This document shows, piece by piece, positions 1 through 64,000 of a stretch of DNA of 64,000 nt. The position numbers and the translations under genes were made by a program. The stretch lies in contig NZ_KQ031391.1 in the NCBI RefSeq assembly GCF_000966285.1, positions 2,318,640 to 2,382,639 on the forward strand. The letters are read 5' to 3'. Origin of the DNA: Pseudofrankia sp. DC12 (GTDB taxonomy: Bacteria > Actinomycetota > Actinomycetes > Frankiales > Frankiaceae). Within the stretch, counting starts at the first letter, position 1, and every line of letters begins with the position of its first letter. Below the pieces are notes generated by a model. It was not told the origin of the DNA. It saw only the letters and a program-made list of their open reading frames with translations, and did not search any database.

Positions 1-109
1 CCTTTTGCGTCGTCCCGCCGCCACGTGCCGCCGAGCACGCCCCGTACATCGGATCGGGCGCTGTTGGCCGAGATTGCACGGTTCGTGACGGACATCGAGC
101 GCGGGCCGA

Positions 110-997
110 TCAGCCCGCTGCCCCGGTGGCCGCATGGCGCGCCGCGGCGCCGAGAACGTCGTCGAGCATGGCGGCCGTGACCCGGCCGGTGAAGGTGTTC
201 TGTTGGCTCGGGTGGTAGCAGCCGAGCAGCAGCGGGCCGGCCTGCCCGCCGGCCACCGCCGGAAGCTCGACGCGGGCGCCGTGGCCGAAGGCCCCGCGCC
301 GGGACGGGATCCCGAAGCCCGCGGCCGCGAGCGCCGGCCACAGCGCCTGCCAGGCGAAACCGCCCAGCACCACGATCGTCCGCAGCCGGGGGCGCAGCAG
401 CTCCAGCTCGCGGACCAGCCACGGACGACAGGCGTCCCGCTCGGCCGGGGTCGGCTTGTTCGCCGGTGGGGCACAGCGCACCGCCGCCGTGATCCGCGCG
501 TCCAGCAGTCGCTGGCCGTCGCCGGCGGCCGTCGAGGTCGGCGACGCGGCCAGTCCGGCCCGGTGCAGCGCCGCGAACAGCCAGTCGCCGCTGCGGTCAC
601 CGGTGAAGATCCGGCCGGTCCGGTTGCCACCGTGGGCGGCCGGCGCGAGGCCGACCAGCAGTACCCGCGCGTCGGGTGGGCCGAACGACGGCATCGGCCG
701 GCCCCAGTACCGCTCCCCCGCATAGGCGGCCCGGCGGACCCGGGCCACCTCCTCGCGCCAGTCGACGAGCCGCGGGCAGGCCCGGCAGACGGAGGCGCAC
801 GCGTCGAGCTCGTCCGCTCCGCCGGCGGCACGCGCCAGCCTGGCGGCGTCGGCGGCGGTCAGCGCGACGGGCGTCGCCGAGGTCGCGGGGTCCCCCGGCC
901 AGCCCGTCCCGGCCGTTACCGGGCCCCGCTCGTCAGCAGCGGGCCGGTCATGCCCGCGGTCGGGGGTGCGCCCGGGAACAGGGGCGCGATCGGTCAT
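110..997 (-). CDS. Uracil-DNA glycosylase, family 5 (UdgB-like)
   Basis: 295 aa. It excises uracil, and in this family other deaminated bases, from DNA to start base-excision repair in the cytoplasm. The sequence shows the family's first motif [14 protein letters not shown] (116-129) and the second motif HPSQQN (H262). Cys71, Cys74, Cys175 and Cys190 are spaced as expected for the 4Fe-4S cluster of family 4/5 enzymes. The first 45 residues are low-complexity and may not be part of the fold. The ATG overlaps the stop of the upstream ppx gene by 4 bases (ATGA), so the two are probably translationally coupled. Family assignment is firm; family 5 rather than 4 rests on the [10 protein letters not shown] motif. 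Confidence 0.9.
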
Positions 998-1950
998 CGG
1001 GCCAGGGAGAAGGCGATGCCGTCCAGGATGTCGCGCTCACTGGCGATCACCGCGGGCAGGCCGACGCGTTCGACCAGGGTGCGCAGCACCAGTGCCCCCG
1101 CGGCGATGACGTCGACCCGCCCGGGGTGCATCACCGGCAGCGCGGCCCGCTCGGCGTGGGTCATGGCCAGCAGCTTCCCGGTGACCTCCACGACGGCGTC
1201 GGCCGGCGTGCTCAGCAGGTGAATGCGTTCGGAGTCGTACTCCGGCAGCCCGGCGGCGAGCGCGGCGACGGTCGTGACGGTGCCGGCGACGCCGACCAGC
1301 GTGGCCGCCCGCCGCAGCGGCACGACCTCCTCGGCGAGGTCCAGCGCGGCCTGCACATCGGCGACGATGGCGGCGGCCTCGGCCGGATCCGGCGGATCCG
1401 CGCGCAGGTGCCGCTCCGCCATCCGCACGCATCCGATGTTGACCGAACGCGCGGCCAGGACTCCGGAGCGGTCACCGAGCACCAGCTCGGTGGACCCGCC
1501 ACCGATGTCGGCGACCAGGATCGGCGTCGCGGCGTCGGGCAGCTCAGCGGCGGCGCCCGCGAAGGAGAGGGCCGCCTCCTCGTCGCCGGTGATCACTTCG
1601 GGGTCGACACCGAGGATGGCGCGCACGCCGTCGACCAGCTCCGCGCGGTTGCTGGCGTCCCGGGTCGCGCTGGTCGCGACCATCCGGACCCTGGTGGCAC
1701 CGAGCCGCTCGATCTCGGCGGCATAGTCGCGCAGCGCGGCGAAGGTGCGTTCCAGCGCCTCGGGGGCGAGCGCGCCGGTGCGGTCCACGCCGGCGCCGAG
1801 GCGGACGATCTCCATCCGGCGGGTCAGCTCGACGAGCTTCGGGCCGGCCCCGTCGTTACCGGGCTCGCCGCCGGACCGGCCGGGCGCGATGTCGGCGACC
1901 AGGAGCCGGATCGAGTTGGTGCCGCAGTCGATGGCGGCCACGCGGCTCAT
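994..1950 (-). CDS. Ppx/GppA family phosphatase
   Basis: 318 aa exopolyphosphatase or guanosine pentaphosphate phosphohydrolase of the ASKHA (actin-like ATPase) fold. It would hydrolyse polyphosphate and/or pppGpp in the cytoplasm. The N-terminal phosphate-binding loop [10 protein letters not shown] and the second glycine loop DIGGGSTEL are both clear. I chose the ATG at 1950 because AGGAG lies about 8 bases upstream and because the conserved family start [13 protein letters not shown] begins there. The frame is open further upstream but overlaps DUF501. Its start overlaps the DUF501 stop (ATGA). The order DUF501-ppx downstream of eno-ftsB is conserved in actinobacteria. Confidence 0.92.
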
Positions 1951-2576
1951 GCGCGTGCTCCTCTCGGGTCTCGGGGCGGGTCGCCGGGCTCCTGCTCGCG
2001 CACGCAGCGCCCGCGGGCGGCCCAGTCCCCGGCCGCGGCGATGGCCTCGTCGCCGAACGGGTTGACGCCCGGTCCGGCGGCCAGGCTGTGCGCGACCAGC
2101 ACGTGCAGGCACTTGACCCGGTCAGGCATCCCGCCCGCTCCCGGGTTGCCGGGCAGCGGGCCGCCGAGGGGGTCCCGCCGCGCGAGGTAGTCCTCGTGGG
2201 CGGCCCGGTAGGCGGCGGCGACCTCCGGCTCCGCGGCGAGCCGGGCGGTCATCTCCCGCATCAGGCCCGAGCTCTCCAGCCGGGACACCGTGGAGCTCGC
2301 CCGCGGGCAGGTGAGGTAGTAGAGCGTGGGGAACGGGCTGCCGTCCTCCAGCCGAGGTGCCGTCTCGACCACGTCGGGCAGCCCGCACGAACAGCGGTGG
2401 GCGACCTGACGCACCGCCCGCGGCCGGCGGCCGAGCTGGCGTTCGACGATCGCGAGGTCCGCGGCCAGCCCGTCAGCGGCCGGGCCCGTCGGCGCCGCTG
2501 CCGTCAATCCCGCTGCAGTCGGCTCCTCGGGAGTGGCCGCTCCTGCCGCCGCGGCATCACCGCCCGCCACCCGCAC
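1947..2576 (-). CDS. DUF501 family protein
   Basis: About 209 aa, function unknown. The conserved DUF501 core runs from DLAIVERQLGR to the C-terminal CLHVLVAHSLA region. It contains a CSCG pair followed by a Pro/Gly-rich segment and a YYLTCP motif. I prefer the GTG at 2576, which follows a G-rich stretch; a TTG at 2597 is also possible, and the first 35 residues are Ala/Pro-rich and poorly conserved. The gene sits between the ftsB-like gene and ppx, an arrangement typical of actinobacteria. No signal peptide or membrane segment is seen. Confidence 0.85.
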   Translation of the reverse strand: MRVAGGDAAAAGAATPEEPTAAGLTAAAPTGPAADGLAADLAIVERQLGRRPRAVRQVAHRCSCGLPDVVETAPRLEDGSPFPTLYYLTCPRASSTVSRLESSGLMREMTARLAAEPEVAAAYRAAHEDYLARRDPLGGPLPGNPGAGGMPDRVKCLHVLVAHSLAAGPGVNPFGDEAIAAAGDWAARGRCVREQEPGDPPRDPRGARA

Positions 2577-2680
2577 CGCCCCCAGCCGAGAAATCAAGAC
2601 CGACGGCCGAGTCTATCGACCTGGCCTTCCGCCGCGATCTGTCCCGAGATGGGCCCGGCCGGCCCGCGCCAGTCGCCTGG

Positions 2681-3058
2681 CTATGGGGCCGTCTGGGACC
2701 AGAGCTGGCTGTACCACGCCTCGTCCGGACTGGACCGGCCCCGCCCGTTGCCCGCCGCCGGGCTCGGCGACGGCGCGGCGGGCATGACGTAGGTCTTCTC
2801 CCCGGGCAGGACGTAGTGCAGCCGGCGTCGGGCCTCGTCCTGCACCCAGGCGTCGTCGCCGTACTTGCCGACCTCGGCCTTCAGCGCGTCGACGCGCGCC
2901 TGCGCCGCCGCGTTCTGCTTGGCCAGCGCGGCGTTCTCGGCCTGCTGCTGGAGGTAGAGCCGCAGCGGGTAGGCGAGCGTCAGCACGAGCACGCAGATCA
3001 CCACCGCGAGCAGGGTGGCTCGGGTGGTGAGTGCGGTCCGCCGGGGCAGGCGCGGCAT
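2681..3058 (-). CDS. Septum formation initiator (FtsB/DivIC family)
   Basis: 125 aa bitopic membrane protein of the divisome. FtsB/DivIC proteins bridge FtsL and FtsQ and help activate septal peptidoglycan synthesis. A short basic N-terminus is followed by one membrane helix (about 14-33), then a coiled-coil segment (about 36-66: AENAALAKQNAAAQARVDAL). The family motif RRRLHYVLPGE follows at about 77-87. The C-terminal 40 residues are Pro/Ser-rich. It lies 28 bp downstream of eno on the same strand, the usual actinobacterial order. Confidence 0.9.
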   Translation of the reverse strand: MPRLPRRTALTTRATLLAVVICVLVLTLAYPLRLYLQQQAENAALAKQNAAAQARVDALKAEVGKYGDDAWVQDEARRRLHYVLPGEKTYVMPAAPSPSPAAGNGRGRSSPDEAWYSQLWSQTAP

Positions 3059-3086
3059 GGCGAGGATCGACCCGGGCCCGCGGGCC

Positions 3087-4499
<1,413 letters not shown>

Positions 4500-4651
4500 C
4501 TACAAGGTCCGGACGAATCCGGCCGCTGGCGAGACTATCGCCGTCCCGGCGTCCGTGGGCCTCCCACACGCCGAACACCGCCGACGGCACAGCGAAAGTT
4601 CGGCCATGAGGCGGCTAGGAGCCGGGCCGGTCAGATCCGTCATACCCAGCC

Positions 4652-5011
4652 AAGATCGCGCTCATGCTCATCGCGATGCTGCACTGCGTGCCTGACGAGG
4701 ATGATCCGTACTCGACCGTGCGCACAATGTCCGAGGCGATGCCGCCCGGCAGCTTCCTCGTCCTGACCCGCCCCGCGCCGGCGGCCGAGGCGCCGACCGG
4801 CGCCGTCCCGGCCGAGGACCTGGCGGCGGCGTACGCCCTGATGCGCGAGGCTTCGACCGGCAGTTTCCATGCCCGTCCTCAGGACCAGGTCGTCCAGTTC
4901 TTCGACGGCTGGGACCTGCTCGGCCCCGGCGTCGTGCTGGCGACAAAGTGGCGGGCCGACGAGACGGAGTCGACCGTGATCTCGGTCGGCGTCGCCCGGA
5001 AGACCACCTGA
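4652..5011 (+). pseudogene. Truncated SAM-dependent methyltransferase (DUF574/Methyltransf_19-like)
   Basis: Only the C-terminal part of a SAM methyltransferase of the DUF574 (PF04672) type is present. The frame enters at AKIALMLIAMLHCVPDEDDPY, which matches the middle of the family, and continues through SEAMPPGSFLVL to the end. A TAG at 4616-4618 blocks the frame only 12 codons upstream of that point, and no SAM-binding glycine loop is present. An ATG at 4664 could still give a 115-aa peptide. I read it as a 5'-truncated remnant between eno and the S49 protease gene, although the remaining part is intact. Confidence 0.65.
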
Positions 5012-5106
5012 TCTGGTCCGACCAAGCGAGCTCGTGCCGTCCAACCAGGTCGGCCCATCGGCCTGATCGCGAGTCTGGCCCACCAGTGGTTGTGATCAGG
5101 TCCGAC

Positions 5107-5137
5107 CCACGACCAGTCGAGGGCCAGACGGCGATCA
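5107..5137 (+). repeat. Dispersed intergenic repeat, copy 1
   Basis: A 31-bp stretch containing TCGAGGGCCA and CGGCGATCA, with about 29 matching positions to the reverse complement of 22090-22121 (one single-base gap). Both copies lie in non-coding DNA just beyond gene ends. This suggests a small dispersed element of this genome. Confidence 0.6.
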
Positions 5138-5167
5138 CGACTACGGGCGGTCCTGGCGGTCCTGGCG

Positions 5168-7537
5168 TCAGCCGACGGGGCCGATCGGCGGCATCAGGAG
5201 CGGGCCGGCCGCGGGCAGGCCGGCGCGGGCCGCGAGCCCCGCGAGCGGACCCCAGCCGCCGGCGTGCCCGCCGGACAGGACGCCGGCCCAGCCGCCGGCG
5301 AGCGCCTCCAGCGCGCCGACCAGCGCCGCGTCCATCCCGCCAGCCATTGGCGCGGCAGACGGTCCGGTCAGCCCCAGCGCGGCGCCGACAAGGCCGCCAG
5401 CCAGGTGCACGCCGGTCCCGTCCCCGAAGCCCGCGGCGGCATCCTCGCTCGACCGTGCCGGCCGGACGTGGTCCACCAGCGAACGATGCGGCAGCAGCCG
5501 CACCCGGGACGGCCGGGCGCCGGGCAGCCCGGCGGTGGTCCAGGCCAGCCGAAGCGCGTGCTCCAACCCGCCGAGCTCGTCGACCAGCCCATGCCGGTGC
5601 GCGTCGGCCCCGGTCCAGACCCGGCCGCGGGCCAGCTCGTCCGCCCGTTCCAGCGACATCGCGCGGGCGATGGCGACCTTGCCGACGAAGTCGGCGTAGA
5701 CCCGGTCGAGGAACTCGTCCAGCTTGGCCCGCTCGCCGGGGCTGAACGGCCGGCGGGCCGACATCATCAGCGCGTGCTCGCCCTGGGCGACCTCGCCGAT
5801 CGCCACGCCGAGCTTGTCCAGCAGCCCGCTGATCACCTGCTTGCCGCCGTAGACGCCGATCGAGCCGGTCAGCGTCGAGGGGCTGGCGACGATCGTGTCG
5901 GCGGCGAGCGCGACGAAGTAGCCACCCGAGGCGGCGACCGAGCCCATCGAGACGATGACCGGCCGGCCGGACGCACGGAACCGCTCCACCTCCCGGCGCA
6001 CCAGGTCGGAGGCGACATAGGAGCCGCCGGGGCTGTCGACCCGGAAGACCGCGGCGGCGATGTCCGGGTCCTTGGCCGCCGCCCTGAAGGCCGCGCAGAC
6101 CGTGTCGGCCGCCAGCATCCGACCACCGACCGGCGGCCCGGTTCGGCGCAGCACCACGGGGCCGGTGCCGTGGATGAGCGCGACGGCCGCGGTGCCGGGG
6201 TCGCGGTCCGCGGGGACGGCGACCGCCTCGTCCAGCTCCCCGAGGCCAGTCGGGCCGGGCACCGTCGCCGAGCGACGCGCCTCGCGCCGGTCCGGGCCGA
6301 GCAGGGACGCCACTGCGGCACCGGACGAGCGTGCCGCCCGCCGCAGCGGCGACGCCTCCTTGCGGGCGGCCGACCTGCGATAGGTGGCCAGGTACAGCGG
6401 GACCGGCGCCGCCCGCCGGCCGGGGGCGTCCTGGGCCGCGGCCGGCGCCGGGGAGGCGCCGGGCACAGCGGTCGGCGCGCCGACGGGTGGGGTGCGGCCG
6501 GGCTCGGCGGCGGGCGCCGCCGGGTCGGTGCGCGCTGTGGCCGCGGCCGCGTCGGCTCCCGCGGGCTGGTCAGCGCCGGCTCCGGCCGAGGCCGCCGTCA
6601 CGCCACCGAGGTCGGCCGACCCGGCAGCCGAGGCCGAGCCTGGCGGAGGTACAGCGGCGGCGGCACCGACGGCCGCTGGCGGGGTCGGCTCAGGCGGCAG
6701 CGCCGCGGCCTCGGCTGGGCCGCCCACCCCGTTGGCCGACGGGCCGGAGGTCTCCGGCAGGGGTTCGGTCGGGTCCGTGGCCGCGGCGCGACGGCGGACG
6801 GCGGCGTAGACCTCGTCGCGGTAGCCGAGCCGGTCGACCAGGCCGGCCCGCAGCGCCGCCTGAGCCGACAACGGCCCGGCGTCGACGAGCCGGCGCACCC
6901 GGTCGGCTGGCAGCCGCCGGCCGGCCACGACGCCAGCGATGATCTCGTCAGCGGACGACTCGACCACCCGGGTGGTGGCCTCCAGGTGCGCGGAGGTGAA
7001 GCCGCGCTCCAGGAACGTGTTGACGGCGTTCTTGTACTCGTGCCGGGCGCCCAGCTCGGTCGCGACGCCGAGCCGGTCGAGGGCGTCCCGCAGGAACGGG
7101 GTGTGGCTGGCGACGCCGGTGAGCCCGAGGTCACCGGGCGGCGCGAGCCAGATCTGGTCGAACGCACAGGCCAGGTAGTAGGGAACCGTGCCGCCGCCGA
7201 ACTCGCCGAACGTGTCCGCGTAGGCGATCGCGAACTTCCCGGCGGCCCGGAGCTCAGCGACGGCGTCGCGGATCTCCTGCACCCGCGCGATCGGCATCCC
7301 GCAGCTCGCGACATGCGCGACCAGCACCCGCGTCCTCGGGTCGAGCGCGGCGCGGCGCAGGCCGTCGACGATCTCGCGCAGTGTCTGGCGCCGTCGGCCG
7401 AACCGCGCGGTCAGCGGGTCGTCGACGATCCCCTCGACCGGGTCGACGGTCAGGTCCAGCTCGAGGATCAACGGGGCGTTGCGCCGCGCGGCCATCGCAC
7501 GGATCTCGGCGAGCGCGTGGCGAGGCGTCGTCTCCAT
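5168..7537 (-). CDS. sppA: Signal peptide peptidase SppA, S49 family (tandem-domain)
   Basis: 789 aa serine protease of the SppA type, which cleaves signal-peptide remnants in or at the membrane. Two S49 domains are visible. The N-terminal one (about 20-250) carries the candidate general-base lysine K169 in EYKNAVN. The C-terminal one (about 445-740) carries the nucleophile S537 in SVAASGGY and the motif SPSTLTGSIGVYGG. This matches the long E. coli-type architecture, where Lys and Ser come from different halves. The halves are joined by an Ala/Pro/Gly-rich linker (about 255-440) without apparent fold. No clear N-terminal membrane helix is seen, which is unusual. Monocistronic. Confidence 0.88.
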   Translation of the reverse strand: METTPRHALAEIRAMAARRNAPLILELDLTVDPVEGIVDDPLTARFGRRRQTLREIVDGLRRAALDPRTRVLVAHVASCGMPIARVQEIRDAVAELRAAGKFAIAYADTFGEFGGGTVPYYLACAFDQIWLAPPGDLGLTGVASHTPFLRDALDRLGVATELGARHEYKNAVNTFLERGFTSAHLEATTRVVESSADEIIAGVVAGRRLPADRVRRLVDAGPLSAQAALRAGLVDRLGYRDEVYAAVRRRAAATDPTEPLPETSGPSANGVGGPAEAAALPPEPTPPAAVGAAAAVPPPGSASAAGSADLGGVTAASAGAGADQPAGADAAAATARTDPAAPAAEPGRTPPVGAPTAVPGASPAPAAAQDAPGRRAAPVPLYLATYRRSAARKEASPLRRAARSSGAAVASLLGPDRREARRSATVPGPTGLGELDEAVAVPADRDPGTAAVALIHGTGPVVLRRTGPPVGGRMLAADTVCAAFRAAAKDPDIAAAVFRVDSPGGSYVASDLVRREVERFRASGRPVIVSMGSVAASGGYFVALAADTIVASPSTLTGSIGVYGGKQVISGLLDKLGVAIGEVAQGEHALMMSARRPFSPGERAKLDEFLDRVYADFVGKVAIARAMSLERADELARGRVWTGADAHRHGLVDELGGLEHALRLAWTTAGLPGARPSRVRLLPHRSLVDHVRPARSSEDAAAGFGDGTGVHLAGGLVGAALGLTGPSAAPMAGGMDAALVGALEALAGGWAGVLSGGHAGGWGPLAGLAARAGLPAAGPLLMPPIGPVG

Positions 7538-7647
7538 GGACCGAGGCTATGACCACACCAAACCTCACGTTCGGGCACATCACTCGCCCAACACGCCTCA
7601 ACCGAGGGCGACTACTGTCCGATCCGGTCCGTCACCGCCTGCGCCGA

Positions 7648-8859
7648 TCAGCGCGAGGTGGGAGACCACCGGGCCCGCCAGGCGGCGACGTCCTGGTCGG
7701 CGGGGTCGACGCCGTCCGCGTGGGCGGACTCCTCGGCGCCGGCGAGCCGGTCCCGGAAGGCCCGAGCCCGCGCCCGGAGCGCGGCCTCGGGGTCGACACC
7801 GGCCGCCGCCGCCAGGGCGACGGCAGCGAAAAGGAGCTCACCAACGCCTCGCTCGTCCAGGTCAGGGGCGGCGGCGTACGACGCGACGGCCGCAGCGAGG
7901 GACCGTCCTGACAGCGTCTCTGGGTGGGCCGCGGACCGCGGGGCGAGGTCGGCCGGGCTGGCGCCCTCGGTGAGCACCGGCGCGACGACGAGGTCGGCGG
8001 GCAGGCCGGCCTTGCGCGCGCGCCTCTGCAGCTTGGCGGCGAGCGAGAGGGCCGGCTGGGTCAGCGGGACCCCGTCGGTGACCGAGCGCCGGCCCTTCTC
8101 GGCCTTCTTGATGGCCTCCCAGTTGGTGACCACCTCGTCGGCCCCGGCGACGTCCACGTCGCCGAACACGTGCGGGTGGCGGCGGACCAGCTTGCTCGCG
8201 ATGCCGTTCGCCACCTCGTCGACGTCGAAGCGCCCACCGCCCTCGTCGACGTGACCGTCGGTGGCGTCCTCGGCGACGCGGGCGTGAAAGACGACCTGCA
8301 TGAGGACGTCGCCGAGCTCCTCGCGCAGCTCCACCGGGTCGGCGTCCTCCAGCGCCTGGTACGCCTCGTACGCCTCCTCCAGCAGGTACGGGGCGAGCGA
8401 GCCGTGGGTCTGCTCGGCGTCCCACGGGCAGCCGCCGGGCGAGCGCAGGCGGTCCATCACCGCGACGACGTCCAGCAGCCGCGCGCCGGGCAGGTCGTGG
8501 GTGCCGGCGAGCAGGCGGACGCCAGCCGGCTCGCCGGTCGCGTGGGCCCGCAGGTGCGTGTCGGCGGCCGCCGCCAGGCCGGGCCAGGCGCCCGCCGGCT
8601 CCAGCAGCCAAACGACCTCGGACGCGCCGGCCGCCGCGGCGAGCGCTCGCGCGGGCTCGAGCGCGCACCCGTCCGACGCCTCGCCCGGCCCGGCGAGCAC
8701 CGTGACGTCGACACCCGCGGCCCGCAGCGCGGCGAGCTGGGGGTGCGCGGGATCGGCGCAGCAGACCGGGACCCGGCGAACCAGGTCCCAGGCGTCAGCG
8801 GTGAGCAGCCCGGGGGCGACCCGGGTGCTGGTCTCGAGCAGTGTTACCAGAGGTGTCAC
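7648..8859 (-). CDS. mazG: Nucleoside triphosphate pyrophosphohydrolase MazG
   Basis: 403 aa. MazG hydrolyses (d)NTPs to monophosphates and PPi, for house-cleaning of abnormal nucleotides. The metal-binding signature is clear: PWDAEQTH (145-152), EEAYE (161-165) and ELGDVLMQVVFHAR (181-194), followed by RRHPHVFGD and NWEAIKKAEK. The N-terminal 120 residues are an extra domain found in actinobacterial MazG, and the C-terminal 100 residues are Ala-rich. Its GTG start overlaps the stop of the SurA-like lipoprotein gene (GTGA), so the two are probably co-translated. Confidence 0.93.
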   Translation of the reverse strand: MTPLVTLLETSTRVAPGLLTADAWDLVRRVPVCCADPAHPQLAALRAAGVDVTVLAGPGEASDGCALEPARALAAAAGASEVVWLLEPAGAWPGLAAAADTHLRAHATGEPAGVRLLAGTHDLPGARLLDVVAVMDRLRSPGGCPWDAEQTHGSLAPYLLEEAYEAYQALEDADPVELREELGDVLMQVVFHARVAEDATDGHVDEGGGRFDVDEVANGIASKLVRRHPHVFGDVDVAGADEVVTNWEAIKKAEKGRRSVTDGVPLTQPALSLAAKLQRRARKAGLPADLVVAPVLTEGASPADLAPRSAAHPETLSGRSLAAAVASYAAAPDLDERGVGELLFAAVALAAAAGVDPEAALRARARAFRDRLAGAEESAHADGVDPADQDVAAWRARWSPTSR

Positions 8860-9629
8860 GAAGCCAGGTTAAGTTCCGGCACCGGCGTCGCCTTCGTCGC
8901 GATCGAGCCGTCGGCCGCGAGCACCGAGATGTCGTCCGCGCTCCACACGCCGAACCGCGGGTTCACCGAGACGTGGTCGGCGCGCGCGGCCGAGGCGAGG
9001 ATCGGCCGCAGCTTCGCATCCCGCTGCTGGTTCATCAGCTGGCGGGCCAGGAACGGGCTCGCCTCGGCGAAACTGAGCGGCAGGGACTTCACGTTGAACT
9101 GGGTCAGCGCGCTGGTGTAGGCCGACCTGACGTCCGCGCTCGACGCAACCAGGTCCGGCGCGATCGCGTCCTCGATCTTCGACTCGAGCGCGTAGGTCCG
9201 GATGATCGTCCGCAGGTCCTCGGGGGCGAACCCGGCCGAGGCACCGGCCTGCTCGAAGGCCGCGACGCTGCCGGAACCGAAGATCGCGTACGACTGGTAG
9301 TAGGCGTCGGCCTCCTGCGGGCTGAGCGTGATGCCGCGCTTGCGCGCCTCGGTGAGGTCGAGCTGGTACTCGACGAGGCTGCCCAACGTCCGGCGCTGCA
9401 GGTCGTCCCGGGTGACCGGGGTCTGCTGCGCTGCCGCGTCGGGATATGCGGTGGTGTAGGCGGTGTACGCGGCCATGCCGCGGTCGACGATGCCGCGCAC
9501 GGTTTCCGTGCCGATCGTCTTGTCGTCGACCTGCGCTGCGGCACCAACATGGCTGGTACATCCGGCCGCTGCCAGCGCGACCAGCCCGACCAGTCCGGCC
9601 ATGGCACCCAGCATCCGAGCACGCTTCAC
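8856..9629 (-). CDS. SurA-like (peptidyl-prolyl isomerase/chaperone N-domain) lipoprotein
   Basis: 257 aa. The signal peptide ends in a lipobox (LAAAGC, Cys24), so it is likely a membrane-anchored lipoprotein on the outer face. The helical body (about 30-200) resembles the SurA N-terminal chaperone domain. No parvulin isomerase domain is evident. I start it at the GTG at 9629, which has GGGAG about 8 bases upstream; a GTG at 9635 is too close to that site. The frame is open far upstream but lacks conserved features. Pairing with mazG by a 4-base overlap is common in actinobacteria. Confidence 0.82.
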   Translation of the reverse strand: MKRARMLGAMAGLVGLVALAAAGCTSHVGAAAQVDDKTIGTETVRGIVDRGMAAYTAYTTAYPDAAAQQTPVTRDDLQRRTLGSLVEYQLDLTEARKRGITLSPQEADAYYQSYAIFGSGSVAAFEQAGASAGFAPEDLRTIIRTYALESKIEDAIAPDLVASSADVRSAYTSALTQFNVKSLPLSFAEASPFLARQLMNQQRDAKLRPILASAARADHVSVNPRFGVWSADDISVLAADGSIATKATPVPELNLAS

Positions 9630-10037
9630 GGACACAACTCCCGACGGGGTCGTCCCCCAGTGGCGAGACCAGTACAGACGCCACGTTAGTCGGAGCACAT
9701 CGCGTGATGCAGCCAACCCCACCCAACATGGGGCCGACCGCGAAGCCACGCCGAGCCGCGAGGCAGCCCCTGCTCGCCCCGGCGGCCCCGGCGGCCCCGG
9801 CGGCCCCGGCGGCACGACCGCCGTGGCCCACACGGTGCCGACCTCGCGGCGATCATCCGCGACGCCGCTGGTCACCGCCGCGGCGCGTGGATACGTGCGG
9901 CGGAAATTGCTGGCGGTGCGTGCCGGAGCCTGGATTCGAGCGCCTCGGCGCCTGCCGTGCACAGTCGCCCCACAGGCCGAGCCGACCCGCCGTGGGTGGT
10001 GGTTTCCGGCGCCTCGCACGGGCCGCGAGCTCGACGC

Positions 10038-10058
10038 GGTCCCGCCGAGCACGGGACC
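10038..10058 (-). terminator. Hairpin after mfd
   Basis: Inverted repeat GGTCCCG / CGGGACC, 7-bp stem and 7-nt loop, starting 9 bases beyond the mfd stop. There is no U-tract, as is common in high-GC actinobacteria. A weak terminator candidate. Confidence 0.35.
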
Positions 10059-10066
10059 CGCGGACC

Positions 10067-13000
10067 TTACGGGCGGTTGGTGGCGGCGTTCACGGCCGCG
10101 CTGATGGAGTCGCCGAGGATGGCGGACAGCAGGTCGGCGGCCCAGGCCAGCAGCGGCTTGTCACGCAGGGCCGGCGAGCCGATGCGGCCAGTCTGCGTGG
10201 GCACGGGGACCAGGACGGTCTTCGCGGCGGGCTTGGTGACGGCGCCCTTGTAGAGGCGCTGCAGGCGGAGCGTCTGGCTCTCCCGCAGCTCCAGTGAGCC
10301 GAACCGGATCTGCTTGCCCGCCAAGGTGATCTCCGACAGGCCGTAGCCCCGGGCGAGCACCCGCAGCGAGGCGACGGCGAACAGGTTCTCCACCACCTCG
10401 GGCAGCGGGCCGAACCGGTCGACCAGCTCGGCGCGCACCTCGGCGAGGTCCGCGTCGCTGGCCGCGGCGGCCAGGCGGCGGTAGGCGTCCAGGCGCAGCC
10501 GCTCGGCGCCGACGTAGTCGTGCGGCAGGCTCGCGTCGACCGGCAGCTCGACCTTGACCTCCGGAAGCTCCTCGGGGGCCGCGCCCTTGAAGTCCGCGAC
10601 CGCCTCGCCGACCATCCGCACGTACAGGTCGAAACCGACCGCGGCGATGTGCCCGGACTGCTCGCCCCCGAGCAGGTTGCCGGCGCCGCGGATCTCCAGG
10701 TCCTTCATCGCGACGGCCATTCCCGCGCCGAGGTCGGTGTTCAGCGCGATGGTGGCCAGGCGGTCGTGCGCGGTCTCGGTCAGCGGCCGGTCCGGCGGGT
10801 AGAGGAAGTAGGCGTAGGCCCGCTCCCGGCCACGGCCGACCCGGCCGCGCAGCTGGTGCAGCTGGGACAGGCCGAAGACGTCGGCCCGCTCGACGATCAG
10901 CGTGTTCGCGTTGGAGATGTCCAGGCCGGACTCGACGATCGTCGTGCAGACCAGGACGTCGAACTTGCGCTCCCAGAAGGAGACCATCACCTTCTCGAGG
11001 ACGTCCTCGGAGAGCTGGCCGTGGGCGGTCGCGATCCGCGCCTCGGGGACCAGCTCACGCAGCCGGGCGGCGGCCCGGTCGATCGACTCGACCCGGTTGT
11101 GGATGAAGAAGACCTGGCCCTCGCGCAGCAGCTCGCGCCGGATCGCGGCCGCGACCTGGCGCGTGTCGTACGGGCTGACCGCGGTGAGCACCGGGTGGCG
11201 CTCCTCCGGCGGGGTGTCGATCGTCGAGAGCTCCCGGATGCCGGTGATCGACATCTCCAGCGTGCGCGGGATCGGGGTGGCGCTCATGGTGAGCACGTCC
11301 ACCGCCGTCCGCATCTTCTTCAGGTGCTCCTTGTGCTCGACCCCGAAGCGCTGCTCCTCGTCGACGATGACCAGGCCGAGGTCCTTGAACCTCGTCTCGT
11401 TCGAGAGCAGCCGGTGGGTGCCGATCACGACGTCGACGGTGCCGTCGGCCAGGCCGGCCAGCACCGCCTTCTGCTCGGTCGCCGTGTTGAACCGGCTCAT
11501 CGCCTTGACGATCACCGGGAACGCCGCGTAACGCTCGGAGAACGTCTGGAAGTGCTGCTGGACGAGCAGCGTGGTCGGAACCAGCACGGCGGCCTGCTTG
11601 CCGTCCTGGGCCGCCTTGAACGCGGCCCGCACAGCGATCTCGGTCTTGCCATAGCCGACGTCGCCGCAGATCACCCGGTCCATCGGGACCGCGCGCTCCA
11701 TGTCCCGCTTGACCTCGTCGATCGCGGACAGCTGGTCCGGGGTCTCCCGGAACGGGAACGCGTCCTCCAGCTCGCGCTGCCACGGGTTGTCGGGGGCGAA
11801 GGCGTACCCCGGCGCGGCCATCCGGGCGCTGTAGAGCCGGATCAGCTCGCCGGCGATCTCCTTGACGGCCTTCTGCGCGCGGCTCTTGCGCTTGGTCCAG
11901 TCGGCGCCGCCGATCCGGTCCAGGGTGGGCGCGTCGCCGCCGACGTAGCGAGTCACCAGCTCCAGCGCGTCGGTGGGGACGTAAAGGCGGTCACCCTTGG
12001 CGTACTCCAGGACGAGGTACTCGCGCTTGGCGCCGGCGACGGTGCGGGTGACCATCTCGACGTACCGGCCGACGCCGTGCGCCTCGTGGACGACCAGGTC
12101 ACCGACCGCGAGGGCCAGCGGGTCGATGCCCTTGCGCCGCCGGCTCGGCATCCGGCGCATGTCCTTGGTGGTGACGCCGCGCGCACCGGCCAGGTCGGTC
12201 TCGGTCAGCACCGCGAGGCGCAGCAGGTCGCTGGTGAAGCCGGTGACCAGCTGGCCCTGGGTGACGGTGACGACCGACGGGGCGAGCTCGGCGTCGTCGG
12301 TCAGCCGGGCGCCGAGATCGGCCTCGCGCAGCAGCTCGACCAGTCGCTGCGCCGGGCCGTGGCCCGCGGTGACCAGCAGGACCCGCCAGGAGTCGTTCAG
12401 CCAGCCCTTGACGTCGGCGAGCAGGCGGGCCGTGTCGCCGTGGTAGGCGGGCGGCGGGCGCAGGCTGGTCGCGACCGCCTCGTCGGGCACGTCGGAGGCG
12501 AGCGACTCGTCGGCGTCCGAGCCGTCGGCGCCGGCCACGGCGCCGAACTGGCTGACGGTCCACCAGGGCAGGCCGAGCTCGATGGCCCGGGCCCGGACGT
12601 CGGCCAGCGTGCGGTAGGCCGCCGAGCCCAGGTCGATGGGCGTCTCGGACCCCAGCGCGGCCGAGCTCCACGAGGCGGCCAGGAACTCCTGGCTGGTGCG
12701 GACCAGCTCAACGGCCCGGGCCCGGACCCGCTCGGGGTCACACAGCAGCACCTGGGTGCCGGCGGGCAGCTCGTCGAGCAGCAGCACCAGGTCGTCGACG
12801 AGGACCGGGGCCAGCGCCTCCATGCCCTCCACCGGGATACCGGACGCGATCTTGTCGAGCATGTCGACGAGGTCGGGGTGCTCCTGGGCCAGCCGCGCCG
12901 CCCGCGCCCGCACGTCCGGGTTCAGCAGCAGCTCGCGGCAGGGCGGGGCGAACAGGGCATAGCCGGTACCTGGGGACAGCGCGTCGAGCGCACGCTGGTC

Positions 13001-13735
13001 GGCGACCGCGAACGGCCGGATGTCCTCGATCTCGTCGCCGAAGAACTCGACCCGCAGCGGGTGCTCCTCGGTCGGCGGGAAGACGTCGAGGATGCCGCCG
13101 CGGACCGCGATCTCGCCGCGTCGCTCGACCAGGTCGACGCGGTGGTACGCGATCCCGACCAGCCGCTCGACGACGTCCGCGAGATCGGCGCTGTCGCCGG
13201 TGCGCAGCAGCACCGGCTCCAGCTGGCCCAGGTCCTTGACCTGGGGCTGCAGCACCGCGCGCACAGGGGCGACGACCACCGCCAGTGGGCCTGCCAGCGT
13301 GTCGGACGGCCCGCTGGCCGCCACGGTCTCCGGGTGCGCGAGACGGCGCAGCACGGCCAGCCGGCGCCCGACGGTGTCCGCGCCCGGCGACAGGCGCTCG
13401 TGCGGCAGCGTCTCCCAGCTGGGGTAGAGGGCGACCGACCTCGGGTCCAACAGGCTGCCGAGGGCCTCGGTGAGGTCGTCGGCCTCACGGTCCGTCGCGG
13501 TGACGGCGAGGACCGTGCGCCCCGACCGGGCCAGCGCCGCGACGGCGAACGGCCGCAGCCCCGGCGGCCCCGACAGGTCGACCGGGCTCACAACCGCCGA
13601 GCCCGGGCCAGTACCTCCCGCGGCCAAACCCGGGCCAGTACCTCCCGCGGCTGTGACGGCGTCCTGGACACGGGCCAGCGCCGGTTCGCCGCCCGGGCGG
13701 GCGGTGAGAGCGTCGAGCAGCGGCGCGAGGGTCAT
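10067..13735 (-). CDS. mfd: Transcription-repair coupling factor Mfd
   Basis: 1222 aa, close to the family norm. Mfd removes stalled RNA polymerase at lesions and recruits UvrA. Domains in order: a UvrB-like N-terminal module, the RNA-polymerase-interacting (CarD-like) domain around [20 protein letters not shown], and the RecG-like translocase. The translocase has Walker [22 protein letters not shown] and SATPIPRTL. The C-terminal TRCF domain contains [12 protein letters not shown]. The start is the ATG at 13735, where conserved sequence begins. Residues about 34-51 contain a short in-frame duplication ([16 protein letters not shown]) encoded by a 23-bp DNA repeat near 13600-13650. Confidence 0.96.
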
Positions 13736-14133
13736 CGAGTCCGTCCCGGGCCTCTTCCATGTCCGGCGGCGGCCCGCCGGACGGCGGATGTCGGTCTGCG
13801 CCGTTGTCCGGGCGCATGGCTTGCCCTGCCTGCCACGAGCAGGTCCGCGTCGCCGGCTACCCACACGACTCTCGACTACCTCGCGAGAGCCGGGGCCAGG
13901 GCTGGTCGCGTTCGGGCCGGCGGGGCCGGGCCGAGGCGCCAACGTGCAGCGCGGTCCGCGAGCGGAGTCGCCGGCAGGGGCGGCGCCGACGGCCCGGGGC
14001 GGGCACGGGTAAGGCCCATACCCAGCCGACCGCACCGGCAAAGCCACCATGGTCAGCCTACGGGACCGGAGCGGCCGGCGGCCAGGCCAGGCCGGGCCGG
14101 GCCGGGCCGGCATCCCGGCGCCGGGCCGGCGGG

Positions 14134-15396
14134 TCAGTTCCAGAGACTCTGGTAGGCGCGGGCCGAGCGGGGCTGCAGCTCCGGGTTCACCAGCGAGGAA
14201 CGGACGTTGTTCGGCTCGCTGTTGTTGTAATACGCCTCATAGGCGAGCATTGAGCTGTATTGCTTGAAGATCGCGGCCATCTGCTCGATGTAGGTCGGGT
14301 TGTCACCACCCGCAGCCCCTGCCTTGCCGGCCCCGCTGTCCTTGCCGACGACGCCCCATTCCGGCACCGAGAACAGCTTCCGATGTCTCGAGGCGAACGC
14401 GATCACGGTGCACAGGCCCGGGGTCGGGCTCGGCATCCAGCACTGCTCGTCAAAGGCGGACACCGTCGGGCTCGGCGGGTACTGGTCGTAGGTGTCGACG
14501 CCGATCACGTCGACGACGTCATCGCCCGGGTAGGCGCGGAACGGGTCGCCCCTGGACACGTTCGGCAGGGTGGTGTGGGCGTTGAGCGTCCAGTCGATCC
14601 GGGCGTGCGGGTCCACGCTGAGCAGCGCAAGGGCCTCGTTGCGGAAGCACTCCCTGTAGGTGTTCGGGTCGTTCGCCTGCCAGGCGAACCAGTCACCGTT
14701 GGCCTCCCAGCCGATGCGGACGAACGAGTTCGCCCGGTTCGGCTGGGAGTTGAGCCAGGCGCCGATCTGCCGGTAGTAGCCGTCGTACTGGTGCTGGACG
14801 CAGGCGGCCATGTGATCCGCCGACCACTGGGACAGCTGGGACCTCGGCGTCCCGACGGCCGGGTCCGGGAACAACGGATAGCTGATCGACCAGGTGCCGG
14901 GGAAGTTCGCGAACTTCGCCGGGGAGTCGCCGATCCACGGGTCGGTGATCGAGGACCAGCTGTCGCGGGCGGTGAACAGCACGACGACGTCGTTGGGCCG
15001 GCCGCGGAACCTGGCGAAGGCATTCGCGTCGGCGATCGTGTCGCCGCTGTTCACCCCGGTCGCCCACGCGCCGGTGGTCGCCGCGGGACGCGCCTTCGCC
15101 CGGACCGGCGTGGCGCCGTCGCCCGACGCCGCTTCGGCGGCCTCGGTCGGGGCCGCCGTCGAGGCGGGCGCGACCGCGGCGAAGCCGGAGCCGCCGCCCT
15201 GGCCCGGCCGGGTCGTCACGGCCCACGCTGTCAGCCCGAGGACCGCGACCAGCACGAGCGCGACTCCTGGAAGCACTCGGCGACGGAAGCGCCGCGGGCC
15301 ACCAGCCAGGTCGACCAGCCGGTCATACCAGCCAGCTGGCCGCTCCGGGCCGCGACAGGCCTCGTACGTGCGTTCCCGGGTCCCACGCTGGGGCAC
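14134..15396 (-). CDS. GH26-like glycoside hydrolase, membrane-anchored (paralogue A)
   Basis: 420 aa. A basic cytoplasmic start is followed by one membrane helix (about 42-61), a low-complexity linker (about 62-110) and an extracellular hydrolase domain. [10 protein letters not shown] (acid/base candidate E231) and SVPEWGVV (nucleophile candidate E346) match the two catalytic glutamates of GH26-type (clan A) enzymes. Substrate is unknown; GH26 members cut beta-mannans or mixed glucans. I chose the GTG at 15396 because GGAGG precedes it by 9 bases; an ATG at 15480 is an alternative. The domain resembles the product at 23419-24462, notably the shared C-terminal LAYEAYYNN and NVRSSL motifs. GH26 is a motif-based call. 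Confidence 0.72.
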
Positions 15397-16187
15397 CGAC
15401 GTCCACCTCCGTCGCGGCGCGACACCGTCCCGCGACGTCCGTGGGACAGGCTGGACGATGACGATAATCGGCACATACATCGGGCAGTCCGGCGCATACC
15501 CGGCCAGCGGTAGCAGTCGACGCCAACCAGGCGCCGCGGGCGGATCTCGTGGCGGACCGGCCCCGGGGCCGTCGCCGCCTCCCCCGCACAACGGCCACTG
15601 TCGACCGACACGTCCGGATCCGGATCAACCCGCAGGAAAGGCTCGCCGGGTAGACGGAAACGAACTGTAAACCCGTAGCGAGGCCGTCCGGTGAGGCGTT
15701 GTCGAAGCTCGGCGACCAGGGCTGTCCAACCCGGCCGCAGGCTTTTCCGCGACCCGGGTGGCGAAAAGGCCCAGGCCACCCGCGCGGGAGCCCTCGGCGC
15801 TTCCTGCACGGTGGGAGAAGTTCAGTACGGTACGGTTGTTTCGGCGGCGTCCTGAGCGCCAGTCCTGAGCGTCACCGCCCGGGCGTCGCCGCGCAGGAGA
15901 CGGCATCCTGCCGCGAATTCCGGCCGCGCCGGCCGGTGCGCGATCTCGTCAGCAGGCGTGGCTCCCGCCGCGCGGCCCTGCCCCGGCGACGCCGGCCGAC
16001 GGTGGCCGCCGGGCAGGTCGGCCGTGGCCGGCGCGGGCGGCACCACCCCGGCCAGCGCGGGCGCGGAGCCGTCGCCGGGGGCGCCTAGGGCCTGGTCAGC
16101 CCATGCGTCGGCAAGAGCGACGCTCAGGAGCACGCTCGGCCGCCCCTGGCCCCAACCAACAGGTCCGACCCTGGGAGAACAACAGCC
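15397..16187. other. Intergenic region between divergent GH26-like and rfbF genes
   Basis: 791 bases without a convincing gene. Short open frames exist on both strands but show no conserved motif and no good ribosome site. It should hold the divergent promoters of both flanking genes, but I cannot place a -10/-35 pair with confidence. Confidence 0.5.
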
Positions 16188-17027
16188 GTGACATCCTCGA
16201 GCTCGGCTTCCACGCCAGGCCGCGTCGTCCCCGGCGCCGCGGACATCCCGGTCGTCATCCTCTGCGGCGGCATGGGCACGCGGATCCGCGAAGCCAGCGA
16301 GAAGCTGCCGAAACCGATGGTCGACATCGGCGGCAAGCCCATTCTGTGGCACGTCATGAAGACCTACGGGCACTACGGTTTCCGCCGCTTCATCCTGTGT
16401 CTTGGTTACAAGAGCGACGTCATCAAGAACTACTTCCTCAACTACCGGGAACAGGTCGCGGACTTCACGCTGAAACTCGCCGACGACCACACGCCCACCT
16501 TCCACAACACCATCGGCGACGAGGACTGGGAGGTCACCTTCGCCGAGACCGGCCTGCTCTCCGGCACCGGTGCCCGGGTGCGCCGGGTCCGCGACTACCT
16601 GACCGGCCCGCGCTTCCTGCTCACCTACGGTGACGGCGTCGGCGCGATCGACGTGGCTGGCCTGTGGGACGCACACCAGCGTGGCGGCCGGATCGGGACG
16701 GTGACCGGGGTCCGCCCGTCCAGCCGCTACGGCGAGCTGCGGACCGAGGGGGACACCGTCGCCCTGTTCGCCGAGAAGCCGCCGCAGGTCGGCTGGGTCA
16801 GCGGCGGGTTCTTCGTCTTCGAGCGGGAGTTCGTCGACAAGTACATGGACGACGACCCGGGGATGATGCTGGAACGCGCGCCGTTGCAACAGCTGGCCCG
16901 CGACGGGCAGCTCACCCTCTACCCGCACGACGGATTCTGGATGGGCATGGACACCTTCCGGGACTGGACCGAGCTCAACCAGCTGTGGGACGCCGGTGCG
17001 GCCCCCTGGCGGGTGTGGGCCGACTAG
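16188..17027 (+). CDS. rfbF: Glucose-1-phosphate cytidylyltransferase
   Basis: 279 aa. It makes CDP-glucose from CTP and glucose-1-phosphate, the entry to CDP-hexose (deoxysugar) synthesis. VVILCGGMGTRIREAS is the nucleotide-binding signature, followed by KPMVDIGGKPILWH, the metal-binding YGDGV and the late GFWMGMDTFRDW. A 20-residue N-terminal tail precedes the fold. The GTG at 16188 has GGGAG 10 bases upstream. The usual next genes (rfbG, CDP-glucose dehydratase, and rfbH) are not in the window, so the product may be used elsewhere. A perfect hairpin overlaps its stop codon. Confidence 0.92.
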   Translation: MTSSSSASTPGRVVPGAADIPVVILCGGMGTRIREASEKLPKPMVDIGGKPILWHVMKTYGHYGFRRFILCLGYKSDVIKNYFLNYREQVADFTLKLADDHTPTFHNTIGDEDWEVTFAETGLLSGTGARVRRVRDYLTGPRFLLTYGDGVGAIDVAGLWDAHQRGGRIGTVTGVRPSSRYGELRTEGDTVALFAEKPPQVGWVSGGFFVFEREFVDKYMDDDPGMMLERAPLQQLARDGQLTLYPHDGFWMGMDTFRDWTELNQLWDAGAAPWRVWAD

Positions 17028-17065
17028 GGCGGAGCGGCCGGAGGCCGCTCCGCCCTAGTCGGCCC
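17017..17065 (+). terminator. Perfect 23-bp hairpin spanning the rfbF stop codon
   Basis: Left arm 17017-17039 and right arm 17043-17065 are exact reverse complements with only a 3-base loop (GGA). The rfbF stop TAG (17025-17027) lies inside the left arm. There is no T-run, so it would be a U-less terminator or an RNA 3'-end stabiliser. Confidence 0.75.
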
Positions 17066-17302
17066 GGGCCGGGCGCTGGGCGCCCTCCCCAACGCTGGAC
17101 CGAGGCGGACCCGGGAAGCCGGGGGTCGCCGCTGGTCCAGGGTCGGGAGCCTGGTCGCCTACCGGAAGAACGCGAAGAGAAACGGGGCTCCGCGCCTCCG
17201 GCCGCTCCGGTCTGGTCGACCCGGGTCGGGAGCCTGGAAACTCGTGGTCGGGCGCGGAGGCAGTGAGGATCTCCTGGATGGCAGGGACCGACAATCACCA
17301 CC

Positions 17303-18709
17303 ATGACTGAAGGTGCGGATGCCGGCCGCGACACCGGGCTGGGCGAGCGGCTGTACGGGCTGGTCGGCCAGCTGGCGGCGGCTCCGGTGCGGTCGATCAC
17401 CGGCGACGGCGTCCGCGCCGCCCTCGACCTCGTCCAGAAGGCGCTGGCCGGGGCCGCCGTTCCGTTCGAGGTGCGCGAGGTGCCGTCCGGCACGCCGGTG
17501 CTCGACTGGACGGTGCCGAAGGAGTGGAACGTCCGGGCCGGCTACCTCGTCGGGCCGGACGGTTCGCGGGTTGCCGACGTCGCCGACCATCCGCTGCACC
17601 TGCTGGGCTACAGCGTCCCGGCCCGGGCCAGGCTGGGGCTGGACGAGCTGCGCGGGCACCTGTTCTCGCTGCCGGACCGGCCGGACTGGATTCCCTACCG
17701 GACCTCCTACTGGAACGAGAACTGGGGCTTCTGCCTGTCCGACACCGCGCTGCGGGCGCTGCCCGACGGCGAGTACGAGGTCGTGATCGACACGTCGCTC
17801 GAGGACGGCTCGCTCACCTACGCCGAGATCGTGCTCCCGGCGACAGAGCCGGGCCTGCTCCCAGAGACAGAGCCGGGCCTGCCCGGCGCGACGACGGGCG
17901 AGCCGGGTGGTGAGGCGCCCGAGTTCCTGGTGACGACGCACGTCTGCCACCCGGCGATGGCGAACGACAACGGCTCCGGCGTCGCGGTACTCACCGAACT
18001 GGCCCGTCACCTGGCCGCACTGCCGAGCAGACGCCATACCTTCCGGCTGCTGTTCATCCCCGGCACGATCGGGTCGATCACCTGGCTTGCCCGCAACCGG
18101 GACGTCGTCGGCCGGATCCGGCACGGACTCGTCCTCACCGGCCTGGGCGACCGGTCGGCGTTCACGTACAAGCGCACCCGGCGCGGCGACAGCACCGTCG
18201 ACCGGGCCGCCGCCGTCGCGCTGGCCGAGAGCGGGTCCGAGCATCGGCTGGTCGACTTCTCGCCGTACGGCTACGACGAGCGGCAGTTCTGCTCCCCCGG
18301 TTTCGACCTCCCGGTCGGCCGGCTCGGTCGCGGCCAGCACGGCGAGTACCCCGAGTACCACACGTCGGCCGACGATCTGTCGTTCGTGACGCCGGAGAGC
18401 CTTGCCGGCTCCTTCGGCGTGCTGACGAGGATCATCGAGATCTGTGAGCGCAACGCCGTCTGGCGCAACACCAGCCCCTATGGTGAGCCCCAGCTCGGCC
18501 GGCGCGGGCTGTACCGGGCGATCGGCGCGACGATGAACCGCCAGGCGATCGAGATGGGCCTGCTCTGGGTGCTCAACCTCGCCGACGGCAGCCACGACCT
18601 GCTCGACATAGCCGCGCGCGCCCAGCTCCCGTTCGACACCGTCACCGCGGCGGTCGACGCCCTCGCCGGCGTCGGGCTGCTCGTCCGCGAGCCGGAGGTC
18701 GTCGGGTGA
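17303..18709 (+). CDS. DUF4910 family, M28-like aminopeptidase fold protein
   Basis: 468 aa. DUF4910 proteins resemble zinc M28 aminopeptidases and often sit in polysaccharide or sugar clusters, where the true substrate is not established. HVCHPAMANDNGSG (213-226) supplies candidate metal ligands H216 and D222, and EYHTSADDLSF (351-361) supplies H353. A Pro/Glu-rich insert with a small internal repeat (TEPGLLPETEPGL, 181-193) interrupts the domain. The last about 70 residues look like a winged-helix module (GATMNRQAIEMGLLWVL, then LAGVGLLVRE). It is followed by a tandem-repeat intergenic stretch and then the dioxygenase gene, all on the same strand. Confidence 0.78.
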   Translation: MTEGADAGRDTGLGERLYGLVGQLAAAPVRSITGDGVRAALDLVQKALAGAAVPFEVREVPSGTPVLDWTVPKEWNVRAGYLVGPDGSRVADVADHPLHLLGYSVPARARLGLDELRGHLFSLPDRPDWIPYRTSYWNENWGFCLSDTALRALPDGEYEVVIDTSLEDGSLTYAEIVLPATEPGLLPETEPGLPGATTGEPGGEAPEFLVTTHVCHPAMANDNGSGVAVLTELARHLAALPSRRHTFRLLFIPGTIGSITWLARNRDVVGRIRHGLVLTGLGDRSAFTYKRTRRGDSTVDRAAAVALAESGSEHRLVDFSPYGYDERQFCSPGFDLPVGRLGRGQHGEYPEYHTSADDLSFVTPESLAGSFGVLTRIIEICERNAVWRNTSPYGEPQLGRRGLYRAIGATMNRQAIEMGLLWVLNLADGSHDLLDIAARAQLPFDTVTAAVDALAGVGLLVREPEVVG

Positions 18710-18718
18710 CCAGGCCGG

Positions 18719-18826
18719 CGCCGAGCCGGCCCGGCCTTGGCCCGGAGACGAGCCGGCCCGATCCTGGCCCAGTTGCGAGCCGGCCCATGTGGGCCCAACT
18801 GCGAGTCGGCCCGATCTTGGCCCAAT
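18719..18826 (+). repeat. 26-28 bp intergenic tandem repeat, about 4 copies
   Basis: Units at 18719-18746, 18747-18774, 18775-18800 and 18801-18826, plus a partial fifth. Each runs GCGAGCCGGCCC, 2-6 variable bases, then TTGGCCCAAT or a variant. Each unit carries an interrupted GGCCC...GGGCC-type dyad. There are no unique spacers, so this is not a CRISPR array. Confidence 0.75.
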
Positions 18827-18842
18827 GCGATAAGGACGCTTG

Positions 18843-19793
18843 ATGAGCACGGTTCTGGTCGAGTCCACGCTGTCCGATGACGAGCGCCGCTCCCGGCTGT
18901 TCGCCGGCGACATCTTCGTCTACGCGCCGAAGCCGTCGACGCTCGCGCTCGTCGAGTTCACCCGGGAGATGATCCGCGACGCGTTCGGCGGGCTCGACCC
19001 GGAGAAGGCGCAGTACGAGATGGCCGTGGAGGACTACGCGGCCCTGCTGGCGCAGCTCAAGCCGCGGTTCATCCACCACCCGAGGTGCAAGGAGCTGATC
19101 CGCGACCTGTTGGCCGAGCATGGCGCCGACCCGGCGCAGACGTACTTCGACGTGCCCCGGCTGCGCACGTCCACCTCGGACGACTACCTCACGTCGGGGA
19201 TCGCCTACGCCTTCCACCCGCACCGGGACACCTGGTACTCGGCGCCGTTCTGCCAGCTCAACTGGTGGATGCCGATCTTCGACATCGTCCCGGAGAACGG
19301 CCTCGCCTTCCATCCGAAGTACTTCGCCGGCCCGGTCCTGAACAACTCCGAGACCTACGACTACTACGAGTGGAACGCCACCAACCGGGCCTCGGCGGCG
19401 AAGCACATCAAGAGCGACACCCGGGTGCAGCCCAAGCCGCAGGAGGAGATCGAGCTCTTCCCCCAGACGCGGGTCGCCGCACCCTCGGGCGGGATGATGA
19501 TCTTCTCGGCGCAGCAGCTGCACTCGTCGGTACCGAACAGCACCGGCCGTACCCGCTTCAGCATCGACTTCCGGACCGTGCACCACGCCGACGTGGTCGG
19601 CCACCATGGCGCGGCCAACGTCGACTCGGCCTGCACGGGCACCACGATGCGCGACTACCTGCGGGCCACCGACCTCGCGACGCTGCCCGAGGAGCTCTGC
19701 CTCGAGTACGACCAGGTCCCGCCGAAGTCCGACGCCCTGCTCGTCTTCGGCGACGCGGCGCTCAAGGCACAGGCCCCGCTGGGCATCGCGTGA
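18843..19793 (+). CDS. Putative Fe(II)/2-oxoglutarate-type dioxygenase
   Basis: 316 aa. The residues expected for a non-haem iron oxygenase of the phytanoyl-CoA dioxygenase type can be picked out: HRD (H127, D129) in FHPHRDTWYS, a distal H227 in SAQQLHSS, and arginines R236/R238 in TGRTRFSIDFR for the 2-oxoglutarate carboxylate. Substrate unknown; by context a sugar, nucleotide-sugar or lipid-linked intermediate. The ATG at 18843 follows AAGGA with good spacing; a TTG directly before it is less likely. Its stop overlaps the GTG of the next SDR gene (GTGA), indicating coupled translation. Confidence 0.7.
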   Translation: MSTVLVESTLSDDERRSRLFAGDIFVYAPKPSTLALVEFTREMIRDAFGGLDPEKAQYEMAVEDYAALLAQLKPRFIHHPRCKELIRDLLAEHGADPAQTYFDVPRLRTSTSDDYLTSGIAYAFHPHRDTWYSAPFCQLNWWMPIFDIVPENGLAFHPKYFAGPVLNNSETYDYYEWNATNRASAAKHIKSDTRVQPKPQEEIELFPQTRVAAPSGGMMIFSAQQLHSSVPNSTGRTRFSIDFRTVHHADVVGHHGAANVDSACTGTTMRDYLRATDLATLPEELCLEYDQVPPKSDALLVFGDAALKAQAPLGIA

Positions 19794-20590
19794 ACCCGGC
19801 CGAGGCGAACGGCACCACCCCGCCGGGCCGGCCGGCCCGGAGCCCGGGCGAGTTCCGGCTCGCCGGCCGGGTCGCCGTCGTCACCGGCGCCTCCAGCGGC
19901 ATCGGGCGGGCCGTCGCGCTGCGGCTGGTCGCCGAGGGCGCGCACGTGACCGCCGTCGGCCGCGACAAGTCCCGGCTGGACGCGCTGCCCGCTGCCGCCG
20001 CCGAGGTCGCATCCGCCGGCTGCCCGGGGCAGCTGCGCCCGGTGCAGGTCGACCTGACCGACGACGACGCCCGCCGGGCCCTGGTCGCCGCGCTCCTGGC
20101 CGGTCCTCGAGTCGACATCCTGGTGCACAGTGCCGGCGGCTACACCAACGGCCCGCATGCCGAGGCGCCGCTCGACGACCTCGACTGGCTGTACGCGGCG
20201 AACGTCCGGGCGCCGTACGCGCTGACCCAGGAGCTGCTGCCCGCGCTGCGCACCGGCGGTGGAGACGTCATCGTGATCAACTCGTCGCAGGGCCTGCACG
20301 CGGGCACGAACCTGGGCCAGTTCGCCGCCACGCAGCACGCGATGCGGGCCGTCACCGACAGCCTTCGCCAGGAGATCAACGCGGACGGCATCCGGGTCTG
20401 CGGCGTGCATCCCGGCCGGACGGCGACCCCGCGGCAGGAGGCGCTGTTCGCCCAGGAGGGTCGGCCCTACCGGCCCGAGCTGCTGCTCGCGGCCCAGGAC
20501 GTGGCGGAGGTCGTCGCCGGAGTGCTGACGCTGCCGGCGAACGCGGAGATCACCGAGGTCCACCTGCGGCCCGCCAGGAAGTCCTACTGA
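19790..20590 (+). CDS. SDR-fold protein lacking the YxxxK catalytic pair
   Basis: 266 aa short-chain dehydrogenase/reductase fold. The cofactor loop TGASSGIG (32-39), the HSAGG (NNAG-equivalent) strand and the catalytic-loop serines S165/S166 (INSSQG) are present. Where the family has YxxxK the sequence reads QFAATQHAM, giving F178 and Q182. Both proton-relay residues are therefore replaced, which should abolish normal SDR chemistry although NAD(P) binding may persist. The GTG start overlaps the dioxygenase stop by 4 bases. It may be a structural partner or carry a different activity. Confidence 0.85.
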   Translation: MNPAEANGTTPPGRPARSPGEFRLAGRVAVVTGASSGIGRAVALRLVAEGAHVTAVGRDKSRLDALPAAAAEVASAGCPGQLRPVQVDLTDDDARRALVAALLAGPRVDILVHSAGGYTNGPHAEAPLDDLDWLYAANVRAPYALTQELLPALRTGGGDVIVINSSQGLHAGTNLGQFAATQHAMRAVTDSLRQEINADGIRVCGVHPGRTATPRQEALFAQEGRPYRPELLLAAQDVAEVVAGVLTLPANAEITEVHLRPARKSY

Positions 20591-20803
20591 TGTCACCCCC
20601 GCTGTTGAGGCCACGCGGCGCCGACCCGATGACGAAACGGCCCAGGCGCACCGTTCCCACGGGCGTTGCGCAAAGCGGCCAACTGTACAGTGACCTCGCC
20701 GGCTTCGCCCCCGGTCGCGGCCCGCGCCCGCCCGGCCCGATGGCGGCGACGACAACGTCATCGACCACAGGGGCACCGACCACCGGGCAGGGAGCGTGCG
20801 AAC

Positions 20804-22051
20804 GTGACCGTCGACGGGAAGCTGCTCATCACGTTCCTCTGTGAGCAGTACCCGCCGGTCGTCTGGGACGGCGCCGGGATCTACACGGCGGTGCTCTCGG
20901 CCGCGCTCTCGGCGCTCGGCCACGAGGTGCACGTCATCTGCGCGCAGGGCCACCGCATCGTCGACGAGCAGGTCGACGGGGTGCACGTCCATCGCCGCCC
21001 GCTGCTGCGGTTGCCGCTGAGCCGGGTGCTCGGCAGGTACGCCCGCTATCTGACCGGCCCGAACTACCCGCGCGACTCGCTGGCGCTTCGGGCCAGCCTG
21101 ACCTTCTCCTACGCCCTCTACCTGCGCCAGCTCGGCCTGCGGCCGGACGTGATCGAGACGCAGGACGGCGAGACCCGCGCGCTGATGAAGGTGGTCGCCC
21201 CGTCCTGCCCGGTCGTCGTGCACATGCACGCTCCGACCATGCTCACGCTGCGGCTGGCTGGCCCGCCGCTGTCGCTGCGCGGCCGGATCGCCGACCGGCT
21301 GGACCGGATCACCGCCGACCGGGCCGCCATGGTGACGTCACCGTCCCAGCTCCTGGTCGACACGGTCCGTCCGTACGGCTGGCTGCGCCGCGAGGACGTG
21401 GCGGTCGTGCCGAACCCGTTCGACGCGGGCCCGTGGCGCGGGGTGCCGCCGGTGAGCCGGACGGGGGCCGTGGTCGCCGCGGTCGGCCGGCTGGAGCCGA
21501 ACAAGGGCCTCGACGTGCTGCTGGACGCGCTGGCGCTGGTCGCCGCCAGGGGGACCGACGCGAAGCTGATCCTGGCTGGCAGCACGTCCGGCCATGTCGA
21601 CGGCGTGCCGACCGGGCGCTGGCTGGAACGGCGGGCCCTGGAGCTGGCCGTGCCAACCGTCTTCGCGGGCCATCTAACTCAGCGCGAGCTCGTTGACGTC
21701 TATGGCCAGGCCAGGGTCGTCGCCGTGCCCAGCCGGTTCGAGAGCTTCTCGATCGCCGCCGTGGAGGGCATGGCGTCCGGCCGACCGGTGGTGACCACCA
21801 CCCGCACCGGCATCGCGCCGTTCCTGGCGGAGTGGGAGGCGGGCACGGTCGTCCCGCCGGAGGACCCCACCGCGCTGGCGGACGCCCTGGATCCGTACCT
21901 GACCGATGTCGAGCTGGCCGAGCGGATCGGCCGTAACGGGCGCGCCGGCGCCGACCGGCTGGACCCGGCGCAGATCGCCCGCGACCGGGTAGCCGTCTAC
22001 CGCAGGGCCGTCACCTCGTTCGGGCAGGCCCGGGCCGCGGCCGCTCGCTAG
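20804..22051 (+). CDS. Glycosyltransferase family 4 (GT-B)
   Basis: 415 aa. It transfers a sugar from a nucleotide donor with retention. The N-terminal acceptor domain includes the Gly-rich VWDGAGIYTAVL. The C-terminal donor domain has AVGRLEPNKGLDVLLDALALV and the EX7E-type region ESFSIAAVEGMASGRPVV. GGGAG lies 9 bases before the GTG at 20804, which removes about 46 codons of non-conserved open frame. It is probably the last gene of the DUF4910-dioxygenase-SDR-GT set. A weak hairpin (22053-22058 with 22067-22072) follows the stop. Confidence 0.88.
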   Translation: MTVDGKLLITFLCEQYPPVVWDGAGIYTAVLSAALSALGHEVHVICAQGHRIVDEQVDGVHVHRRPLLRLPLSRVLGRYARYLTGPNYPRDSLALRASLTFSYALYLRQLGLRPDVIETQDGETRALMKVVAPSCPVVVHMHAPTMLTLRLAGPPLSLRGRIADRLDRITADRAAMVTSPSQLLVDTVRPYGWLRREDVAVVPNPFDAGPWRGVPPVSRTGAVVAAVGRLEPNKGLDVLLDALALVAARGTDAKLILAGSTSGHVDGVPTGRWLERRALELAVPTVFAGHLTQRELVDVYGQARVVAVPSRFESFSIAAVEGMASGRPVVTTTRTGIAPFLAEWEAGTVVPPEDPTALADALDPYLTDVELAERIGRNGRAGADRLDPAQIARDRVAVYRRAVTSFGQARAAAAR

Positions 22052-22089
22052 TCCCACCCTCGATCAGGTGGGCCCGGTCCCGGCGACCC

Positions 22090-22121
22090 TGATCGCCGTT
22101 TTGGCCCTCGAATGGTCGTGG
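22090..22121 (-). repeat. Dispersed intergenic repeat, copy 2
   Basis: The reverse complement matches 5107-5137 over about 31 bases (TCGAGGGCCA, CGGCGATCA). It lies in the 200-base gap between convergent GT4 and PIG-L genes. Confidence 0.6.
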
Positions 22122-22253
22122 CCGGGGCCGGTTCTCAGCCACCAGAAGGCCGAGCCGGCGATCATGGCGACGGGCTGGCCTTGACGGGCGCGGTACCAGG
22201 CGTCGGCCCTGGCCCGCTTGGCGGGCGGCCTGGCCTCGGCGGGCTTGGCCCGG

Positions 22254-23201
22254 TCAGTCGCCCGCCGGGGCGTCGGCGAGGGGGGCTGATGACGCCTCGT
22301 CGGCGGCGCCGGACCGGGCCGTGGGCAGGAAGTTCAGGTGCGCGAGCGCGCCGGCCTCCAGGTAGAGCTCGAACGGAGTCCGCATCGCCGCCAGCAGCGA
22401 CGGCGGGAGCGAGCCACCGCCGACGGCCGGGCCGACCTGGCTGCCGTGGGCAGCCAGCGCGTAGGCCTGGCGCGAGCGGTAGCCCTTCGCCGCCACGAGC
22501 AACGGGCGCACCTCGCGGATCCGGTCCAGCGGGTCGCGCAGCAGCCGGCGGGCGGTGTAGCCCTCGGTGCCGTACCCGCGGGTCCACGGCCAGTGCGTCC
22601 AGAGCCAGACGCCGTACTCCAGCACCTGACCGGTGAAGTCGGCCCGGCGTACGGCCTCCAGCGCGGCGACGTTGGTCGCGTCGTGGTCCGGGTGGCCGTC
22701 ACAGGACGTCGGGATCAGCAGCTGTTCCGGCGCCAGCTCCTTGATCAGCTGGGCCAGCTGATCGGCGACCTCGTCCACGTGCTGGGCGACCTTGGTGTCC
22801 GGCACGTCGAGGAAGCGGACGTCGGCCGGACGCAGCCCGAGCCGGGTGACGGCGCGGCGCGCCTCGTCCTTGCGCAGCGCGGCCAGCTCGGCGGGCGGCA
22901 TCGGCGCGGGCTCGGCGGCGGCGCCGTCGCTTACGATGACGACCGTCACGTGGGTGCCGGTCTCCCGCTTGCGCATGATGGCCACAGCACAGCCGACGGT
23001 CTCGTCGTCCGGATGCGGGGCGACCACGAGGCAGGAGGACCGGGACATGGCCCGGGTGATGTCGCGACCTCGGCGCATCCAGGCCCGGCGGTAGAGCGAC
23101 CGCGCCGGGAGCAGTGCCCGTTCGCGCAGCGCCGCCGGGGTCATCGAACGGCGCACGGTGGCCGCGGCGCCGGTCAGCCGGGCGGCCGCGATTTCGCTCA
23201 T
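22254..23201 (-). CDS. PIG-L/LmbE family N-deacetylase
   Basis: 315 aa zinc-dependent deacetylase of the LmbE/MshB/PIG-L superfamily, acting on N-acetylated sugars or similar amides. APHPDDE (61-67; H63, D65, D66) and the second metal motif GHPDHDATN are present. The ATG at 23201 follows GGAGGAG. The N-terminal 50 residues are basic and have no clear signal peptide, so it is probably cytoplasmic. The setting, with GH26-like, Wzy and Wzz genes on the same strand, suggests de-N-acetylation of a polysaccharide precursor. Confidence 0.87.
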   Translation of the reverse strand: MSEIAAARLTGAAATVRRSMTPAALRERALLPARSLYRRAWMRRGRDITRAMSRSSCLVVAPHPDDETVGCAVAIMRKRETGTHVTVVIVSDGAAAEPAPMPPAELAALRKDEARRAVTRLGLRPADVRFLDVPDTKVAQHVDEVADQLAQLIKELAPEQLLIPTSCDGHPDHDATNVAALEAVRRADFTGQVLEYGVWLWTHWPWTRGYGTEGYTARRLLRDPLDRIREVRPLLVAAKGYRSRQAYALAAHGSQVGPAVGGGSLPPSLLAAMRTPFELYLEAGALAHLNFLPTARSGAADEASSAPLADAPAGD

Positions 23202-23418
23202 CCCGCAACTCCTCCGTGTGAGCCGGCGGCCGGAACACTGGCGGCCGGGCACCGCCCGAAATACGGCGAAAGCGTATCGGAGGAAGGCCGCGCCGAAGGC
23301 GGCGGCCGGGCCGCGCGAAGCTCCGTGGCGTCCGGCGGAATCCACGGCCCGGCACCGCTGAGCCGGCCGCCGTCGGGCCGCGACCAGCGCAGCGCCCGAG
23401 ACCAGGCTGGCTCGGGCG

Positions 23419-24462
23419 TCAGCCGGGGCCGAAGAGCTGCAGGTAGCGCCGCGCGGACAGCGGGTTCAGGACCGGATTCAGCAGCGACGAGCGCACGTTG
23501 TCCATCTCCGCGTTGTTGTAGTACGCCTCGTAGGCCAGAATGCCGGCGTTCGCCTGAAACATCGCATACATCTTCTGGACGAAGAACGGGTTGTCGCCGC
23601 CGCCGCCCGCGCCGCTCACGACACCCCATTCAGGGACGGAGAACTCCTTTCCGTGCGCTCTGGCCTGCTGGATCACCGTGCAGAGGCCGGACGGCGCGAC
23701 GCAGAGCCGGTCCCAGAGCCCCTGGGTCGACGCCGGCGGCGACATGTCGTAGTAGTCGATCCCGATGATGTCGACGTACGCGTCGCCGGGGTAGGCCGAC
23801 CAGACGTCCCCGCCGTGCGCCAGGGTGTCCCGGTGCATGGTCATCGTCCAGTCGATCTTCACGTCGGGGGCGGTGGCCCGAAGCGCGGTGACCGCCCGCT
23901 GGTAGCACCGTTTCCAGACGTCGACGTCCCGCGGGTACCAGTCGTACCAGTCCCCGTTGAACTCCCAGCCCAGCCGGACGATCGCGTCGCCCCGGCCGTA
24001 CTTCAGCAGGTTCGCGCCGAACCGGTGCCAGTGCTCGTCGTAGGCGCCGGCGGCACAGTCGCGCTCGTTGCCGCCGCTGTCCGGCCACAGCGGCTGGGCG
24101 ATCGAGACCTGGCCGGGCCAGGCCGCCCTGGTGAAGGCGTTGAGCGGCCAGTCCGGTGACTCGACCGTGCTCCAGTCGGTGCGCGTCGTGAAGATCATGG
24201 CGAGGTCGACGGGCCGGCCGGTCCAGGCCGCCCACGGCTGGATCTCGGCTGGGTAGTTGCCGTTCGCCCCCGAGACCCAGCGCACGCCGGTACCCGCTAC
24301 CGACGGGTTGGCCACGGCCGCCGGCGGACGCGAACTCCTGGGCGACGAGTGCGAGCAGGCGCTCAGCCCGACGACGGCCAGCAGCAGCGCGGCGATCAAA
24401 GCGCGGCCGGCGGCCCGCCCCCGGAAGGCGGGGCTGGCGCGTAGATCGCCATCTCGCAACAC
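23419..24462 (-). CDS. GH26-like glycoside hydrolase lipoprotein (paralogue B)
   Basis: About 347 aa. A signal peptide with lipobox LSAC (Cys36) anchors it outside the membrane. The catalytic glutamates of the GH26-type fold are visible: WEFNGDWYDW (E167) and SVPEWGVV (E278), counting from the GTG at 24462. That GTG has AAGGTGAG a suitable distance upstream; an ATG at 24495 lacks a ribosome site. It shares several motifs with paralogue A (14134-15396), including LAYEAYYNN and NVRSSL. It lies between the PIG-L and Wzy genes. It may trim, release or edit the polysaccharide made by this cluster. Confidence 0.75.
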   Translation of the reverse strand: MLRDGDLRASPAFRGRAAGRALIAALLLAVVGLSACSHSSPRSSRPPAAVANPSVAGTGVRWVSGANGNYPAEIQPWAAWTGRPVDLAMIFTTRTDWSTVESPDWPLNAFTRAAWPGQVSIAQPLWPDSGGNERDCAAGAYDEHWHRFGANLLKYGRGDAIVRLGWEFNGDWYDWYPRDVDVWKRCYQRAVTALRATAPDVKIDWTMTMHRDTLAHGGDVWSAYPGDAYVDIIGIDYYDMSPPASTQGLWDRLCVAPSGLCTVIQQARAHGKEFSVPEWGVVSGAGGGGDNPFFVQKMYAMFQANAGILAYEAYYNNAEMDNVRSSLLNPVLNPLSARRYLQLFGPG

Positions 24463-24628
24463 AACTCTCACCTTACGTGAGGGAGCTGGCATCACTGCGT
24501 AGCGGGGCCGGCCGCGGACCGCTCCGACGAGCCTGATGGTGGGTGCGACCGCGCCAGCCGGGAGATGAGCTCACCATGTGCCGGCGGGCGAGCCGGGAGA
24601 TGGGCAGCCCGAAGACCGGCCGGATCCG

Positions 24629-26014
24629 TCAGCGGTAGCCGGCGAGGTCGGCGAGGTCACGCTGGGCGGGCAGCCGAAGCTGGCGCTGGGCCGGCCGGCC
24701 GGCCGCGAGCGGATGCTGGTCCTCGCAGAACCAGCTCAGCAACAGCAGCACCAGGTAGCCGACGACCGGGTTCAGCAGGCTGCTGGACAGCACGACGTAG
24801 AAGAACAGCATCGTCCCCGTCAGGACGAACGACGGCGAGCCGCGGATGAACACGGCCGCCATGAAGACGAGGAAGCCGATGCCGCCGATCAGCCCGTACT
24901 CCAGCAGCAGCTTGGGCAGCAGCGCGTAGTTCAGCGGCAGGCCGGTCCGCGCGGTGAACGCCTGGGAGTCCCGGTCAGACCAGCCGGGGCCGTTACCGAA
25001 CAGCGCCCGTTCCGGGTTCGCCGAGAGGTTGTCGTAGGTCCGGACGTAGGGCGTCACGAACCGCAGGTTGCCGCTGGAACCGCTGGACTTCGTCTCGGTG
25101 GCACGGGACGCGAAGATCTTGGCCGCCGGGGTCAGTGACAGCGCACCGACCAGGACCACCAGCACGGCCAGCGCGGTCAGCGTGAACCGCACGCCCTTGT
25201 GAACGGCCAGCAGCACGCTGGCGAAGGCGATCAGCAGGATGCCGGTGCCGGACACCGTCGAGAGGATGGCCGCCAGGAAAAGGGTGATCCGCCAGACCCG
25301 GGTCCGGCGCAGTACCGAGACGATCAGCCCGGCCGCCAGGAACTGCGAGGCGTAGGACGGCTCCAGGCCGACGAATGCGTTCGACTTGTAGAGGCCGGAG
25401 CCGTACTGCACGGGGTAGGACGTGTTGAAGTTCTGCGCCAGGAAGCTGGACGGCACGATCTTGCCGAGCAGGTCGACGTAGTGCACGCCGACCAGTTGCA
25501 GGCCGAACTGCGCGACGGCGAGCGCCGCCAGTATTAGGGCCATGGTGACGAACCGGTCCAGCATCCGCGGCAGCAGCACCCGGGCCTGCGCCCGGCCGAG
25601 GCCGAGGGCGAACGGCGCGTACGACACCACCAGGAGCAGCAGCGAGTTCAACGAGGCGTTCTGCTCGCCGCGGGCGAAGGAGACGAACGCGACGAGGACG
25701 CACGCCGCCATCGCGATCAGGTAGGCCCGGCTGCGCACCAGGTTCGTGCGCAGCTGGCCCCGACGCACCAGCATGATCGTGCCAACCAACGTGATGGGCA
25801 TGATCATCGGGACGCCGGTGCCGCCGGCCGGCACCACCAGACGCTGCAGGAACAGCTCGCAGGCCAGCAGGATGGTCAGCAGCCGCAGCGTGGCCGCGTC
25901 GGCACCGGTGTCGCGCTCCGCCGGCTCCGGGGTCGGGATGACCCAGGTCCGCGGAATGCGGGTGGTCAGCGTCGTCACCATCTCCGACGCCGACCCAGGC
26001 CGGTATGCCACCAA
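24629..26014 (-). CDS. O-antigen ligase/polymerase-like membrane protein (Wzy/WaaL fold)
   Basis: 461 aa with about ten predicted membrane helices. The large extracytoplasmic loop between later helices (about 310-380: SGNLRFVTPYVRTYDNL, then NGPGWSDRDSQAF) is typical of the Wzy_C/O-antigen ligase family. Such proteins polymerise or ligate undecaprenyl-linked repeat units at the outer face. It starts 32 bp after the Wzz-like gene stop, so the two are probably one transcript. Polymerase versus ligase cannot be decided from sequence. Confidence 0.8.
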   Translation of the reverse strand: MVAYRPGSASEMVTTLTTRIPRTWVIPTPEPAERDTGADAATLRLLTILLACELFLQRLVVPAGGTGVPMIMPITLVGTIMLVRRGQLRTNLVRSRAYLIAMAACVLVAFVSFARGEQNASLNSLLLLVVSYAPFALGLGRAQARVLLPRMLDRFVTMALILAALAVAQFGLQLVGVHYVDLLGKIVPSSFLAQNFNTSYPVQYGSGLYKSNAFVGLEPSYASQFLAAGLIVSVLRRTRVWRITLFLAAILSTVSGTGILLIAFASVLLAVHKGVRFTLTALAVLVVLVGALSLTPAAKIFASRATETKSSGSSGNLRFVTPYVRTYDNLSANPERALFGNGPGWSDRDSQAFTARTGLPLNYALLPKLLLEYGLIGGIGFLVFMAAVFIRGSPSFVLTGTMLFFYVVLSSSLLNPVVGYLVLLLLSWFCEDQHPLAAGRPAQRQLRLPAQRDLADLAGYR

Positions 26015-26046
26015 CTGCTCCGTAACTGTCCGCCCGCGCGGCGGGC

Positions 26047-27561
26047 TCAGTACCGCGGCCGGGCGAAGCGGTCCGTCGAGTCCACCTCGGTGTCGCCGCG
26101 GTCGTAGTCCCGGTCGCGGCCCCGGTCCGCCGAGCCCGAGGGACTGGAGCGGTTCGCGCCGCGGTCCTCCACCGCGGTCGTCGACGCGCGGAAGCCGCCC
26201 CGGTCGCCGTGGATGACGCCGACGATGCGGTCGGACAGCGCGGGCCAGTCCCGGGCGACGGCGGCCAGCTCGTCGGTACGGGTGAACGCCGAAGTCACGA
26301 CGACGACCGCGTCGGCCTGCAGCGCCGAGGCCGCGGTCATCGGCAGGTCGGTCAGCGACGGGGTGAGCAGCAGCACCAGGTCGACGTCCCGGGCGCGGTC
26401 GGCGAGGATCGGCGCGAGGCCGCCCGGCCGGGACGCCCGCGACGGGGACACCCGGTTGTACAGGACGTGGCCGCGGCCACCGCCGGACGAGCGGGCCATG
26501 CAGGTGGCCTCGTGCGCCCAGCGGGGCAGCGCCCCCGAGGTCGCCGGGGGCAGCCGCTCCAGGACAGCGCGGACGTCGGAACTCGGCGACGCGTCGAGGA
26601 CCAGCACGACCCCCTGGTCGTCCGACCAGCTCGCGGCGATGCCGGCGACCGTGTCGGAGCTCAGGTCGCCCTGGGCCGCCGCGGTCAGCGAGACCACCTT
26701 GACCGTCGGGGACAGCACGGCCGCCATGGCGGAGACGATCGTGTCGATGCTGGGCGTCGCGGGCCCGGAGCCGCCGACGATGAGCGGCGCTCCGATCGCG
26801 TCGGCCGCGGCTCGGCCGTCGAGCACGGTCGGCCGGCGCAGGTAGCGGATCCAGACGAAGGCGACGGCCAGGAACAGGCCGACCAGCATGGCGATCAGCA
26901 GGTTGGTGAACGGCTTCGGAGCGATCTTCCCGCCTTCGGTCGGCGCCTCAGCCAGCCCGATCATGCTCGTGGCGGTGGCCTGCGCCACCTCCGCGGTGGT
27001 GATCTGTTCCAGCAGCCGGTTCGCCGCGTCCGCGATGGCGCCCGACGGGTCCTTCGGCCCGTTCGCCTCCTTCTCCAGCGCCGCCTGCTTGGCGGTCAGA
27101 TCGTCGATCGTGGCCTGGCTGCCCCCGCTGTACGTCACCAGCAGGGACTTGTACTCGTCCCGCGCGGTGATGACCAGCTCGTTGGCCTTCTTCTGGTTGT
27201 TCGACGTACCGGTGATCGTGAAGTAGTCCGCGGCAGCGGCGGGCGCGGCCGTCAGATGCGCGGCGATGTAGGACTCCGAGACCCGCAGCGTCTTCGCGAT
27301 GTCGGAGATCGCCTGGGTCGAGGTCGCGAGCTCGGCCTGGGTCTCCAGCGTCCGGGGGTGGTCGGAGTTCGGGTCGAGGGTGAGGAACACGCGCGCGCTG
27401 GCCTGGTAGGTCGGGGTGGCGACCAGGCTCACCGCGAGCCCGAGGACACCGCAGGCGACCACGGCGATCACGATGTGGAACCAGCGCCGCCCGAGGACGC
27501 GCAGCAGGGACAACGCGGGCGCGTTGCGCCCGTCGCCGCTCTGCGAACCCGCTGAGCTCAC
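26047..27561 (-). CDS. Wzz-type chain-length protein with degenerate kinase-like domain
   Basis: 504 aa. The N-terminal Wzz domain has membrane helices at about 29-48 and 219-240 flanking an extracytoplasmic helical region. A cytoplasmic domain (about 285-445) resembles the BY-kinase/MinD fold of polysaccharide co-polymerases, including VVLVLDASPSSD and VDLVLLLTPSL. The Walker A loop, however, reads TAAAQGDLSSDT (about 293-304) with no GK[ST]. ATP binding is therefore doubtful. The C-terminal tail (about 455-504) is Arg/Asp/Ser-rich with no tyrosine cluster. It probably governs chain length together with the adjacent Wzy-like protein. Confidence 0.8.
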   Translation of the reverse strand: MSSAGSQSGDGRNAPALSLLRVLGRRWFHIVIAVVACGVLGLAVSLVATPTYQASARVFLTLDPNSDHPRTLETQAELATSTQAISDIAKTLRVSESYIAAHLTAAPAAAADYFTITGTSNNQKKANELVITARDEYKSLLVTYSGGSQATIDDLTAKQAALEKEANGPKDPSGAIADAANRLLEQITTAEVAQATATSMIGLAEAPTEGGKIAPKPFTNLLIAMLVGLFLAVAFVWIRYLRRPTVLDGRAAADAIGAPLIVGGSGPATPSIDTIVSAMAAVLSPTVKVVSLTAAAQGDLSSDTVAGIAASWSDDQGVVLVLDASPSSDVRAVLERLPPATSGALPRWAHEATCMARSSGGGRGHVLYNRVSPSRASRPGGLAPILADRARDVDLVLLLTPSLTDLPMTAASALQADAVVVVTSAFTRTDELAAVARDWPALSDRIVGVIHGDRGGFRASTTAVEDRGANRSSPSGSADRGRDRDYDRGDTEVDSTDRFARPRY

Positions 27562-27836
27562 GCCCTCCGCCTCGCTTCCACCTGACGATCAGCCCAGCCG
27601 GCAGCGAGCGCGCTTGGATCAGCCCGACAGATCGGCCCGGACGCTCGATTTACCAAACGTGAAGCCTGGAATGCGAGCATAACTCAACCGGGCAAGCGCC
27701 AAACCCCAGGGCGGTTACGACGCGCCAATACGCTCACCCACCCGTTCACCGCACTTCTCGCCGTCGATCAGAGACAAGAGCGGGCCGCTACTTCGGAGGC
27801 CACCGGCGGGCGGGAGATCAGGCCCTGCCGGCGCCG

Positions 27837-28754
27837 TCATCGGTCACCCGCGGCGCGCCGGGAGGCGCCCAGCCAGTCCGCCACGTCACGCGCCTCCGCC
27901 GCCCAGTCGATCCCCGGCGCGAGGTGGCCCTCCTCCAGATGGGTGGCCAGATCCGGGTCCGGCGCGACGAGGACCCGCCGGTCGTGCTCCGGCCTGGCCA
28001 GCGCGGCCAGGTTCAGGGCGCTGCGCAGGCCGGTCAGCGCGATCCGGCGGACGAACCGCTTGAGCGCGGGGTGCTCGCCTGGTGCCAGCGGCTCGCCGCC
28101 GAGCTGGCTCAGCCCGAACGGGCGATAGCCCTGGTACGCCAGGCAGGTCGCGTGGTCGAACGCACCGCCGACGAACGGCGCCGAGCGCAGCAGCCGCTCG
28201 TCCGCGACGATCGTGTGCACCCAGGCGCCGAAGGTGCTGGTCGAGCTGACCGCGCGGTACCAGCGGACCCGGCCGATCTCGACCGCGTCACCGTCGCCGT
28301 CGGACCGGTCCAGCGGCGAGTAGGTGGGGCTGCGCCTGGTCGCGTCGGCCCCGAACCGAAGCCGGCTGTACGTCGTGAAGTAGTCGGCCTCGGGGAGCTT
28401 CTCGGCGGCCGCGACGACGGCGGACAGCGCGTCCGCGGTGTAGAGGTAGTCGTCCTCGGCGAACCACACCAGGTCGTCGGGCGCCCAGCCACGGGCTTTG
28501 GGCAACCGCAGCGCCAGGCGGTAGGACGAGCGGTTGCTGCCGCACCGGACCGGCAGCACCTCACCGGCCCTCGTCATCATCGCCAGCCGGTCCGGTGGAA
28601 TCGGCCCGTCGTTCGCGAAGACCACCCTTGTCGGAACACCGGCATTTTCTACGGAACGCAGCAACGAGGCCAATGCGATGGTTTTGCTGTAAAAATCGGG
28701 ACGGTTCTTGGCGTTCTCGGAACCCACCGATCGGCACACCACGTACAACCTCAT
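27837..28754 (-). CDS. Glycosyltransferase-like protein (GT-A)
   Basis: 305 aa. An N-terminal Rossmann-like half (MRLYVVCRSVG), a DXD-like metal site EDDY (100-103) after LVWF, and a ribosome site GGAG 7 bases before the ATG are seen. No named GT family is obvious to me, so the call is fold-level. It starts 4 bases beyond the flippase stop. The two are certainly in one operon, which supports a role in building the same polysaccharide. Confidence 0.65.
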   Translation of the reverse strand: MRLYVVCRSVGSENAKNRPDFYSKTIALASLLRSVENAGVPTRVVFANDGPIPPDRLAMMTRAGEVLPVRCGSNRSSYRLALRLPKARGWAPDDLVWFAEDDYLYTADALSAVVAAAEKLPEADYFTTYSRLRFGADATRRSPTYSPLDRSDGDGDAVEIGRVRWYRAVSSTSTFGAWVHTIVADERLLRSAPFVGGAFDHATCLAYQGYRPFGLSQLGGEPLAPGEHPALKRFVRRIALTGLRSALNLAALARPEHDRRVLVAPDPDLATHLEEGHLAPGIDWAAEARDVADWLGASRRAAGDR

Positions 28755-28758
28755 CGAG

Positions 28759-30894
28759 TCACTCCACGCTCAGGTTCTTCGTCGCCGGCACGCCTCGTCG
28801 GCTCGCCGGCTGGCGTACCGGCCCGCCACGCCGGTCTCGTCGCTCTCCCGTCGCGTTCGGGCGGTCGCCCCGCCCACGCCGCGCCGCGTCGCTCTCGCGT
28901 TCGGCGTCCTTCGCGGCGTCCCGCAGCATCCGGACCCAGAACGGGAGCATGATCCAGTTCGCCACCGTAAAGCCCAGCACCGCGCCGGTGCCGCCGCCCA
29001 ACGCCACGCCGACGACCGGGTAGAGCAACAGCTGCGGCGCAGCGATGACATTCAGCCGGAAGGTGTTCTTCGCCCGGCCGAGGGCGATCAGCATGCAGCT
29101 CACACCGACCGTCGACGCGGCTCCGGCCTGCTGCACGATCGACAGCGCCAGCAGGCGGTGGGTCTGCGGCCAGGTGTCGCCGAGCAGCGACTGCCCGAGC
29201 TGGTGCCCACCGACCCGGACCACCCCGAGGAACAGGAAGCCCAGCCCCCAGACGATCCCGACCGACGCGACGGCGGCGGACAGCAGGTAGGCCGCGCGCA
29301 TCCGGGCGGCGGCAGTCAGGTCCGTGCGCCGGGAGAACTCCGGGATCGCCCAGCTGACCAGGCCCATCGCGAGGATGGTCGTCGGCCCCAGCAGGGTCTG
29401 CACACCGCGCAGCGCGCCGACCAGCTCGACCGCCCCGATCACCCCGATGATCAGAAGGCTCGCGTTCAGCGCGCCCTGGACGGTTATGTACTCGAGCGCC
29501 AGGTAGCCGTTGATGTCGCGGTGCTCCCGGACCCAGTCCAGCCCGTGCCCCGGCGCGGGCCAGAACCCGGCCTGGGCCACCCCGATCAACGCCGCGACGG
29601 CCGCCGCCGCGCCCCAGGCCAGCAGCATCGGCGCGGCCAGCGTGACGTGCCGGGACAGCAGCAGCGCCACGCCGATGATCTGCACGACCGCCCAGACTCC
29701 GTCGTTCGCCGCCGCGGCCGCCGGCCGGCCCTGGGCGAAGAACACCTGCCGCCACTGGTCCTGTACCAGCAGGCCGGGCAGCACGAGCCCCAGCGTGACG
29801 AGCGCCGACCCGGTCAGCCCGCCCAGCGCCGCGCCCACCAGCGTGCAACCGGCGCCGACGAGCACCCCTAGCAGCAGCGCCGCGCCGGTGGCCCGCGCGG
29901 CGGCCCGCGCGAACACCCGCTCCGGCGCGCCGGAGTACCGGATGCTCAGCGGCTGCGCGCCGGCCGCCTTCGAGAAACCGATGACGACGGCGAACACGGC
30001 GAACGCCACGGAGAACGCGCCGAAGTCGGCCTTCGACACCTCGCGGGCGACGACGAACATCAGGATCGAGTTGGTTCCGCTGGAGATGAGCTGGTCGACC
30101 AGAGTCCAGATCGCCCGGCTGCGCGGGGTGCCCTTCACCCGGCCGGACGCGTGCTCGTCCCGGGCCCAGGTCGCGGGCCCGCGCGGCCGCTCGGCCACGT
30201 CGAGATCCCGCAGGAGCGGTTCACCCGGCGAGACGCCCTCGTCGTCGGCCCGGCCCGGACGGCGACGAGGGCGCGTCTGGGGACGCCGCAGCAGCTGGGT
30301 GCCGTCCGCGTCTGGGCGGTGGCTGGCGGGACGGCCGCGACAACCGTCCCGGCGCAGGAGCTGGGTGTCTTCGGGGTCTGTCCGCATCCCGGCGCCGTCC
30401 CGGCGCGGGGACTCGGTACCGTCCCAGTGCCGGAAGTGGACCTGGGTGCCCTCGGCGTCCTGACGCGGCCCTGCCTGGTCGTCTGGCCGGGGACGGACGC
30501 GCGCGCCCTGGAGGCCCCGCGGATCGTCGACGCCCGGGGCCCAGCCGGCTGCCTCGTCGGCTGAGTGACCCGCCTGGTCCCGCCCGGCGTCCTCCTCGGC
30601 GAGGAGGCGCCGGAGCACCGAAAGGTCGATCGTCTGGGTGGCGCTGCCCAGGTAGCCGCTCTGCAGTTGCCCCAGCAGCAGGTCGGCGCCTTCGGGTGGC
30701 CGCCCGTCCCGGTCGCTCCCGCGCGCTCCCGGCCGGACGGCCTCGGACGTCACCGGTGCGGCATCGGCTGATCGGCGCTGGGTCCAGCGGACCTCGGACG
30801 GGCGCTGAGCGGGCGGGAGCCCGCCGGGAACCCAGCGGTCACCGACGAGCTCGGCTCGTTCGGGATCGTCTGCCCAGGCCGACGGCCGCTCCAT
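28759..30894 (-). CDS. Polysaccharide flippase (MATE/Wzx-like) with long phospho-site-like N-tail
   Basis: 711 aa. The C-terminal about 450 residues carry about 12-14 membrane helices of the MVF/MOP (Wzx/RfbX) flippase type and would move lipid-linked repeat units across the membrane. The first about 255 residues are hydrophilic and charged. They hold repeated acidic-Thr-Gln motifs: EGTQ (T150), DGTE (T160), EDTQ (T177) and DGTQ (T199), several followed by RR. Such motifs resemble actinobacterial Ser/Thr-kinase sites read by FHA domains (inference). Neighbours are the C-methyltransferase (8 bp upstream) and a glycosyltransferase (4 bp downstream). Confidence 0.8.
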   Translation of the reverse strand: MERPSAWADDPERAELVGDRWVPGGLPPAQRPSEVRWTQRRSADAAPVTSEAVRPGARGSDRDGRPPEGADLLLGQLQSGYLGSATQTIDLSVLRRLLAEEDAGRDQAGHSADEAAGWAPGVDDPRGLQGARVRPRPDDQAGPRQDAEGTQVHFRHWDGTESPRRDGAGMRTDPEDTQLLRRDGCRGRPASHRPDADGTQLLRRPQTRPRRRPGRADDEGVSPGEPLLRDLDVAERPRGPATWARDEHASGRVKGTPRSRAIWTLVDQLISSGTNSILMFVVAREVSKADFGAFSVAFAVFAVVIGFSKAAGAQPLSIRYSGAPERVFARAAARATGAALLLGVLVGAGCTLVGAALGGLTGSALVTLGLVLPGLLVQDQWRQVFFAQGRPAAAAANDGVWAVVQIIGVALLLSRHVTLAAPMLLAWGAAAAVAALIGVAQAGFWPAPGHGLDWVREHRDINGYLALEYITVQGALNASLLIIGVIGAVELVGALRGVQTLLGPTTILAMGLVSWAIPEFSRRTDLTAAARMRAAYLLSAAVASVGIVWGLGFLFLGVVRVGGHQLGQSLLGDTWPQTHRLLALSIVQQAGAASTVGVSCMLIALGRAKNTFRLNVIAAPQLLLYPVVGVALGGGTGAVLGFTVANWIMLPFWVRMLRDAAKDAERESDAARRGRGDRPNATGERRDRRGGPVRQPASRRGVPATKNLSVE

Positions 30895-30902
30895 CGCGCC
30901 GC

Positions 30903-32159
30903 CTATATGATGACCGGCCGCGGCACGGGGACGATGAACGCGCCGCCACGCGCCGCGTACTCAGCCTGCTGCGTCATGATTTCGTTCTTCACGTTCCAGG
31001 CGAGCAGCAGCAGGTAGTCCGGCTGGCGCTCGAGCACGGCCTCCGCCGGCAGGATCGGCAGCCGCGCGCCCGGCACGTACTTTCCCTGTTTGTGGGTATT
31101 GCGGTCCACGACGAAGTCGATGAGCCGGGTGTCGATGCCGGTCGAGTTCACCATGGTGGCGCCCTTGGCTGCGGCACCATAGGCGGCGATCGTCGCGCCC
31201 TTCGCCTTCAGGTCGGTCAGGAGCGCGCGCAGCTGGTCCTGCAGCTCGCCGACCTCGGCACCGAAGCCGGCGTACCGGTCGTACGAGTCCAGCCCCGCGG
31301 CCCGCTCGGCGGCCAGCACACGACCGACCGACGCGTCGACGGCTGCCGACGTACCGACGGCGGCAGCCTTGGCCGCCCGCCAGCGCAGCGTGCCACCGTG
31401 CAGCTCGGGGAACTCGGTCACGCCGATCAGCTCGAGGCCGTGCCGGCGCAGCAACGCATCGACGGCGATCGTGGAGAAGTAGCAGAAGTGCTCGTGGTAG
31501 ATCGTGTCGAACTCGGTGTGGTCGAGCAGAGCGCCGACACCCGGGTTCTCGATGCTGAGGACGCCGTCGTCCTTGAGGAGGATCGAGAAGCCCTCGACGA
31601 AGCTGTTCAGGTCGGGAACATGCGCCATCACATTGTTCGCGATGATCACGTCGGCGCGCAGGCCCTCGTCGACCAGCCGGCGGGCGACCTCGGCGCCGAA
31701 GAACTCCTCCCGGGTCGGCACGCCCACCTGGCGGGCCGCGGCGGCCGGGCCGGGCGTCGGCTCGATCCCGAGCACCGGGATGCCACGCTCGACGAACGCC
31801 TTCAGCAGGTAGCCGTCGTTGCTCGCCACCTCGACGACCAGGCTGTCCGGCCCGAGGCCGCAGCTCTCGATGAGATCCACGGCGTTCTTCTCGGAGTGAC
31901 GGACGAGCATGTCGGTGAAAGACGAGAAGTAGGGGTAGTCCTGGTCGAAGATCTCGTCGGCCGGCAGCACGTGGGTGAGCTGAACCAAGGCGCAGCGCTC
32001 ACAGAAGCCGACGCCGAGCGGGAACGTCGGGTCGACGGCGTCCAGCGCGTCCGCGCGGACCAGCCGGTTGGCCACCGGGGTGGATCCCAGAGAGAGGAAC
32101 GGCCGCGGCCGCCCCCCGCCGCACGACCTGCACGTGGTCACCTCGGTGGCCGCTGACAT
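30903..32159 (-). CDS. Sugar C-methyltransferase (class I SAM, Zn-finger N-domain)
   Basis: 418 aa of the NDP-hexose C-methyltransferase (TylC3-like) type. The N-terminal zinc-binding domain has C10, C13, C53 and C56. The SAM-binding loop VVEVASNDGYLL (108-119) follows, and a C-terminal Rossmann domain contains AAYGAAAKGATMVN. These enzymes add a methyl branch at C-3 of a nucleotide-linked 4-keto sugar in the cytoplasm. I start at the ATG at 32159, preceded by GGGGAA. Its stop lies 8 bp from the flippase start. With the RmlC-like gene upstream it suggests a branched-chain deoxysugar unit in the polymer. Confidence 0.87.
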   Translation of the reverse strand: MSAATEVTTCRSCGGGRPRPFLSLGSTPVANRLVRADALDAVDPTFPLGVGFCERCALVQLTHVLPADEIFDQDYPYFSSFTDMLVRHSEKNAVDLIESCGLGPDSLVVEVASNDGYLLKAFVERGIPVLGIEPTPGPAAAARQVGVPTREEFFGAEVARRLVDEGLRADVIIANNVMAHVPDLNSFVEGFSILLKDDGVLSIENPGVGALLDHTEFDTIYHEHFCYFSTIAVDALLRRHGLELIGVTEFPELHGGTLRWRAAKAAAVGTSAAVDASVGRVLAAERAAGLDSYDRYAGFGAEVGELQDQLRALLTDLKAKGATIAAYGAAAKGATMVNSTGIDTRLIDFVVDRNTHKQGKYVPGARLPILPAEAVLERQPDYLLLLAWNVKNEIMTQQAEYAARGGAFIVPVPRPVII

Positions 32160-32597
32160 CCGTTCCCCTGCCTCACCGCCCGGCGCCAGGCCGGGCCTCA
32201 TGCTCCACCAATGCCCGGGTCAGGTCCGACCCCAGCCCCATTCTGATACATCGGTCCGGGTGGTCCGTGGCCGCGGTCCCGACAGCCGCCATCCCCGCAG
32301 GCCACTCAATCGTCTCGTCCTTCACGGGTCCGCTGCTCACGGGCATCGGGCCAGTCAAGGGCCACGGCCGGCCCGGCCGGCGGTGGTCAGCCGGCTGGCC
32401 ACACGGTGCGCTGATCACATCACGCTGGCCACACGTGCACTGTGCATGAACGACACCTGCCGCGCGCCATGCTAGCACCCACCACTCGGCCACCAGCGCA
32501 CCCACATGCGGCGCACAAGCAGCCTGCCGCCGCGGGCGAGCAGGTCAGCGCCCCGAGTGCCCGGCCGGGGACGGTGCACGGCGCGGCGACGCCGGGC
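32160..32597. promoter_or_regulatory. Intergenic region upstream of the methyltransferase-flippase-GT operon
   Basis: 438 bases without a convincing gene. It contains an exact 12-base direct repeat GCTGGCCACACG at 32394-32405 and 32424-32435, with starts 30 bases apart (about three helical turns). Near it is GTGCACTGTGCAT (32435-32447). Both could be operator sites for the minus-strand operon. No promoter can be fixed from sequence. Confidence 0.4.
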
Positions 32598-33176
32598 TCA
32601 CGACGCGGTCTGGTTGACGGTCAGGCTCGGTCCAGTCTGTGTCGCGTCCGGGCCCAACAGTGGCCAGGCCCGGTCCTTCTTCGAGATCGCCGTCACCGGC
32701 AGCGGCCAGGAGATGCCGAGCGCCGGGTCGTCATGACGCAGGCCCCGCTCGAAGCTCGGCTCGAACGCAACGTTCATCTGGTAGCTGGCTTCAGTGTCGT
32801 CGACGAGGGTCTGGTAGCCGTGTGCCAGGCCCGCGCCGACGAACAGCGCGCGGCGGTTGTCCGCGGACAGCTCGACGGCGAAATGGCGCAGGAAGGTGGG
32901 CGAGCCGGCCCTGGTGTCGACCACCACGTCCAGCAGCGCTCCTCTGGTCACCCGCACCAGCTTGGTCTCCCGGACTGGCTCACAGATCCAGTGCATGCCG
33001 CGCACCGTGCCGGCCCGACGGTTGTAGGCGACGCTGGCGTGCGTGACGCCGACCTGAAGTCCCGCGGCGGTGAACTCCTCCTGGCTGTACGTCCGGGCAA
33101 ACAGGCCGCGCTCGTCGAAGACCGGCTCGATATCGACGATGAACAGCCCGTCCAGCTCAGTTGGCGCGATGATCAC
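32598..33176 (-). CDS. dTDP-4-dehydrorhamnose 3,5-epimerase-like cupin (RmlC family)
   Basis: 192 aa cupin. RmlC enzymes epimerise C-3 and/or C-5 of dTDP-4-keto-6-deoxysugars. The catalytic His is in RGMHWIC (H62), followed by the KLVRV strand and the VVVDTRAGSPTF loop. The usual catalytic Tyr (two residues before the conserved Pro, as in YNP/YYAP) is replaced: YQMNVAFEPSFERGL gives F137. C-5 protonation should be impaired, so the enzyme may be a 3-epimerase, an isomerase or inactive. The GTG at 33176 follows GGAGG by 4 bases. rmlA, rmlB and rmlD are not in the window. Confidence 0.8.
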   Translation of the reverse strand: MIIAPTELDGLFIVDIEPVFDERGLFARTYSQEEFTAAGLQVGVTHASVAYNRRAGTVRGMHWICEPVRETKLVRVTRGALLDVVVDTRAGSPTFLRHFAVELSADNRRALFVGAGLAHGYQTLVDDTEASYQMNVAFEPSFERGLRHDDPALGISWPLPVTAISKKDRAWPLLGPDATQTGPSLTVNQTAS

Positions 33177-33493
33177 ATAGCCTCCAGAACGCGCGATCCG
33201 GTATCGGAGAGGCTAGTAGATCCCGCGCTCAGCTCTGGCGATCCATCGATCGGGCCCGGCAGGTCCAGCTGTGGCCTGCGCCCCGCGGACGATCTCAGCC
33301 TCGTCGCGACCTGCGCAGGTGCGCCCTAACCCTCGCCTGAGGGAACGGCTGCGGCGCGGTGCCCCACCGGCACACTCGACTCGACGCCCCCGGAGGCGGC
33401 CCCCGCAAGGCCGCACAGGTTCCCCCGGTCCTCGCGGCACCGGCTCAGGGGGACGACGGGAACCGCATGCGTCGGGCGGAACGCGACGCGCGG
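33177..33493. other. Intergenic region between RmlC-like gene and tyrS
   Basis: 317 bases on the leader side of the RmlC-like gene. No gene or strong motif is seen. A small dyad, CCCTC/GAGGG with a 4-base loop, lies near 33328-33345. Confidence 0.4.
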
Positions 33494-33509
33494 TTACGTG
33501 AACCGCGCG
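33487..33509 (-). terminator. Hairpin across the tyrS stop codon
   Basis: Exact inverted repeat CGCGCGGTT / AACCGCGCG, 9-bp stem and 5-base loop. It contains the end of the tyrS coding sequence and its TAA stop (33494-33496). There is no T-run. Terminator or 3'-stabilising role is possible. Confidence 0.4.
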
Positions 33510-34780
33510 ACGCGCCACTCGCGGCGGCCGCGGCGGACCAGCAGGACGGAGCCGTGCAGCAGGTCCGCCGCGGTCACGGCGGCGGCGGCGGTCACCGTGT
33601 CTCCGTTGACCGAGATGGCGCCGTTGCCGAGATGCTCGCGGGCGTCGCGCCTGCTGCTTGCCAGACCAGTGGCGAGCAGCAGGTCAACGACCGGCCAGCC
33701 GTCGCCATCCAGCCGGGAGAGCGGCTCGGCGACGCTCGGGACGTCGGCGAACACGTCACCGATCAGCTCCGGGCTGACCGCGCGGACATCGCCCTTGAAC
33801 AGCGCCTCGGACGCCGCCTCGGCCGCGTCTGCGGCGGCCTCGCCGTGGACCAGGACCGTCATCTCCCTGGCGAGGTAGCGCTGTAGCGTCCGGCGGGCCG
33901 GAGTCTCCGCATGCTGGGCGAACAGCTTCTCCAGCGGCTCCCGGGCGGTGAGCGAGAAGAACAGCGCGAAGCGGCGGGCATCCTCGTCCGCGAGGTTGAT
34001 CAAAAACTGGTAGAAGGTGTACGTCGAGGTGCGGTCGGCGGAGATCCAGACGGCGCCCTGCTCCGACTTGCCGAACTTCGTGCCGTCGGGGCGCAGCAGC
34101 AGCGGGCAGGTGATCCCGTACGCCTGGGTGCGCAGCACCCGGCGGATGTAGTCGATCCCGGCGACGATGTTGCCCCACTGGTCCGAGGCGCCCATCTGCA
34201 GCGTGACCCCGTGGTCCTCGCACAGCCGGCGGAAGTCGTACGCCTGCAGCAGCATGTAGCTGAACTCGGTGTACGACAGGCCGACGTTCGGGTCCTCCAG
34301 CCGGCGGCGGACCGTGTCCCGCTTAGTCATCTCGCCGACCGGGAAGTGCTTGCCGACGTCGCGCAGGAACTCGATCATGCCAAGCCCGCCGAGCCAGGCG
34401 GAGTTGTCCACGAACAGCGGCATCTGGTCGGGCTCGAGCGCGCGGGCAAAGATCCCGCGCATCAGCTCCTGGTGGCGCGCGACGTTCGCCGCGACGTCCT
34501 GCGCCGAGAGCAGCTGGCGCTCGGTGGACTTGCCGGACGGGTCGCCGATCAGCCCGGTGCCGCCGCCGAACAACGCGACCGGCCGGACACCCGCGCGACC
34601 GGCCCTGATCAGCAGGATGATCGGGAGCAGGTTGCCGATCGTCAGCGACGGCGCCGTTGGGTCGAAGCCGATGTAAACGCGCCGCGCATCACCGTCGAGG
34701 TGGGCCCGCAGCTTCGCAGGGTCGGTGCTGTCGTGGATCAGGCCACGCCAGGCCAGCTCCTCCAGTAGCGCGCTCGTCAT
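33494..34780 (-). CDS. tyrS: Tyrosyl-tRNA synthetase
   Basis: 428 aa class I synthetase that charges tRNA-Tyr. The HIGH-like motif in DPTAPSLTIGNLLP, the KMSKS-like KFGKS and the C-terminal S4-type RNA-binding domain (about 355-428) are all present, so it is full length. The ATG at 34780 is at the conserved family start (LLEELAWRGLIHDST). It lies 34 bp downstream of the mycosin-like gene on the same strand. No T-box leader is visible. Confidence 0.95.
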   Translation of the reverse strand: MTSALLEELAWRGLIHDSTDPAKLRAHLDGDARRVYIGFDPTAPSLTIGNLLPIILLIRAGRAGVRPVALFGGGTGLIGDPSGKSTERQLLSAQDVAANVARHQELMRGIFARALEPDQMPLFVDNSAWLGGLGMIEFLRDVGKHFPVGEMTKRDTVRRRLEDPNVGLSYTEFSYMLLQAYDFRRLCEDHGVTLQMGASDQWGNIVAGIDYIRRVLRTQAYGITCPLLLRPDGTKFGKSEQGAVWISADRTSTYTFYQFLINLADEDARRFALFFSLTAREPLEKLFAQHAETPARRTLQRYLAREMTVLVHGEAAADAAEAASEALFKGDVRAVSPELIGDVFADVPSVAEPLSRLDGDGWPVVDLLLATGLASSRRDAREHLGNGAISVNGDTVTAAAAVTAADLLHGSVLLVRRGRREWRVARFT

Positions 34781-34814
34781 TCCCTCATGTTACCGGCGGC
34801 CGCGCCAACCGTGA

Positions 34815-36215
34815 TCACCCGTAGCCCCCAGGTCCCCCGCCGGGCGGCGGCACGAGGGACGGCTGGCTGGGAGGCCCGCCCGGGGCCGCGGCCCCGGTGC
34901 CGGCCGGCCGTCGGCGGGCAGCCCTCGCGCGCGGGGAAAGCACCCGGCGCAGCGCGAACGCGACGACACCGAGGCCGGTCCCGAGCACCACGGCGGCCGC
35001 GAGACCGCCGGCCCAGGCCAGCCGGCCCGGCCCGTCGTCCCCAGCCGCGGATGCCGCCGGGCCAGACGGCACGGCCGCGGACGGTGACGGTGACGGGCGG
35101 GCCGGGTTCCCGGTCCCGCCCGGGGCGGGCAGGCCCGCGGCGGCCAGCAGAGCGTCCTCGTCGGCCGCCAGTGGTCCACCGGCGGCTCCTGGCGGGGGGG
35201 TCAGCAGCGGGTTGCTGGCGACCGGGACCGGCGGCGCCGTGAGCGCGGCCACCGGGTCCACGATCCCGTAGCCGAACTGCTGGTCCCAGCCGCGCGGGCC
35301 CTTGTCGTCCGCCGTCCTGGTGAGCAGCTCGATCACACTCGGCGCGTTGAGCTCCGGGTGCTCGGCGCGTACCAGCGCGGCCACCCCGGCGACGATCGCG
35401 GTCGAGTTGCTGGTGCCGTCGGCCACCTCCGCGCCGCTCGGCGTCAACGCGGCCGGGACCGGCGCGCGGACAAGCGGGGCCGGCGCCGCGAGCACCGCCC
35501 GCTGGCCCGCCGCCGAGCCGTCCCAGAAGTCGCCGTGAGTGTCCGAGCCGGTGACCGCGATGACGCCGGGGATGTTCGCCGGGGCGTTGATCTGGTGGTC
35601 GAACGGGTCGGGGTCGCCGGCGTCCACGTTGCCGGCCGCGGCGACCACGACGACGTCGTGGGCCAGTGCGTAAGCGGCCGCGGCGCGTTCGTCCGGGTCG
35701 GCTGGGCCGGAGGAGCCGAGCGAGAGGCTGACGACCGTCGCGCCGCGGTCGGTCGCGAGCCGGATTCCGGCGGCGACCTCCACCGAGTCGGTCTCCCGGC
35801 CAGTGGAGATCGAGAGGATCTTCGCGTCGGGCGCCACGCCCAGGAAGCCGGTGGAGCTGCCGCCCGGCCCGACCGGGCGGGCGGCGATGATGCCGGCCAT
35901 CGAGGTGCCGTGACCCTCGGGGTCGTCGTCGCGCAGTCCGTCCGACGCCGCGTCCGCGCCGATGCCGGCGCCCGGCACCAGCGCGCCGGTGAGCGCTGGG
36001 GCGCCGGGGTCCACGCCGCCGTCGACGACGGCCACCACGACGCCGCTCCCGGTCGACAGCCTGTGGGCGTCGTCGAGCCGCAGCGCGCGGGCGTACCAGG
36101 CCTCTCTCGGCTGCGCGGCCAGCGCTGGCGACCCGCCACCGACGAGCAGGACTCCGGCACACAGCGCCGTCAGTAGCAGCCCGGGCAGCGATCGCCGGGA
36201 CGGCGGGAAGGACAC
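34815..36215 (-). CDS. Mycosin-like S8 subtilisin protease (type VII secretion-associated type)
   Basis: 466 aa. A signal peptide (cleavage around SPALAA, 29-34) is followed by a subtilisin domain with catalytic D65 (VVDGGVD), H102 (GHGTSMAG) and S268 (DGTSNST). A Pro/Ala-rich stretch and one C-terminal membrane helix (about 405-430), then a basic tail, complete the MycP-like layout. Mycosins associate with and stabilise ESX/type VII machines. No EccB/C/D/E or WXG100 gene is in the window, so it is an orphan copy here. The GTG at 36215 follows a G-rich ribosome site and leads straight into the signal peptide. Confidence 0.82.
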   Translation of the reverse strand: MSFPPSRRSLPGLLLTALCAGVLLVGGGSPALAAQPREAWYARALRLDDAHRLSTGSGVVVAVVDGGVDPGAPALTGALVPGAGIGADAASDGLRDDDPEGHGTSMAGIIAARPVGPGGSSTGFLGVAPDAKILSISTGRETDSVEVAAGIRLATDRGATVVSLSLGSSGPADPDERAAAAYALAHDVVVVAAAGNVDAGDPDPFDHQINAPANIPGVIAVTGSDTHGDFWDGSAAGQRAVLAAPAPLVRAPVPAALTPSGAEVADGTSNSTAIVAGVAALVRAEHPELNAPSVIELLTRTADDKGPRGWDQQFGYGIVDPVAALTAPPVPVASNPLLTPPPGAAGGPLAADEDALLAAAGLPAPGGTGNPARPSPSPSAAVPSGPAASAAGDDGPGRLAWAGGLAAAVVLGTGLGVVAFALRRVLSPRARAARRRPAGTGAAAPGGPPSQPSLVPPPGGGPGGYG

Positions 36216-36484
36216 GGACCCGCCCCCTGTGTCATGTCTGGTCCCGCATCGGGCGCGCCTGTTAGGGCGCAGGATGCCGCCAGCTGTGGACGTCTGCTGG
36301 ATTCCGGCAGCTTTCCACAGCGACCGACATTCAGGCGCGGCCGGTCCCGCATCCGACATCGGGCATGCTGTCGCCTGCTCGCCGACAACGGCGGCGAACG
36401 CAGGGAATCAACGCTGAATCGGCGGGAATCGCGGAGCCGCCACGACCTGCGGGATCGGGCCCAGCCGGGCCCGCCGCCGGTCCG

Positions 36485-37414
36485 CTACGGCTTGGGCGGG
36501 CCGACCAGCAGGCCCTTGATGTAGGCGGCGTGCTCCTGTGCGGCCGCGTCCTTGCCGCTGGCGCGGGAGAGCACCGTCCGACCGGCGTAGCCGGCGACGA
36601 GCATCGCGCGCATCGCGTTGACCTTGAGGGGCGCGTTGTGCTTGCGCAGGTAGCGGATCATCGACGCGCCGCGCATCTGCAGCATCCAGGTCTTCGCCGC
36701 GCCCGAGCCGCCCGCGCCGTGCGGCACCAGAAGGTCGGTGCGCAGCTTCTGGCGCAGCCCGGCCTCCCGGATCGCCCGGCCGAACGCCATGTCCTCGTTG
36801 TAGACGTAGAACGTCTCGTCGAAGGCGCCGAGGTCGAGGAAGGTACGCCGGCGCACCGCCATGCAGGCCCCGGTCAGCCACTCCGGCGCCATCTCCCGGC
36901 CCGGGGTGGGCCGGGCGAACAGGGCCGCCGCCGGGGCGAGCTTGTGCGCGCCGAGCACGTGCAGCAGCACTCGGCGCGGGGTCGGCTCCCAGCCGCCGTT
37001 GCCCAGCTCGGGCCTGCCGTCGTGGCCCTGCATCGTCGCCGCGCTGCAGACCAGCTCCGCATCGGCACGCAGGTCGTCGACGAGGGCCTCAATGATCTGG
37101 ATGTCCGGCCGGCTGTCCGGGTTGCCGAGGATGACGAACTCGTAGCCGGACGACCGGATGCCCATGTTGGCGGCCTTGGCGAAGCCCTTCCCGCCACCGG
37201 AGTCGACGTAGCGCCCGTTCGGCCGGTCGGCGATCAGCTCCCAGACCCGGTCGGCGCCCTTGGCGTTGTCGACGATCACGACAGGCATGTCCGCGGGCAG
37301 CCCGGCGATCATCTGCTCCAGCTGCCCGCGGCTGTGGAAGCTGACGGTGACGACCTCGTACGCCCACCGCGGGTCGGTGCCGGGCTCGTCGCGCTCCCGC
37401 GCGGCCGCGGTCAC
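36485..37414 (-). CDS. Glycosyltransferase family 2
   Basis: 309 aa. GT-A fold with N-terminal YEVVTVSFHSRGQLEQM, the acceptor-loop GKGFAKAANMGI, a DXD-like LGNPDSRPD and the late FDETFYVYNEDMAFGRAIREAG. These match rhamnosyltransferase-type GT2 enzymes that add sugars to cell-surface glycans. The GTG at 37414 overlaps the stop of the preceding glycosyltransferase gene (GTGA), so both are co-translated. No membrane helix is evident. Sugar specificity unknown. Confidence 0.85.
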   Translation of the reverse strand: MTAAARERDEPGTDPRWAYEVVTVSFHSRGQLEQMIAGLPADMPVVIVDNAKGADRVWELIADRPNGRYVDSGGGKGFAKAANMGIRSSGYEFVILGNPDSRPDIQIIEALVDDLRADAELVCSAATMQGHDGRPELGNGGWEPTPRRVLLHVLGAHKLAPAAALFARPTPGREMAPEWLTGACMAVRRRTFLDLGAFDETFYVYNEDMAFGRAIREAGLRQKLRTDLLVPHGAGGSGAAKTWMLQMRGASMIRYLRKHNAPLKVNAMRAMLVAGYAGRTVLSRASGKDAAAQEHAAYIKGLLVGPPKP

Positions 37415-38838
37415 TGGGCCGGTCCGTAGGTCTGGGCCGGCCCATAGGTCCTGGCCGAGCCGAGCGGGTCGGCGGGGTCGTAGGCCTGGCTCAGCCGCTG
37501 CGCGCCGTAGGGCTTCCCGGCGCCGAAGCCGGGCGGCAGGATGATCGGGCCGGTGGCCGCGGCCTCGGGGCCGATGACCGGCTCGCCCATGCCCAGGCCG
37601 CCGCGCTGGGCCGGGTACCCGGCCGTGGCTGACCGGTCCGCGGCGACGCCGTCCGGGCCGGGCGCTCGGCCGGGCTCGGGCAGCCGGTCCGGCTTCGGCC
37701 AGACCGCGGGCCGATCGCCGGCAAGGAAGCGACGCACGCCGCCCAGCGCGACCGCCTGCAGGAAGAACACCTGGGCGAACAGGCGCGCCGGCCCGGGCAG
37801 CTGGCGGCCGGTCGTCAGCGCGACCGCGCTGGCCGCGCCAGCCACGTTGCCGGCCAGGAACAGCCGCGCGGCCCAGCTGTGCCGCGTGGCCGGGACGCTC
37901 AGCGCCACGAGGGCGACATGCGCGAACGGCCCGACCGACGAGCGCACCAGCCGGTGTCCCCACAGCTGCCCGGTGACTGGCAGGGCGCCCGGCGACAACG
38001 TGGCCCGACGCCGCCACATCATGTCCAGGTTGCCCGCGACGATGCGGGTGCGCCGCTCCCACTCGTCCTGGAAGGAGGGCGCCGGGCCCTCGACGGAGTA
38101 CGCCTCGGGCTCGTAGACCACCCGCAGGCCGCTCTCCAGCAGGTCGAGGGCAAGCCAGGCGTCGTCGACCGCGGTGTCGGCGGGCAGCGGGCGGAACGCC
38201 GCGCGCCGGAAGGCCAGGAACTCCCCGACGACCCCGATGGTCGCCCCGGTCGCCGACTCGCGCCGCTTGAGCCACGACTCGAACCGCCAGTAGAAGCCCT
38301 GCGCGCCCTGCGGGTCGTCGACCTGCTTCTCGCCGGCGACGGCGCCGACGCCGGCGTCGACGAAGTGCCGCATCGCGGCGCACAGCGCGTCCGGCGCGAC
38401 CGTCGCGTTCGCGTCGGTCAGCAGCACGATGTCGTTGGTGGCCGCGGAGACGCCGCGGTTCACGGCACGCGCCTTCCCGAGGCGCTCACCGGTGGACAGC
38501 ACCCGGACGCCGGCCCGGCGGGCCGCGGCGGCGGTCTCCTCGTCGTCGGCGACGACGACGATCTCGATGGGCCCGGGGTACGCGATGGTCATCAGGTCGT
38601 CCAGCTTGGCGCCGATGACGGCGCTCTCCCGGTACGCCGCCACGACGACGCTCACCGACGGCCATTCAGCCGGGTCAGCCGGCATCTCTGGGGTAAGGCC
38701 TCGGCTTTTCAGCCCGATGTAGACCGGGTACAGAACGTGACCGTACACGGTGGCCGCTCCCAGAAGGGCGACGGTGGCGCCACGGCCGAGGGCCCGAACT
38801 GCTGCCATGGGCAACAACCGTAACGGGAGCCTGTTCAT
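37411..38838 (-). CDS. Membrane glycosyltransferase family 2 (processive type)
   Basis: 475 aa. An N-terminal membrane helix (about 11-32) precedes a GT2 domain: SVSVVVAAYRES, the nucleotide-binding VVVADDEE, the metal site LLTDANAT, then AVDDAWLALDLLE and the ERRTRIVAGN region equivalent to QxxRW. Two or more C-terminal membrane helices follow. The last about 90 residues are low-complexity and end in a duplicated TYGPAQ. I start at the ATG at 38838; further upstream sequence is not conserved. It is the first gene of a two-gene glycosyltransferase operon. Confidence 0.82.
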   Translation of the reverse strand: MNRLPLRLLPMAAVRALGRGATVALLGAATVYGHVLYPVYIGLKSRGLTPEMPADPAEWPSVSVVVAAYRESAVIGAKLDDLMTIAYPGPIEIVVVADDEETAAAARRAGVRVLSTGERLGKARAVNRGVSAATNDIVLLTDANATVAPDALCAAMRHFVDAGVGAVAGEKQVDDPQGAQGFYWRFESWLKRRESATGATIGVVGEFLAFRRAAFRPLPADTAVDDAWLALDLLESGLRVVYEPEAYSVEGPAPSFQDEWERRTRIVAGNLDMMWRRRATLSPGALPVTGQLWGHRLVRSSVGPFAHVALVALSVPATRHSWAARLFLAGNVAGAASAVALTTGRQLPGPARLFAQVFFLQAVALGGVRRFLAGDRPAVWPKPDRLPEPGRAPGPDGVAADRSATAGYPAQRGGLGMGEPVIGPEAAATGPIILPPGFGAGKPYGAQRLSQAYDPADPLGSARTYGPAQTYGPAQ

Positions 38839-39107
38839 GCCTGGTCGATGGGGCCATCGCCCGGCGAGTTGCGCGCTGAAAATGCGTATCCGAGCAACCA
38901 GACACGCAGGGTAATCCGCAATGTCGCACTTCGGGACAAGCACTGACGACGATGTCGTGCCTAGAAGGGGCGTTTACGGACACCGACTACTATGACCCCC
39001 CGGCCGACGACCAAGCTCGGCCCGACTGGATCCGACCCGGTAACGGGCCACGCCCGGCCCAGCGCGGCCAGGTCGGGCCAATCGACCGCCCGGCTACAGT
39101 GAGCGCC

Positions 39108-40343
39108 GTGAGCGATGCCGAACGTTGGATCGTCGTCGTCGAGGAGCCGTTCCTCCCGGCGGACGCCGGCGGCCGGGTCGAGACCTTCGGGTTCCTCACC
39201 GCCGCGTCGAACGCCGGCATCCGCATGCAGGTCCTCGTCCCGGCCAGGAGCGCCCTCGACGTCGAGGCGGTCGAGAAGGCCGTCCCCGGTGCCGCGGTGA
39301 TCCCGCTCCCGCGGGACGACAGCCCGCTGGCACTTCTGCACGTGACGCCCCACATGTACGCGTCCCGGCCGGTCGGGCCGCTGCGCCGGGCGCTGCGCAC
39401 CACCCCGCCGCGCGCGGACGCGGTCATCAGCTACAGCTTCCGGGCCGCCCGGCTCGGCCAGGAGATCGCCCGGGTCTGGCGGCTGCCGCACCTGGTGCGC
39501 GCGCACAACATCGAGTCGGCGTTCTTCCGGGCGATGGCACGCGGCTCGTCCGGCCCGCGTGCGGTGGCCTACGAGCTGGAGTACCGCAAGCTCCAGCTCT
39601 CGGAGCGGTCGCTCGGCCACTCGCCGCTGGTCACCGCGATCGCCGACATCTCGCTGGAGGACCACGAGTGGCGCCGCCGGCGGGCCAGCGTAACCACCTT
39701 CCACCTGCCGCCGTTCCTGCCGGTGGGCGCGCTCGCGGACGAGCCGGCCGGCCGGCCAGCCGCGGCGGGTGACGGCCGGGCCGCGGGCACGCTCGTATTC
39801 GTCGGCTCGCTGGACACCGCGCAGAACGTCGACGCGCTGCGCTGGTTCCTGGACCATTGTTGGGACGCCGTCCGGGCCCGCCAGCCGGCGGCGGTCTTCC
39901 GCGTGGTGGGCCGGCGCCCCGAGCCGGGCCTGGCCGACTGGCTGCGCGCGATCCCCGGTATCGAGCTGCATACCGACGTGCCGAGCGTCGAGGCCTACGT
40001 GCGGACGGCGGCAGTGTCGGTGAACCCGATGCGGTCGGGCTCCGGGGTGAACATCAAGGTGGTCGCGGCGATGGCGGCGGGGACGCCGGTGGTGAGCACC
40101 CGGACGGGCGGCCGGGGCCTGAGCTGGCAGGCCGCGCGTTCCTGCGCGGAGCTGACGCCGGCCACACACCTGCTGGTCGCGGACGAGCCGGCGGCGTTCA
40201 CCGACGCGGTGTGCGGGCTGCTCGCCGACCCGGGCCGAGCCGCCGACCTGGGCCGGTCCGGCCGCGCCTACGTGCTGCGGACCTTGGACCACACCACCCT
40301 GCTCGCGCGGATGCGGGACGAGCTGCCGGTCCGCGCCCGCTGA
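39108..40343 (+). CDS. Glycosyltransferase family 4/1 (GT-B)
   Basis: 411 aa. The N-terminal domain starts WIVVVEEPFLPADAGGR, a pattern of sugar transferases with a Gly-rich acceptor loop. The donor domain contains LVFVGSLDTAQNVDALRWF and NPMRSGSGVNIKVVAAMAAGTPVV, which includes the SG..K..EA-like motif of GT4 proteins. The GTG at 39108 leads into conserved sequence; a GTG at 39099 is also possible. It is divergent from the two GT2 genes and convergent with pth. Confidence 0.83.
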   Translation: MSDAERWIVVVEEPFLPADAGGRVETFGFLTAASNAGIRMQVLVPARSALDVEAVEKAVPGAAVIPLPRDDSPLALLHVTPHMYASRPVGPLRRALRTTPPRADAVISYSFRAARLGQEIARVWRLPHLVRAHNIESAFFRAMARGSSGPRAVAYELEYRKLQLSERSLGHSPLVTAIADISLEDHEWRRRRASVTTFHLPPFLPVGALADEPAGRPAAAGDGRAAGTLVFVGSLDTAQNVDALRWFLDHCWDAVRARQPAAVFRVVGRRPEPGLADWLRAIPGIELHTDVPSVEAYVRTAAVSVNPMRSGSGVNIKVVAAMAAGTPVVSTRTGGRGLSWQAARSCAELTPATHLLVADEPAAFTDAVCGLLADPGRAADLGRSGRAYVLRTLDHTTLLARMRDELPVRAR

Positions 40344-40376
40344 CGAGGCCGGATGGCCATCGGGAGGCGGGCCTGC

Positions 40377-40964
40377 TCAGGCCAGCGAGTGGAAGCGGTT
40401 CTGGGCCGGTTCGAGGCCCTCGGCGACCAGCGCCTCCACGGCGTCCGCGGCACGGTCGACCAGGAAAGGCAGCTCCCTGCGCTCCGGGGCGGCGAAGTCG
40501 CGCAGCACGAAGTCGGCCGGGTCCATCCGGCCAGGCGGGCGGCCGATGCCGAAGCGGACCCGCAGGTAGTCACGGGTGCCGAGCGAGGACGTGATCGACC
40601 GCAGCCCGTTGTGCCCGTTGTCGCCGCCGCCGCGCTTGAGGCGGACCGCGCCGAACGGGATGTCGAGCTCGTCGTGCACCACGATCACCCGCGCCGGGTC
40701 GACCTTGAAGAACGAGCGCAGCGCCGCGACCGTCGGGCCGGAGACGTTCATGTAGGACCGGGGCCGCGCCAGCACCGCTGCTGCGCCGCCGAGCCGGAGC
40801 TGGGCGGCGTCCGCACGCGACTTGTGCGACCGCAGCCTGGCCCCGTGCCGTTCGGCGAGCAGGTCCACGACCAGGTAGCCGGCGTTATGGCGGGTGCTGG
40901 CGTACTCCGGACCCGGATTACCAAGCCCGACAACCAGCCAGGCTCCGTCGTCCTCGCCTGCCAT
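40377..40964 (-). CDS. pth: Peptidyl-tRNA hydrolase
   Basis: 195 aa, typical length. It recycles peptidyl-tRNA by cleaving the ester bond. [21 protein letters not shown] supplies N16 and the catalytic H26; SYMNVSG and [11 protein letters not shown] are also conserved. A homologous order pth-rplY (ctc) is common in bacteria, and rplY lies 142 bases upstream on the same strand. Confidence 0.96.
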
Positions 40965-41106
40965 CCGAAGTCCCGCCGTTATCTTCTCTGCTTTGGCCGA
41001 ATCATCGCCGTTGGTATTGAAAAGGCGGAGGCCCGGCGCGGGCCGTCGATAGACGATCCGCGCCGGACCCGCCGCGGCGGGTCATCACGATCGACCCGCC
41101 GATGAA

Positions 41107-41736
41107 CTACTCGGATTCGGCCGGAACAGCCTCGCCCGTGCTCTCGGCCGCTTCGCCGGTCTCGCCGAGGCCGGCCTCGTGCTGCGCCGCCGTCGGCTTC
41201 GGCAGCGCCAGCGCGATGATCGTCTCGGGGTCACCCTCGAGCGCGACACCTTCCGGAAGGCCGAGCTGACCGGCTGTGAGGTGCGAGCCGGGGCCCATGC
41301 CCGTGATGTCGACCGTGAGCGAGTCCGGAATCGCGGTCGCCGGGGCCGACACCGAGACGGTGGTGTTCGGCTGCTCGAGAATGGCGTCCGGGTGCAGCTC
41401 GCCGGTGATGTTCACCGGGACGTCGACGGTGACCTTCTCGCCCCGACGGACGATGACCAGGTCGACGTGCTCGAAGCTGCCCTTGATGGGGTGACGCTGC
41501 ACGTCCTTCGGCAGCGCCAGCTCGGTGCCGTCACCCAGGTCGACGGTGAGCAGCACGTTCGTGCCGGCGTCAGTCTTGAACGCGTGCAGCAGTTCACGCT
41601 GGGAAAGTGCGATGTGTCGCGGCGGCTGGCCGTGCCCGTAAAGGACGGCCGGAACCTTGCCGGCCCGTCGGGTGCGACGAGCGCCGCCCTTCCCGAACTC
41701 GGTGCGCGGCTCCGCGACGATGCGGACCTCGGACAT
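41107..41736 (-). CDS. rplY: 50S ribosomal protein L25/general stress protein Ctc
   Basis: 209 aa, the long two-domain Ctc/TL5 form. The N-terminal L25 domain binds 5S rRNA (SEVRIVAEPRTEFGKGGARR, then KVPAVLYGHG). A C-terminal beta domain and an acidic tail rich in Glu/Ala follow. The ATG at 41736 starts the conserved sequence and has GAGG about 12 bases upstream; an ATG at 41748 is an alternative. The reading frame stays open about 600 bases further, but that part is a degenerate repeat and I do not treat it as protein. It probably forms an operon with pth. Confidence 0.93.
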   Translation of the reverse strand: MSEVRIVAEPRTEFGKGGARRTRRAGKVPAVLYGHGQPPRHIALSQRELLHAFKTDAGTNVLLTVDLGDGTELALPKDVQRHPIKGSFEHVDLVIVRRGEKVTVDVPVNITGELHPDAILEQPNTTVSVSAPATAIPDSLTVDITGMGPGSHLTAGQLGLPEGVALEGDPETIIALALPKPTAAQHEAGLGETGEAAESTGEAVPAESE

Positions 41737-42271
41737 GGCGGTGCTCATCCTCTCGACTGGCTCAGGTGCTAGCGGATCCGGGCGACGGCGGGTCGGTGGG
41801 GACCGACGCGTGGCCGCCGGGTCAGCGGGGCTCCGGTCCGCGGCACAAGGCCAGAGCTCGTCGAGCCACGAAAGGCTCTCATAAGCTACGGCACGAGGAC
41901 TGCGGGCGCGGGACCGGACGCGGACACCACGAACGCCGACGTCACGAACATCGACACCACGAGCCTCGGGACCTCGCACGCCAGCGCCAGGAGCGCCAAG
42001 CCTACGAACACCGCGACTACGAACATCGACACCATGAACATCGACACCATGGACATCACCAGGATTCCGGCTCTTCACAGTACCGGACCGACGTCGCCGC
42101 GCCACGCCGCTCCCCTCCGACGCACGCCGATGGCCCGGGCCCGCCGGCGGCGCCGCCCGTGCGCGGCTCCGCTCGGTAGCGCCCGCACCGCGCCCGGACC
42201 GGCTGGGCGAGCGCCCGTGACCGGGCCGGATAGGTTCTCGGGCAAGGCCGCCACCCGCAAGGAGCCGAGCG
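41737..42271. other. Intergenic region with degenerate 15-bp minisatellite
   Basis: 535 bases between divergent rplY and ispE. Between about 41922 and 42060 the unit ACGAACATCGACACC and close variants recur at least six times, partly back to back (for example 42019-42050). The rest shows no gene. It would lie in the untranslated leader of rplY. The repeat is open in several frames on both strands, so open frames here are not evidence of coding. Confidence 0.55.
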
Positions 42272-43285
42272 ATGTCCACCGAGCTTTCGACCGGATCGAC
42301 CTTGTCGCCCGAGTCCTCGCCACGCCGCGTCACCGTGCGCGCGCCAGCCAAGGTCAACCTGCACCTGGGGGTCGGGCCCCGCCGGGCCGACGGCTACCAC
42401 GAGGTCGTCACCGTGCTGCAGGCCGTCGGGCTGTACGACGAGCTGACCGTCACCGAGCTGGCACCGGCGGGTGGCTCCGGTGACGAGCCGGCGGTCACCG
42501 CGACAGTCGAGATCAGCGGCGAGGGTGCCGTCGGGCCGGCGGGCGACCCCGCCGTGGTGCCGACCGGCGCGGACAACCTCGCCGTCCGCGCGGCGATGCT
42601 GGTCGCCGAGGCCGCCGGCCTGCGCGGCCGCCGGATTCACCTCACGATGGCCAAGGGCATCCCGGTCGCCGCCGGGATGGCCGGGGGCAGCGCCGACGCC
42701 GCCGCCGCGCTCGTCGCCTGCGACACGCTGTGGGGCACGGGCCTGCCCGCCGAGACGCTCGCCGAGCTCGCCGCCCGCCTCGGCAGCGACGTGCCCTTCC
42801 CGCTGACGGGCGGCACCGCGCTGGGCGTCGGCCGCGGCGAGCGGCTCTCCCCGGTCGTGGGCGCCGGCGAGTACCACTGGGTGTTCGCGCTCGCCGACGG
42901 CGGCCTGTCGACCCCGGCCGTCTACCGCGAGTTCGACAGCGGGGCGACCGAGGGCCGCACGGCTGACGGCCGGACGGCGCCGACTCCGGCCGACGCGGTG
43001 CTGGCCGCCGTCGCCGGTGGCGGCCCGGCCGAGCTGGGCGCGGCGCTGTGCAACGACCTGGAGGCTCCGGCGATCCGGCTGCGGCCGTCGCTCGGTGCCG
43101 TGCTGGCCGAGGGCCGCGCGCTCGGCGCACTCGGCGCGCTGGTCTCCGGCTCCGGCCCGACGACGGCGTTCCTCGCCCGGGACGCGGCCCACGGCGCCGA
43201 TCTCGCCGCCGGCCTGGCGGCGAGCGGCCTGGCCCGCGCCGTCCGCGAGGCGCCCGCGCCAGCCCCCGGCGCGAGAGTGCTCTAG
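42272..43285 (+). CDS. ispE: 4-diphosphocytidyl-2-C-methyl-D-erythritol kinase
   Basis: 337 aa GHMP kinase of the non-mevalonate isoprenoid pathway. It phosphorylates CDP-methylerythritol with ATP. APAKVNLHL (K27) and the Gly-rich ATP loop PVAAGMAGGSADAAAAL are characteristic, as is the late LVSGSGPTTAFL. AAGGAG lies 7 bases before the ATG. The stop codon lies inside the first unit of a 20-bp tandem duplication. The gene is convergent with the ABC-F ATPase. Confidence 0.95.
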   Translation: MSTELSTGSTLSPESSPRRVTVRAPAKVNLHLGVGPRRADGYHEVVTVLQAVGLYDELTVTELAPAGGSGDEPAVTATVEISGEGAVGPAGDPAVVPTGADNLAVRAAMLVAEAAGLRGRRIHLTMAKGIPVAAGMAGGSADAAAALVACDTLWGTGLPAETLAELAARLGSDVPFPLTGGTALGVGRGERLSPVVGAGEYHWVFALADGGLSTPAVYREFDSGATEGRTADGRTAPTPADAVLAAVAGGGPAELGAALCNDLEAPAIRLRPSLGAVLAEGRALGALGALVSGSGPTTAFLARDAAHGADLAAGLAASGLARAVREAPAPAPGARVL

Positions 43286-43318
43286 ATCAGCCCGCGTGGC
43301 TCTAGATCAGCCCGCGTG
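43279..43318 (+). repeat. 20-bp tandem duplication at the ispE 3' end
   Basis: Two exact consecutive copies of GCTCTAGATCAGCCCGCGTG, 43279-43298 and 43299-43318. The ispE TAG stop (43283-43285) is in the first copy. The last bases of each copy correspond to the left arm of the following hairpin. Confidence 0.85.
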
Positions 43319-43333
43319 GGCAAAACCCCACGC
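43314..43333. terminator. Hairpin between convergent ispE and ABC-F genes
   Basis: GCGTGGG / CCCACGC, 7-bp perfect stem with loop CAAAAC. It lies between two convergent genes and could terminate both. The preceding tandem copy has duplicated part of its left arm. Confidence 0.5.
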
Positions 43334-43404
43334 CGTGGAGCATCATCTCTGCCTGGGTATGCGACCTGGCGTAGGAACAGCGGCAAAGATCAACGAAGAA
43401 CGTG

Positions 43405-45225
43405 CTAGCCCGCCTGTTCGGACAGTTCGAGCCAGCGCTCCTCCAGGGCGGCGATCTCGGCCTCCAGGTCGCCGACCTCCTTGGCGATGCGCATGACGCC
43501 CGCGTAGTCGGCGGGGTCGTGGTCGGCCAGGTTCTGGTGGGCGGTGGCGACCTGCCCGGCGAGCCGGTCGAGGCGCCGCTCAGTCGCGGTGAGCTCCTTC
43601 TGCGCGGCGCGCACCTCGGCGCCGGACAGCTTCGGCGCCGCGGGCGCGGCCAAGCCCGCGGCGCCGGCGGTCCCCGCCGGGGTGGCCCTGTTCGCCGGGG
43701 CCACGGCCGTCGACGCGACGCCGGCGGCCCGCAGCCGCAGGTACTCGTCGACGCCGCCCGGCAGGTGCCGCAGCCGGCCGTCCAGGACCGCGTACTGCTG
43801 GTCGGTCACCCGCTCCAGGAAGTACCGGTCGTGCGAGACGACGATCAGGGTGCCCGGCCAGGAGTCCAGCACGTCCTCCATCACCGCGAGCATGTCGACG
43901 TCGAGGTCGTTCGTCGGCTCGTCGAGGATAAGGACGTTCGGCTCGGACAGCAGGACGAGCAGCAGGTGCAGCCGGCGGCGCTGGCCGCCGGAGAGGTCGG
44001 CGACCCGGGCCGACAGGTGCTCGCGGGCGAAGCCGAGCCGCTCCAGCAGCTGCCCCGGCGTCAGTTCCCTGCCCTCGATCATGAACGTCGTCTTCGTCCG
44101 GGCGAGAACCTCCCGCACCCGGTCGCCGGCGACCTCGTCCAGCTCGCGCAGTCCCTGGTCCAGGACGCCGATCCGGACGGTCTTGCCGGATTTCACGATC
44201 CCGGAGCTGGGCGCGAGCGTGCCGGCGATGAGGGCGAGCAGCGTCGACTTGCCGGCGCCGTTCGCGCCGAGCAGCCCGGTCCGCTCCCCGGGCCCGATCC
44301 GCCATTCGATGTCGCGCAGCACGGGCCGGCCGTCGAACGAGACCGAGACGCCCAGCAGGTCGACGACCTCCTTGCCGAGGCGCGCGGCCGCCAGCCGCGA
44401 CAGCTCGACCCGGTCGCGCGGCGGCGGGACGTCCGCGATGAGCGCGCTCGCCGCGTCGATCCGGAACTTCGGCTTCGAGGTGCGGGCCGGCGCGCCGCGG
44501 CGCAGCCAGGCGAGCTCCTTGCGCATCAGGTTCTGCCGCTTGGCCTCGCTGGCGGCGGCCTGCCGGTCGCGTTCGACCCGCTGCAGCACGTAGGCCGCGT
44601 AGCCGCCCTCGAAGGACTCGACGATCCGGTCGTGCACCTCCCAGGTCGCGGTGCAGATCTCGTCGAGGAACCAACGGTCGTGGGTCACGACGAGCAGGCC
44701 GCCGGCGGCCCGCGCCCAGCGTCGCTTGAGATGGTCGGCGAGCCAGGTGATGCCCTCGACGTCGAGGTGGTTCGTCGGCTCGTCCAGGAGGATCACGTCC
44801 CACTCCTCGACCAGCAGCGCGGCCAGGGCGACCCGCCGGCGCTGACCACCGCTGAGGGTGCCGACGCCCGTCTCCCACGGGACGTCCGCGACGAGCCCGG
44901 CGATCACGTCACGCACCGCCGGGTCTCCGGCCCACTCATGCTCGGGACGGTCGCCCACGATCGCGTGACCCACGATCTGGGCAGGGTCGAGGGTGTCCAC
45001 CTGGTCGAGCACACCGACGCGGACCCCGCCCCGCCGGGTCACCCGGCCCTCGCCCGGTGTGACCCGGCCCGACAGCATGCCGAGCAGGCTGGACTTCCCG
45101 CCGCCGTTGCGGCCCACGATCCCGATCCGGTCGCCTTCGTTGACGCCGAGGGTCAACGAGTCAAAGACGACGCGGGTCGGATACTCCAGGTGCAGGGACT
45201 CCGCGCCGAGAAGATGGGCCACCAC
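43405..45225 (-). CDS. ABC-F family ATPase (translation factor/antibiotic-resistance type)
   Basis: 606 aa with two ABC domains and no membrane domain. Walker A GRNGGGKSS and GANGAGKST, signature LSGGQRRR in both halves and Walker B LLDEPTNHLD / ILDEPTNDLD are all intact. A linker of about 80 residues rich in Arg/Lys (QRVERDRQAAASEAKRQ) joins the halves, as in ABC-F proteins that act on the ribosomal E site. The C-terminus is coiled-coil. The start codon is GTG. Whether it is a housekeeping EttA/Uup-like factor or a resistance factor cannot be told. Confidence 0.9.
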   Translation of the reverse strand: MVAHLLGAESLHLEYPTRVVFDSLTLGVNEGDRIGIVGRNGGGKSSLLGMLSGRVTPGEGRVTRRGGVRVGVLDQVDTLDPAQIVGHAIVGDRPEHEWAGDPAVRDVIAGLVADVPWETGVGTLSGGQRRRVALAALLVEEWDVILLDEPTNHLDVEGITWLADHLKRRWARAAGGLLVVTHDRWFLDEICTATWEVHDRIVESFEGGYAAYVLQRVERDRQAAASEAKRQNLMRKELAWLRRGAPARTSKPKFRIDAASALIADVPPPRDRVELSRLAAARLGKEVVDLLGVSVSFDGRPVLRDIEWRIGPGERTGLLGANGAGKSTLLALIAGTLAPSSGIVKSGKTVRIGVLDQGLRELDEVAGDRVREVLARTKTTFMIEGRELTPGQLLERLGFAREHLSARVADLSGGQRRRLHLLLVLLSEPNVLILDEPTNDLDVDMLAVMEDVLDSWPGTLIVVSHDRYFLERVTDQQYAVLDGRLRHLPGGVDEYLRLRAAGVASTAVAPANRATPAGTAGAAGLAAPAAPKLSGAEVRAAQKELTATERRLDRLAGQVATAHQNLADHDPADYAGVMRIAKEVGDLEAEIAALEERWLELSEQAG

Positions 45226-45404
45226 GCCAGCCTAGTGATCGGGGCCGGCGTCAGCCGAGCCCGACGGCCGCTGGAGATCGCTGGTAGGGCTCCGCCTGTC
45301 TGGGATGGATCCCGGCTTCGCCCCACGGGGGTGCCGGGTCTTACGCCGCGGCGTCCCGACACGCTCGCGGACCTTCGGCGGCCGCCCGAGGAACCTGCCT
45401 GGCA

Positions 45405-46754
45405 CTAGATCCGAAAGTTCTCGGTGTGGATACGCCGACGCTGGACGCCGGCTGTCCGCAACGCCGCTACCGCGGTGATCACCATGCCCGGCGGCCCGCA
45501 TACGTACGCGTCATAATCGAACAGCGCGGGGACAAGTCTCACCAGCTGATGAGGCCCGATCGGGTCCGGCCCGCCCCCCGGTTCAGGGTGACTGTGCAAG
45601 TAGTGGACGTCCGCGCCCCTGCGGTCCGCCAGCTCGTCGATCTCCGACCGAAAGAGCACCTCGTCGGCGTGGTCAGTGCGGTAGATGAGCGTGACGTCAC
45701 CCCGGTCGGCGTCGAGCCCCTCGAGCAGGGCGCGCAGTGGGGCGATGCCGATCCCGCCCGCGAGAAGAAGCACCTTCCGGCCTCGCCGGGTCCGCTCGGT
45801 CAGCGCGCCGGCCGGGCTGGACACGAGCAGCCGCAGCCCCGGCGTGAGCTGCATCAGCGCGCCGGTGTAGTCGCCGACCGCCTTCACGGTGAACCGCAGC
45901 CCCTCCGCGGTCGGCACAGCCGACAACGAGAAGGGATGGGAGTGCAGCCACAGCCCCCGGCGCATGATCCGCCACCGCAGATACTGGCCGGGCTCCACAC
46001 CCAACGCCCCGATCTGCCGCCCGGTGACCCATACCGACACCACGTCCGGTGTTTCCGCGACCACTGCGGACACCCGGAGGTCATGCCGCCAGGACAGCCA
46101 CAGCGGAGCCAGCACCCGGTACCAGGCCACCGCGGCCAGCACGGCGATGTGGAGCCCTGACCAGACCGCCCGGCCAGGTGTCCCGCGAAGATCGGCGCCA
46201 AGCAGCTGGTGGGCGAACCCGGCTGCTACCGCGAGATAGGTGGACAGGTGCAACGCGTGCCACCAGCCGTAGCGCAGCCGCCGGCGGACCGGCCGCGCGG
46301 TCGCCGCGGCGGCGGCGAACAGGAGCAGCATGCCCAGGGCCGACGACCAGAGGTATGGGTAAGAGGTGATCATACCGATCGCGGCGCCCACGAAGGGCGC
46401 GCTCGAGGCCGCGGCCTCGCTGGCCACCGCGAGCCCTGCGTGCCCCGTCAGGACCGCGAGGAGTACGAGGCCGTTCACGGCGTGGGCGAGCCGGAGGTGG
46501 CCAGCCGGTATCCACCGCTCCAGCACCGGCAGCCGCGCTGCCAAGAGCACCTGGAGAAGACAGAGATAACCAGCGACGAGGCCACAGAGCCGCGCGCCTG
46601 CGGAGAGGGCCGCGGCACCGGCCGTGGGCGGGTTACCGACTACGTTGCGCAGCCACCAGGCGACGACCGCGACCAGGGCCGCCGCGGCAGTGGCCGCCGC
46701 CGCGGTCCCCGGGGACGCCCGGCGCGGTCCTCGCCCAGCCGTCAAGATGGTCAC
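45405..46754 (-). CDS. Ferric reductase-like flavocytochrome (NOX/FRE type)
   Basis: 449 aa. Five to six membrane helices (about 10-215) hold candidate haem-ligand histidines in HLRLAHAVNG, LTGHAGL and WWHALHLSTYLAVAAGFAHQL. A cytoplasmic flavoprotein half follows with FAD motif HSHPFSLS and NAD(P) loops LLLAGGIGIAPLRALL and YVCGPPGM. It would pass electrons from NAD(P)H across the membrane to iron, copper or oxygen. I start at the GTG at 46754; upstream frame is not conserved. Lying beside a copper-dependent locus, it could supply Cu(I)/Fe(II) outside the cell, but that is speculative. Confidence 0.82.
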   Translation of the reverse strand: MTILTAGRGPRRASPGTAAAATAAAALVAVVAWWLRNVVGNPPTAGAAALSAGARLCGLVAGYLCLLQVLLAARLPVLERWIPAGHLRLAHAVNGLVLLAVLTGHAGLAVASEAAASSAPFVGAAIGMITSYPYLWSSALGMLLLFAAAAATARPVRRRLRYGWWHALHLSTYLAVAAGFAHQLLGADLRGTPGRAVWSGLHIAVLAAVAWYRVLAPLWLSWRHDLRVSAVVAETPDVVSVWVTGRQIGALGVEPGQYLRWRIMRRGLWLHSHPFSLSAVPTAEGLRFTVKAVGDYTGALMQLTPGLRLLVSSPAGALTERTRRGRKVLLLAGGIGIAPLRALLEGLDADRGDVTLIYRTDHADEVLFRSEIDELADRRGADVHYLHSHPEPGGGPDPIGPHQLVRLVPALFDYDAYVCGPPGMVITAVAALRTAGVQRRRIHTENFRI

Positions 46755-46903
46755 GCCTGCCGGATTCCCGAACGGCGCCAAGGAACACGGCAGGCCGAAC
46801 GTGGTTGGCCGAGCCGCGAGAGCAGCAGCAGGCCTCGGTCCCAGCCGGTCTGGCGCGGGTCCGGCCGAGGCCAGGACATGGGTGCGGCCATCAGGGACGC
46901 CCG

Positions 46904-48007
46904 CTACCAGGCCGCTCGGGACGCGAGGCCCAACGCGTAGTCCGTCCAGAAGACGCCGGCTGCCGGGCCGCCGTTGCAGGTCCCGTCGGACTCGCCCGGC
47001 ATCTTGACCCACAACAGCGCGTCCACGGCCGCGCTGCCGGTGGCGGTCGTCGGCCGGGTGCCGAGTGCGCGGCCGACTGGGTTGCACAGCGGACCGGCCG
47101 CCGGTTTGCCAGCACCATTGCGGCTGGTGTCGATGACGAAGTGGGCGCCGGTCCCGAGGCGGGCGGCGATGGCCTCGCCGTAGGAGATCACCGCCGGCGT
47201 CTCCGTGAACAGAGAGGTGTTCAGCGCGAATCCGCGGACGGCCTCCACTCCGGCCTGCCGCAGCCGGGACGCCGCCTCGACCGAGCTCAGCCCGGCCCGG
47301 TTCGAGATGTCCAGGTACACAGCGGCACCCGCGCTGGTGAGCGTCGTAGCCGCCTCGCGCATCAGGGTGTAGGTGAGGCTCGCATCGGCCGGCTGAAGGC
47401 AGTCCAGATAGCCGAGGACACCGGGTTCCAGTACCACGGCGGCAGGACCCGGCTTGAGGCCGGCGGCGATCTGACCGATCCAGGCACGGTAGTCGGCGGC
47501 CGATCCGGGGCCGCTTGCCGGGTAGCCACGGCAGTCATGGGCCGGCAGGCGGTAGATGGCCAGCACCGGAGTCGCGCTGGCGAAGCGGGCGCCACCGACG
47601 ATGCCCGTCACGTTCGCCCTGACCTTGTTGGCCGGGTTCCAGGCGCCCAGCCAGATCGCGGTGGGCGTGTTGGCGATCTTGTCGAGGAGCGCGGCGTCAG
47701 CGGGACGAGCGGCCCGGATGGCGTCGGCCGCGTGGTCGACCTGGGTCCCTTCGACCTTGTAGAAGGGGCGACCCGCCAGCGGGTTCCCTCCGCTCGCCAC
47801 CGCACTGGCGGCGAGCGGGGCGATGACATCGGACGGCGGCGTGGGCTGTGTGGTCCCCACCACGTTCTCTTCGGCGCCGTTCTGACCGCATCCCGCGAGA
47901 ACGGCGGCCGCGAGCAGCACGACGCCGGCCAGCGAGTGGACGCCGCGGAATGCGAAGCTCCCGGATCGCGCCGTGGCCGCGCCAGCCGTTCGGGGAAACA
48001 GCCTCAC
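46904..48007 (-). CDS. GH6-family lipoprotein with altered catalytic acid (EPG)
   Basis: 367 aa. Lipobox LAGC (Cys40), a Thr/Pro-rich spacer, then a glycoside hydrolase family 6 domain (about 75-367). GH6 enzymes are endoglucanases or cellobiohydrolases. The HDCRGY (D158), YLD and WVKMPGESDGTCNGG motifs are retained. The general-acid motif VLEPD is changed to VLEPG (G196), read directly as GAA CCC GGT on the coding strand. It may be a catalytically weak or glycan-binding member. The start is the GTG at 48007 with GGAGG just upstream. It is divergent from the cslA operon. Confidence 0.87.
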   Translation of the reverse strand: MRLFPRTAGAATARSGSFAFRGVHSLAGVVLLAAAVLAGCGQNGAEENVVGTTQPTPPSDVIAPLAASAVASGGNPLAGRPFYKVEGTQVDHAADAIRAARPADAALLDKIANTPTAIWLGAWNPANKVRANVTGIVGGARFASATPVLAIYRLPAHDCRGYPASGPGSAADYRAWIGQIAAGLKPGPAAVVLEPGVLGYLDCLQPADASLTYTLMREAATTLTSAGAAVYLDISNRAGLSSVEAASRLRQAGVEAVRGFALNTSLFTETPAVISYGEAIAARLGTGAHFVIDTSRNGAGKPAAGPLCNPVGRALGTRPTTATGSAAVDALLWVKMPGESDGTCNGGPAAGVFWTDYALGLASRAAW

Positions 48008-48463
48008 AGGACCTCCACAGGAAACCGGATTCGGCCGAGCGTTGGTCAACTCATCCGCAGCCTGAATGCTAGACGCCGTTGTACAGATGAGTCCGGTCGG
48101 GCTCATCGGCATGATTCATGGCGGCGCGGGCCTCCGGCGCATGACGGCCGCTCGGGTATCTCCAGCCTTCCGCCATGAGCAGCCCCTGGCGGCGCCGTAC
48201 CGGCGACCTGCGACTTCTCGACCATCTCGACAGTTACGTGAGGGCATGTCTCACCCACTATCTGTCGTCATACGATCACACATCGGTCGAGCAATCGAAC
48301 GCCGCGAGCGTCCCCAGACAGTTACGTGAGAGGTGGGAAAACGGGGGCGGACGCCCCGCCTTATGGGCCAAAGAATCAGCAGATAATGTCTCGCCGGGAG
48401 CAGTGGGTACCCCGCCTGGCGCATCGCTGGGCCCGGTGACAGGCGGACGCCGGAAAGGATCTC
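48008..48463. promoter_or_regulatory. Divergent intergenic region with 14-bp direct repeats upstream of csl operon
   Basis: 456 bases with no convincing gene. GACAGTTACGTGAG occurs exactly at 48229-48242 and 48317-48330, 88 bases apart. Both precede the small membrane protein gene and cslA. A shorter match (TTACGTGAGGG) occurs near 24473, over the start of GH26-like paralogue B. The sites are candidates for a shared regulator; no promoter elements can be assigned. Confidence 0.45.
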
Positions 48464-49063
48464 GTGTCTATCGACAGGTCGGACGTTCCAGAGGCTGGGG
48501 ACAAGCCAGAGCCCCCAGCGGCTCTTGCCACGCCGCCACGGGGTGTCGGGCAGTGGCGACAGGGCGACCTGTCGAGGTACATCAGCCCCGCGGTCTGGAT
48601 CTGCGTGCTCGCGGCCGCGGTCGCGGTTCTCGGCTCCTTCCGGCACTGGTCGCGAGCAGCCCTCGCCGATCGTGGATCGGATCTTCTGGTCGTGACCGCG
48701 TCCGGATGGGACCTGGCCCCCAGCGGCCAGCTCGTGTTCGCGCTCGCGTTGCTGGTCATGCTCGTCTGCCTGCTGGCGCCGCACACCGGCCGGCTGCGGT
48801 GGGCCTGGCTCGTGCCGCCAGTGGCGGGCGCCGCGATCATCGTGCTCGCGGCGACCCGGATCGGTGCCGGCGAGCCGGCCGCCCACAAGCTGACCCGGCT
48901 GCGGATCGGGACGTTCCAGACCGACCATCCCGTGGTGGCCACGAGTACCGGTCACGGGCTGTGGCTCACCATCGCCGCCGGGTTACTCGTCGCGGCTGCT
49001 GGAACGGTCGTCGCGGTACTCCAGCGGAGCGCGCCGCCGGCCGTGACGGCGAAGCAACGGTGA
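48464..49063 (+). CDS. Four-helix membrane protein of unknown function
   Basis: 199 aa, no family recognised. A 40-residue Pro/Asp-rich N-terminus is followed by membrane helices at about 41-59, 88-105, 112-131 and 165-186. The GTG at 48464 follows GGAAAGGATCTC, a usable ribosome site. It lies 145 bases upstream of cslA on the same strand. It may be an accessory of the glycan synthase, in the position where other synthases have small membrane subunits. This is inference from position only. Confidence 0.6.
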   Translation: MSIDRSDVPEAGDKPEPPAALATPPRGVGQWRQGDLSRYISPAVWICVLAAAVAVLGSFRHWSRAALADRGSDLLVVTASGWDLAPSGQLVFALALLVMLVCLLAPHTGRLRWAWLVPPVAGAAIIVLAATRIGAGEPAAHKLTRLRIGTFQTDHPVVATSTGHGLWLTIAAGLLVAAAGTVVAVLQRSAPPAVTAKQR

Positions 49064-49208
49064 GTGCATCCGACTCGGGAGCCAGGCTTCAAGCGACTGA
49101 CGACACGACGGTTCACGGCGTGTCGGTGACGCCGGTGAACGTCGGCCCGCGGGCGACCGCGAAGACGTCGCGTGGCTATCGAAAATCTTCAGAAGACTTG
49201 GGACTGCG

Positions 49209-51434
49209 GTGACATACGACTACGCCACCTTCTCGACGCTCGCCGGGACGCCGACCCTGGCTCGCGGCGGGTCTGACTACCGGGTCGCCTACCGGCGCGT
49301 GATGGTGGGCCGCGAGCTGCGTCAGGTCCTGCCACTGCTCGTCGTGACCCTGGGCCTGTCGTCATTGTTCTTCGTCTGGCTGATCCAGCCTCAGCACTAC
49401 CCTGACGGTCGCTATCTCCCGACCGGCGTCCGCGTCGGCAACGCCATCATGTTCTGGTTGATCGTGGTGACCGAGGGTATTCGCCTGCTGAATTCGATCA
49501 CCCTGTGCTGGTCATCCGTCATCATGCGTAACCCGATACCGGTCCTGCCGATGCCCGGCCTGCGGGTCGCCTTCACGACCACGATTGTGCCGTCGAAGGA
49601 GCCGCTGGACGTCGTCCGCGACACGCTGATCGCCGCCCGCAACATCCAGTATGAGCGACCGATCGACGTATGGCTGCTGGACGAGGGTGACGACCCAGCC
49701 GTGCGGGCCATGTGCGAGGAGATCGGGGTACGGCATTTCAGCCGCAAGGGCGTTGCCGAATGGAACACCTCGGCGGGCCCGTTCCGGGCCAAGACCAAAC
49801 ACGGCAACCACAACTCATGGCTCGCCGCACACGGTGACGACTACGACGTGGTGCTCTCCGTCGACCCCGACCATATACCGCTACCAAACTTCGCGGACCG
49901 GATGCTCGGCTACTTCCGCGACCGGAACGTCGCCTTTGTGGTCGGCCCGCAGGTCTACGGGAACTTCCGGCACTATCTGACCCGGGGCGCGGAAGCGCAG
50001 AACTACATGTTCCACTCCGTGATACAGCGGGCGGCGAACCGGTTCGCCTCAGGCATGTTCGTCGGCACCAACCACGCCTACCGCGTCGCCACCTGGCGCC
50101 AGATCGGCGGCTTCCAGGACTCGATCACGGAAGATCTCGCGACCTCGCTCGCCGTACACAGCGCACGCAACCCGGACACCAACCACCGCTGGACCTCCGT
50201 GTACACGCCGGACGTCGTCGCGGTCGGCGAGGGCCCGGCGAGCTGGACCGATTTCTTCAACCAGCAGCTGCGTTGGGCCAGGGGTTCCAACGAGGTCATG
50301 GTCACAGACGCGCCGCGCCGGCTCAAGGCGCTCGACTGGGGGCCGCGGCTGCATTACCTGACGCTGATGCTGCACTATCCGACGATCGCCATCACCTGGA
50401 TACTCGGCATGGCGCTGACAATCTTCTACATGGCGCTTGGGTCGACCGGCGTCGTGGTCCACGTGTCGGCCTGGCTGGCGCTCTACATCGACGTGTTCCT
50501 GGCCCGCCTCCTGCTCTATTTCTGGCTGCGGCGCTTCAACATCAGCCCGCATGAGGAAAAGGGCAGCGCCGGGATGTCCGGCATCTTCGTCTCGGTGCTC
50601 TGCACGCCGTTCTACTCGAGCGCGCTGATCGGCGCGCTGCTGCGCCGCAAGCTCGGTTTCGTGGTGACCCCCAAGGGCCGCGCCGCAAGCCCGGACCATC
50701 TGCTCACCTTCCGAAAGCATCTGTTCTGGGCGGCGATCTCGGCCGGGTCGATCATCGCGGCCGCGAGCCTCGGGCATATTTACCCGGCGAACCTCGTCTG
50801 GGCGTCGCTGTCGCTGCTCACCTGCGTCATTCCCATCGCGCTGTGGCTGGTCGAGCCGGTTCTCGCCCCGCGCCGGGCCAAATCGCCGAACCCGCTCCCC
50901 TCCGCGCACATACCCAGACAACGGGTCGATCCCACACGGCCCACGGGGGCGCCGGCCGCGCCCGGCTTCGGTACCGGAACGACCGACGCGACCGGTCCGC
51001 TGATCGGGCCTCTTCCACAACCGCCGGCCTTGTTGCCGCGCACCGCTGGTCTGGGCGAGACCATCGAGGCCCCCGACGACACGGGGATCGCGCACGTCCC
51101 GGCAATAGCCGCGGCGGCCGACCGGCGCGCGGCCACCGGGCCTCAGCCCGTCATCGCCCGTGGGAGTGACCTGGTGGACGCGGGCGTGCCAGCCGGCGTC
51201 CGTCCCATCGGCGTCACGGCCCAGGACGAGCGCAGCCCGACAGGCGACACCGCCGTGACAGCGCGTCCGGGCGAAGCCCGGCCCGAGGACGCACTGCCCG
51301 CCCCCGAAGAGCCGGCCCTCCCAAGCCCCTCCACGACCGGGGGCCTGCCCATCTACACCGAGGACGTGACACTCGTCCTGCATCCGCGCCGCCGCAGGGT
51401 GTCCCTCGATGGCCAGTTGGAGGAGATCACCTGA
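49209..51434 (+). CDS. cslA: Cellulose synthase-like glycosyltransferase (CslA type)
   Basis: 741 aa processive GT2 synthase. Membrane helices near 41-58 and 78-98 precede a cytoplasmic GT-A domain with all processive-synthase motifs: D158 (LLDEGD), D219/D221 (SVDPDH), TED (307-309) and QQLRW (352-356). Four to six helices follow (to about 560), then a disordered tail of about 180 residues. Streptomyces CslA makes a beta-glucan-type polymer at hyphal tips and is paired with GlxA. Its stop TGA overlaps the glxA ATG (ATGA), so the pair is translationally coupled. No PilZ domain is seen. Confidence 0.9.
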   Translation: MTYDYATFSTLAGTPTLARGGSDYRVAYRRVMVGRELRQVLPLLVVTLGLSSLFFVWLIQPQHYPDGRYLPTGVRVGNAIMFWLIVVTEGIRLLNSITLCWSSVIMRNPIPVLPMPGLRVAFTTTIVPSKEPLDVVRDTLIAARNIQYERPIDVWLLDEGDDPAVRAMCEEIGVRHFSRKGVAEWNTSAGPFRAKTKHGNHNSWLAAHGDDYDVVLSVDPDHIPLPNFADRMLGYFRDRNVAFVVGPQVYGNFRHYLTRGAEAQNYMFHSVIQRAANRFASGMFVGTNHAYRVATWRQIGGFQDSITEDLATSLAVHSARNPDTNHRWTSVYTPDVVAVGEGPASWTDFFNQQLRWARGSNEVMVTDAPRRLKALDWGPRLHYLTLMLHYPTIAITWILGMALTIFYMALGSTGVVVHVSAWLALYIDVFLARLLLYFWLRRFNISPHEEKGSAGMSGIFVSVLCTPFYSSALIGALLRRKLGFVVTPKGRAASPDHLLTFRKHLFWAAISAGSIIAAASLGHIYPANLVWASLSLLTCVIPIALWLVEPVLAPRRAKSPNPLPSAHIPRQRVDPTRPTGAPAAPGFGTGTTDATGPLIGPLPQPPALLPRTAGLGETIEAPDDTGIAHVPAIAAAADRRAATGPQPVIARGSDLVDAGVPAGVRPIGVTAQDERSPTGDTAVTARPGEARPEDALPAPEEPALPSPSTTGGLPIYTEDVTLVLHPRRRRVSLDGQLEEIT

Positions 51435-53029
51435 TGGCGACGACGGAATGGTTGGGTGCGCCGCGCCGCCGACGCGTATTCCAGATTTGTTGCCTCGCCA
51501 TCATCCTGGTGGCCGGCAACGGGCCGTTCGTCCGCGGCTGGGCGACGGACGAGTACGACAGCTGGAAAGCACACCAGCCGCAGTACGAGCGCCAGTACGG
51601 CCGGTGGGACGTGGTCGCGGACTCGAAGTCGAGGACCGTCCACGCGGCGCTCCTGCACAGCGGCAAGGTCCTGCTGATGTCCGGATCGGGCAACAGCCAG
51701 GACAACTTCGACGCGAAGAAGTTCACGACGCTGTTGTGGGACCCGACGGCGAACACGTTCCAGAACGTCTACACACCGTGGGACGTCTTCTGCGCCGGAC
51801 ATGCGTTCCTGCCCGACGGGGAGCTGCTGATCGCCGGCGGGACGAAGAAGTACGAGGTCCTGGCGCAGGACTCGCCGGACGGCAAGAAGCACGAGTACCA
51901 GGGGCTGAAGGACTCGTACGTCTTCAATCCGGATACCGAGCGCTACGAGAAGGTCGGCTCCCTGAACTATGCGCGGTGGTATCCGACGCTTGTCACGCTG
52001 GCCAACGGCGCCGTGGTAGCGGTGTCCGGGCTGAACGAGGACGGCCAGATCGATCCGGGTAACACCGAGTCCTTCGACCAGGCCACCCAGACCTGGATCA
52101 CGCATCCGGACCTGGTTAAGGAGTTCCCGACCTACCCATCGCTGCTCCTCACCGCCGACGGCCGGTTGTTCTTCTCCGGCGCGAACGCCGGCTATGGGCC
52201 GGCAAGCCTCGCGGCCAGGCAGTCCGGCCTCTGGAACCTCACGAACAACGCATTCCAGCCGGTGCTGGGCCTGCCCCTGCCCGAACTCAACGAGACCGCT
52301 GGTACCGTGCTGCTGCCGCCGGCCCAGGAACAGAAAGTGATGTTCATCGGCGGCGGTGGCGTAGGGGACACCCAGACGTTGACCGCCAGGACGGCCATCG
52401 TCGACCTGAATTCATCCAACCCGGCCTGGCAGCGGGGCCCGGACCTGTCGGTCGCCAAGCGATACCCTGGCGCGGTGGTTCTGCCCGACGACACAGTGCT
52501 GGTCTCCGGCGGTTCTGCGGCGTACCGCGCCAAGGACTCCCTGACGGCGGAGATCTATCACCCCGACACCAACCAGTTCACGAGGGCCGCCGATCCGACC
52601 GTCGGCCGGGACTATCACTCCGAGTACCTTCTGCTACCTGACGGCCGGGTCGCGGTGTTCGGGTCGAACCCTCTCACCGACAACAACTTCTTCGAGACCC
52701 GCGTCGAGGTCTACTCACCCGCCTATCTCTTCCGCGGGGTCCGTCCCGTGATCCAGTCCGCGCCAGCGGCTGCCACCCGGGGCACGACGATCAACATCAC
52801 TTCTTCCCAGAAGGTGTCGAAGGTGCGCCTGATCCGGGCGGGCGCGTACACCCATGTCACCGACACCGAGCAGCGGTCGGTGGAGTTGCCGATCGTGCAG
52901 CAGGCGAATGGCGTCGTCACGGTGAGCGTGCCGGACAACGCCAACCTGCTCCCGCCGGACTACTACATGCTCTTCGTCGACAATGGCGACAACGTTCCAT
53001 CGGTGGCCAAGTGGGTGCAGGTCCACTGA
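51434..53029 (+). CDS. glxA: Galactose oxidase-like copper radical oxidase (GlxA type)
   Basis: 531 aa. A signal anchor (about 14-36) is followed by a seven-bladed kelch-type propeller and a C-terminal immunoglobulin-like (DUF1929) domain. Residues expected for the mononuclear copper site and Tyr-Cys cofactor are present: C120 (VFCAGHAF), Y155 (HEYQGL, tentative), Y394-H395 (RDYHSEYLLLPDG) and H474 (AYTHVTD). In S. lividans GlxA the crosslink is Cys121-Tyr157, a close positional match. It oxidises glycans or aldehydes made by CslA. It overlaps cslA by 1 base and the following GH6 gene by 19 bases. Confidence 0.88.
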   Translation: MATTEWLGAPRRRRVFQICCLAIILVAGNGPFVRGWATDEYDSWKAHQPQYERQYGRWDVVADSKSRTVHAALLHSGKVLLMSGSGNSQDNFDAKKFTTLLWDPTANTFQNVYTPWDVFCAGHAFLPDGELLIAGGTKKYEVLAQDSPDGKKHEYQGLKDSYVFNPDTERYEKVGSLNYARWYPTLVTLANGAVVAVSGLNEDGQIDPGNTESFDQATQTWITHPDLVKEFPTYPSLLLTADGRLFFSGANAGYGPASLAARQSGLWNLTNNAFQPVLGLPLPELNETAGTVLLPPAQEQKVMFIGGGGVGDTQTLTARTAIVDLNSSNPAWQRGPDLSVAKRYPGAVVLPDDTVLVSGGSAAYRAKDSLTAEIYHPDTNQFTRAADPTVGRDYHSEYLLLPDGRVAVFGSNPLTDNNFFETRVEVYSPAYLFRGVRPVIQSAPAAATRGTTINITSSQKVSKVRLIRAGAYTHVTDTEQRSVELPIVQQANGVVTVSVPDNANLLPPDYYMLFVDNGDNVPSVAKWVQVH

Positions 53030-54069
53030 TCCGCGGCCGCCGTCTCGCCACCGCGCTGCTGGGTCTCGTGCTCAGCGGCTGTGGCGGCGTGAGCGCGACC
53101 GAGGACGCGCAGACGCCGGCCAGCGCGGCTCCCGAGGCCCGGTGCACAACCGGTGCTTCGGGAACCCCGGCTGTCGGGTCGGGCGCCACCGGGACCGTCC
53201 CTCGGGAGCCGTTTCTGGTGGACACCGCCAGCCAGGCGGCACTGCAGGCCGCGGCCGACCCGGCGCACGCGGCCGAGATCGCCCTGTTGGTGCGGACGCC
53301 GACCGCTTTCCCAGTCGGGGACTGGCTGACCGACGTGACCGGGCAGGTCCGCCGTCGGGCCGCGGCGGCCGTGGCAACCGGGTCCACCGCCGTCTTCATG
53401 GTCTATGCCATCCCACACCGGGACATCGGGGCTGGCTTCTCCTCCGGTGGATTCCGGACAGCGGAGGCCTACCGGGCCTTCACCCGCCAGGTCGCGGCCG
53501 GTATTGGGACTGCCCGCGCGGTCGTGGTCCTCGAGCCGGACTCGCTCGCGCAGCTCGACCAGCTGACGGCTGCCCAGCAGGCAGAACGCTACGGGCTGCT
53601 GAATGACGCCGTCGATGTCTACGGCCGGCTACCGGGTACCAGCGTCTACCTGGACGGAGCGAACTGCGGCTGGACACAGGCGTCCGTCATCGCCGAACGC
53701 CTGAAAAATGCCGGCGTGGGCCGTGCCCGTGGTTTCGCGGTCAACGTCGCCAACTACTACCGGACAACGGACGAGGTCACGCGCGGCGACGTGATTTCCG
53801 CGCTCACCGGCGGAGCGCACTTCGTCGTGGACACCTCACGCAACGGCCGAGGCGCCGTCAGCGGCATCGTCAACGCCTGGTGCAACCCTCCCGGCCGGGG
53901 GCTCGGCCCGGCACCGACAACAGACACCGGCGATCCCCGCGCCGACGCCTTTCTTTGGATCAAGACGCCGGGAGCCAGCGACGGGACCTGCGGCCGAGGT
54001 GACCCCGCGGCCGGGCAGTGGTGGCAGGCCCAGGCCGAAGAACTCGTCCGCAACGCCGAGGGGCACTGA
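53011..54069 (+). CDS. GH6 glycoside hydrolase lipoprotein (CslZ-like)
   Basis: 352 aa. A short signal peptide with lipobox LSGC (Cys24) is followed by a GH6 domain with R137-D138 (IPHRDIG), the catalytic acid D177 (VLEPDSLAQLD), VYLDGANCGW and the C-terminal KTPGASDGTC. It would cut beta-1,4-glucan outside the membrane. The third gene of the Streptomyces cslA-glxA locus, cslZ, is also a GH6 enzyme, so this is the likely counterpart. The GTG at 53011 lies inside glxA, a 19-base overlap that indicates one operon. Confidence 0.88.
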   Translation: MGAGPLIRGRRLATALLGLVLSGCGGVSATEDAQTPASAAPEARCTTGASGTPAVGSGATGTVPREPFLVDTASQAALQAAADPAHAAEIALLVRTPTAFPVGDWLTDVTGQVRRRAAAAVATGSTAVFMVYAIPHRDIGAGFSSGGFRTAEAYRAFTRQVAAGIGTARAVVVLEPDSLAQLDQLTAAQQAERYGLLNDAVDVYGRLPGTSVYLDGANCGWTQASVIAERLKNAGVGRARGFAVNVANYYRTTDEVTRGDVISALTGGAHFVVDTSRNGRGAVSGIVNAWCNPPGRGLGPAPTTDTGDPRADAFLWIKTPGASDGTCGRGDPAAGQWWQAQAEELVRNAEGH

Positions 54070-54136
54070 CAGCCGCCGGGCCGGGGCTCCGGGCACAGCC
54101 GAACCGACCAGGCGGCCTTGGGGCGGGCGACGGCCC

Positions 54137-54167
54137 TGCCGGCCCCGCGAGGTCCGCGGGGCCGGCA
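54137..54167 (+). terminator. 13-bp perfect hairpin ending the csl operon
   Basis: TGCCGGCCCCGCG / CGCGGGGCCGGCA with a 5-base loop, 68 bases after the GH6 stop and before the next GH6 gene. It probably marks the end of the cslA-glxA-GH6 transcript. Confidence 0.6.
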
Positions 54168-54250
54168 CCCAGAAGCAGGCGGCGGCCGCTCTGGTAGTAG
54201 ACTGCCGTCACCCGCAATCGCGGTCGTTGAGTGGGCCGTCCGGAGGTCTG

Positions 54251-55516
54251 GTGCGCAAAGCTACGCACCCTCGGGAGGCTCGTGCCGCGAATACCGGCGG
54301 CCATCGCCGGCCCGCGCGCCGCGGCGTTCGTCCGTTCTGGTCGCCTTCGACATCGCGACTGTGTTTCGTGCTCGCGGTGGTGCTCGCGGTATTCGGAGGA
54401 TTCGTCCTCCAGAACCGGGTCCTCGCCGCCGGATCGACGGATACCGCGACGCTCGGTCCCGCGAGGTCGAATGCCACGCAGGTGCCCGGCGGAACGCTGG
54501 GTGCACTCATTGCCGCCACGCCGGCCGCGACCCAGTCGACCCAGTCGAGTCAGCCGACGGCCCAGGCGACACCGACCTCGGTTCCCACGACCGCGCCGGC
54601 GGCGGCCTCCCCGCGACCGGCTCCAGCCGTCCGAACGGATGACCCCTTCGGCGGCGCCACCTTCTACGTCGATCCGGAAAGCGACGCGGCAGCGGCTGTC
54701 CGCGCTCTACAGTCGTCGGCTCCGGCCGATGCCGCCACGTTGTCCCGGCTGGCGAACGGCTCGGCAGCCGCCTGGTTCGGGGATCACGACCCCGCCACGC
54801 TTCAGTCGAGGCTTTCGGCCTGGGTCGGCAAGCTACACGGGGCCGGCGCGCTGCCGGTCGTGGTCGCCTACGGCATACCGAACCGGGACTGCGGCGGCTA
54901 TTCGGCCGGCGGGCTGGCGAGCCCGGACGCGTACCGGGCGTGGATCTCCGCATACGCGGCCGGCATCGGCCGCGGACCGGTCGCGGTGATCCTGGAGCCG
55001 GATGCCCTGGCCCAGATCGACTGCCTGTCGTCGGCCGATGCCCAGACCCGCTACGCGCTGCTCCGCTACGCGGTGGACACGCTCACGTCAGCGGGCGCCA
55101 GTGTGTATATCGACGCTGGCAACGCGAAATGGCACAACGCCTCCGACATGGTGGCCCGGCTTCGGCAGGCGGGTGTCGACCGTGCCCGCGGGTTCGCGCT
55201 GAACGTGTCGAACTTCGATGACACCGCCGATGAGCTGGCCTACGGTGACGCCATCGCCGGGGGGCTCGGTGGCGGCACACACTTCGTGATCGACACGTCC
55301 CGCAACGGTCAGGGGCGAGCACCGGACGGTGCTTGGTGCAACCCGCCCGGACGAGGCCTGGGCGCCCGGCCGACGGCGGCCACCGGCGATGCCCGGGCGG
55401 ACGCGTTCCTGTGGATCAAAATCCCAGGCGAGTCAGACGGCACGTGCAACGGTGGACCGGGCGCGGGACAATGGTGGCTGGACTACGCATTGGGGCTCGC
55501 CCGTCGGTCGGTCTGA
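54251..55516 (+). CDS. GH6 glycoside hydrolase, membrane-anchored
   Basis: 421 aa. A basic N-terminus and one membrane helix (about 37-55) are followed by a Thr/Ser/Pro/Ala spacer (about 60-130) and a GH6 domain. R212-D213 (IPNRDCGGY), D251 (VILEPDALAQID), VYIDAGNAKWH and KIPGESDGTCNGG are all intact. GGAGG lies 4 bases before the GTG at 54251. It is a close paralogue of the genes at 46904-48007 and 53011-54069. A hairpin separates it from the csl operon, so it probably has its own promoter. Confidence 0.88.
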   Translation: MRKATHPREARAANTGGHRRPARRGVRPFWSPSTSRLCFVLAVVLAVFGGFVLQNRVLAAGSTDTATLGPARSNATQVPGGTLGALIAATPAATQSTQSSQPTAQATPTSVPTTAPAAASPRPAPAVRTDDPFGGATFYVDPESDAAAAVRALQSSAPADAATLSRLANGSAAAWFGDHDPATLQSRLSAWVGKLHGAGALPVVVAYGIPNRDCGGYSAGGLASPDAYRAWISAYAAGIGRGPVAVILEPDALAQIDCLSSADAQTRYALLRYAVDTLTSAGASVYIDAGNAKWHNASDMVARLRQAGVDRARGFALNVSNFDDTADELAYGDAIAGGLGGGTHFVIDTSRNGQGRAPDGAWCNPPGRGLGARPTAATGDARADAFLWIKIPGESDGTCNGGPGAGQWWLDYALGLARRSV

Positions 55517-55661
55517 ACGGCGCCACCGCGTGACCCGGCGATCAGCGTGCGCGCCCGAGCAGGGGCGCATCTCGCACGCCGCGCGCGACCCGTCGGATCC
55601 CTGTCGCCGCTCGCGCCGCGCGACAGGCTTCCCGGGACGGCTGCTCGGCAGAGCGCCACCG

Positions 55662-55700
55662 CGACCCGGCGCGCCGCTCGACTCAACGCGCGCCGGGTCG
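55662..55700. terminator. 12-bp hairpin at convergent junction
   Basis: CGACCCGGCGCG / CGCGCCGGGTCG, perfect stem with a 15-base loop. It lies between the convergent GH6 gene (ending 55516) and the nucleotidyltransferase gene (ending 55711). Confidence 0.5.
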
Positions 55701-55710
55701 ACGCCACGAC

Positions 55711-56586
55711 CTACGACGAGGCCGCCGATTCGTGCTCACGAGGAAGGGGCACGGCGGCCAGCAGAGGGGCTGCCGGGCTCTGCTCCCAGATCGCCCACGG
55801 CCGCACGTCGGAGGCCCACAGCTCATCAAGGACCTGCCGGTCCTTCGCCGTGTCCATGGACCGCCAGAAGCCGGTATATGGATACGCGTGCAGAGCGCCG
55901 GCCCGAGCCAGGCGGCGGAACGGCTCGTCGACCAGATCCTCGCCGTCCCCCAACACCGAGAACACGTCAGGACGCATCACGAAGAACCCGCCGTTGACGA
56001 AGACCCGCTCGTCGGCGAGCGGGCCTATCGCCTCGACGGCGCTCGTGCCCGGGCGCATCCGGATCGAATGCAATGACGACGGCGGCGGAACCGCCAGCAT
56101 CGTCGCGACGGCCCCGGTCCGCCGGGCCGCCTCGATCATGTCCGGCAGCGGGACATCGGAAAGGCCGTCGGCATAGTTCGCCAGGAAGAGATCTTCGTCG
56201 GCGACGAGATCCCGGGCCGCCTTCAGCCGTTGCCCGACAAGCGCATCCAGGCCGCTGTCCAGTACCGTCACCCGCCAGCCGGCCGCCATACCGTCCAGAA
56301 GATGGTGCGTGACCACCCCCGGACAGGGCGTCGGCTCGTCCCTCCGGTGCTCGCTCAGCTGCTGCACCCAGGCACGCACGAATTCCGCACGGAAACCGAC
56401 GCAAAGAATGAAGTCGTTGTGCCCATGCGCCGCGTACCAGTTCATGAGGTGCCACAGGACAGGGCGCCCACCAACCGGGTGCAGCGGCTTCGGTGCATCG
56501 GTCGCCCGCTTCGGCGCGAAACGTCGAGTCGAATCCGTCTCCAGGAGCCGCTGCCCCTGGCCACCACAGAACAGAACGACCTTCAC
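55711..56586 (-). CDS. Sugar-1-phosphate nucleotidyltransferase (RfbF-related)
   Basis: 291 aa. It resembles glucose-1-phosphate cytidylyltransferase: VVLFCGGQGQRL (3-14), KPLHPVGGRPVLWHLM, ANYADGLSD and GFWRSMDTAKDR. The usual GxGTR loop reads GQGQR, and about 12 extra residues lie before the KPLHP motif. Nucleotide or sugar specificity may therefore differ from the rfbF product at 16188-17027. The GTG at 56586 begins the conserved sequence. It is divergent from the PIG-L gene across a 949-base gap. Confidence 0.82.
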   Translation of the reverse strand: MKVVLFCGGQGQRLLETDSTRRFAPKRATDAPKPLHPVGGRPVLWHLMNWYAAHGHNDFILCVGFRAEFVRAWVQQLSEHRRDEPTPCPGVVTHHLLDGMAAGWRVTVLDSGLDALVGQRLKAARDLVADEDLFLANYADGLSDVPLPDMIEAARRTGAVATMLAVPPPSSLHSIRMRPGTSAVEAIGPLADERVFVNGGFFVMRPDVFSVLGDGEDLVDEPFRRLARAGALHAYPYTGFWRSMDTAKDRQVLDELWASDVRPWAIWEQSPAAPLLAAVPLPREHESAASS

Positions 56587-57535
56587 TCGTTGCTCTCTTT
56601 TCCCCGCCGCTCTACGCGGCAGACAGAACACTCCTCGGTACGCAAGAAAGCGCACGCTCCGCCGAGACCTTTCTGGCAGATCCGGCGGGTATCTGAATCT
56701 CCCCTCCCACCCAGGCCTGGCCACGCCAGACCAGGCGGTGGGCCCCGCCTTTCAGGACACCCGCCCCGAGGCTGCCTCCACCCCTCCCCAGAGAATATGT
56801 ACCCTGCCCGCACCACAGAATCAACTCTCCCCGAGCGGAAGATACGGCCGCCCTCAAATGCAACCTCCCCTGTTCATGGGTCCCGGGTTCCGGGCCCGCG
56901 AGGCCACCGTGTCGGTGATCCGCGCCGAGGGGGTCCTGGCAGCGGCTCCGAAGTCCTGTGACACTAACCACTCGCCACCTCGGACCACTCGGCGAGCCAC
57001 CGTTCCGGATCATCACACCAAGGCCGCCTCGACGTCTTCCCAAGGGGTTTCGCCCGCCGAGACCGCGCGGACAACTCTCCCCAAGCGTAAGGCCAAGCCT
57101 TTCGCAAACAGAAGGCCTACCCTTCCTGGAGGTAAGGTTTTGGTGCCCTGTGGCAGTTCCGTACCGATGATTCACACGGGCCCGAGAAGGAGATCGACCA
57201 GTTCGGAGAGCGACCACACTGCGACTGTTCGCCAGAGGCTGCGCCGCACAGCCGCAAGAGTGCGGTCGCGGACCGGCCTCCTGGGGGTCGCTTATCGGGC
57301 CGGTGCGGCTGTGCGGTTACCGTCAAGGAGACGAGTACCGTGTGGACTTGACCGAACGGCGCGGAAGGCAACCGGAACACGGTCCGAAGTGATCCGGGCC
57401 GTTCAATTCGACCGGCAGGAGCGTGAAGTGTGGACCGTGGTCCTTTGAGACTTCCTCGGCCGGCGTGCCGGTGAACCGGTCGAGAGTCTCGACGCTGTTG
57501 GCGCCCAAGCGGTCGCGTAGGCACGGATAGTCACC
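56587..57535. other. Long non-coding region with imperfect direct repeat
   Basis: 949 bases between divergent nucleotidyltransferase and PIG-L genes. Long open frames exist but lack conserved motifs. Two segments, about 56755-56846 and 57012-57098, share colinear similarity (CAACTCTCCCC then AGCG at their ends; GAGGCTGCCTCCAC versus AAGGCCGCCTCGAC earlier). The region could hold divergent promoters, a small RNA or a decayed gene. Confidence 0.45.
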
Positions 57536-58204
57536 GTGATCGAGCTTCTACCCGCACTGCCTGTCGAGGGCCAGCACTACCGTGTAGTGGCTCTCGGCGC
57601 TCATTCCGACGATCTCGAGATCGGTGCCGGCGGGACCATCATCAGCATGCTGGCCGCGCACCCGGACACGGCCGTGCACTGGGTCGTTCTGTCTGCCGTT
57701 GGCGGCCGGCGAGACGAGGCGGCCGCCAGCGCGCGCGCGTTGCTGGGCGGTTCGCTCGCCGCGCTGCACCTGCACTCGTTCCGGGACGGGTTCGTCCCGG
57801 CCGACTGGGCCGCGGCGAAGGAGGTACTGCTCGGTGTCGCGCGCGAGGTCCGGCCGGACATCGTCCTGGCGCCGTCCGTCGGGGACTACCACCAGGACCA
57901 CCGGGCCCTGGCGGAGCTGGCCTGGCAGGCTTTCCGAGGCGCGCTGATACTCGAGTACGAGATCCCGAAGTGGGACGGGGACCTGAGCCGCCCGTCGCTG
58001 TACGTCCCGCTCGCCGAGGACGTCGTCGACGCGAAGATCGAGCATCTGCATCGGCACTTCCGCAGCCAGCTCGGCAAGCCCTGGTTTGACGAGGAGCTGT
58101 TCCGGTCGATCCTGCGGCTACGGGGTGTGGAATCCGGCAACCGGTACGCAGAGGCATTCGGTGCCCGGAAGCTGGCTCTCCGCTGGCCAGGACACGCCAG
58201 GTGA
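57536..58204 (+). CDS. PIG-L/LmbE family deacetylase
   Basis: 222 aa. The zinc motif reads AHSDDLEIG (H23, D25, D26), with Ser for the usual Pro, and the third ligand is in YHQDHRAL (H122). These enzymes remove N-acetyl groups from sugars or sugar-lipids. The length is near the minimal domain. The start codon is GTG. Paired with the divergent nucleotidyltransferase it may belong to a small sugar-modification set; in nucleotide-sugar clusters such a pair is common. Substrate unknown. Confidence 0.88.
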   Translation: MIELLPALPVEGQHYRVVALGAHSDDLEIGAGGTIISMLAAHPDTAVHWVVLSAVGGRRDEAAASARALLGGSLAALHLHSFRDGFVPADWAAAKEVLLGVAREVRPDIVLAPSVGDYHQDHRALAELAWQAFRGALILEYEIPKWDGDLSRPSLYVPLAEDVVDAKIEHLHRHFRSQLGKPWFDEELFRSILRLRGVESGNRYAEAFGARKLALRWPGHAR

Positions 58205-58283
58205 CAGGATACTCACCGTCAGGCTGGCCACTGCGTGGGCGATCACGCCGTAGGCGGTGCCCATCACGTTCGACGGCGCTGCC

Positions 58284-58318
58284 GCGCGGGTCATGCTCCA
58301 GACCGGCATGACCCGCGC
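58284..58318. terminator. 13-bp perfect hairpin at convergent junction
   Basis: GCGCGGGTCATGC / GCATGACCCGCGC with a 9-base loop. It lies between the convergent PIG-L gene (ending 58204) and class II aldolase gene (ending 58343) and could serve both. Confidence 0.65.
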
Positions 58319-58342
58319 ACCGCCGCGACTGACAGCACGCTC

Positions 58343-59107
58343 CTAGTCGAGCAGGTCGGGCTCGCGGCGCACGATCCGGTCGTACAGAGGCTGGAAGTTG
58401 AGCCAACCGGTGAGCGAGTTGCCGGTGAGGCCATGGGCCACCTGAGCGTGCTCGGGCGGAATCTGCTTCACCTTGCCGACGGCTTTCGCCACCAGCTGCG
58501 CCTGCGCGGACCGCTCCATGGCGATGAACCACCAGACCGCGGCGTCGACGGACTCGCCGACGGTCAGCAGGCCATGGTTCGCGAGGATGACGGCCTTGGA
58601 CCCACCAAGCGCGGCGGCGATCCGCTTGCCCTCATCAACATCGAACACGGGCCCGTTGTAGTCGTCGAACACGCTGTGGTCCTCGTAGAAGGCACAGGCA
58701 TCCTGCGTGATCGGCTCGATCAGGTCGCCAAGCGTCGACAAGGCCCGGCCGTAGATGGAGTGGCTGTGCGCGGCAGCGATCACGTCTGGGCGGGCCTGGT
58801 GGATCTGGGAGTGGATCGCGAATGCCGACGGGTTCGCGGGGTAACGGCCCTCGACGGTCTCCCCGCTCTCGTTGACGAGGATCAGGTCGCTCACCCGGGC
58901 GTGCGAGAACGCGACCCCGAACGGGTTCACCCAGAAGTGATCGGTCAGCTCGGGATCGCGGGCAGTGATATGTCCCGCGATCCCTTCCTCGAAGCCGAAC
59001 CAGCCGAAGATGCGCAGTGCCGCGGCAAGCCGCTGCTTGCGGTGCTGGCGCTCCTGCTCGGCGGTCTCGAAGGTTGGCGGAAGCCGGAAGATCAGATTGT
59101 CAGCCAT
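58343..59107 (-). CDS. Class II aldolase/adducin family protein
   Basis: 254 aa. A zinc-dependent aldolase/epimerase fold with ligands H114 and H116 (AAHSHSIYG) and H178 (LANHGLL). A substrate loop (HITARDPELTDHFWVNPFG) follows the N-terminal helix. Substrates range from fuculose phosphate to other hydroxy-acids, and none can be assigned. The ATG at 59107 is used; an ATG at 59125 has AGGAG only 2 bases away and is less likely. It is divergent from the sco gene. Confidence 0.87.
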   Translation of the reverse strand: MADNLIFRLPPTFETAEQERQHRKQRLAAALRIFGWFGFEEGIAGHITARDPELTDHFWVNPFGVAFSHARVSDLILVNESGETVEGRYPANPSAFAIHSQIHQARPDVIAAAHSHSIYGRALSTLGDLIEPITQDACAFYEDHSVFDDYNGPVFDVDEGKRIAAALGGSKAVILANHGLLTVGESVDAAVWWFIAMERSAQAQLVAKAVGKVKQIPPEHAQVAHGLTGNSLTGWLNFQPLYDRIVRREPDLLD

Positions 59108-59264
59108 GTCACTAGCGCACCACATCGCTCCTGGCGTCCGAGAGCTGGGCTCCTCGCGGAGCTCGCGCGCACCGCGGCCGGCTACCTCGAGGCGGGCCCG
59201 CGACAGCCGGATCGTGCATGCCGCGACCGTCGTTCCCGATGCCCCATGTGAAGGGATCCCGTTC

Positions 59265-59963
59265 ATGAACGCTTCGGCAGACCGCCCCGGCAGGCGGCGC
59301 CGACGGACGCATCCGGTGGTGACGCTCACGGTCCTGGGCGCCGCCGTCCTCGTCCTGACCGCGGCCCTCGCCGGCTGCGGCGGCTCGTCGGCTTCGTCAA
59401 CGGGGGTGGTCAATCTCGACGACGCCCCCAAGGCCGCCGGCCTGCGGGGCCCCGAGCTGGCTACTCCGCTTCCCATGCCGGACATCCGGCTGACGGACAC
59501 GGCCGGAAGGCCCTACGACGTGAAAGCGGCGACCGGCGGCAAGCTGACCTTCGTCTACTTCGGCTATACCCACTGCCCGGACGTCTGCCCGACCACGATG
59601 GCCGACATCGCCCGCGCGCTCGACCTCGTCCCGGCGGCCGACCGCGGCCGGGTCGCGGTCGTGTTCATCACCACCGACCCCGACCGGGACACCGGGCCGG
59701 TGATCCGGTCATGGCTGGACCAGTTCAACCCGTCCTTCGTCGGCCTGCGTGGGCCATTGGCGCAGGTGGCCGACTACGCCGGACAGCTCGGCGTCCCACT
59801 GGCCGCGCCGCAGCGCCAGGCCGACGGGACGGTCACGGTCGACCACGGCGCCCAGGTCACCGCCTTCAGCCCGGACGGCACCGCACGCACCGTCTACCTG
59901 GCGAACACCCAGGTCGAGGACTACGCGCACGACATCCCGCTGCTACTGAAGGAGACACAGTGA
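59265..59963 (+). CDS. Sco1/SenC family copper chaperone lipoprotein
   Basis: 232 aa. Lipobox LAGC (Cys38) anchors it outside the membrane. The thioredoxin-like domain keeps the copper site: C104 and C108 (THCPDVCPT) and H194 (VDHGAQV). Sco proteins insert copper into the CuA site of cytochrome oxidase; a Streptomyces Sco also passes copper to GlxA. AAGGGA lies about 8 bases before the ATG. The stop overlaps the GTG of the peroxidase gene by 4 bases (GTGA), so the genes are coupled. Confidence 0.92.
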   Translation: MNASADRPGRRRRRTHPVVTLTVLGAAVLVLTAALAGCGGSSASSTGVVNLDDAPKAAGLRGPELATPLPMPDIRLTDTAGRPYDVKAATGGKLTFVYFGYTHCPDVCPTTMADIARALDLVPAADRGRVAVVFITTDPDRDTGPVIRSWLDQFNPSFVGLRGPLAQVADYAGQLGVPLAAPQRQADGTVTVDHGAQVTAFSPDGTARTVYLANTQVEDYAHDIPLLLKETQ

Positions 59964-61363
59964 CCGCCGCGCGGCTGCCTGCCCCGCCGCCGTCGCAGGC
60001 CGGGCATGACAAGACCGCGCCCGCGACCGGTGCGGAGCCTGCACCGCCACCCCCGCCGTCATCCGCGGTCGGGGAGGCGCCGGCTCGGGACGCCTCGGCA
60101 CCCGCCGAGCAACCGCCGCCCCGACGGCTCGGCCGGCGGGCGTTCCTCGGCGGAGCGGGGCTGGTCGGCGCTGGCGGGATCGCCGGCGCGGTCGCCGGCG
60201 GACTGGCTCAGCGCGGCACCGGGCCAGCGGCCACCCCGGTCGGGGTGGCTCGCGAGCGCGCCCAGGCCGTCGCCGCTGTACGCCCAGGCCTGGTACACCA
60301 GCCGGGGATCGTCGAACCGCCGCCCGCACACCTGGTGTTCACCGCCTACGACCTGACCTCCAAAACCAGCGTGGCCGGTTGCCGCGCCGCGCTGACCTCC
60401 GTTCTCACAGCATGGACCGGCGCGGCCCGTACGCTCATGACTGGCGCCCAGCCCGCCGCGGCCGGGGGGCGCGCCCTCGGCCTGGCGCCGTCCGCGCTGA
60501 CGGTCACTATCGGCCTGGGCCCCTCGGCATTGCGCCTCGCCGGCCTGACCAGCCGGATCCCGCCTCAGCTGGCCCCGATTCCGGGCTTCCCGCACGATCA
60601 TCTCGACGCAGCCCGAAGCGGCGGAGACATCGCCGTGCAGATCTGCGCGGAGGATCCGATGGTCGTCGTCTCGGCCGCGCGATACCTCGACACGCTCGCC
60701 AAGGCTGACGCGACTCCGCGCTGGACCCAGCACGGCTTCCGCCGCACTGCCGCCGCCGCGGCCGACCCGACCGGAACCCCGCGAAACCTGATGGGCCAGC
60801 TCGACGGCACCGACAACCCTGTCGTCGGCACCCCCGACTTCGACCAGGCCGTGTGGGCCGACTCCACGGCACCGGCCTGGATGGCCGGCGGCAGCTACCT
60901 CGTCGCCCGCCGGATCCGGATGGATCTCGACCGATGGGACCTGATCTCCACCAGTGGCCAGGAGCAGATCATCGGCCGGAGCAAGGCCACCGGCGCCCCG
61001 CTGACCGGCGGCAGCGAGCACACCGACCCGGACTTCACCGCCACCGGCTCCGACGGCAATCTGGAGATCCCGGCCAACGCCCACATCCGGCTGGCCCACC
61101 CGCAGTCCAACAACGGGGTTCGGATGCTGCGCCGCGGCTACTCGTATCACGACGGCCTCGACGCCGCCGGCCAGCTCGACGCCGGCCTCTTCTTCCTGGC
61201 CTACCAGGCAGACCCATTGGTGGCCTTCACCGCCATCCAAAGCAAGCTCGACCGCCTCGACGCACTGTCCGCCTTCATCCGCCACACCGGCAGCGCGCTG
61301 TTCGCCATTCCAGCAGCCGCGCCGACCGATGGATATGTCGGCCAGCAGCTGCTGGAGGGCTGA
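59960..61363 (+). CDS. DyP-type haem peroxidase, Tat-exported (DtpA/EfeB-like)
   Basis: 467 aa. A twin-arginine signal (RRAFLGG, R59-R60) is followed by a DyP ferredoxin-like fold. The GXXDG motif GQLDG (278-282) and a candidate proximal haem ligand H374 (HIRLAHPQ) are present. DyP peroxidases use hydrogen peroxide; Streptomyces DtpA, also a Tat substrate, is required for GlxA maturation. It could instead be EfeB-type, but no EfeO or EfeU gene is adjacent. GGAG precedes the GTG at 59960. It lies between sco and PCuAC genes. Confidence 0.9.
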   Translation: MTAARLPAPPPSQAGHDKTAPATGAEPAPPPPPSSAVGEAPARDASAPAEQPPPRRLGRRAFLGGAGLVGAGGIAGAVAGGLAQRGTGPAATPVGVARERAQAVAAVRPGLVHQPGIVEPPPAHLVFTAYDLTSKTSVAGCRAALTSVLTAWTGAARTLMTGAQPAAAGGRALGLAPSALTVTIGLGPSALRLAGLTSRIPPQLAPIPGFPHDHLDAARSGGDIAVQICAEDPMVVVSAARYLDTLAKADATPRWTQHGFRRTAAAAADPTGTPRNLMGQLDGTDNPVVGTPDFDQAVWADSTAPAWMAGGSYLVARRIRMDLDRWDLISTSGQEQIIGRSKATGAPLTGGSEHTDPDFTATGSDGNLEIPANAHIRLAHPQSNNGVRMLRRGYSYHDGLDAAGQLDAGLFFLAYQADPLVAFTAIQSKLDRLDALSAFIRHTGSALFAIPAAAPTDGYVGQQLLEG

Positions 61364-61370
61364 TGATCGC

Positions 61371-62045
61371 ATGCTGACGTCAGGGTCCACCACGATGCCG
61401 ATCAATCGCTCCCTGGCTGCCGCGGGCCGGACCTGCCGGCTGGCCAGGCGGGCCGTTCCCATCAGTCTGCTGGTCGCCGCGCTGCTGGTGGCCGGCTGCG
61501 CCGCTGCCGGCTCCCGCCCGACCACGCCAAACGGCGCCGCGGCCGGGCCGCGCGGCACGGCGCCCGGGATACCTCCGGCCACAGATCCAGCCGCCGCGGC
61601 CGACACCGGCAGCGGCGACCTCGGCAGCCTGCGCATCCGCGGCGCCTACATCCCGCAACAGGCGTCGCCAGATGTCGCGGCCGCCTACTTCACCATCGAG
61701 AATGACGGCAAGGCCGACGACGACCTCATTTCGGCGACCACCCCCGCCGCCCGCTCGGTGAGCCTGCACACCACCGTCGACCACGGCGGCGCCGCGACGA
61801 TGGTCCCCCTGACCGGGCTGACCATCCCCGCGCATGGCACGGCCGCACTCACCGTCGGCCACGCCCATCTCATGCTGGTGAACCCGGTCCGAATGCTGAC
61901 AAAGGGGCAACGGGTTACCCTTACGCTCAGCTTCGCCCATGCCGGCCGGCTGCAGCTCGTTGTCCCCGTCGTCGGCTTCACCGGCCCGAATGACACCGGC
62001 GAGGACGTCGGCGGCATGGGAAACATGCCTGGAATGGGTGAATAG
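61371..62045 (+). CDS. PCu(A)C-type periplasmic/extracytoplasmic copper chaperone (ECuC-like)
   Basis: 224 aa. Lipobox VAGC (Cys43) and a Pro/Ala-rich spacer are followed by a cupredoxin-like PCuAC domain. The copper motif H-x10-M-x21-H-x-M is fully intact at H133, M144, H166 and M168. The C-terminus is Met/Gly-rich (GGMGNMPGMGE) and may add copper sites. It starts 8 bases after the peroxidase stop. PCuAC proteins pass Cu(I) to Sco; the pairing with Sco and DyP matches the Streptomyces GlxA-maturation locus. Confidence 0.9.
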   Translation: MLTSGSTTMPINRSLAAAGRTCRLARRAVPISLLVAALLVAGCAAAGSRPTTPNGAAAGPRGTAPGIPPATDPAAAADTGSGDLGSLRIRGAYIPQQASPDVAAAYFTIENDGKADDDLISATTPAARSVSLHTTVDHGGAATMVPLTGLTIPAHGTAALTVGHAHLMLVNPVRMLTKGQRVTLTLSFAHAGRLQLVVPVVGFTGPNDTGEDVGGMGNMPGMGE

Positions 62046-62070
62046 CGCGCCCAGGCTGCCTCTCCCCCAT

Positions 62071-62089
62071 GCGCCCTCGTTCAGGGCGC
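62071..62089. terminator. Hairpin after the copper operon
   Basis: GCGCCCT / AGGGCGC with a 5-base loop, 26 bases after the PCuAC stop and before the convergent desaturase gene. Confidence 0.5.
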
Positions 62090-62167
62090 CGGGACTTCTG
62101 GGGTTCGGGCAACCGGGTGGTCGCGGCTGGCCGCACCGCGCCGGGACGGGGACCACGACGGTGGCGG

Positions 62168-63208
62168 TCAGCCGGCCGAGGCCGCTGTCCGGGGCGCGGC
62201 GAGCTTGGCCAGGCGTTCCTTGGTGGGGCGGCGGACGTCGCGGATGACCCTGGTCAGCTCGAGCGCCTTGATGATGTAGAAGCTCGTGTCGATCTGCCAC
62301 GGGCGCACCCCGTGCCGCGCGGATGTCGGCTCGGCGTGGTGCAGGTTGTGCCAGGACTCGCCCATCGACGGCAGGCACATCCACCACACGTTGCCGGAAC
62401 GGTCGCGCGAGCGGTACGGCCTCCTGCCCACTACGTGACAGATGCTGTTGACCGACCAGGTGGTGTGGTGAAGCAGCGCCACCCGCACCAGGCCGCCCCA
62501 GAAGAAGGCACGGACCGCTGCCTCGAAGGAGCCTTCCCACAGCCCGCCGATGAGGGCCGGCAGCGCGAGGCTCACGAACGCGCAGCCGGCGAACGTCCGG
62601 CTCACCAACACGATGTCCTTGTCGTCCAGCAGGTCCGGCGCGTACTTGCGCTGGTCGGTCTGCTCAACGTCGAACAACCAGCCGATGTGCGCGTGCCACA
62701 GGCCCTTCGTCAGCGCCCGCGCGCCGGGGCCGAACCGCCACGGGGAGTGCGGGTCGCCCTCCTGGTCGCTGTACGCGTGATGGCGGCGGTGGTCGGCGAC
62801 CCACCGGATGACCGGGCCCTCGATCGCCATGTTGCCGAACACCGCGAGCAGGATTCGGACGGGCCGCGACGTCTTGAAGCCGCGGTGCGTGAAGTACCGG
62901 TGGAAGCCCACCGTGACGCCGTGGCCGGTGATGCCATACATGAACACCGCGATCACCAGGTCGTGCCAGGTGATCCAGTGATCCCACAGCAGCGGGACGG
63001 CGGCGATCAGCGCCGCGATCGGAACGAAGATGATGCTGGCCAGCACCATCTGCTCGGTCCGAGCTTTGATCATCCAGCGAGGCGCGCTGGTGTGCTCGCT
63101 GCGGGTCGCGCGCGGGGCCCCCGCCGCGGGAACTGAGCCCACACCCACCCCGCCTCGCCCATCCGGCGGACTGGAATCCGTAGGCTGCACCGTCTCGGTC
63201 GCGGTCAT
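62168..63208 (-). CDS. Acyl-CoA/acyl-lipid desaturase (membrane di-iron)
   Basis: 346 aa delta-9-type fatty acid desaturase. Three histidine boxes are intact: HRYFTH (103-108), HRRHH (140-144) and HNLHH (287-291). Two pairs of membrane helices are placed as usual (about 55-75 and 82-100; about 203-222 and 232-250). The first 40 residues are low-complexity. The ATG at 63208 has CAGGA about 9 bases upstream. It introduces a double bond into membrane acyl chains and needs ferredoxin-type electron donors not seen here. Confidence 0.92.
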   Translation of the reverse strand: MTATETVQPTDSSPPDGRGGVGVGSVPAAGAPRATRSEHTSAPRWMIKARTEQMVLASIIFVPIAALIAAVPLLWDHWITWHDLVIAVFMYGITGHGVTVGFHRYFTHRGFKTSRPVRILLAVFGNMAIEGPVIRWVADHRRHHAYSDQEGDPHSPWRFGPGARALTKGLWHAHIGWLFDVEQTDQRKYAPDLLDDKDIVLVSRTFAGCAFVSLALPALIGGLWEGSFEAAVRAFFWGGLVRVALLHHTTWSVNSICHVVGRRPYRSRDRSGNVWWMCLPSMGESWHNLHHAEPTSARHGVRPWQIDTSFYIIKALELTRVIRDVRRPTKERLAKLAAPRTAASAG

Positions 63209-64000
63209 CGCGGCATCCTGTCTGTCGCGGCAGGTCCACACATTGGCCCTGTTGGGCTCACGGTAACGGCCCCCGGGGTGCGTCTGTGCGCGTGCCGGCA
63301 ACCGCGACGCAAACTCTTTCGGTCTTGTCGTGGGCTCTTACTACCCGTCCCCGGCACAGTTACGGCCCGCCCGGAGATACCTCCCGCTAGTGACGTTCTG
63401 TACCCAGGTGAGCCTGCGTGCCCGCGACCGTCTACCGCGAAGGTCGCGCCCCGGCCAGCGAGTCATGGGAGAGCGCCAAACCCGACAGTCAACCTGCGCC
63501 ACAGACCGGCGGCTGGGCGAGCCAGCCCGGACACCACGGGCCGGCCGTGGGGCGCCAGAGAGTGTCATCTACTGCCGGGTAGCTGCCGGCCTCGCCCGCC
63601 GGCCGCGCGCGGTCCCGGCAGCGGCAGATTCGGTCCGAGCACGGATCATGGATCATGGATCATCGCCCATGATTTGACGCCGCCGCAGCGCGGCGCGAAA
63701 GACGCCGAAGCCGCGCCCCGGGGAAAACCGGCCGAAGAGCCGAGAACGGAGGCGACAAACTTTCGCGGCGCGCGGGACCGACTTTCAGGGTCAAGAAAAC
63801 GAGGCAGCCGCGCCAATCGTGACGCACTTCCGCCAACGGGGAGAACAGGGGGAACGCGGCGATGCCGTCGACCATGGGCCGGCCGGCGGCAACGGCCAGC
63901 TCCGCCGCCACGACTCGAACGTGGACTAAGAGAACCAAAATCTCCTGTGCTGCCGATTACACTACAGCGGACCGTGAAATCAGAAGAAGTCTACCATCGC
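63209..64000. other. Terminal region without a supported gene
   Basis: 792 bases to the window end. Two short open frames (a 92-aa minus-strand frame at 63660-63938 and a 115-aa plus-strand frame at 63330-63677) lack motifs, good starts or a family. A 7-base tandem repeat (GGATCAT, three copies, 63642-63662) is present. The last about 70 bases are AT-richer, as a promoter or gene edge might be. Confidence 0.4.

Follow-up and report, generated by a model that had tools for sequence, protein, structure and literature searches.

The window analyzed is a 64,000-nt stretch of the Pseudofrankia sp. DC12 genome, and it contains three proteins matching PF01341 (GH6); the genome has no other GH6 gene. 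As the first-pass annotation had proposed, the three are arranged around one glycan synthase, which is accompanied by a GlxA-type oxidase. The features of this csl locus are as follows.

46904..48112, minus strand: PSE, a GH6 protein lacking the catalytic acid and a putative lipoprotein (PF01341, E 2.8e-49)
47420..47422, minus strand: catalytic-acid codon of PSE, GGT (Gly), aligning with Thermobifida fusca Cel6A D117
48464..49063, plus strand: small membrane protein (TM), 5′ of cslA and divergent from PSE (PF09534 weak, below cut-off)
49209..51434, plus strand: CslA-type GT2 glucan synthase (PF13632/PF13641; TIGR03030 below cut-off; syntenic)
51434..53029, plus strand: GlxA-type radical copper oxidase (PF09118; NF052501 below cut-off; syntenic)
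53011..54069, plus strand: GH6A, a putative lipoprotein GH6 (PF01341, E 1.4e-56)
53999..55516, plus strand: GH6B, with canonical GH6 residues throughout (PF01341, E 7.6e-66)
55711..56724, minus strand: glucose-1-phosphate cytidylyltransferase-like protein (TIGR02623, 1.4e-51, below cut-off)

The small membrane protein holds the same place in other Frankiaceae csl loci, and the oxidase scored 653.9 bits against the NCBIfam GlxA model NF052501, under its cut-off of 800. The GH6B ORF start overlaps GH6A, and the true start of GH6B therefore lies further downstream; a hydrophobic stretch in this protein suggests a membrane anchor. GH6A keeps the acid Asp and carries the motifs HRDIG and PGASDGTC, so that R/H-D-C and PGESDGTC are not common to all three proteins as had been claimed. 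It also has Trp41 replaced by Pro and Glu263 by Ala (T. fusca numbering), an alteration that the first-pass annotation overlooked. No LPMO_10 gene was found in DC12. In relatives, a cytidylyltransferase-like gene often adjoins or separates the GH6 genes (L047, L051, L053 and, weakly, L049).

The assignment of PSE to GH6 rests on a PF01341 match of 169.1 bits (cut-off, 27), with the domain beginning at about residue 108 of the ATG-started ORF. Its AF2 model (pLDDT, 86.2; pTM, 0.89) predicts the GH6 fold, matching GH6 structures at Z scores of 29 to 40, and the top match was Mycobacterium tuberculosis Cel6, 1up0 (Z 39.5, rmsd 1.9, 288 residues). A LAGC lipobox-like motif, found by a bare pattern match, ends at Cys75 of the same ORF. 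The EPD motif of GH6A and GH6B reads EPG in PSE, and the alignment to T. fusca D117 confirms the earlier observation that the minus-strand copy has Gly in place of the acid Asp. The residue numbers first given depend on the start codon: D177 stands, D251 is D335 in the 505-aa ORF, and G196 is residue 231 in the ATG-started ORF of PSE, whose true start codon is uncertain.

PSE was found in 3 of 35 Frankiaceae genomes, belonging to two genera: DC12, Parafrankia colletiae, and Parafrankia sp. EUN1f. At all three loci it is divergent from and upstream of TM-cslA-glxA-GH6A-GH6B; the intergenic DNA between the divergent genes showed no clear common element except a stretch before the membrane-protein start. 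The two closest sequences of these three known members are 84% identical. None of the three has Asp at the acid position, which is Gly in DC12, Gly in P. colletiae (codon GGT; L081), and Ala in EUN1f (GCA; L080); Asp in the orthologues, the outcome named at the outset as speaking against a lasting loss, thus occurred in neither Parafrankia genome. The acid was kept in all 39 non-PSE Frankiaceae GH6 rows longer than 200 aa. Outside the family, too, GH6 proteins that naturally lack the acid seem rare: among the matches listed, the acid was kept in 73 of 74 sampled rows from the same class and missing in 1; this survey covered 60 hand-picked places and ten loci among the matches listed, plus L082.

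A first contig scan for PSE relatives found none. A scan with two peptide patterns, which distant orthologues may escape, recovered nothing beyond the two Parafrankia loci and a single Microlunatus GH6 in which the Asp is kept, and a search of 393 evenly drawn genomes of the class gave no PSE outside Frankiaceae with an E value of 1e-85 or lower. The GH6 expansion had been considered unusual, and this holds only in part. At least two GH6 matches are present in 17 of the 35 Frankiaceae genomes (some matches being pieces of one gene in draft genomes), and a GH6A-GH6B pair beside csl is the ordinary state of the family; the new part is the acid-less third.

A careful tree of 53 rows, selected from a 118-row GH6 set that leaves out five fragment rows of ≤200 aa, placed PSE in a single clade (UFBoot/SH-aLRT, 100/100) on a long stem (0.61 versus 0.16). 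PSE grouped with Frankiaceae GH6C, outside the clade of sampled csl-linked Streptomyces-type GH6 proteins. Its sister (100/99) is the intact GH6C clade of genus g7 of the same family (L030, L050, and L052). GH6C keeps the catalytic and subsite residues except at variable sites, H159 and N190 for example, and no csl genes were found in the GH6C stretches inspected, L050 and L052.

The changes in PSE extend beyond the acid. Over 44 core positions defined from 113 intact GH6 proteins, the same seven are altered in all three PSE sequences and 37 are kept. The altered seven (R78, G86, D117, the V133 column, W162, N190, and W231 in T. fusca numbering) comprise the acid, the +1 and +2 tryptophans, the active-site loop, and neighbors. 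T. reesei residues were provisionally carried over to T. fusca by spacing. Subsite roles come from simulation and review papers (PMC6091422 and PMC3962180), in which TrCel6A W135 lies at −2, W367 at +1, and W269 at +2 (PMC3962180), and K395, E399, and D401 touch the −1/−2 sugars (PMC6091422). First, both stacking tryptophans are gone from PSE, W231 at +1 being Leu, Val, and Val and W162 at +2 being Gly, Thr, and Thr. Second, the −2/−1 residues W41, Y73, K259, E263, and D265 are kept in all three, as is the base-path Asp of the (R)DC motif (D79; D175 in T. reesei), although the preceding Arg has become His. Third, several altered positions differ among members (G/A, G/T, L/R, and L/V), which looks like relaxed constraint there and not like a new specific site. 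The motif windows inspected held no replacement carboxylate, and the literature searched offered no experimental report of Glu263 mutants and nothing relevant on numbered T. fusca mutants. The view that the rest of the fold is retained therefore stands for the predicted fold and the −2/−1 half-site and fails for the +1/+2 tryptophans, the loop Gly, and a further three residues of the core. No core position deviates in every row of GH6C or of GH6A, and the GH6B of the window has zero deviations. A Streptomyces-type pair, L160 and L161, has 9 and 8 core deviations, and K259 and Y73, both kept in PSE, are among them; these genomes lack a csl-linked GlxA and offer an example of a decaying CslZ.

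The dN/dS ratios (NG86) were about 0.24 to 0.36 for PSE, compared to 0.24 to 0.26 for GH6B and 0.20 to 0.24 for GH6A, the highest PSE value (DC12 versus P. colletiae, 0.36) being somewhat above that of GH6B (0.26). Within the GH6 domain, the three PSE pairs had 0, 3, and 3 gap columns. Judged from three sequences only, PSE is under purifying selection with the acid lost in all orthologues, the pattern of a maintained pseudoenzyme. These findings support the non-catalytic partner of the first-pass annotation.

We read PSE, at a probability of roughly 60%, as a GH6 pseudoenzyme that is being maintained in the csl locus of Frankiaceae. By homology, it is very probably dead on normal β-glucans, and it is likely to be functional rather than decaying. 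It is probably a surface lipoprotein binding glucan or partner proteins. PSE would be exported as a lipoprotein, be unable to cleave β-1,4 bonds, and act outside the membrane alongside the CslA-GlxA synthase. There, most probably, its −2/−1 half-site would grip released cello-oligosaccharides or the non-reducing end of a glucan chain, whether nascent or already cleaved, or else the protein would dock to the active GH6 copies. In either way it could tether the chain or tune its trimming. Published mutants of active GH6 enzymes are in line with this reading: the same Asp changed to Ala abolished the activity of S. coelicolor CslZ on PG and CMC (PMC9040799), and acid-dead HmCel6A D140A still bound cello-oligosaccharides (PMC8940973). 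However, firm binding to cellulose, chitin, or PG was not seen with wild-type CslZ (PMC9040799), and since PSE has fewer cleft tryptophans, its own binding may be weak or absent. Glycan binding is put forward only tentatively as its main role.

A bolder and rather unlikely extension of the pseudoenzyme reading is that the three csl GH6 proteins divide the labor, with GH6B as a full hydrolase, GH6A as a glycone-remodeled hydrolase, and PSE as a non-cutting end-gripper anchoring glucan to the membrane. GH6A, without Trp41 and Glu263 (the O6 contact at −1), would perhaps fit a chain oxidized by GlxA at C6, the presumed oxidation site. PSE, whose glycone side survives but whose acid and aglycone side are gone, would grip non-reducing ends coming from GH6A and GH6B. 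In effect, loss of half a cleft would have produced a natural GH6 lectin.

It is unlikely, but still worth weighing, that PSE is a protein-protein partner only, its GH6 surface docking CslA-GlxA or competing for the partners of GH6A and GH6B without binding sugar. The altered positions are concentrated in the cleft, with the core preserved, and S. coelicolor CslZ interacts strongly with LpmP in a two-hybrid assay (PMC9040799), a pair that DC12 would not have as it lacks LPMO_10. However, the W41, Y73, K259, E263, D265, and D79 kept in every PSE would be superfluous for docking, even if these are slow sites family-wide. Less probable still is a duplicate in slow decay, inactive and with its frame merely still intact. 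The narrow distribution, the accelerated stem, and the residue variation at several sites that were once catalytic would fit, but the dN/dS is well under 1 and resembles that of active GH6B, gaps are few, the locus position is conserved across two genera, and most of the core is kept, including the two residues lost from L160 and L161. It is very improbable that PSE is an enzyme of changed chemistry, for instance one that cleaves a modified glucan with assistance from the substrate or acts on an activated donor for which a general acid is not required. Asp79 and the −1 residues do persist and the neighboring GlxA could oxidize glucan, but the acid position varies with no new carboxylate in the windows inspected, the +1/+2 platforms are gone, and CslZ cannot work without the corresponding Asp. 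Finally, a recent strain-specific mutation, a recent inactivation as once suggested, or a sequencing error can be dismissed, because the Asp is also missing from the orthologues in two separate Parafrankia genome records, which share the six other losses, and a loss common to two genera must be old.

Natural acid-less GH6 proteins did not turn up in literature searches on inactive GH6 forms, the synton, and Frankia GH6. Laboratory ones exist: TrCel6A D221A (1hgy/4ax7) and HmCel6A D140A (6k55) have the same acid removed and retain the fold, the latter with its oligosaccharide binding (PMC8940973). PSE differs in being natural and in also lacking the +1/+2 platforms and loop residues. The closest solved structure is M. 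tuberculosis Cel6 (1up0/1uoz), whose GH6 domain is 46% identical to that of PSE. It carries the motifs EPD, HRDC, and PGESDGTC along with both tryptophans, whereas PSE has EPG and has lost the tryptophans. The Frankia cellulase synton is reportedly the subject of Pujic et al. 2019. In F. alni it comprises FRAAL4954-4959 (cel, glx, and bcsA) (PMC8951365), and the DC12 csl locus is of the same kind, with cellulase, glx, and cellulose synthase; DC12 is tabulated with one each of celA1, glxA, and bcsA (PMC9194555). The available sections of these two papers do not mention an acid-less GH6 member. CslZ of the Streptomyces cslA-glxA-cslZ cluster is a GH6 lipoprotein beside CslA and GlxA; PSE occupies such a place too and may likewise be a lipoprotein. 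CslZ, however, retains the acid (Asp120) and acts on PG, cellulose, and chitin (PMC9040799), whereas PSE lacks the acid. PSE would offer a well-defined example of a cellulase that has become non-catalytic within a locus for cellulose synthesis. In Frankiaceae, a csl-type locus has been linked to early host contact (PMC8951365), and PSE opens to experiment the question of whether binding is required for glucan deposition in addition to cutting.

The DC12 genome is a single contig of 6,884,336 bases that contains the window; the strain is described as cluster 4, Pseudofrankia (PMC9680954), and as a non-infective isolate (PMC10252897). On the plus strand, a small membrane protein gene is followed by genes for a CslA-type GT2 synthase and a GlxA-type oxidase and then by GH6A and GH6B; a third GH6 gene (PSE) lies divergent to this csl locus on the minus strand.

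46904-48112, minus strand, PSE, GH6 gene with Gly at the catalytic-acid position
48464-49063, plus strand, small membrane protein gene (TM)
53011-54069, plus strand, GH6A
53999-55516, plus strand, GH6B
55711-56724, glucose-1-phosphate cytidylyltransferase-like gene

Pfam assigned PSE, GH6A, and GH6B to GH6, with no further GH6 in the DC12 genome. The TM product had no family match above the cut-off; its gene lies beside cslA, a place kept across most Frankiaceae csl loci read. The cytidylyltransferase-like gene accompanies the csl locus in several relatives and sits between both GH6 genes in two loci (L047 and L051).

On alignment with T. fusca Cel6A, the Asp of the EPD motif is residue 117, which is kept in GH6A and GH6B and is Gly in PSE (codon GGT at 47422-47420). 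The first-pass annotation had described three GH6 copies around one synthase, one with its acid replaced by Gly, and this stands; the signatures it held common to all three are not, since GH6A reads HRDIG and PGASDG. A PSE-domain profile search of Frankiaceae returned three proteins at 587 to 608 bits and every other at ≤387. The remaining two, from Parafrankia sp. EUN1f and Parafrankia colletiae Cc1.17, are divergently placed ahead of TM-cslA-glxA-GH6A-GH6B. The orthologues' residue, which the annotation had marked for checking, is Ala (GCA) in EUN1f and Gly (GGT) in P. colletiae, and therefore the acid Asp is missing in all three PSE proteins. GH6 was found in 22 of 35 Frankiaceae genomes. 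Within DC12's genus only DC12 carries it (1/8), and a GlxA match at E 1e-60 is absent from the other seven genomes (G001 to G007); therefore, the whole csl locus is accessory in this genus, either gained by DC12 or lost elsewhere.

The change extends beyond the acid. Of the 118 aligned GH6 rows, 113 were intact (two of them solved references), 3 were PSE, and the remaining 2 were degenerate proteins of Streptomyces type; 44 columns conserved at ≥95% in intact rows were taken as the core. All three PSE proteins deviate at the same 7 core columns (R78, G86, D117, the column of V133, W162, N190, and W231) and keep the other 37. W41, Y73, D79, D156, R237, K259, E263, and D265 are retained in all three PSE proteins. 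The three rows of GH6C, an intact clade from another Frankiaceae genus, deviate jointly at none. From spacing, we take T. fusca W41, W231, and W162 to be T. reesei W135, W367, and W269. A review places W135 at −2, W367 at +1, and W269 at +2 (PMC3962180), and in simulations K395, E399, and D401 touch the −1/−2 sugars (PMC6091422). These subsite places indicate that PSE has lost the acid and the aglycone half and retained the glycone half. Several lost positions differ among the PSE proteins (G/A, G/T, L/R, and L/V), which reads as relaxed constraint there.

Other GH6 proteins are altered differently. GH6A of DC12 and other Frankiaceae keeps the acid and has lost Trp41, the −2 platform (17 of 18 rows), and Glu263, which contacts O6 at −1 (replaced by Ala in 16 of the 17 rows that have a residue there); an early-branching copy in genome G022 retains Glu263. 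Two Microlunatus endophyticus GH6 stretches (L082, 8001-8864 and 9730-10548) keep Asp117, have His at the Asp156 position, and lack Trp162.

In the careful tree (a quick tree was also made on all 118 rows), PSE forms one clade (support 100/100) whose sister is GH6C (100/99), and its stem is long (0.61 vs 0.16 for GH6C). The dN/dS values, all from NG86 with synonymous sites partly saturated and no second-method value for some pairs, were 0.36, 0.35, and 0.24 in the three pairwise comparisons of PSE; the corresponding values were 0.26, 0.24, and 0.25 for the active-site-intact neighbor GH6B and 0.20, 0.24, and 0.22 for GH6A. Stem and ratios together fit a single burst of change followed by constraint. 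The PSE domain, modeled with AF2 from 11 sequences, gave a mean pLDDT of 86.2 and pTM of 0.89, its weak stretch (90-96) being the changed active-site loop; the best structures for this model were Mtb Cel6 1up0 (Z 39.5) and 1uoz (Z 39.4), with rmsd 1.9.

Outside Frankiaceae, the acid was kept in 73 of 74 rows of a hand-picked sample. The exception, L161 (5089-6156, minus strand), has Asp117 replaced by Gly; its sister L160 (3534-5951, plus strand) keeps the acid and has Asp79 replaced by Gly. Both are Streptomyces-type proteins with degenerate active sites that lack the +1/+2 tryptophans, and each is the single GH6 of its genome. The top GlxA match there is 41%, far from GH6 or on another contig, compared to 49% adjoining GH6 in two comparison genomes, so that acid loss in this branch has the look of decay once the csl locus was gone. 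In contrast, the locus that PSE adjoins is intact. The best reading of the sequence evidence is that PSE is a real, maintained acid-less GH6 pseudoenzyme.

S. coelicolor CslZ is reported to need the corresponding Asp (PMC9040799), and an acid-dead GH6 to still bind cello-oligosaccharides (PMC8940973). By inference from these homologs, PSE is non-cutting, and it may instead grip the non-reducing-end side of the glucan chain or dock to partner proteins. However, wild-type CslZ is described as not binding polymers firmly (PMC9040799), and PSE has fewer stacking residues, both of which argue against binding. A pattern match makes PSE a putative lipoprotein.

The Frankia csl-type locus is already published as a "cellulase synton" with proposed roles in early host contact (PMC8951365, PMC9379372), one table lists celA1 1, glxA 1, and bcsA 1 for DC12 (PMC9194555), and CslA and GlxA are reported to make up the cellulose synthase complex of S. 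lividans (PMC11022532). The portions searched of the literature on inactive GH6, the synton, and Frankia GH6 named no GH6 in which the acid is naturally missing. Streptomyces csl loci couple CslZ with LpmP, its LPMO_10-type partner, whereas the whole DC12 genome has no LPMO_10 gene; one was found in 15 of 35 Frankiaceae genomes. The csl locus type is known, and the acid-less GH6 beside an intact csl locus is the new part.

Follow-up and report, generated by a model that had tools for sequence, protein, structure and literature searches.

Does the cslA-glxA locus of Pseudofrankia sp. DC12, which an earlier note on this DNA had described as gathered in one region with its copper-maturation genes, constitute a single heritable unit, and which of the neighboring copper genes actually belong with GlxA? 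The maturation of GlxA at low copper needs Sco and DtpA, with ECuC being less important, and the Frankia cslA-glxA cluster is known to adjoin a sco homologue (Petrus 2016, PMC4736821), while the CslA-GlxA pair of S. lividans makes cellulose in vitro (PMC11022532). The Frankia locus itself has been called the “cellulase synton” (PMC9760358, PMC10252897, PMC8951365), its genes being listed as typical of the symbiotic clusters 1-3, to the exclusion of cluster 4 (PMC9760358, PMC10252897); CcI3 is without it (PMC9760358), and a genome search did not find it in G010. Frankia sp. DC12 is described as a non-infective cluster 4 strain isolated from Datisca with a genome of 6.88 Mbp (PMC4541282).

Gene content of the locus

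The window (the whole 64,000-nucleotide stretch analyzed, lying in a genome represented by a single contig of 6,884,336 bases) contains cslA (49209-51434, +), a cellulose-synthase-like GT2 gene whose product aligns to cellulose synthase structures and has every one of the D, DxD, TED and QxxRW motifs that the earlier note had read in it (DEGDD at residue 158, DPD at 219, TED at 307 and QQLRW at 352). The overlaps claimed for its downstream neighbors are likewise real: cslA shares one base (TGATG) with glxA (51434-53029, +), which encodes a short form of the copper radical oxidase without Domain 2, and glxA overlaps a cslZ-like GH6 gene (53011-54069, +; PF01341, E 1.4e-56) that, in turn, overlaps a second GH6 gene downstream (53999-55516, +; PF01341, E 7.6e-66), the true start of which may be later. 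A further GH6 gene, encoding a lipoprotein, is divergent from cslA (46904-48112, -; PF01341, E 2.8e-49), so that, of the two extra GH6 genes placed by the earlier note within 49209-62045, one is indeed there and the other lies outside. The genes making up the Frankia cellulase synton, celA (GH6), glx and bcsA (cslA), occur all together in the window. Two open reading frames upstream of cslA (46805-48178, +, antisense to the GH6 gene, and 48175-49212, +) gave no family match, and an Rfam search of 45-63.5 kb returned no riboswitch or other RNA. A ferric-reductase-like flavocytochrome with PF01794, FAD- and NAD-binding domains (45405-47087, -, as the listed ORF, the true start being probably more internal) was not seen at the glxA loci of relatives; that it could reduce extracellular copper is speculation.

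The cslA-glxA-GH6-GH6 operon lies upstream of a sco-dyp-PCuAC operon, the gap between glxA and sco being 6.2 kb, in agreement with the “about 6 kb” given earlier. This gap holds genes for a sugar-1-phosphate nucleotidylyltransferase (55711-56724, -; best match TIGR02623, below cut-off), a homologue of which is also found near glxA in loci of genus g7, a PIG-L family deacetylase (57536-58204, +; PF02585, E 2.1e-15) and a class II aldolase family protein (58343-59107, -), a copy of which, at 79% aa identity, is present elsewhere in the related genome G002. None of the three has an evident tie to copper, which counts against the explanation proposed below.

The operon itself is as tight as had been claimed. 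The sco product (59265-59963, +) is a putative membrane-anchored lipoprotein with a lipobox (AGCGG), the CxxxC motif (CPDVC) and a distal His (DHGAQ); dyp (59960-61363, +; GTG start at 59960), whose first 4 nt are shared with sco, encodes a peroxidase with DyP domains and a Tat motif (RRAFLGG); and the ECuC-like PCuAC copper chaperone gene (about 61371-62045, +) encodes a lipoprotein in which the H-X10-M-X21-H-X-M motif is exact. No extra gene is found among these three, and a desaturase gene on the opposite strand comes next; a complete S. lividans-type copper trafficking operon (sco, ecuC, an SLI_4212-type Cu transporter and dtpA together) is not what the window has. Phylogenetically, the window DyP falls in the DtpA clade and not the EfeB clade, grouping with operon copies from other genomes, and an EfeB identity was rejected based on this tree and on the separate EfeUOB locus of the same genome, whose EfeB was recognized by the FTR1-imelysin-DyP gene order. 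Elsewhere in the genome, two DyP gene fragments (G000:C1:2430983-2431481, -) look like a decayed copy, with the collinear G002 seeming to have an intact DyP gene there (720667-721905). The window genome also has a second Sco, belonging to the housekeeping clade; the published SenC counts (two for DC12 and one for EuI1c; PMC4531530) agree with the Sco counts of the present analysis.

A GlxA without Domain 2

The GlxA protein of the window has 531 residues and, with S. lividans GlxA as its best solved relative (4UNM, E 6e-146), lacks profile positions 148-256 of the NCBI GlxA model, Domain 2 comprising residues 143-260 in S. lividans GlxA numbering (PMC11022532). It is because of this missing domain that the protein, scoring 653.9 bits, stays below the curated equivalog cut-off of 800 bits. 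The copper-site residues matched to 4UNM (C120, W182, Y183, Y394, H395 and H474, i.e., the Cys-Tyr pair, the second-sphere Trp, and the Tyr and two His ligands) are all present and invariant in eight aligned Frankiaceae sequences. An N-terminal TM helix is kept as a predicted membrane anchor (hydrophobic helix 10-29 in the AlphaFold model, mean pLDDT 75, whose best structural matches are GlxA structures, that of S. lividans being the closest), and the gene appears to be translationally coupled behind cslA. Judging by its sequence, the window protein is a GlxA minus one domain with a copper site predicted to be intact.

Other Frankiaceae cslA-glxA copies are of the short form too, except for two extra full-length copies in G022, a Frankia-like MAG in which three GlxA copies were seen (L063, L076 and L077), one short and two full-length with Domain 2. 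Far from this family, Candidatus Saccharibacteria, whose genomes are tiny, have cslA overlapping a short-form glxA at two loci (L095, 8241-13145, CP023991.1; L096, 2382-7466, JALQUD010000041.1), the encoded GlxA being 54-56% identical to that of the window; after cslA-glxA come a small cupredoxin-like protein gene and then a GH6 gene, on the opposite strand. No Sco match was found in the 1-Mb genome of L095, such radical oxidases occur in 5 of the 295 genomes of this class, and our literature search found no paper on the Saccharibacteria cslA-glxA.

One block, absent from a collinear relative

G002, the one relative in which the site was compared, aligns collinearly with the window, at nucleotide identities of 83-94%, over bases 1-45,234 and from 62,195 to the end, and the 16,960 bases in between (45,235-62,194, unstranded), which include both gene groups, are represented in G002 by about 180 bp. 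In the dc-megablast comparison of the window with G002 660-980 kb, window bases 43402-45234 correspond to G002 781398-779572 and window bases 62195-63504 to G002 779392-778084; at that site of G002, the ABC-F and desaturase genes are adjacent, with no island genes. In the tree of CslA plus GlxA, the window clusters with genus g6 (Parafrankia; support 100/98), whereas the rpoB species tree puts the genus of the window outside Frankia, Parafrankia and Protofrankia, and forcing the species-tree placement on CslA plus GlxA was rejected (AU p=0.018, a post hoc test against a species tree built from one gene, rpoB, some deep branches having less than 90% support).

Taken together, the empty site of G002 and the tree conflict make it probable that the two gene groups entered (or left) the genome as a single block, the copper operon apparently having shared its fate with cslA, glxA, all GH6 genes and the ferric reductase. 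This fits the “self-contained” system that the earlier note had suggested. We favor the transfer of a single block, in a direction that we infer. Neither an integrase nor any other mobility gene was seen within it. The third-position GC of the block is slightly low (about 0.80-0.91 vs. 0.91-0.95), and an argument for foreign origin from GC was rejected as weak because cslA and glxA are GC-poor in all relatives.

Which copper genes accompany glxA

In the neighborhood comparison of 35 Frankiaceae genomes, short glxA was found in 20, and none of the seven other members of the window's genus had it (7/8 without). The common order in loci of the Frankia, Parafrankia and Protofrankia type is cslA-glxA-GH6-(GH6)-sco, and a Sco gene lies no more than 7 kb from glxA at 13 of the 20 loci, against 0.12 expected under random placement (contig ends prevent judging this proximity in G016, G018 and G034). 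A tree of 83 Sco proteins resolves three main paralogues: a housekeeping one present in nearly every genome, one lying beside a second radical oxidase, and one forming a GlxA-associated clade (SH-aLRT 95), which comprises every glxA-adjacent Sco, that of the window, and the Sco of the sco-dyp-PCuAC operons in G014, G015, G016, G020 and G022. This last clade is represented in 20/20 genomes with glxA vs. 2/14 without; the assemblies of both exceptions, G017 and G020, are fragmented. Leaving out G030, whose faulty rpoB row kept it out of the final rpoB tree and counts, the figures become 19/19 vs. 2/14 (Fisher p 2.6e-7), and 6/6 informative independent pairs on the rpoB tree agree (p 0.031). A Sco of this clade sits either beside glxA or in the sco-dyp-PCuAC operon, no genome of the sample clearly having both. 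The second radical copper oxidase is a distinct protein (open frames mostly of 640-1180 aa; L071, 7243-9762; L072, 5836-8472; and some 16 further loci in the Frankiaceae), has its own Sco paralogue within about 1 kb, forming its own clade, and is absent from the window genome. G084 and G317 (family f15) have full-length GlxA and PCuAC with no Sco match; Sco is, therefore, not universal among GlxA holders.

The other two copper genes behave differently from Sco. Among the Frankiaceae, the presence of neither PCuAC (Fisher p 1.0) nor a DtpA-type DyP (Fisher p 0.48) is correlated with that of glxA: half of the 20 glxA genomes are without DtpA and 14/20 without PCuAC. Whole genera hold glxA without a DtpA-type DyP, genera g6 and g7 having glxA with a mostly adjacent sco and, as their sole DyPs, proteins outside the DtpA clade that fall with the EfeB of the window genome or further out. 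The sco-dyp-PCuAC group is near glxA in 1/20, the window genome only, and 23 Streptomyces genomes have an adjacent sco-PCuAC pair that is never near glxA, in line with what the earlier note had said of the maturation genes of S. lividans.

The Sco-GlxA link, then, holds across the Frankiaceae, and the DyP and PCuAC parts are not general. The observation made earlier is confirmed and its functional interpretation partly supported, standing for Sco and failing as a family-wide statement for DyP and PCuAC; the note had itself held that rarity of the two groups near each other in relatives would speak against it, and this rarity applies to DyP/PCuAC and not to Sco. Its suggestion that the clustering supports the link independently has to be dropped with respect to Sco, because Petrus 2016 (PMC4736821) had already reported the adjacency in Frankia and given it as a rationale.

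Proposed explanation and its rivals

From what was observed (the genes present and their motifs, the indel of the whole block, the conflict between gene and species trees, and the co-inheritance of Sco), we consider it reasonably likely that the block is a CslA-GlxA-type locus for the assembly of a cellulose-like glucan, that it includes the genes for loading copper, and that a single horizontal transfer brought it in from a Parafrankia-like lineage. With the protein roles modelled on S. lividans, CslA would polymerize a beta-1,4-glucan, the membrane-anchored GlxA would partner CslA and oxidize the chain, and the GH6 enzymes would trim the glucan; Sco, the paralogue inherited with glxA, would deliver copper for the Tyr-Cys cofactor of GlxA and, by the same reasoning, probably serves GlxA in the window strain, PCuAC would feed Sco, and the Tat-exported DyP might be an accessory acting on the copper redox state and removing peroxide.

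Should the two gene groups be mere neighbors, sco-dyp-PCuAC would be a general copper module (e.g., for cytochrome c oxidase) lying 6 kb from cslA-glxA by chance, and other bacteria do use Sco and PCuAC for cytochrome c oxidase as well, which counts against the explanation just given. Comparable groups exist in genomes without detected glxA (G006, G020 and, with dyp and PCuAC only, G007), the operon of G014, G015 and G022 is on a different contig from glxA, outside the flanks read (G016 not being judgeable), and both the single case of proximity and the uncorrelated presence of PCuAC and DtpA point the same way; an accident is nevertheless improbable, given that the Sco of the operon is a member of the GlxA-associated clade, encoded at a position resembling that of the sco that follows GH6 in relatives, that the operon shares one indel with cslA-glxA, and that the second, housekeeping-clade Sco could serve the oxidase. 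We are somewhat less dismissive, while still regarding it as rather unlikely, of a cslA-glxA...sco-dyp-PCuAC locus in the family ancestor, lost by the other Pseudofrankia, stripped of dyp-PCuAC in Parafrankia/Protofrankia and with the operon relocated in part of Frankia: the either-or position of the GlxA-clade Sco, the nucleotidylyltransferase beside the locus shared with g7 and the genus-level divergence of the window GlxA would suit it, whereas the conflict between the CslA plus GlxA and rpoB trees (AU p=0.018) speaks against it, as does the lack of glxA in 7/8 members of the genus, for which this reading needs several losses.

A mainly cellulose-degrading, nodule-related cluster, whose synthase makes a short glucan for root-hair entry and not a hyphal-tip coat, is about as doubtful as chance neighborhood. 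Three GH6 genes and the Frankia homologues, i.e., the synton characteristic of symbiotic clusters (PMC9760358, PMC10252897), argue for it; the tight coupling of cslA and glxA, the cellulose obtained from S. lividans CslA-GlxA in vitro (PMC11022532) and the description of DC12 as non-infective (PMC4541282) argue against. Returning to the one-block transfer of a glucan assembly locus with its copper-loading genes, a bolder version is conceivable and can be put forward only tentatively: a cellulose-type locus with Sco, DyP and PCuAC may move among Frankiaceae as one unit, and a non-infective lineage may in this way have acquired a locus associated with symbiosis, the Domain-2-less GlxA of much of the family being matured by a dedicated Sco without DtpA/ECuC.

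The Frankiaceae make it possible to separate the constant copper partner of GlxA (one Sco paralogue) from the optional ones (DtpA and ECuC), which Streptomyces genetics alone cannot do, and the DC12 block offers a natural one-block system for a heterologous test of the copper loading of radical oxidases. A locus called characteristic of symbiotic Frankia is, moreover, present in a non-infective strain, probably via transfer.

Comparison with known systems

What is already known is that sco lies beside cslA-glxA in Frankia and that the cellulase synton exists, the function of Sco having been published in outline; what is new is the single-block indel, the co-inheritance of the Sco paralogue, the short GlxA, the closeness of a sco-dyp-PCuAC operon to glxA, found in this genome only, and the presence of the locus in a strain described as non-infective, a literature search (not an exhaustive one) having found no description of the DC12 block, the Sco co-inheritance or a Domain-2-less GlxA. 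Compared with cslA-glxA-cslZ of S. lividans/coelicolor, cslA and glxA are ordered and coupled alike in the window, with GH6 coming next, and GlxA has the same copper ligands, Tyr-Cys residues and N-terminal membrane anchor; the window differs in that its GlxA lacks Domain 2, in its extra GH6 genes and in having its copper operon close by, whereas in Streptomyces this operon is 0.5-1.2 Mb away where both are on one contig. The sco-ecuC-SLI_4212-dtpA operon of S. lividans likewise unites Sco, a PCuAC lipoprotein and a Tat-exported DtpA-type DyP, the window operon differing in its order (sco-dyp-PCuAC), in having no SLI_4212 counterpart and in its closeness to cslA-glxA. With the Frankia cellulase synton (celA-glx-bcsA; FRAAL4954-4959 in F. 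alni), finally, the window shares the cslA-glxA-GH6-GH6-sco order and the short GlxA, but it adds dyp and PCuAC, has other flanking genes, and carries its copy in a strain of cluster 4, where the synton has been reported absent (PMC9760358).
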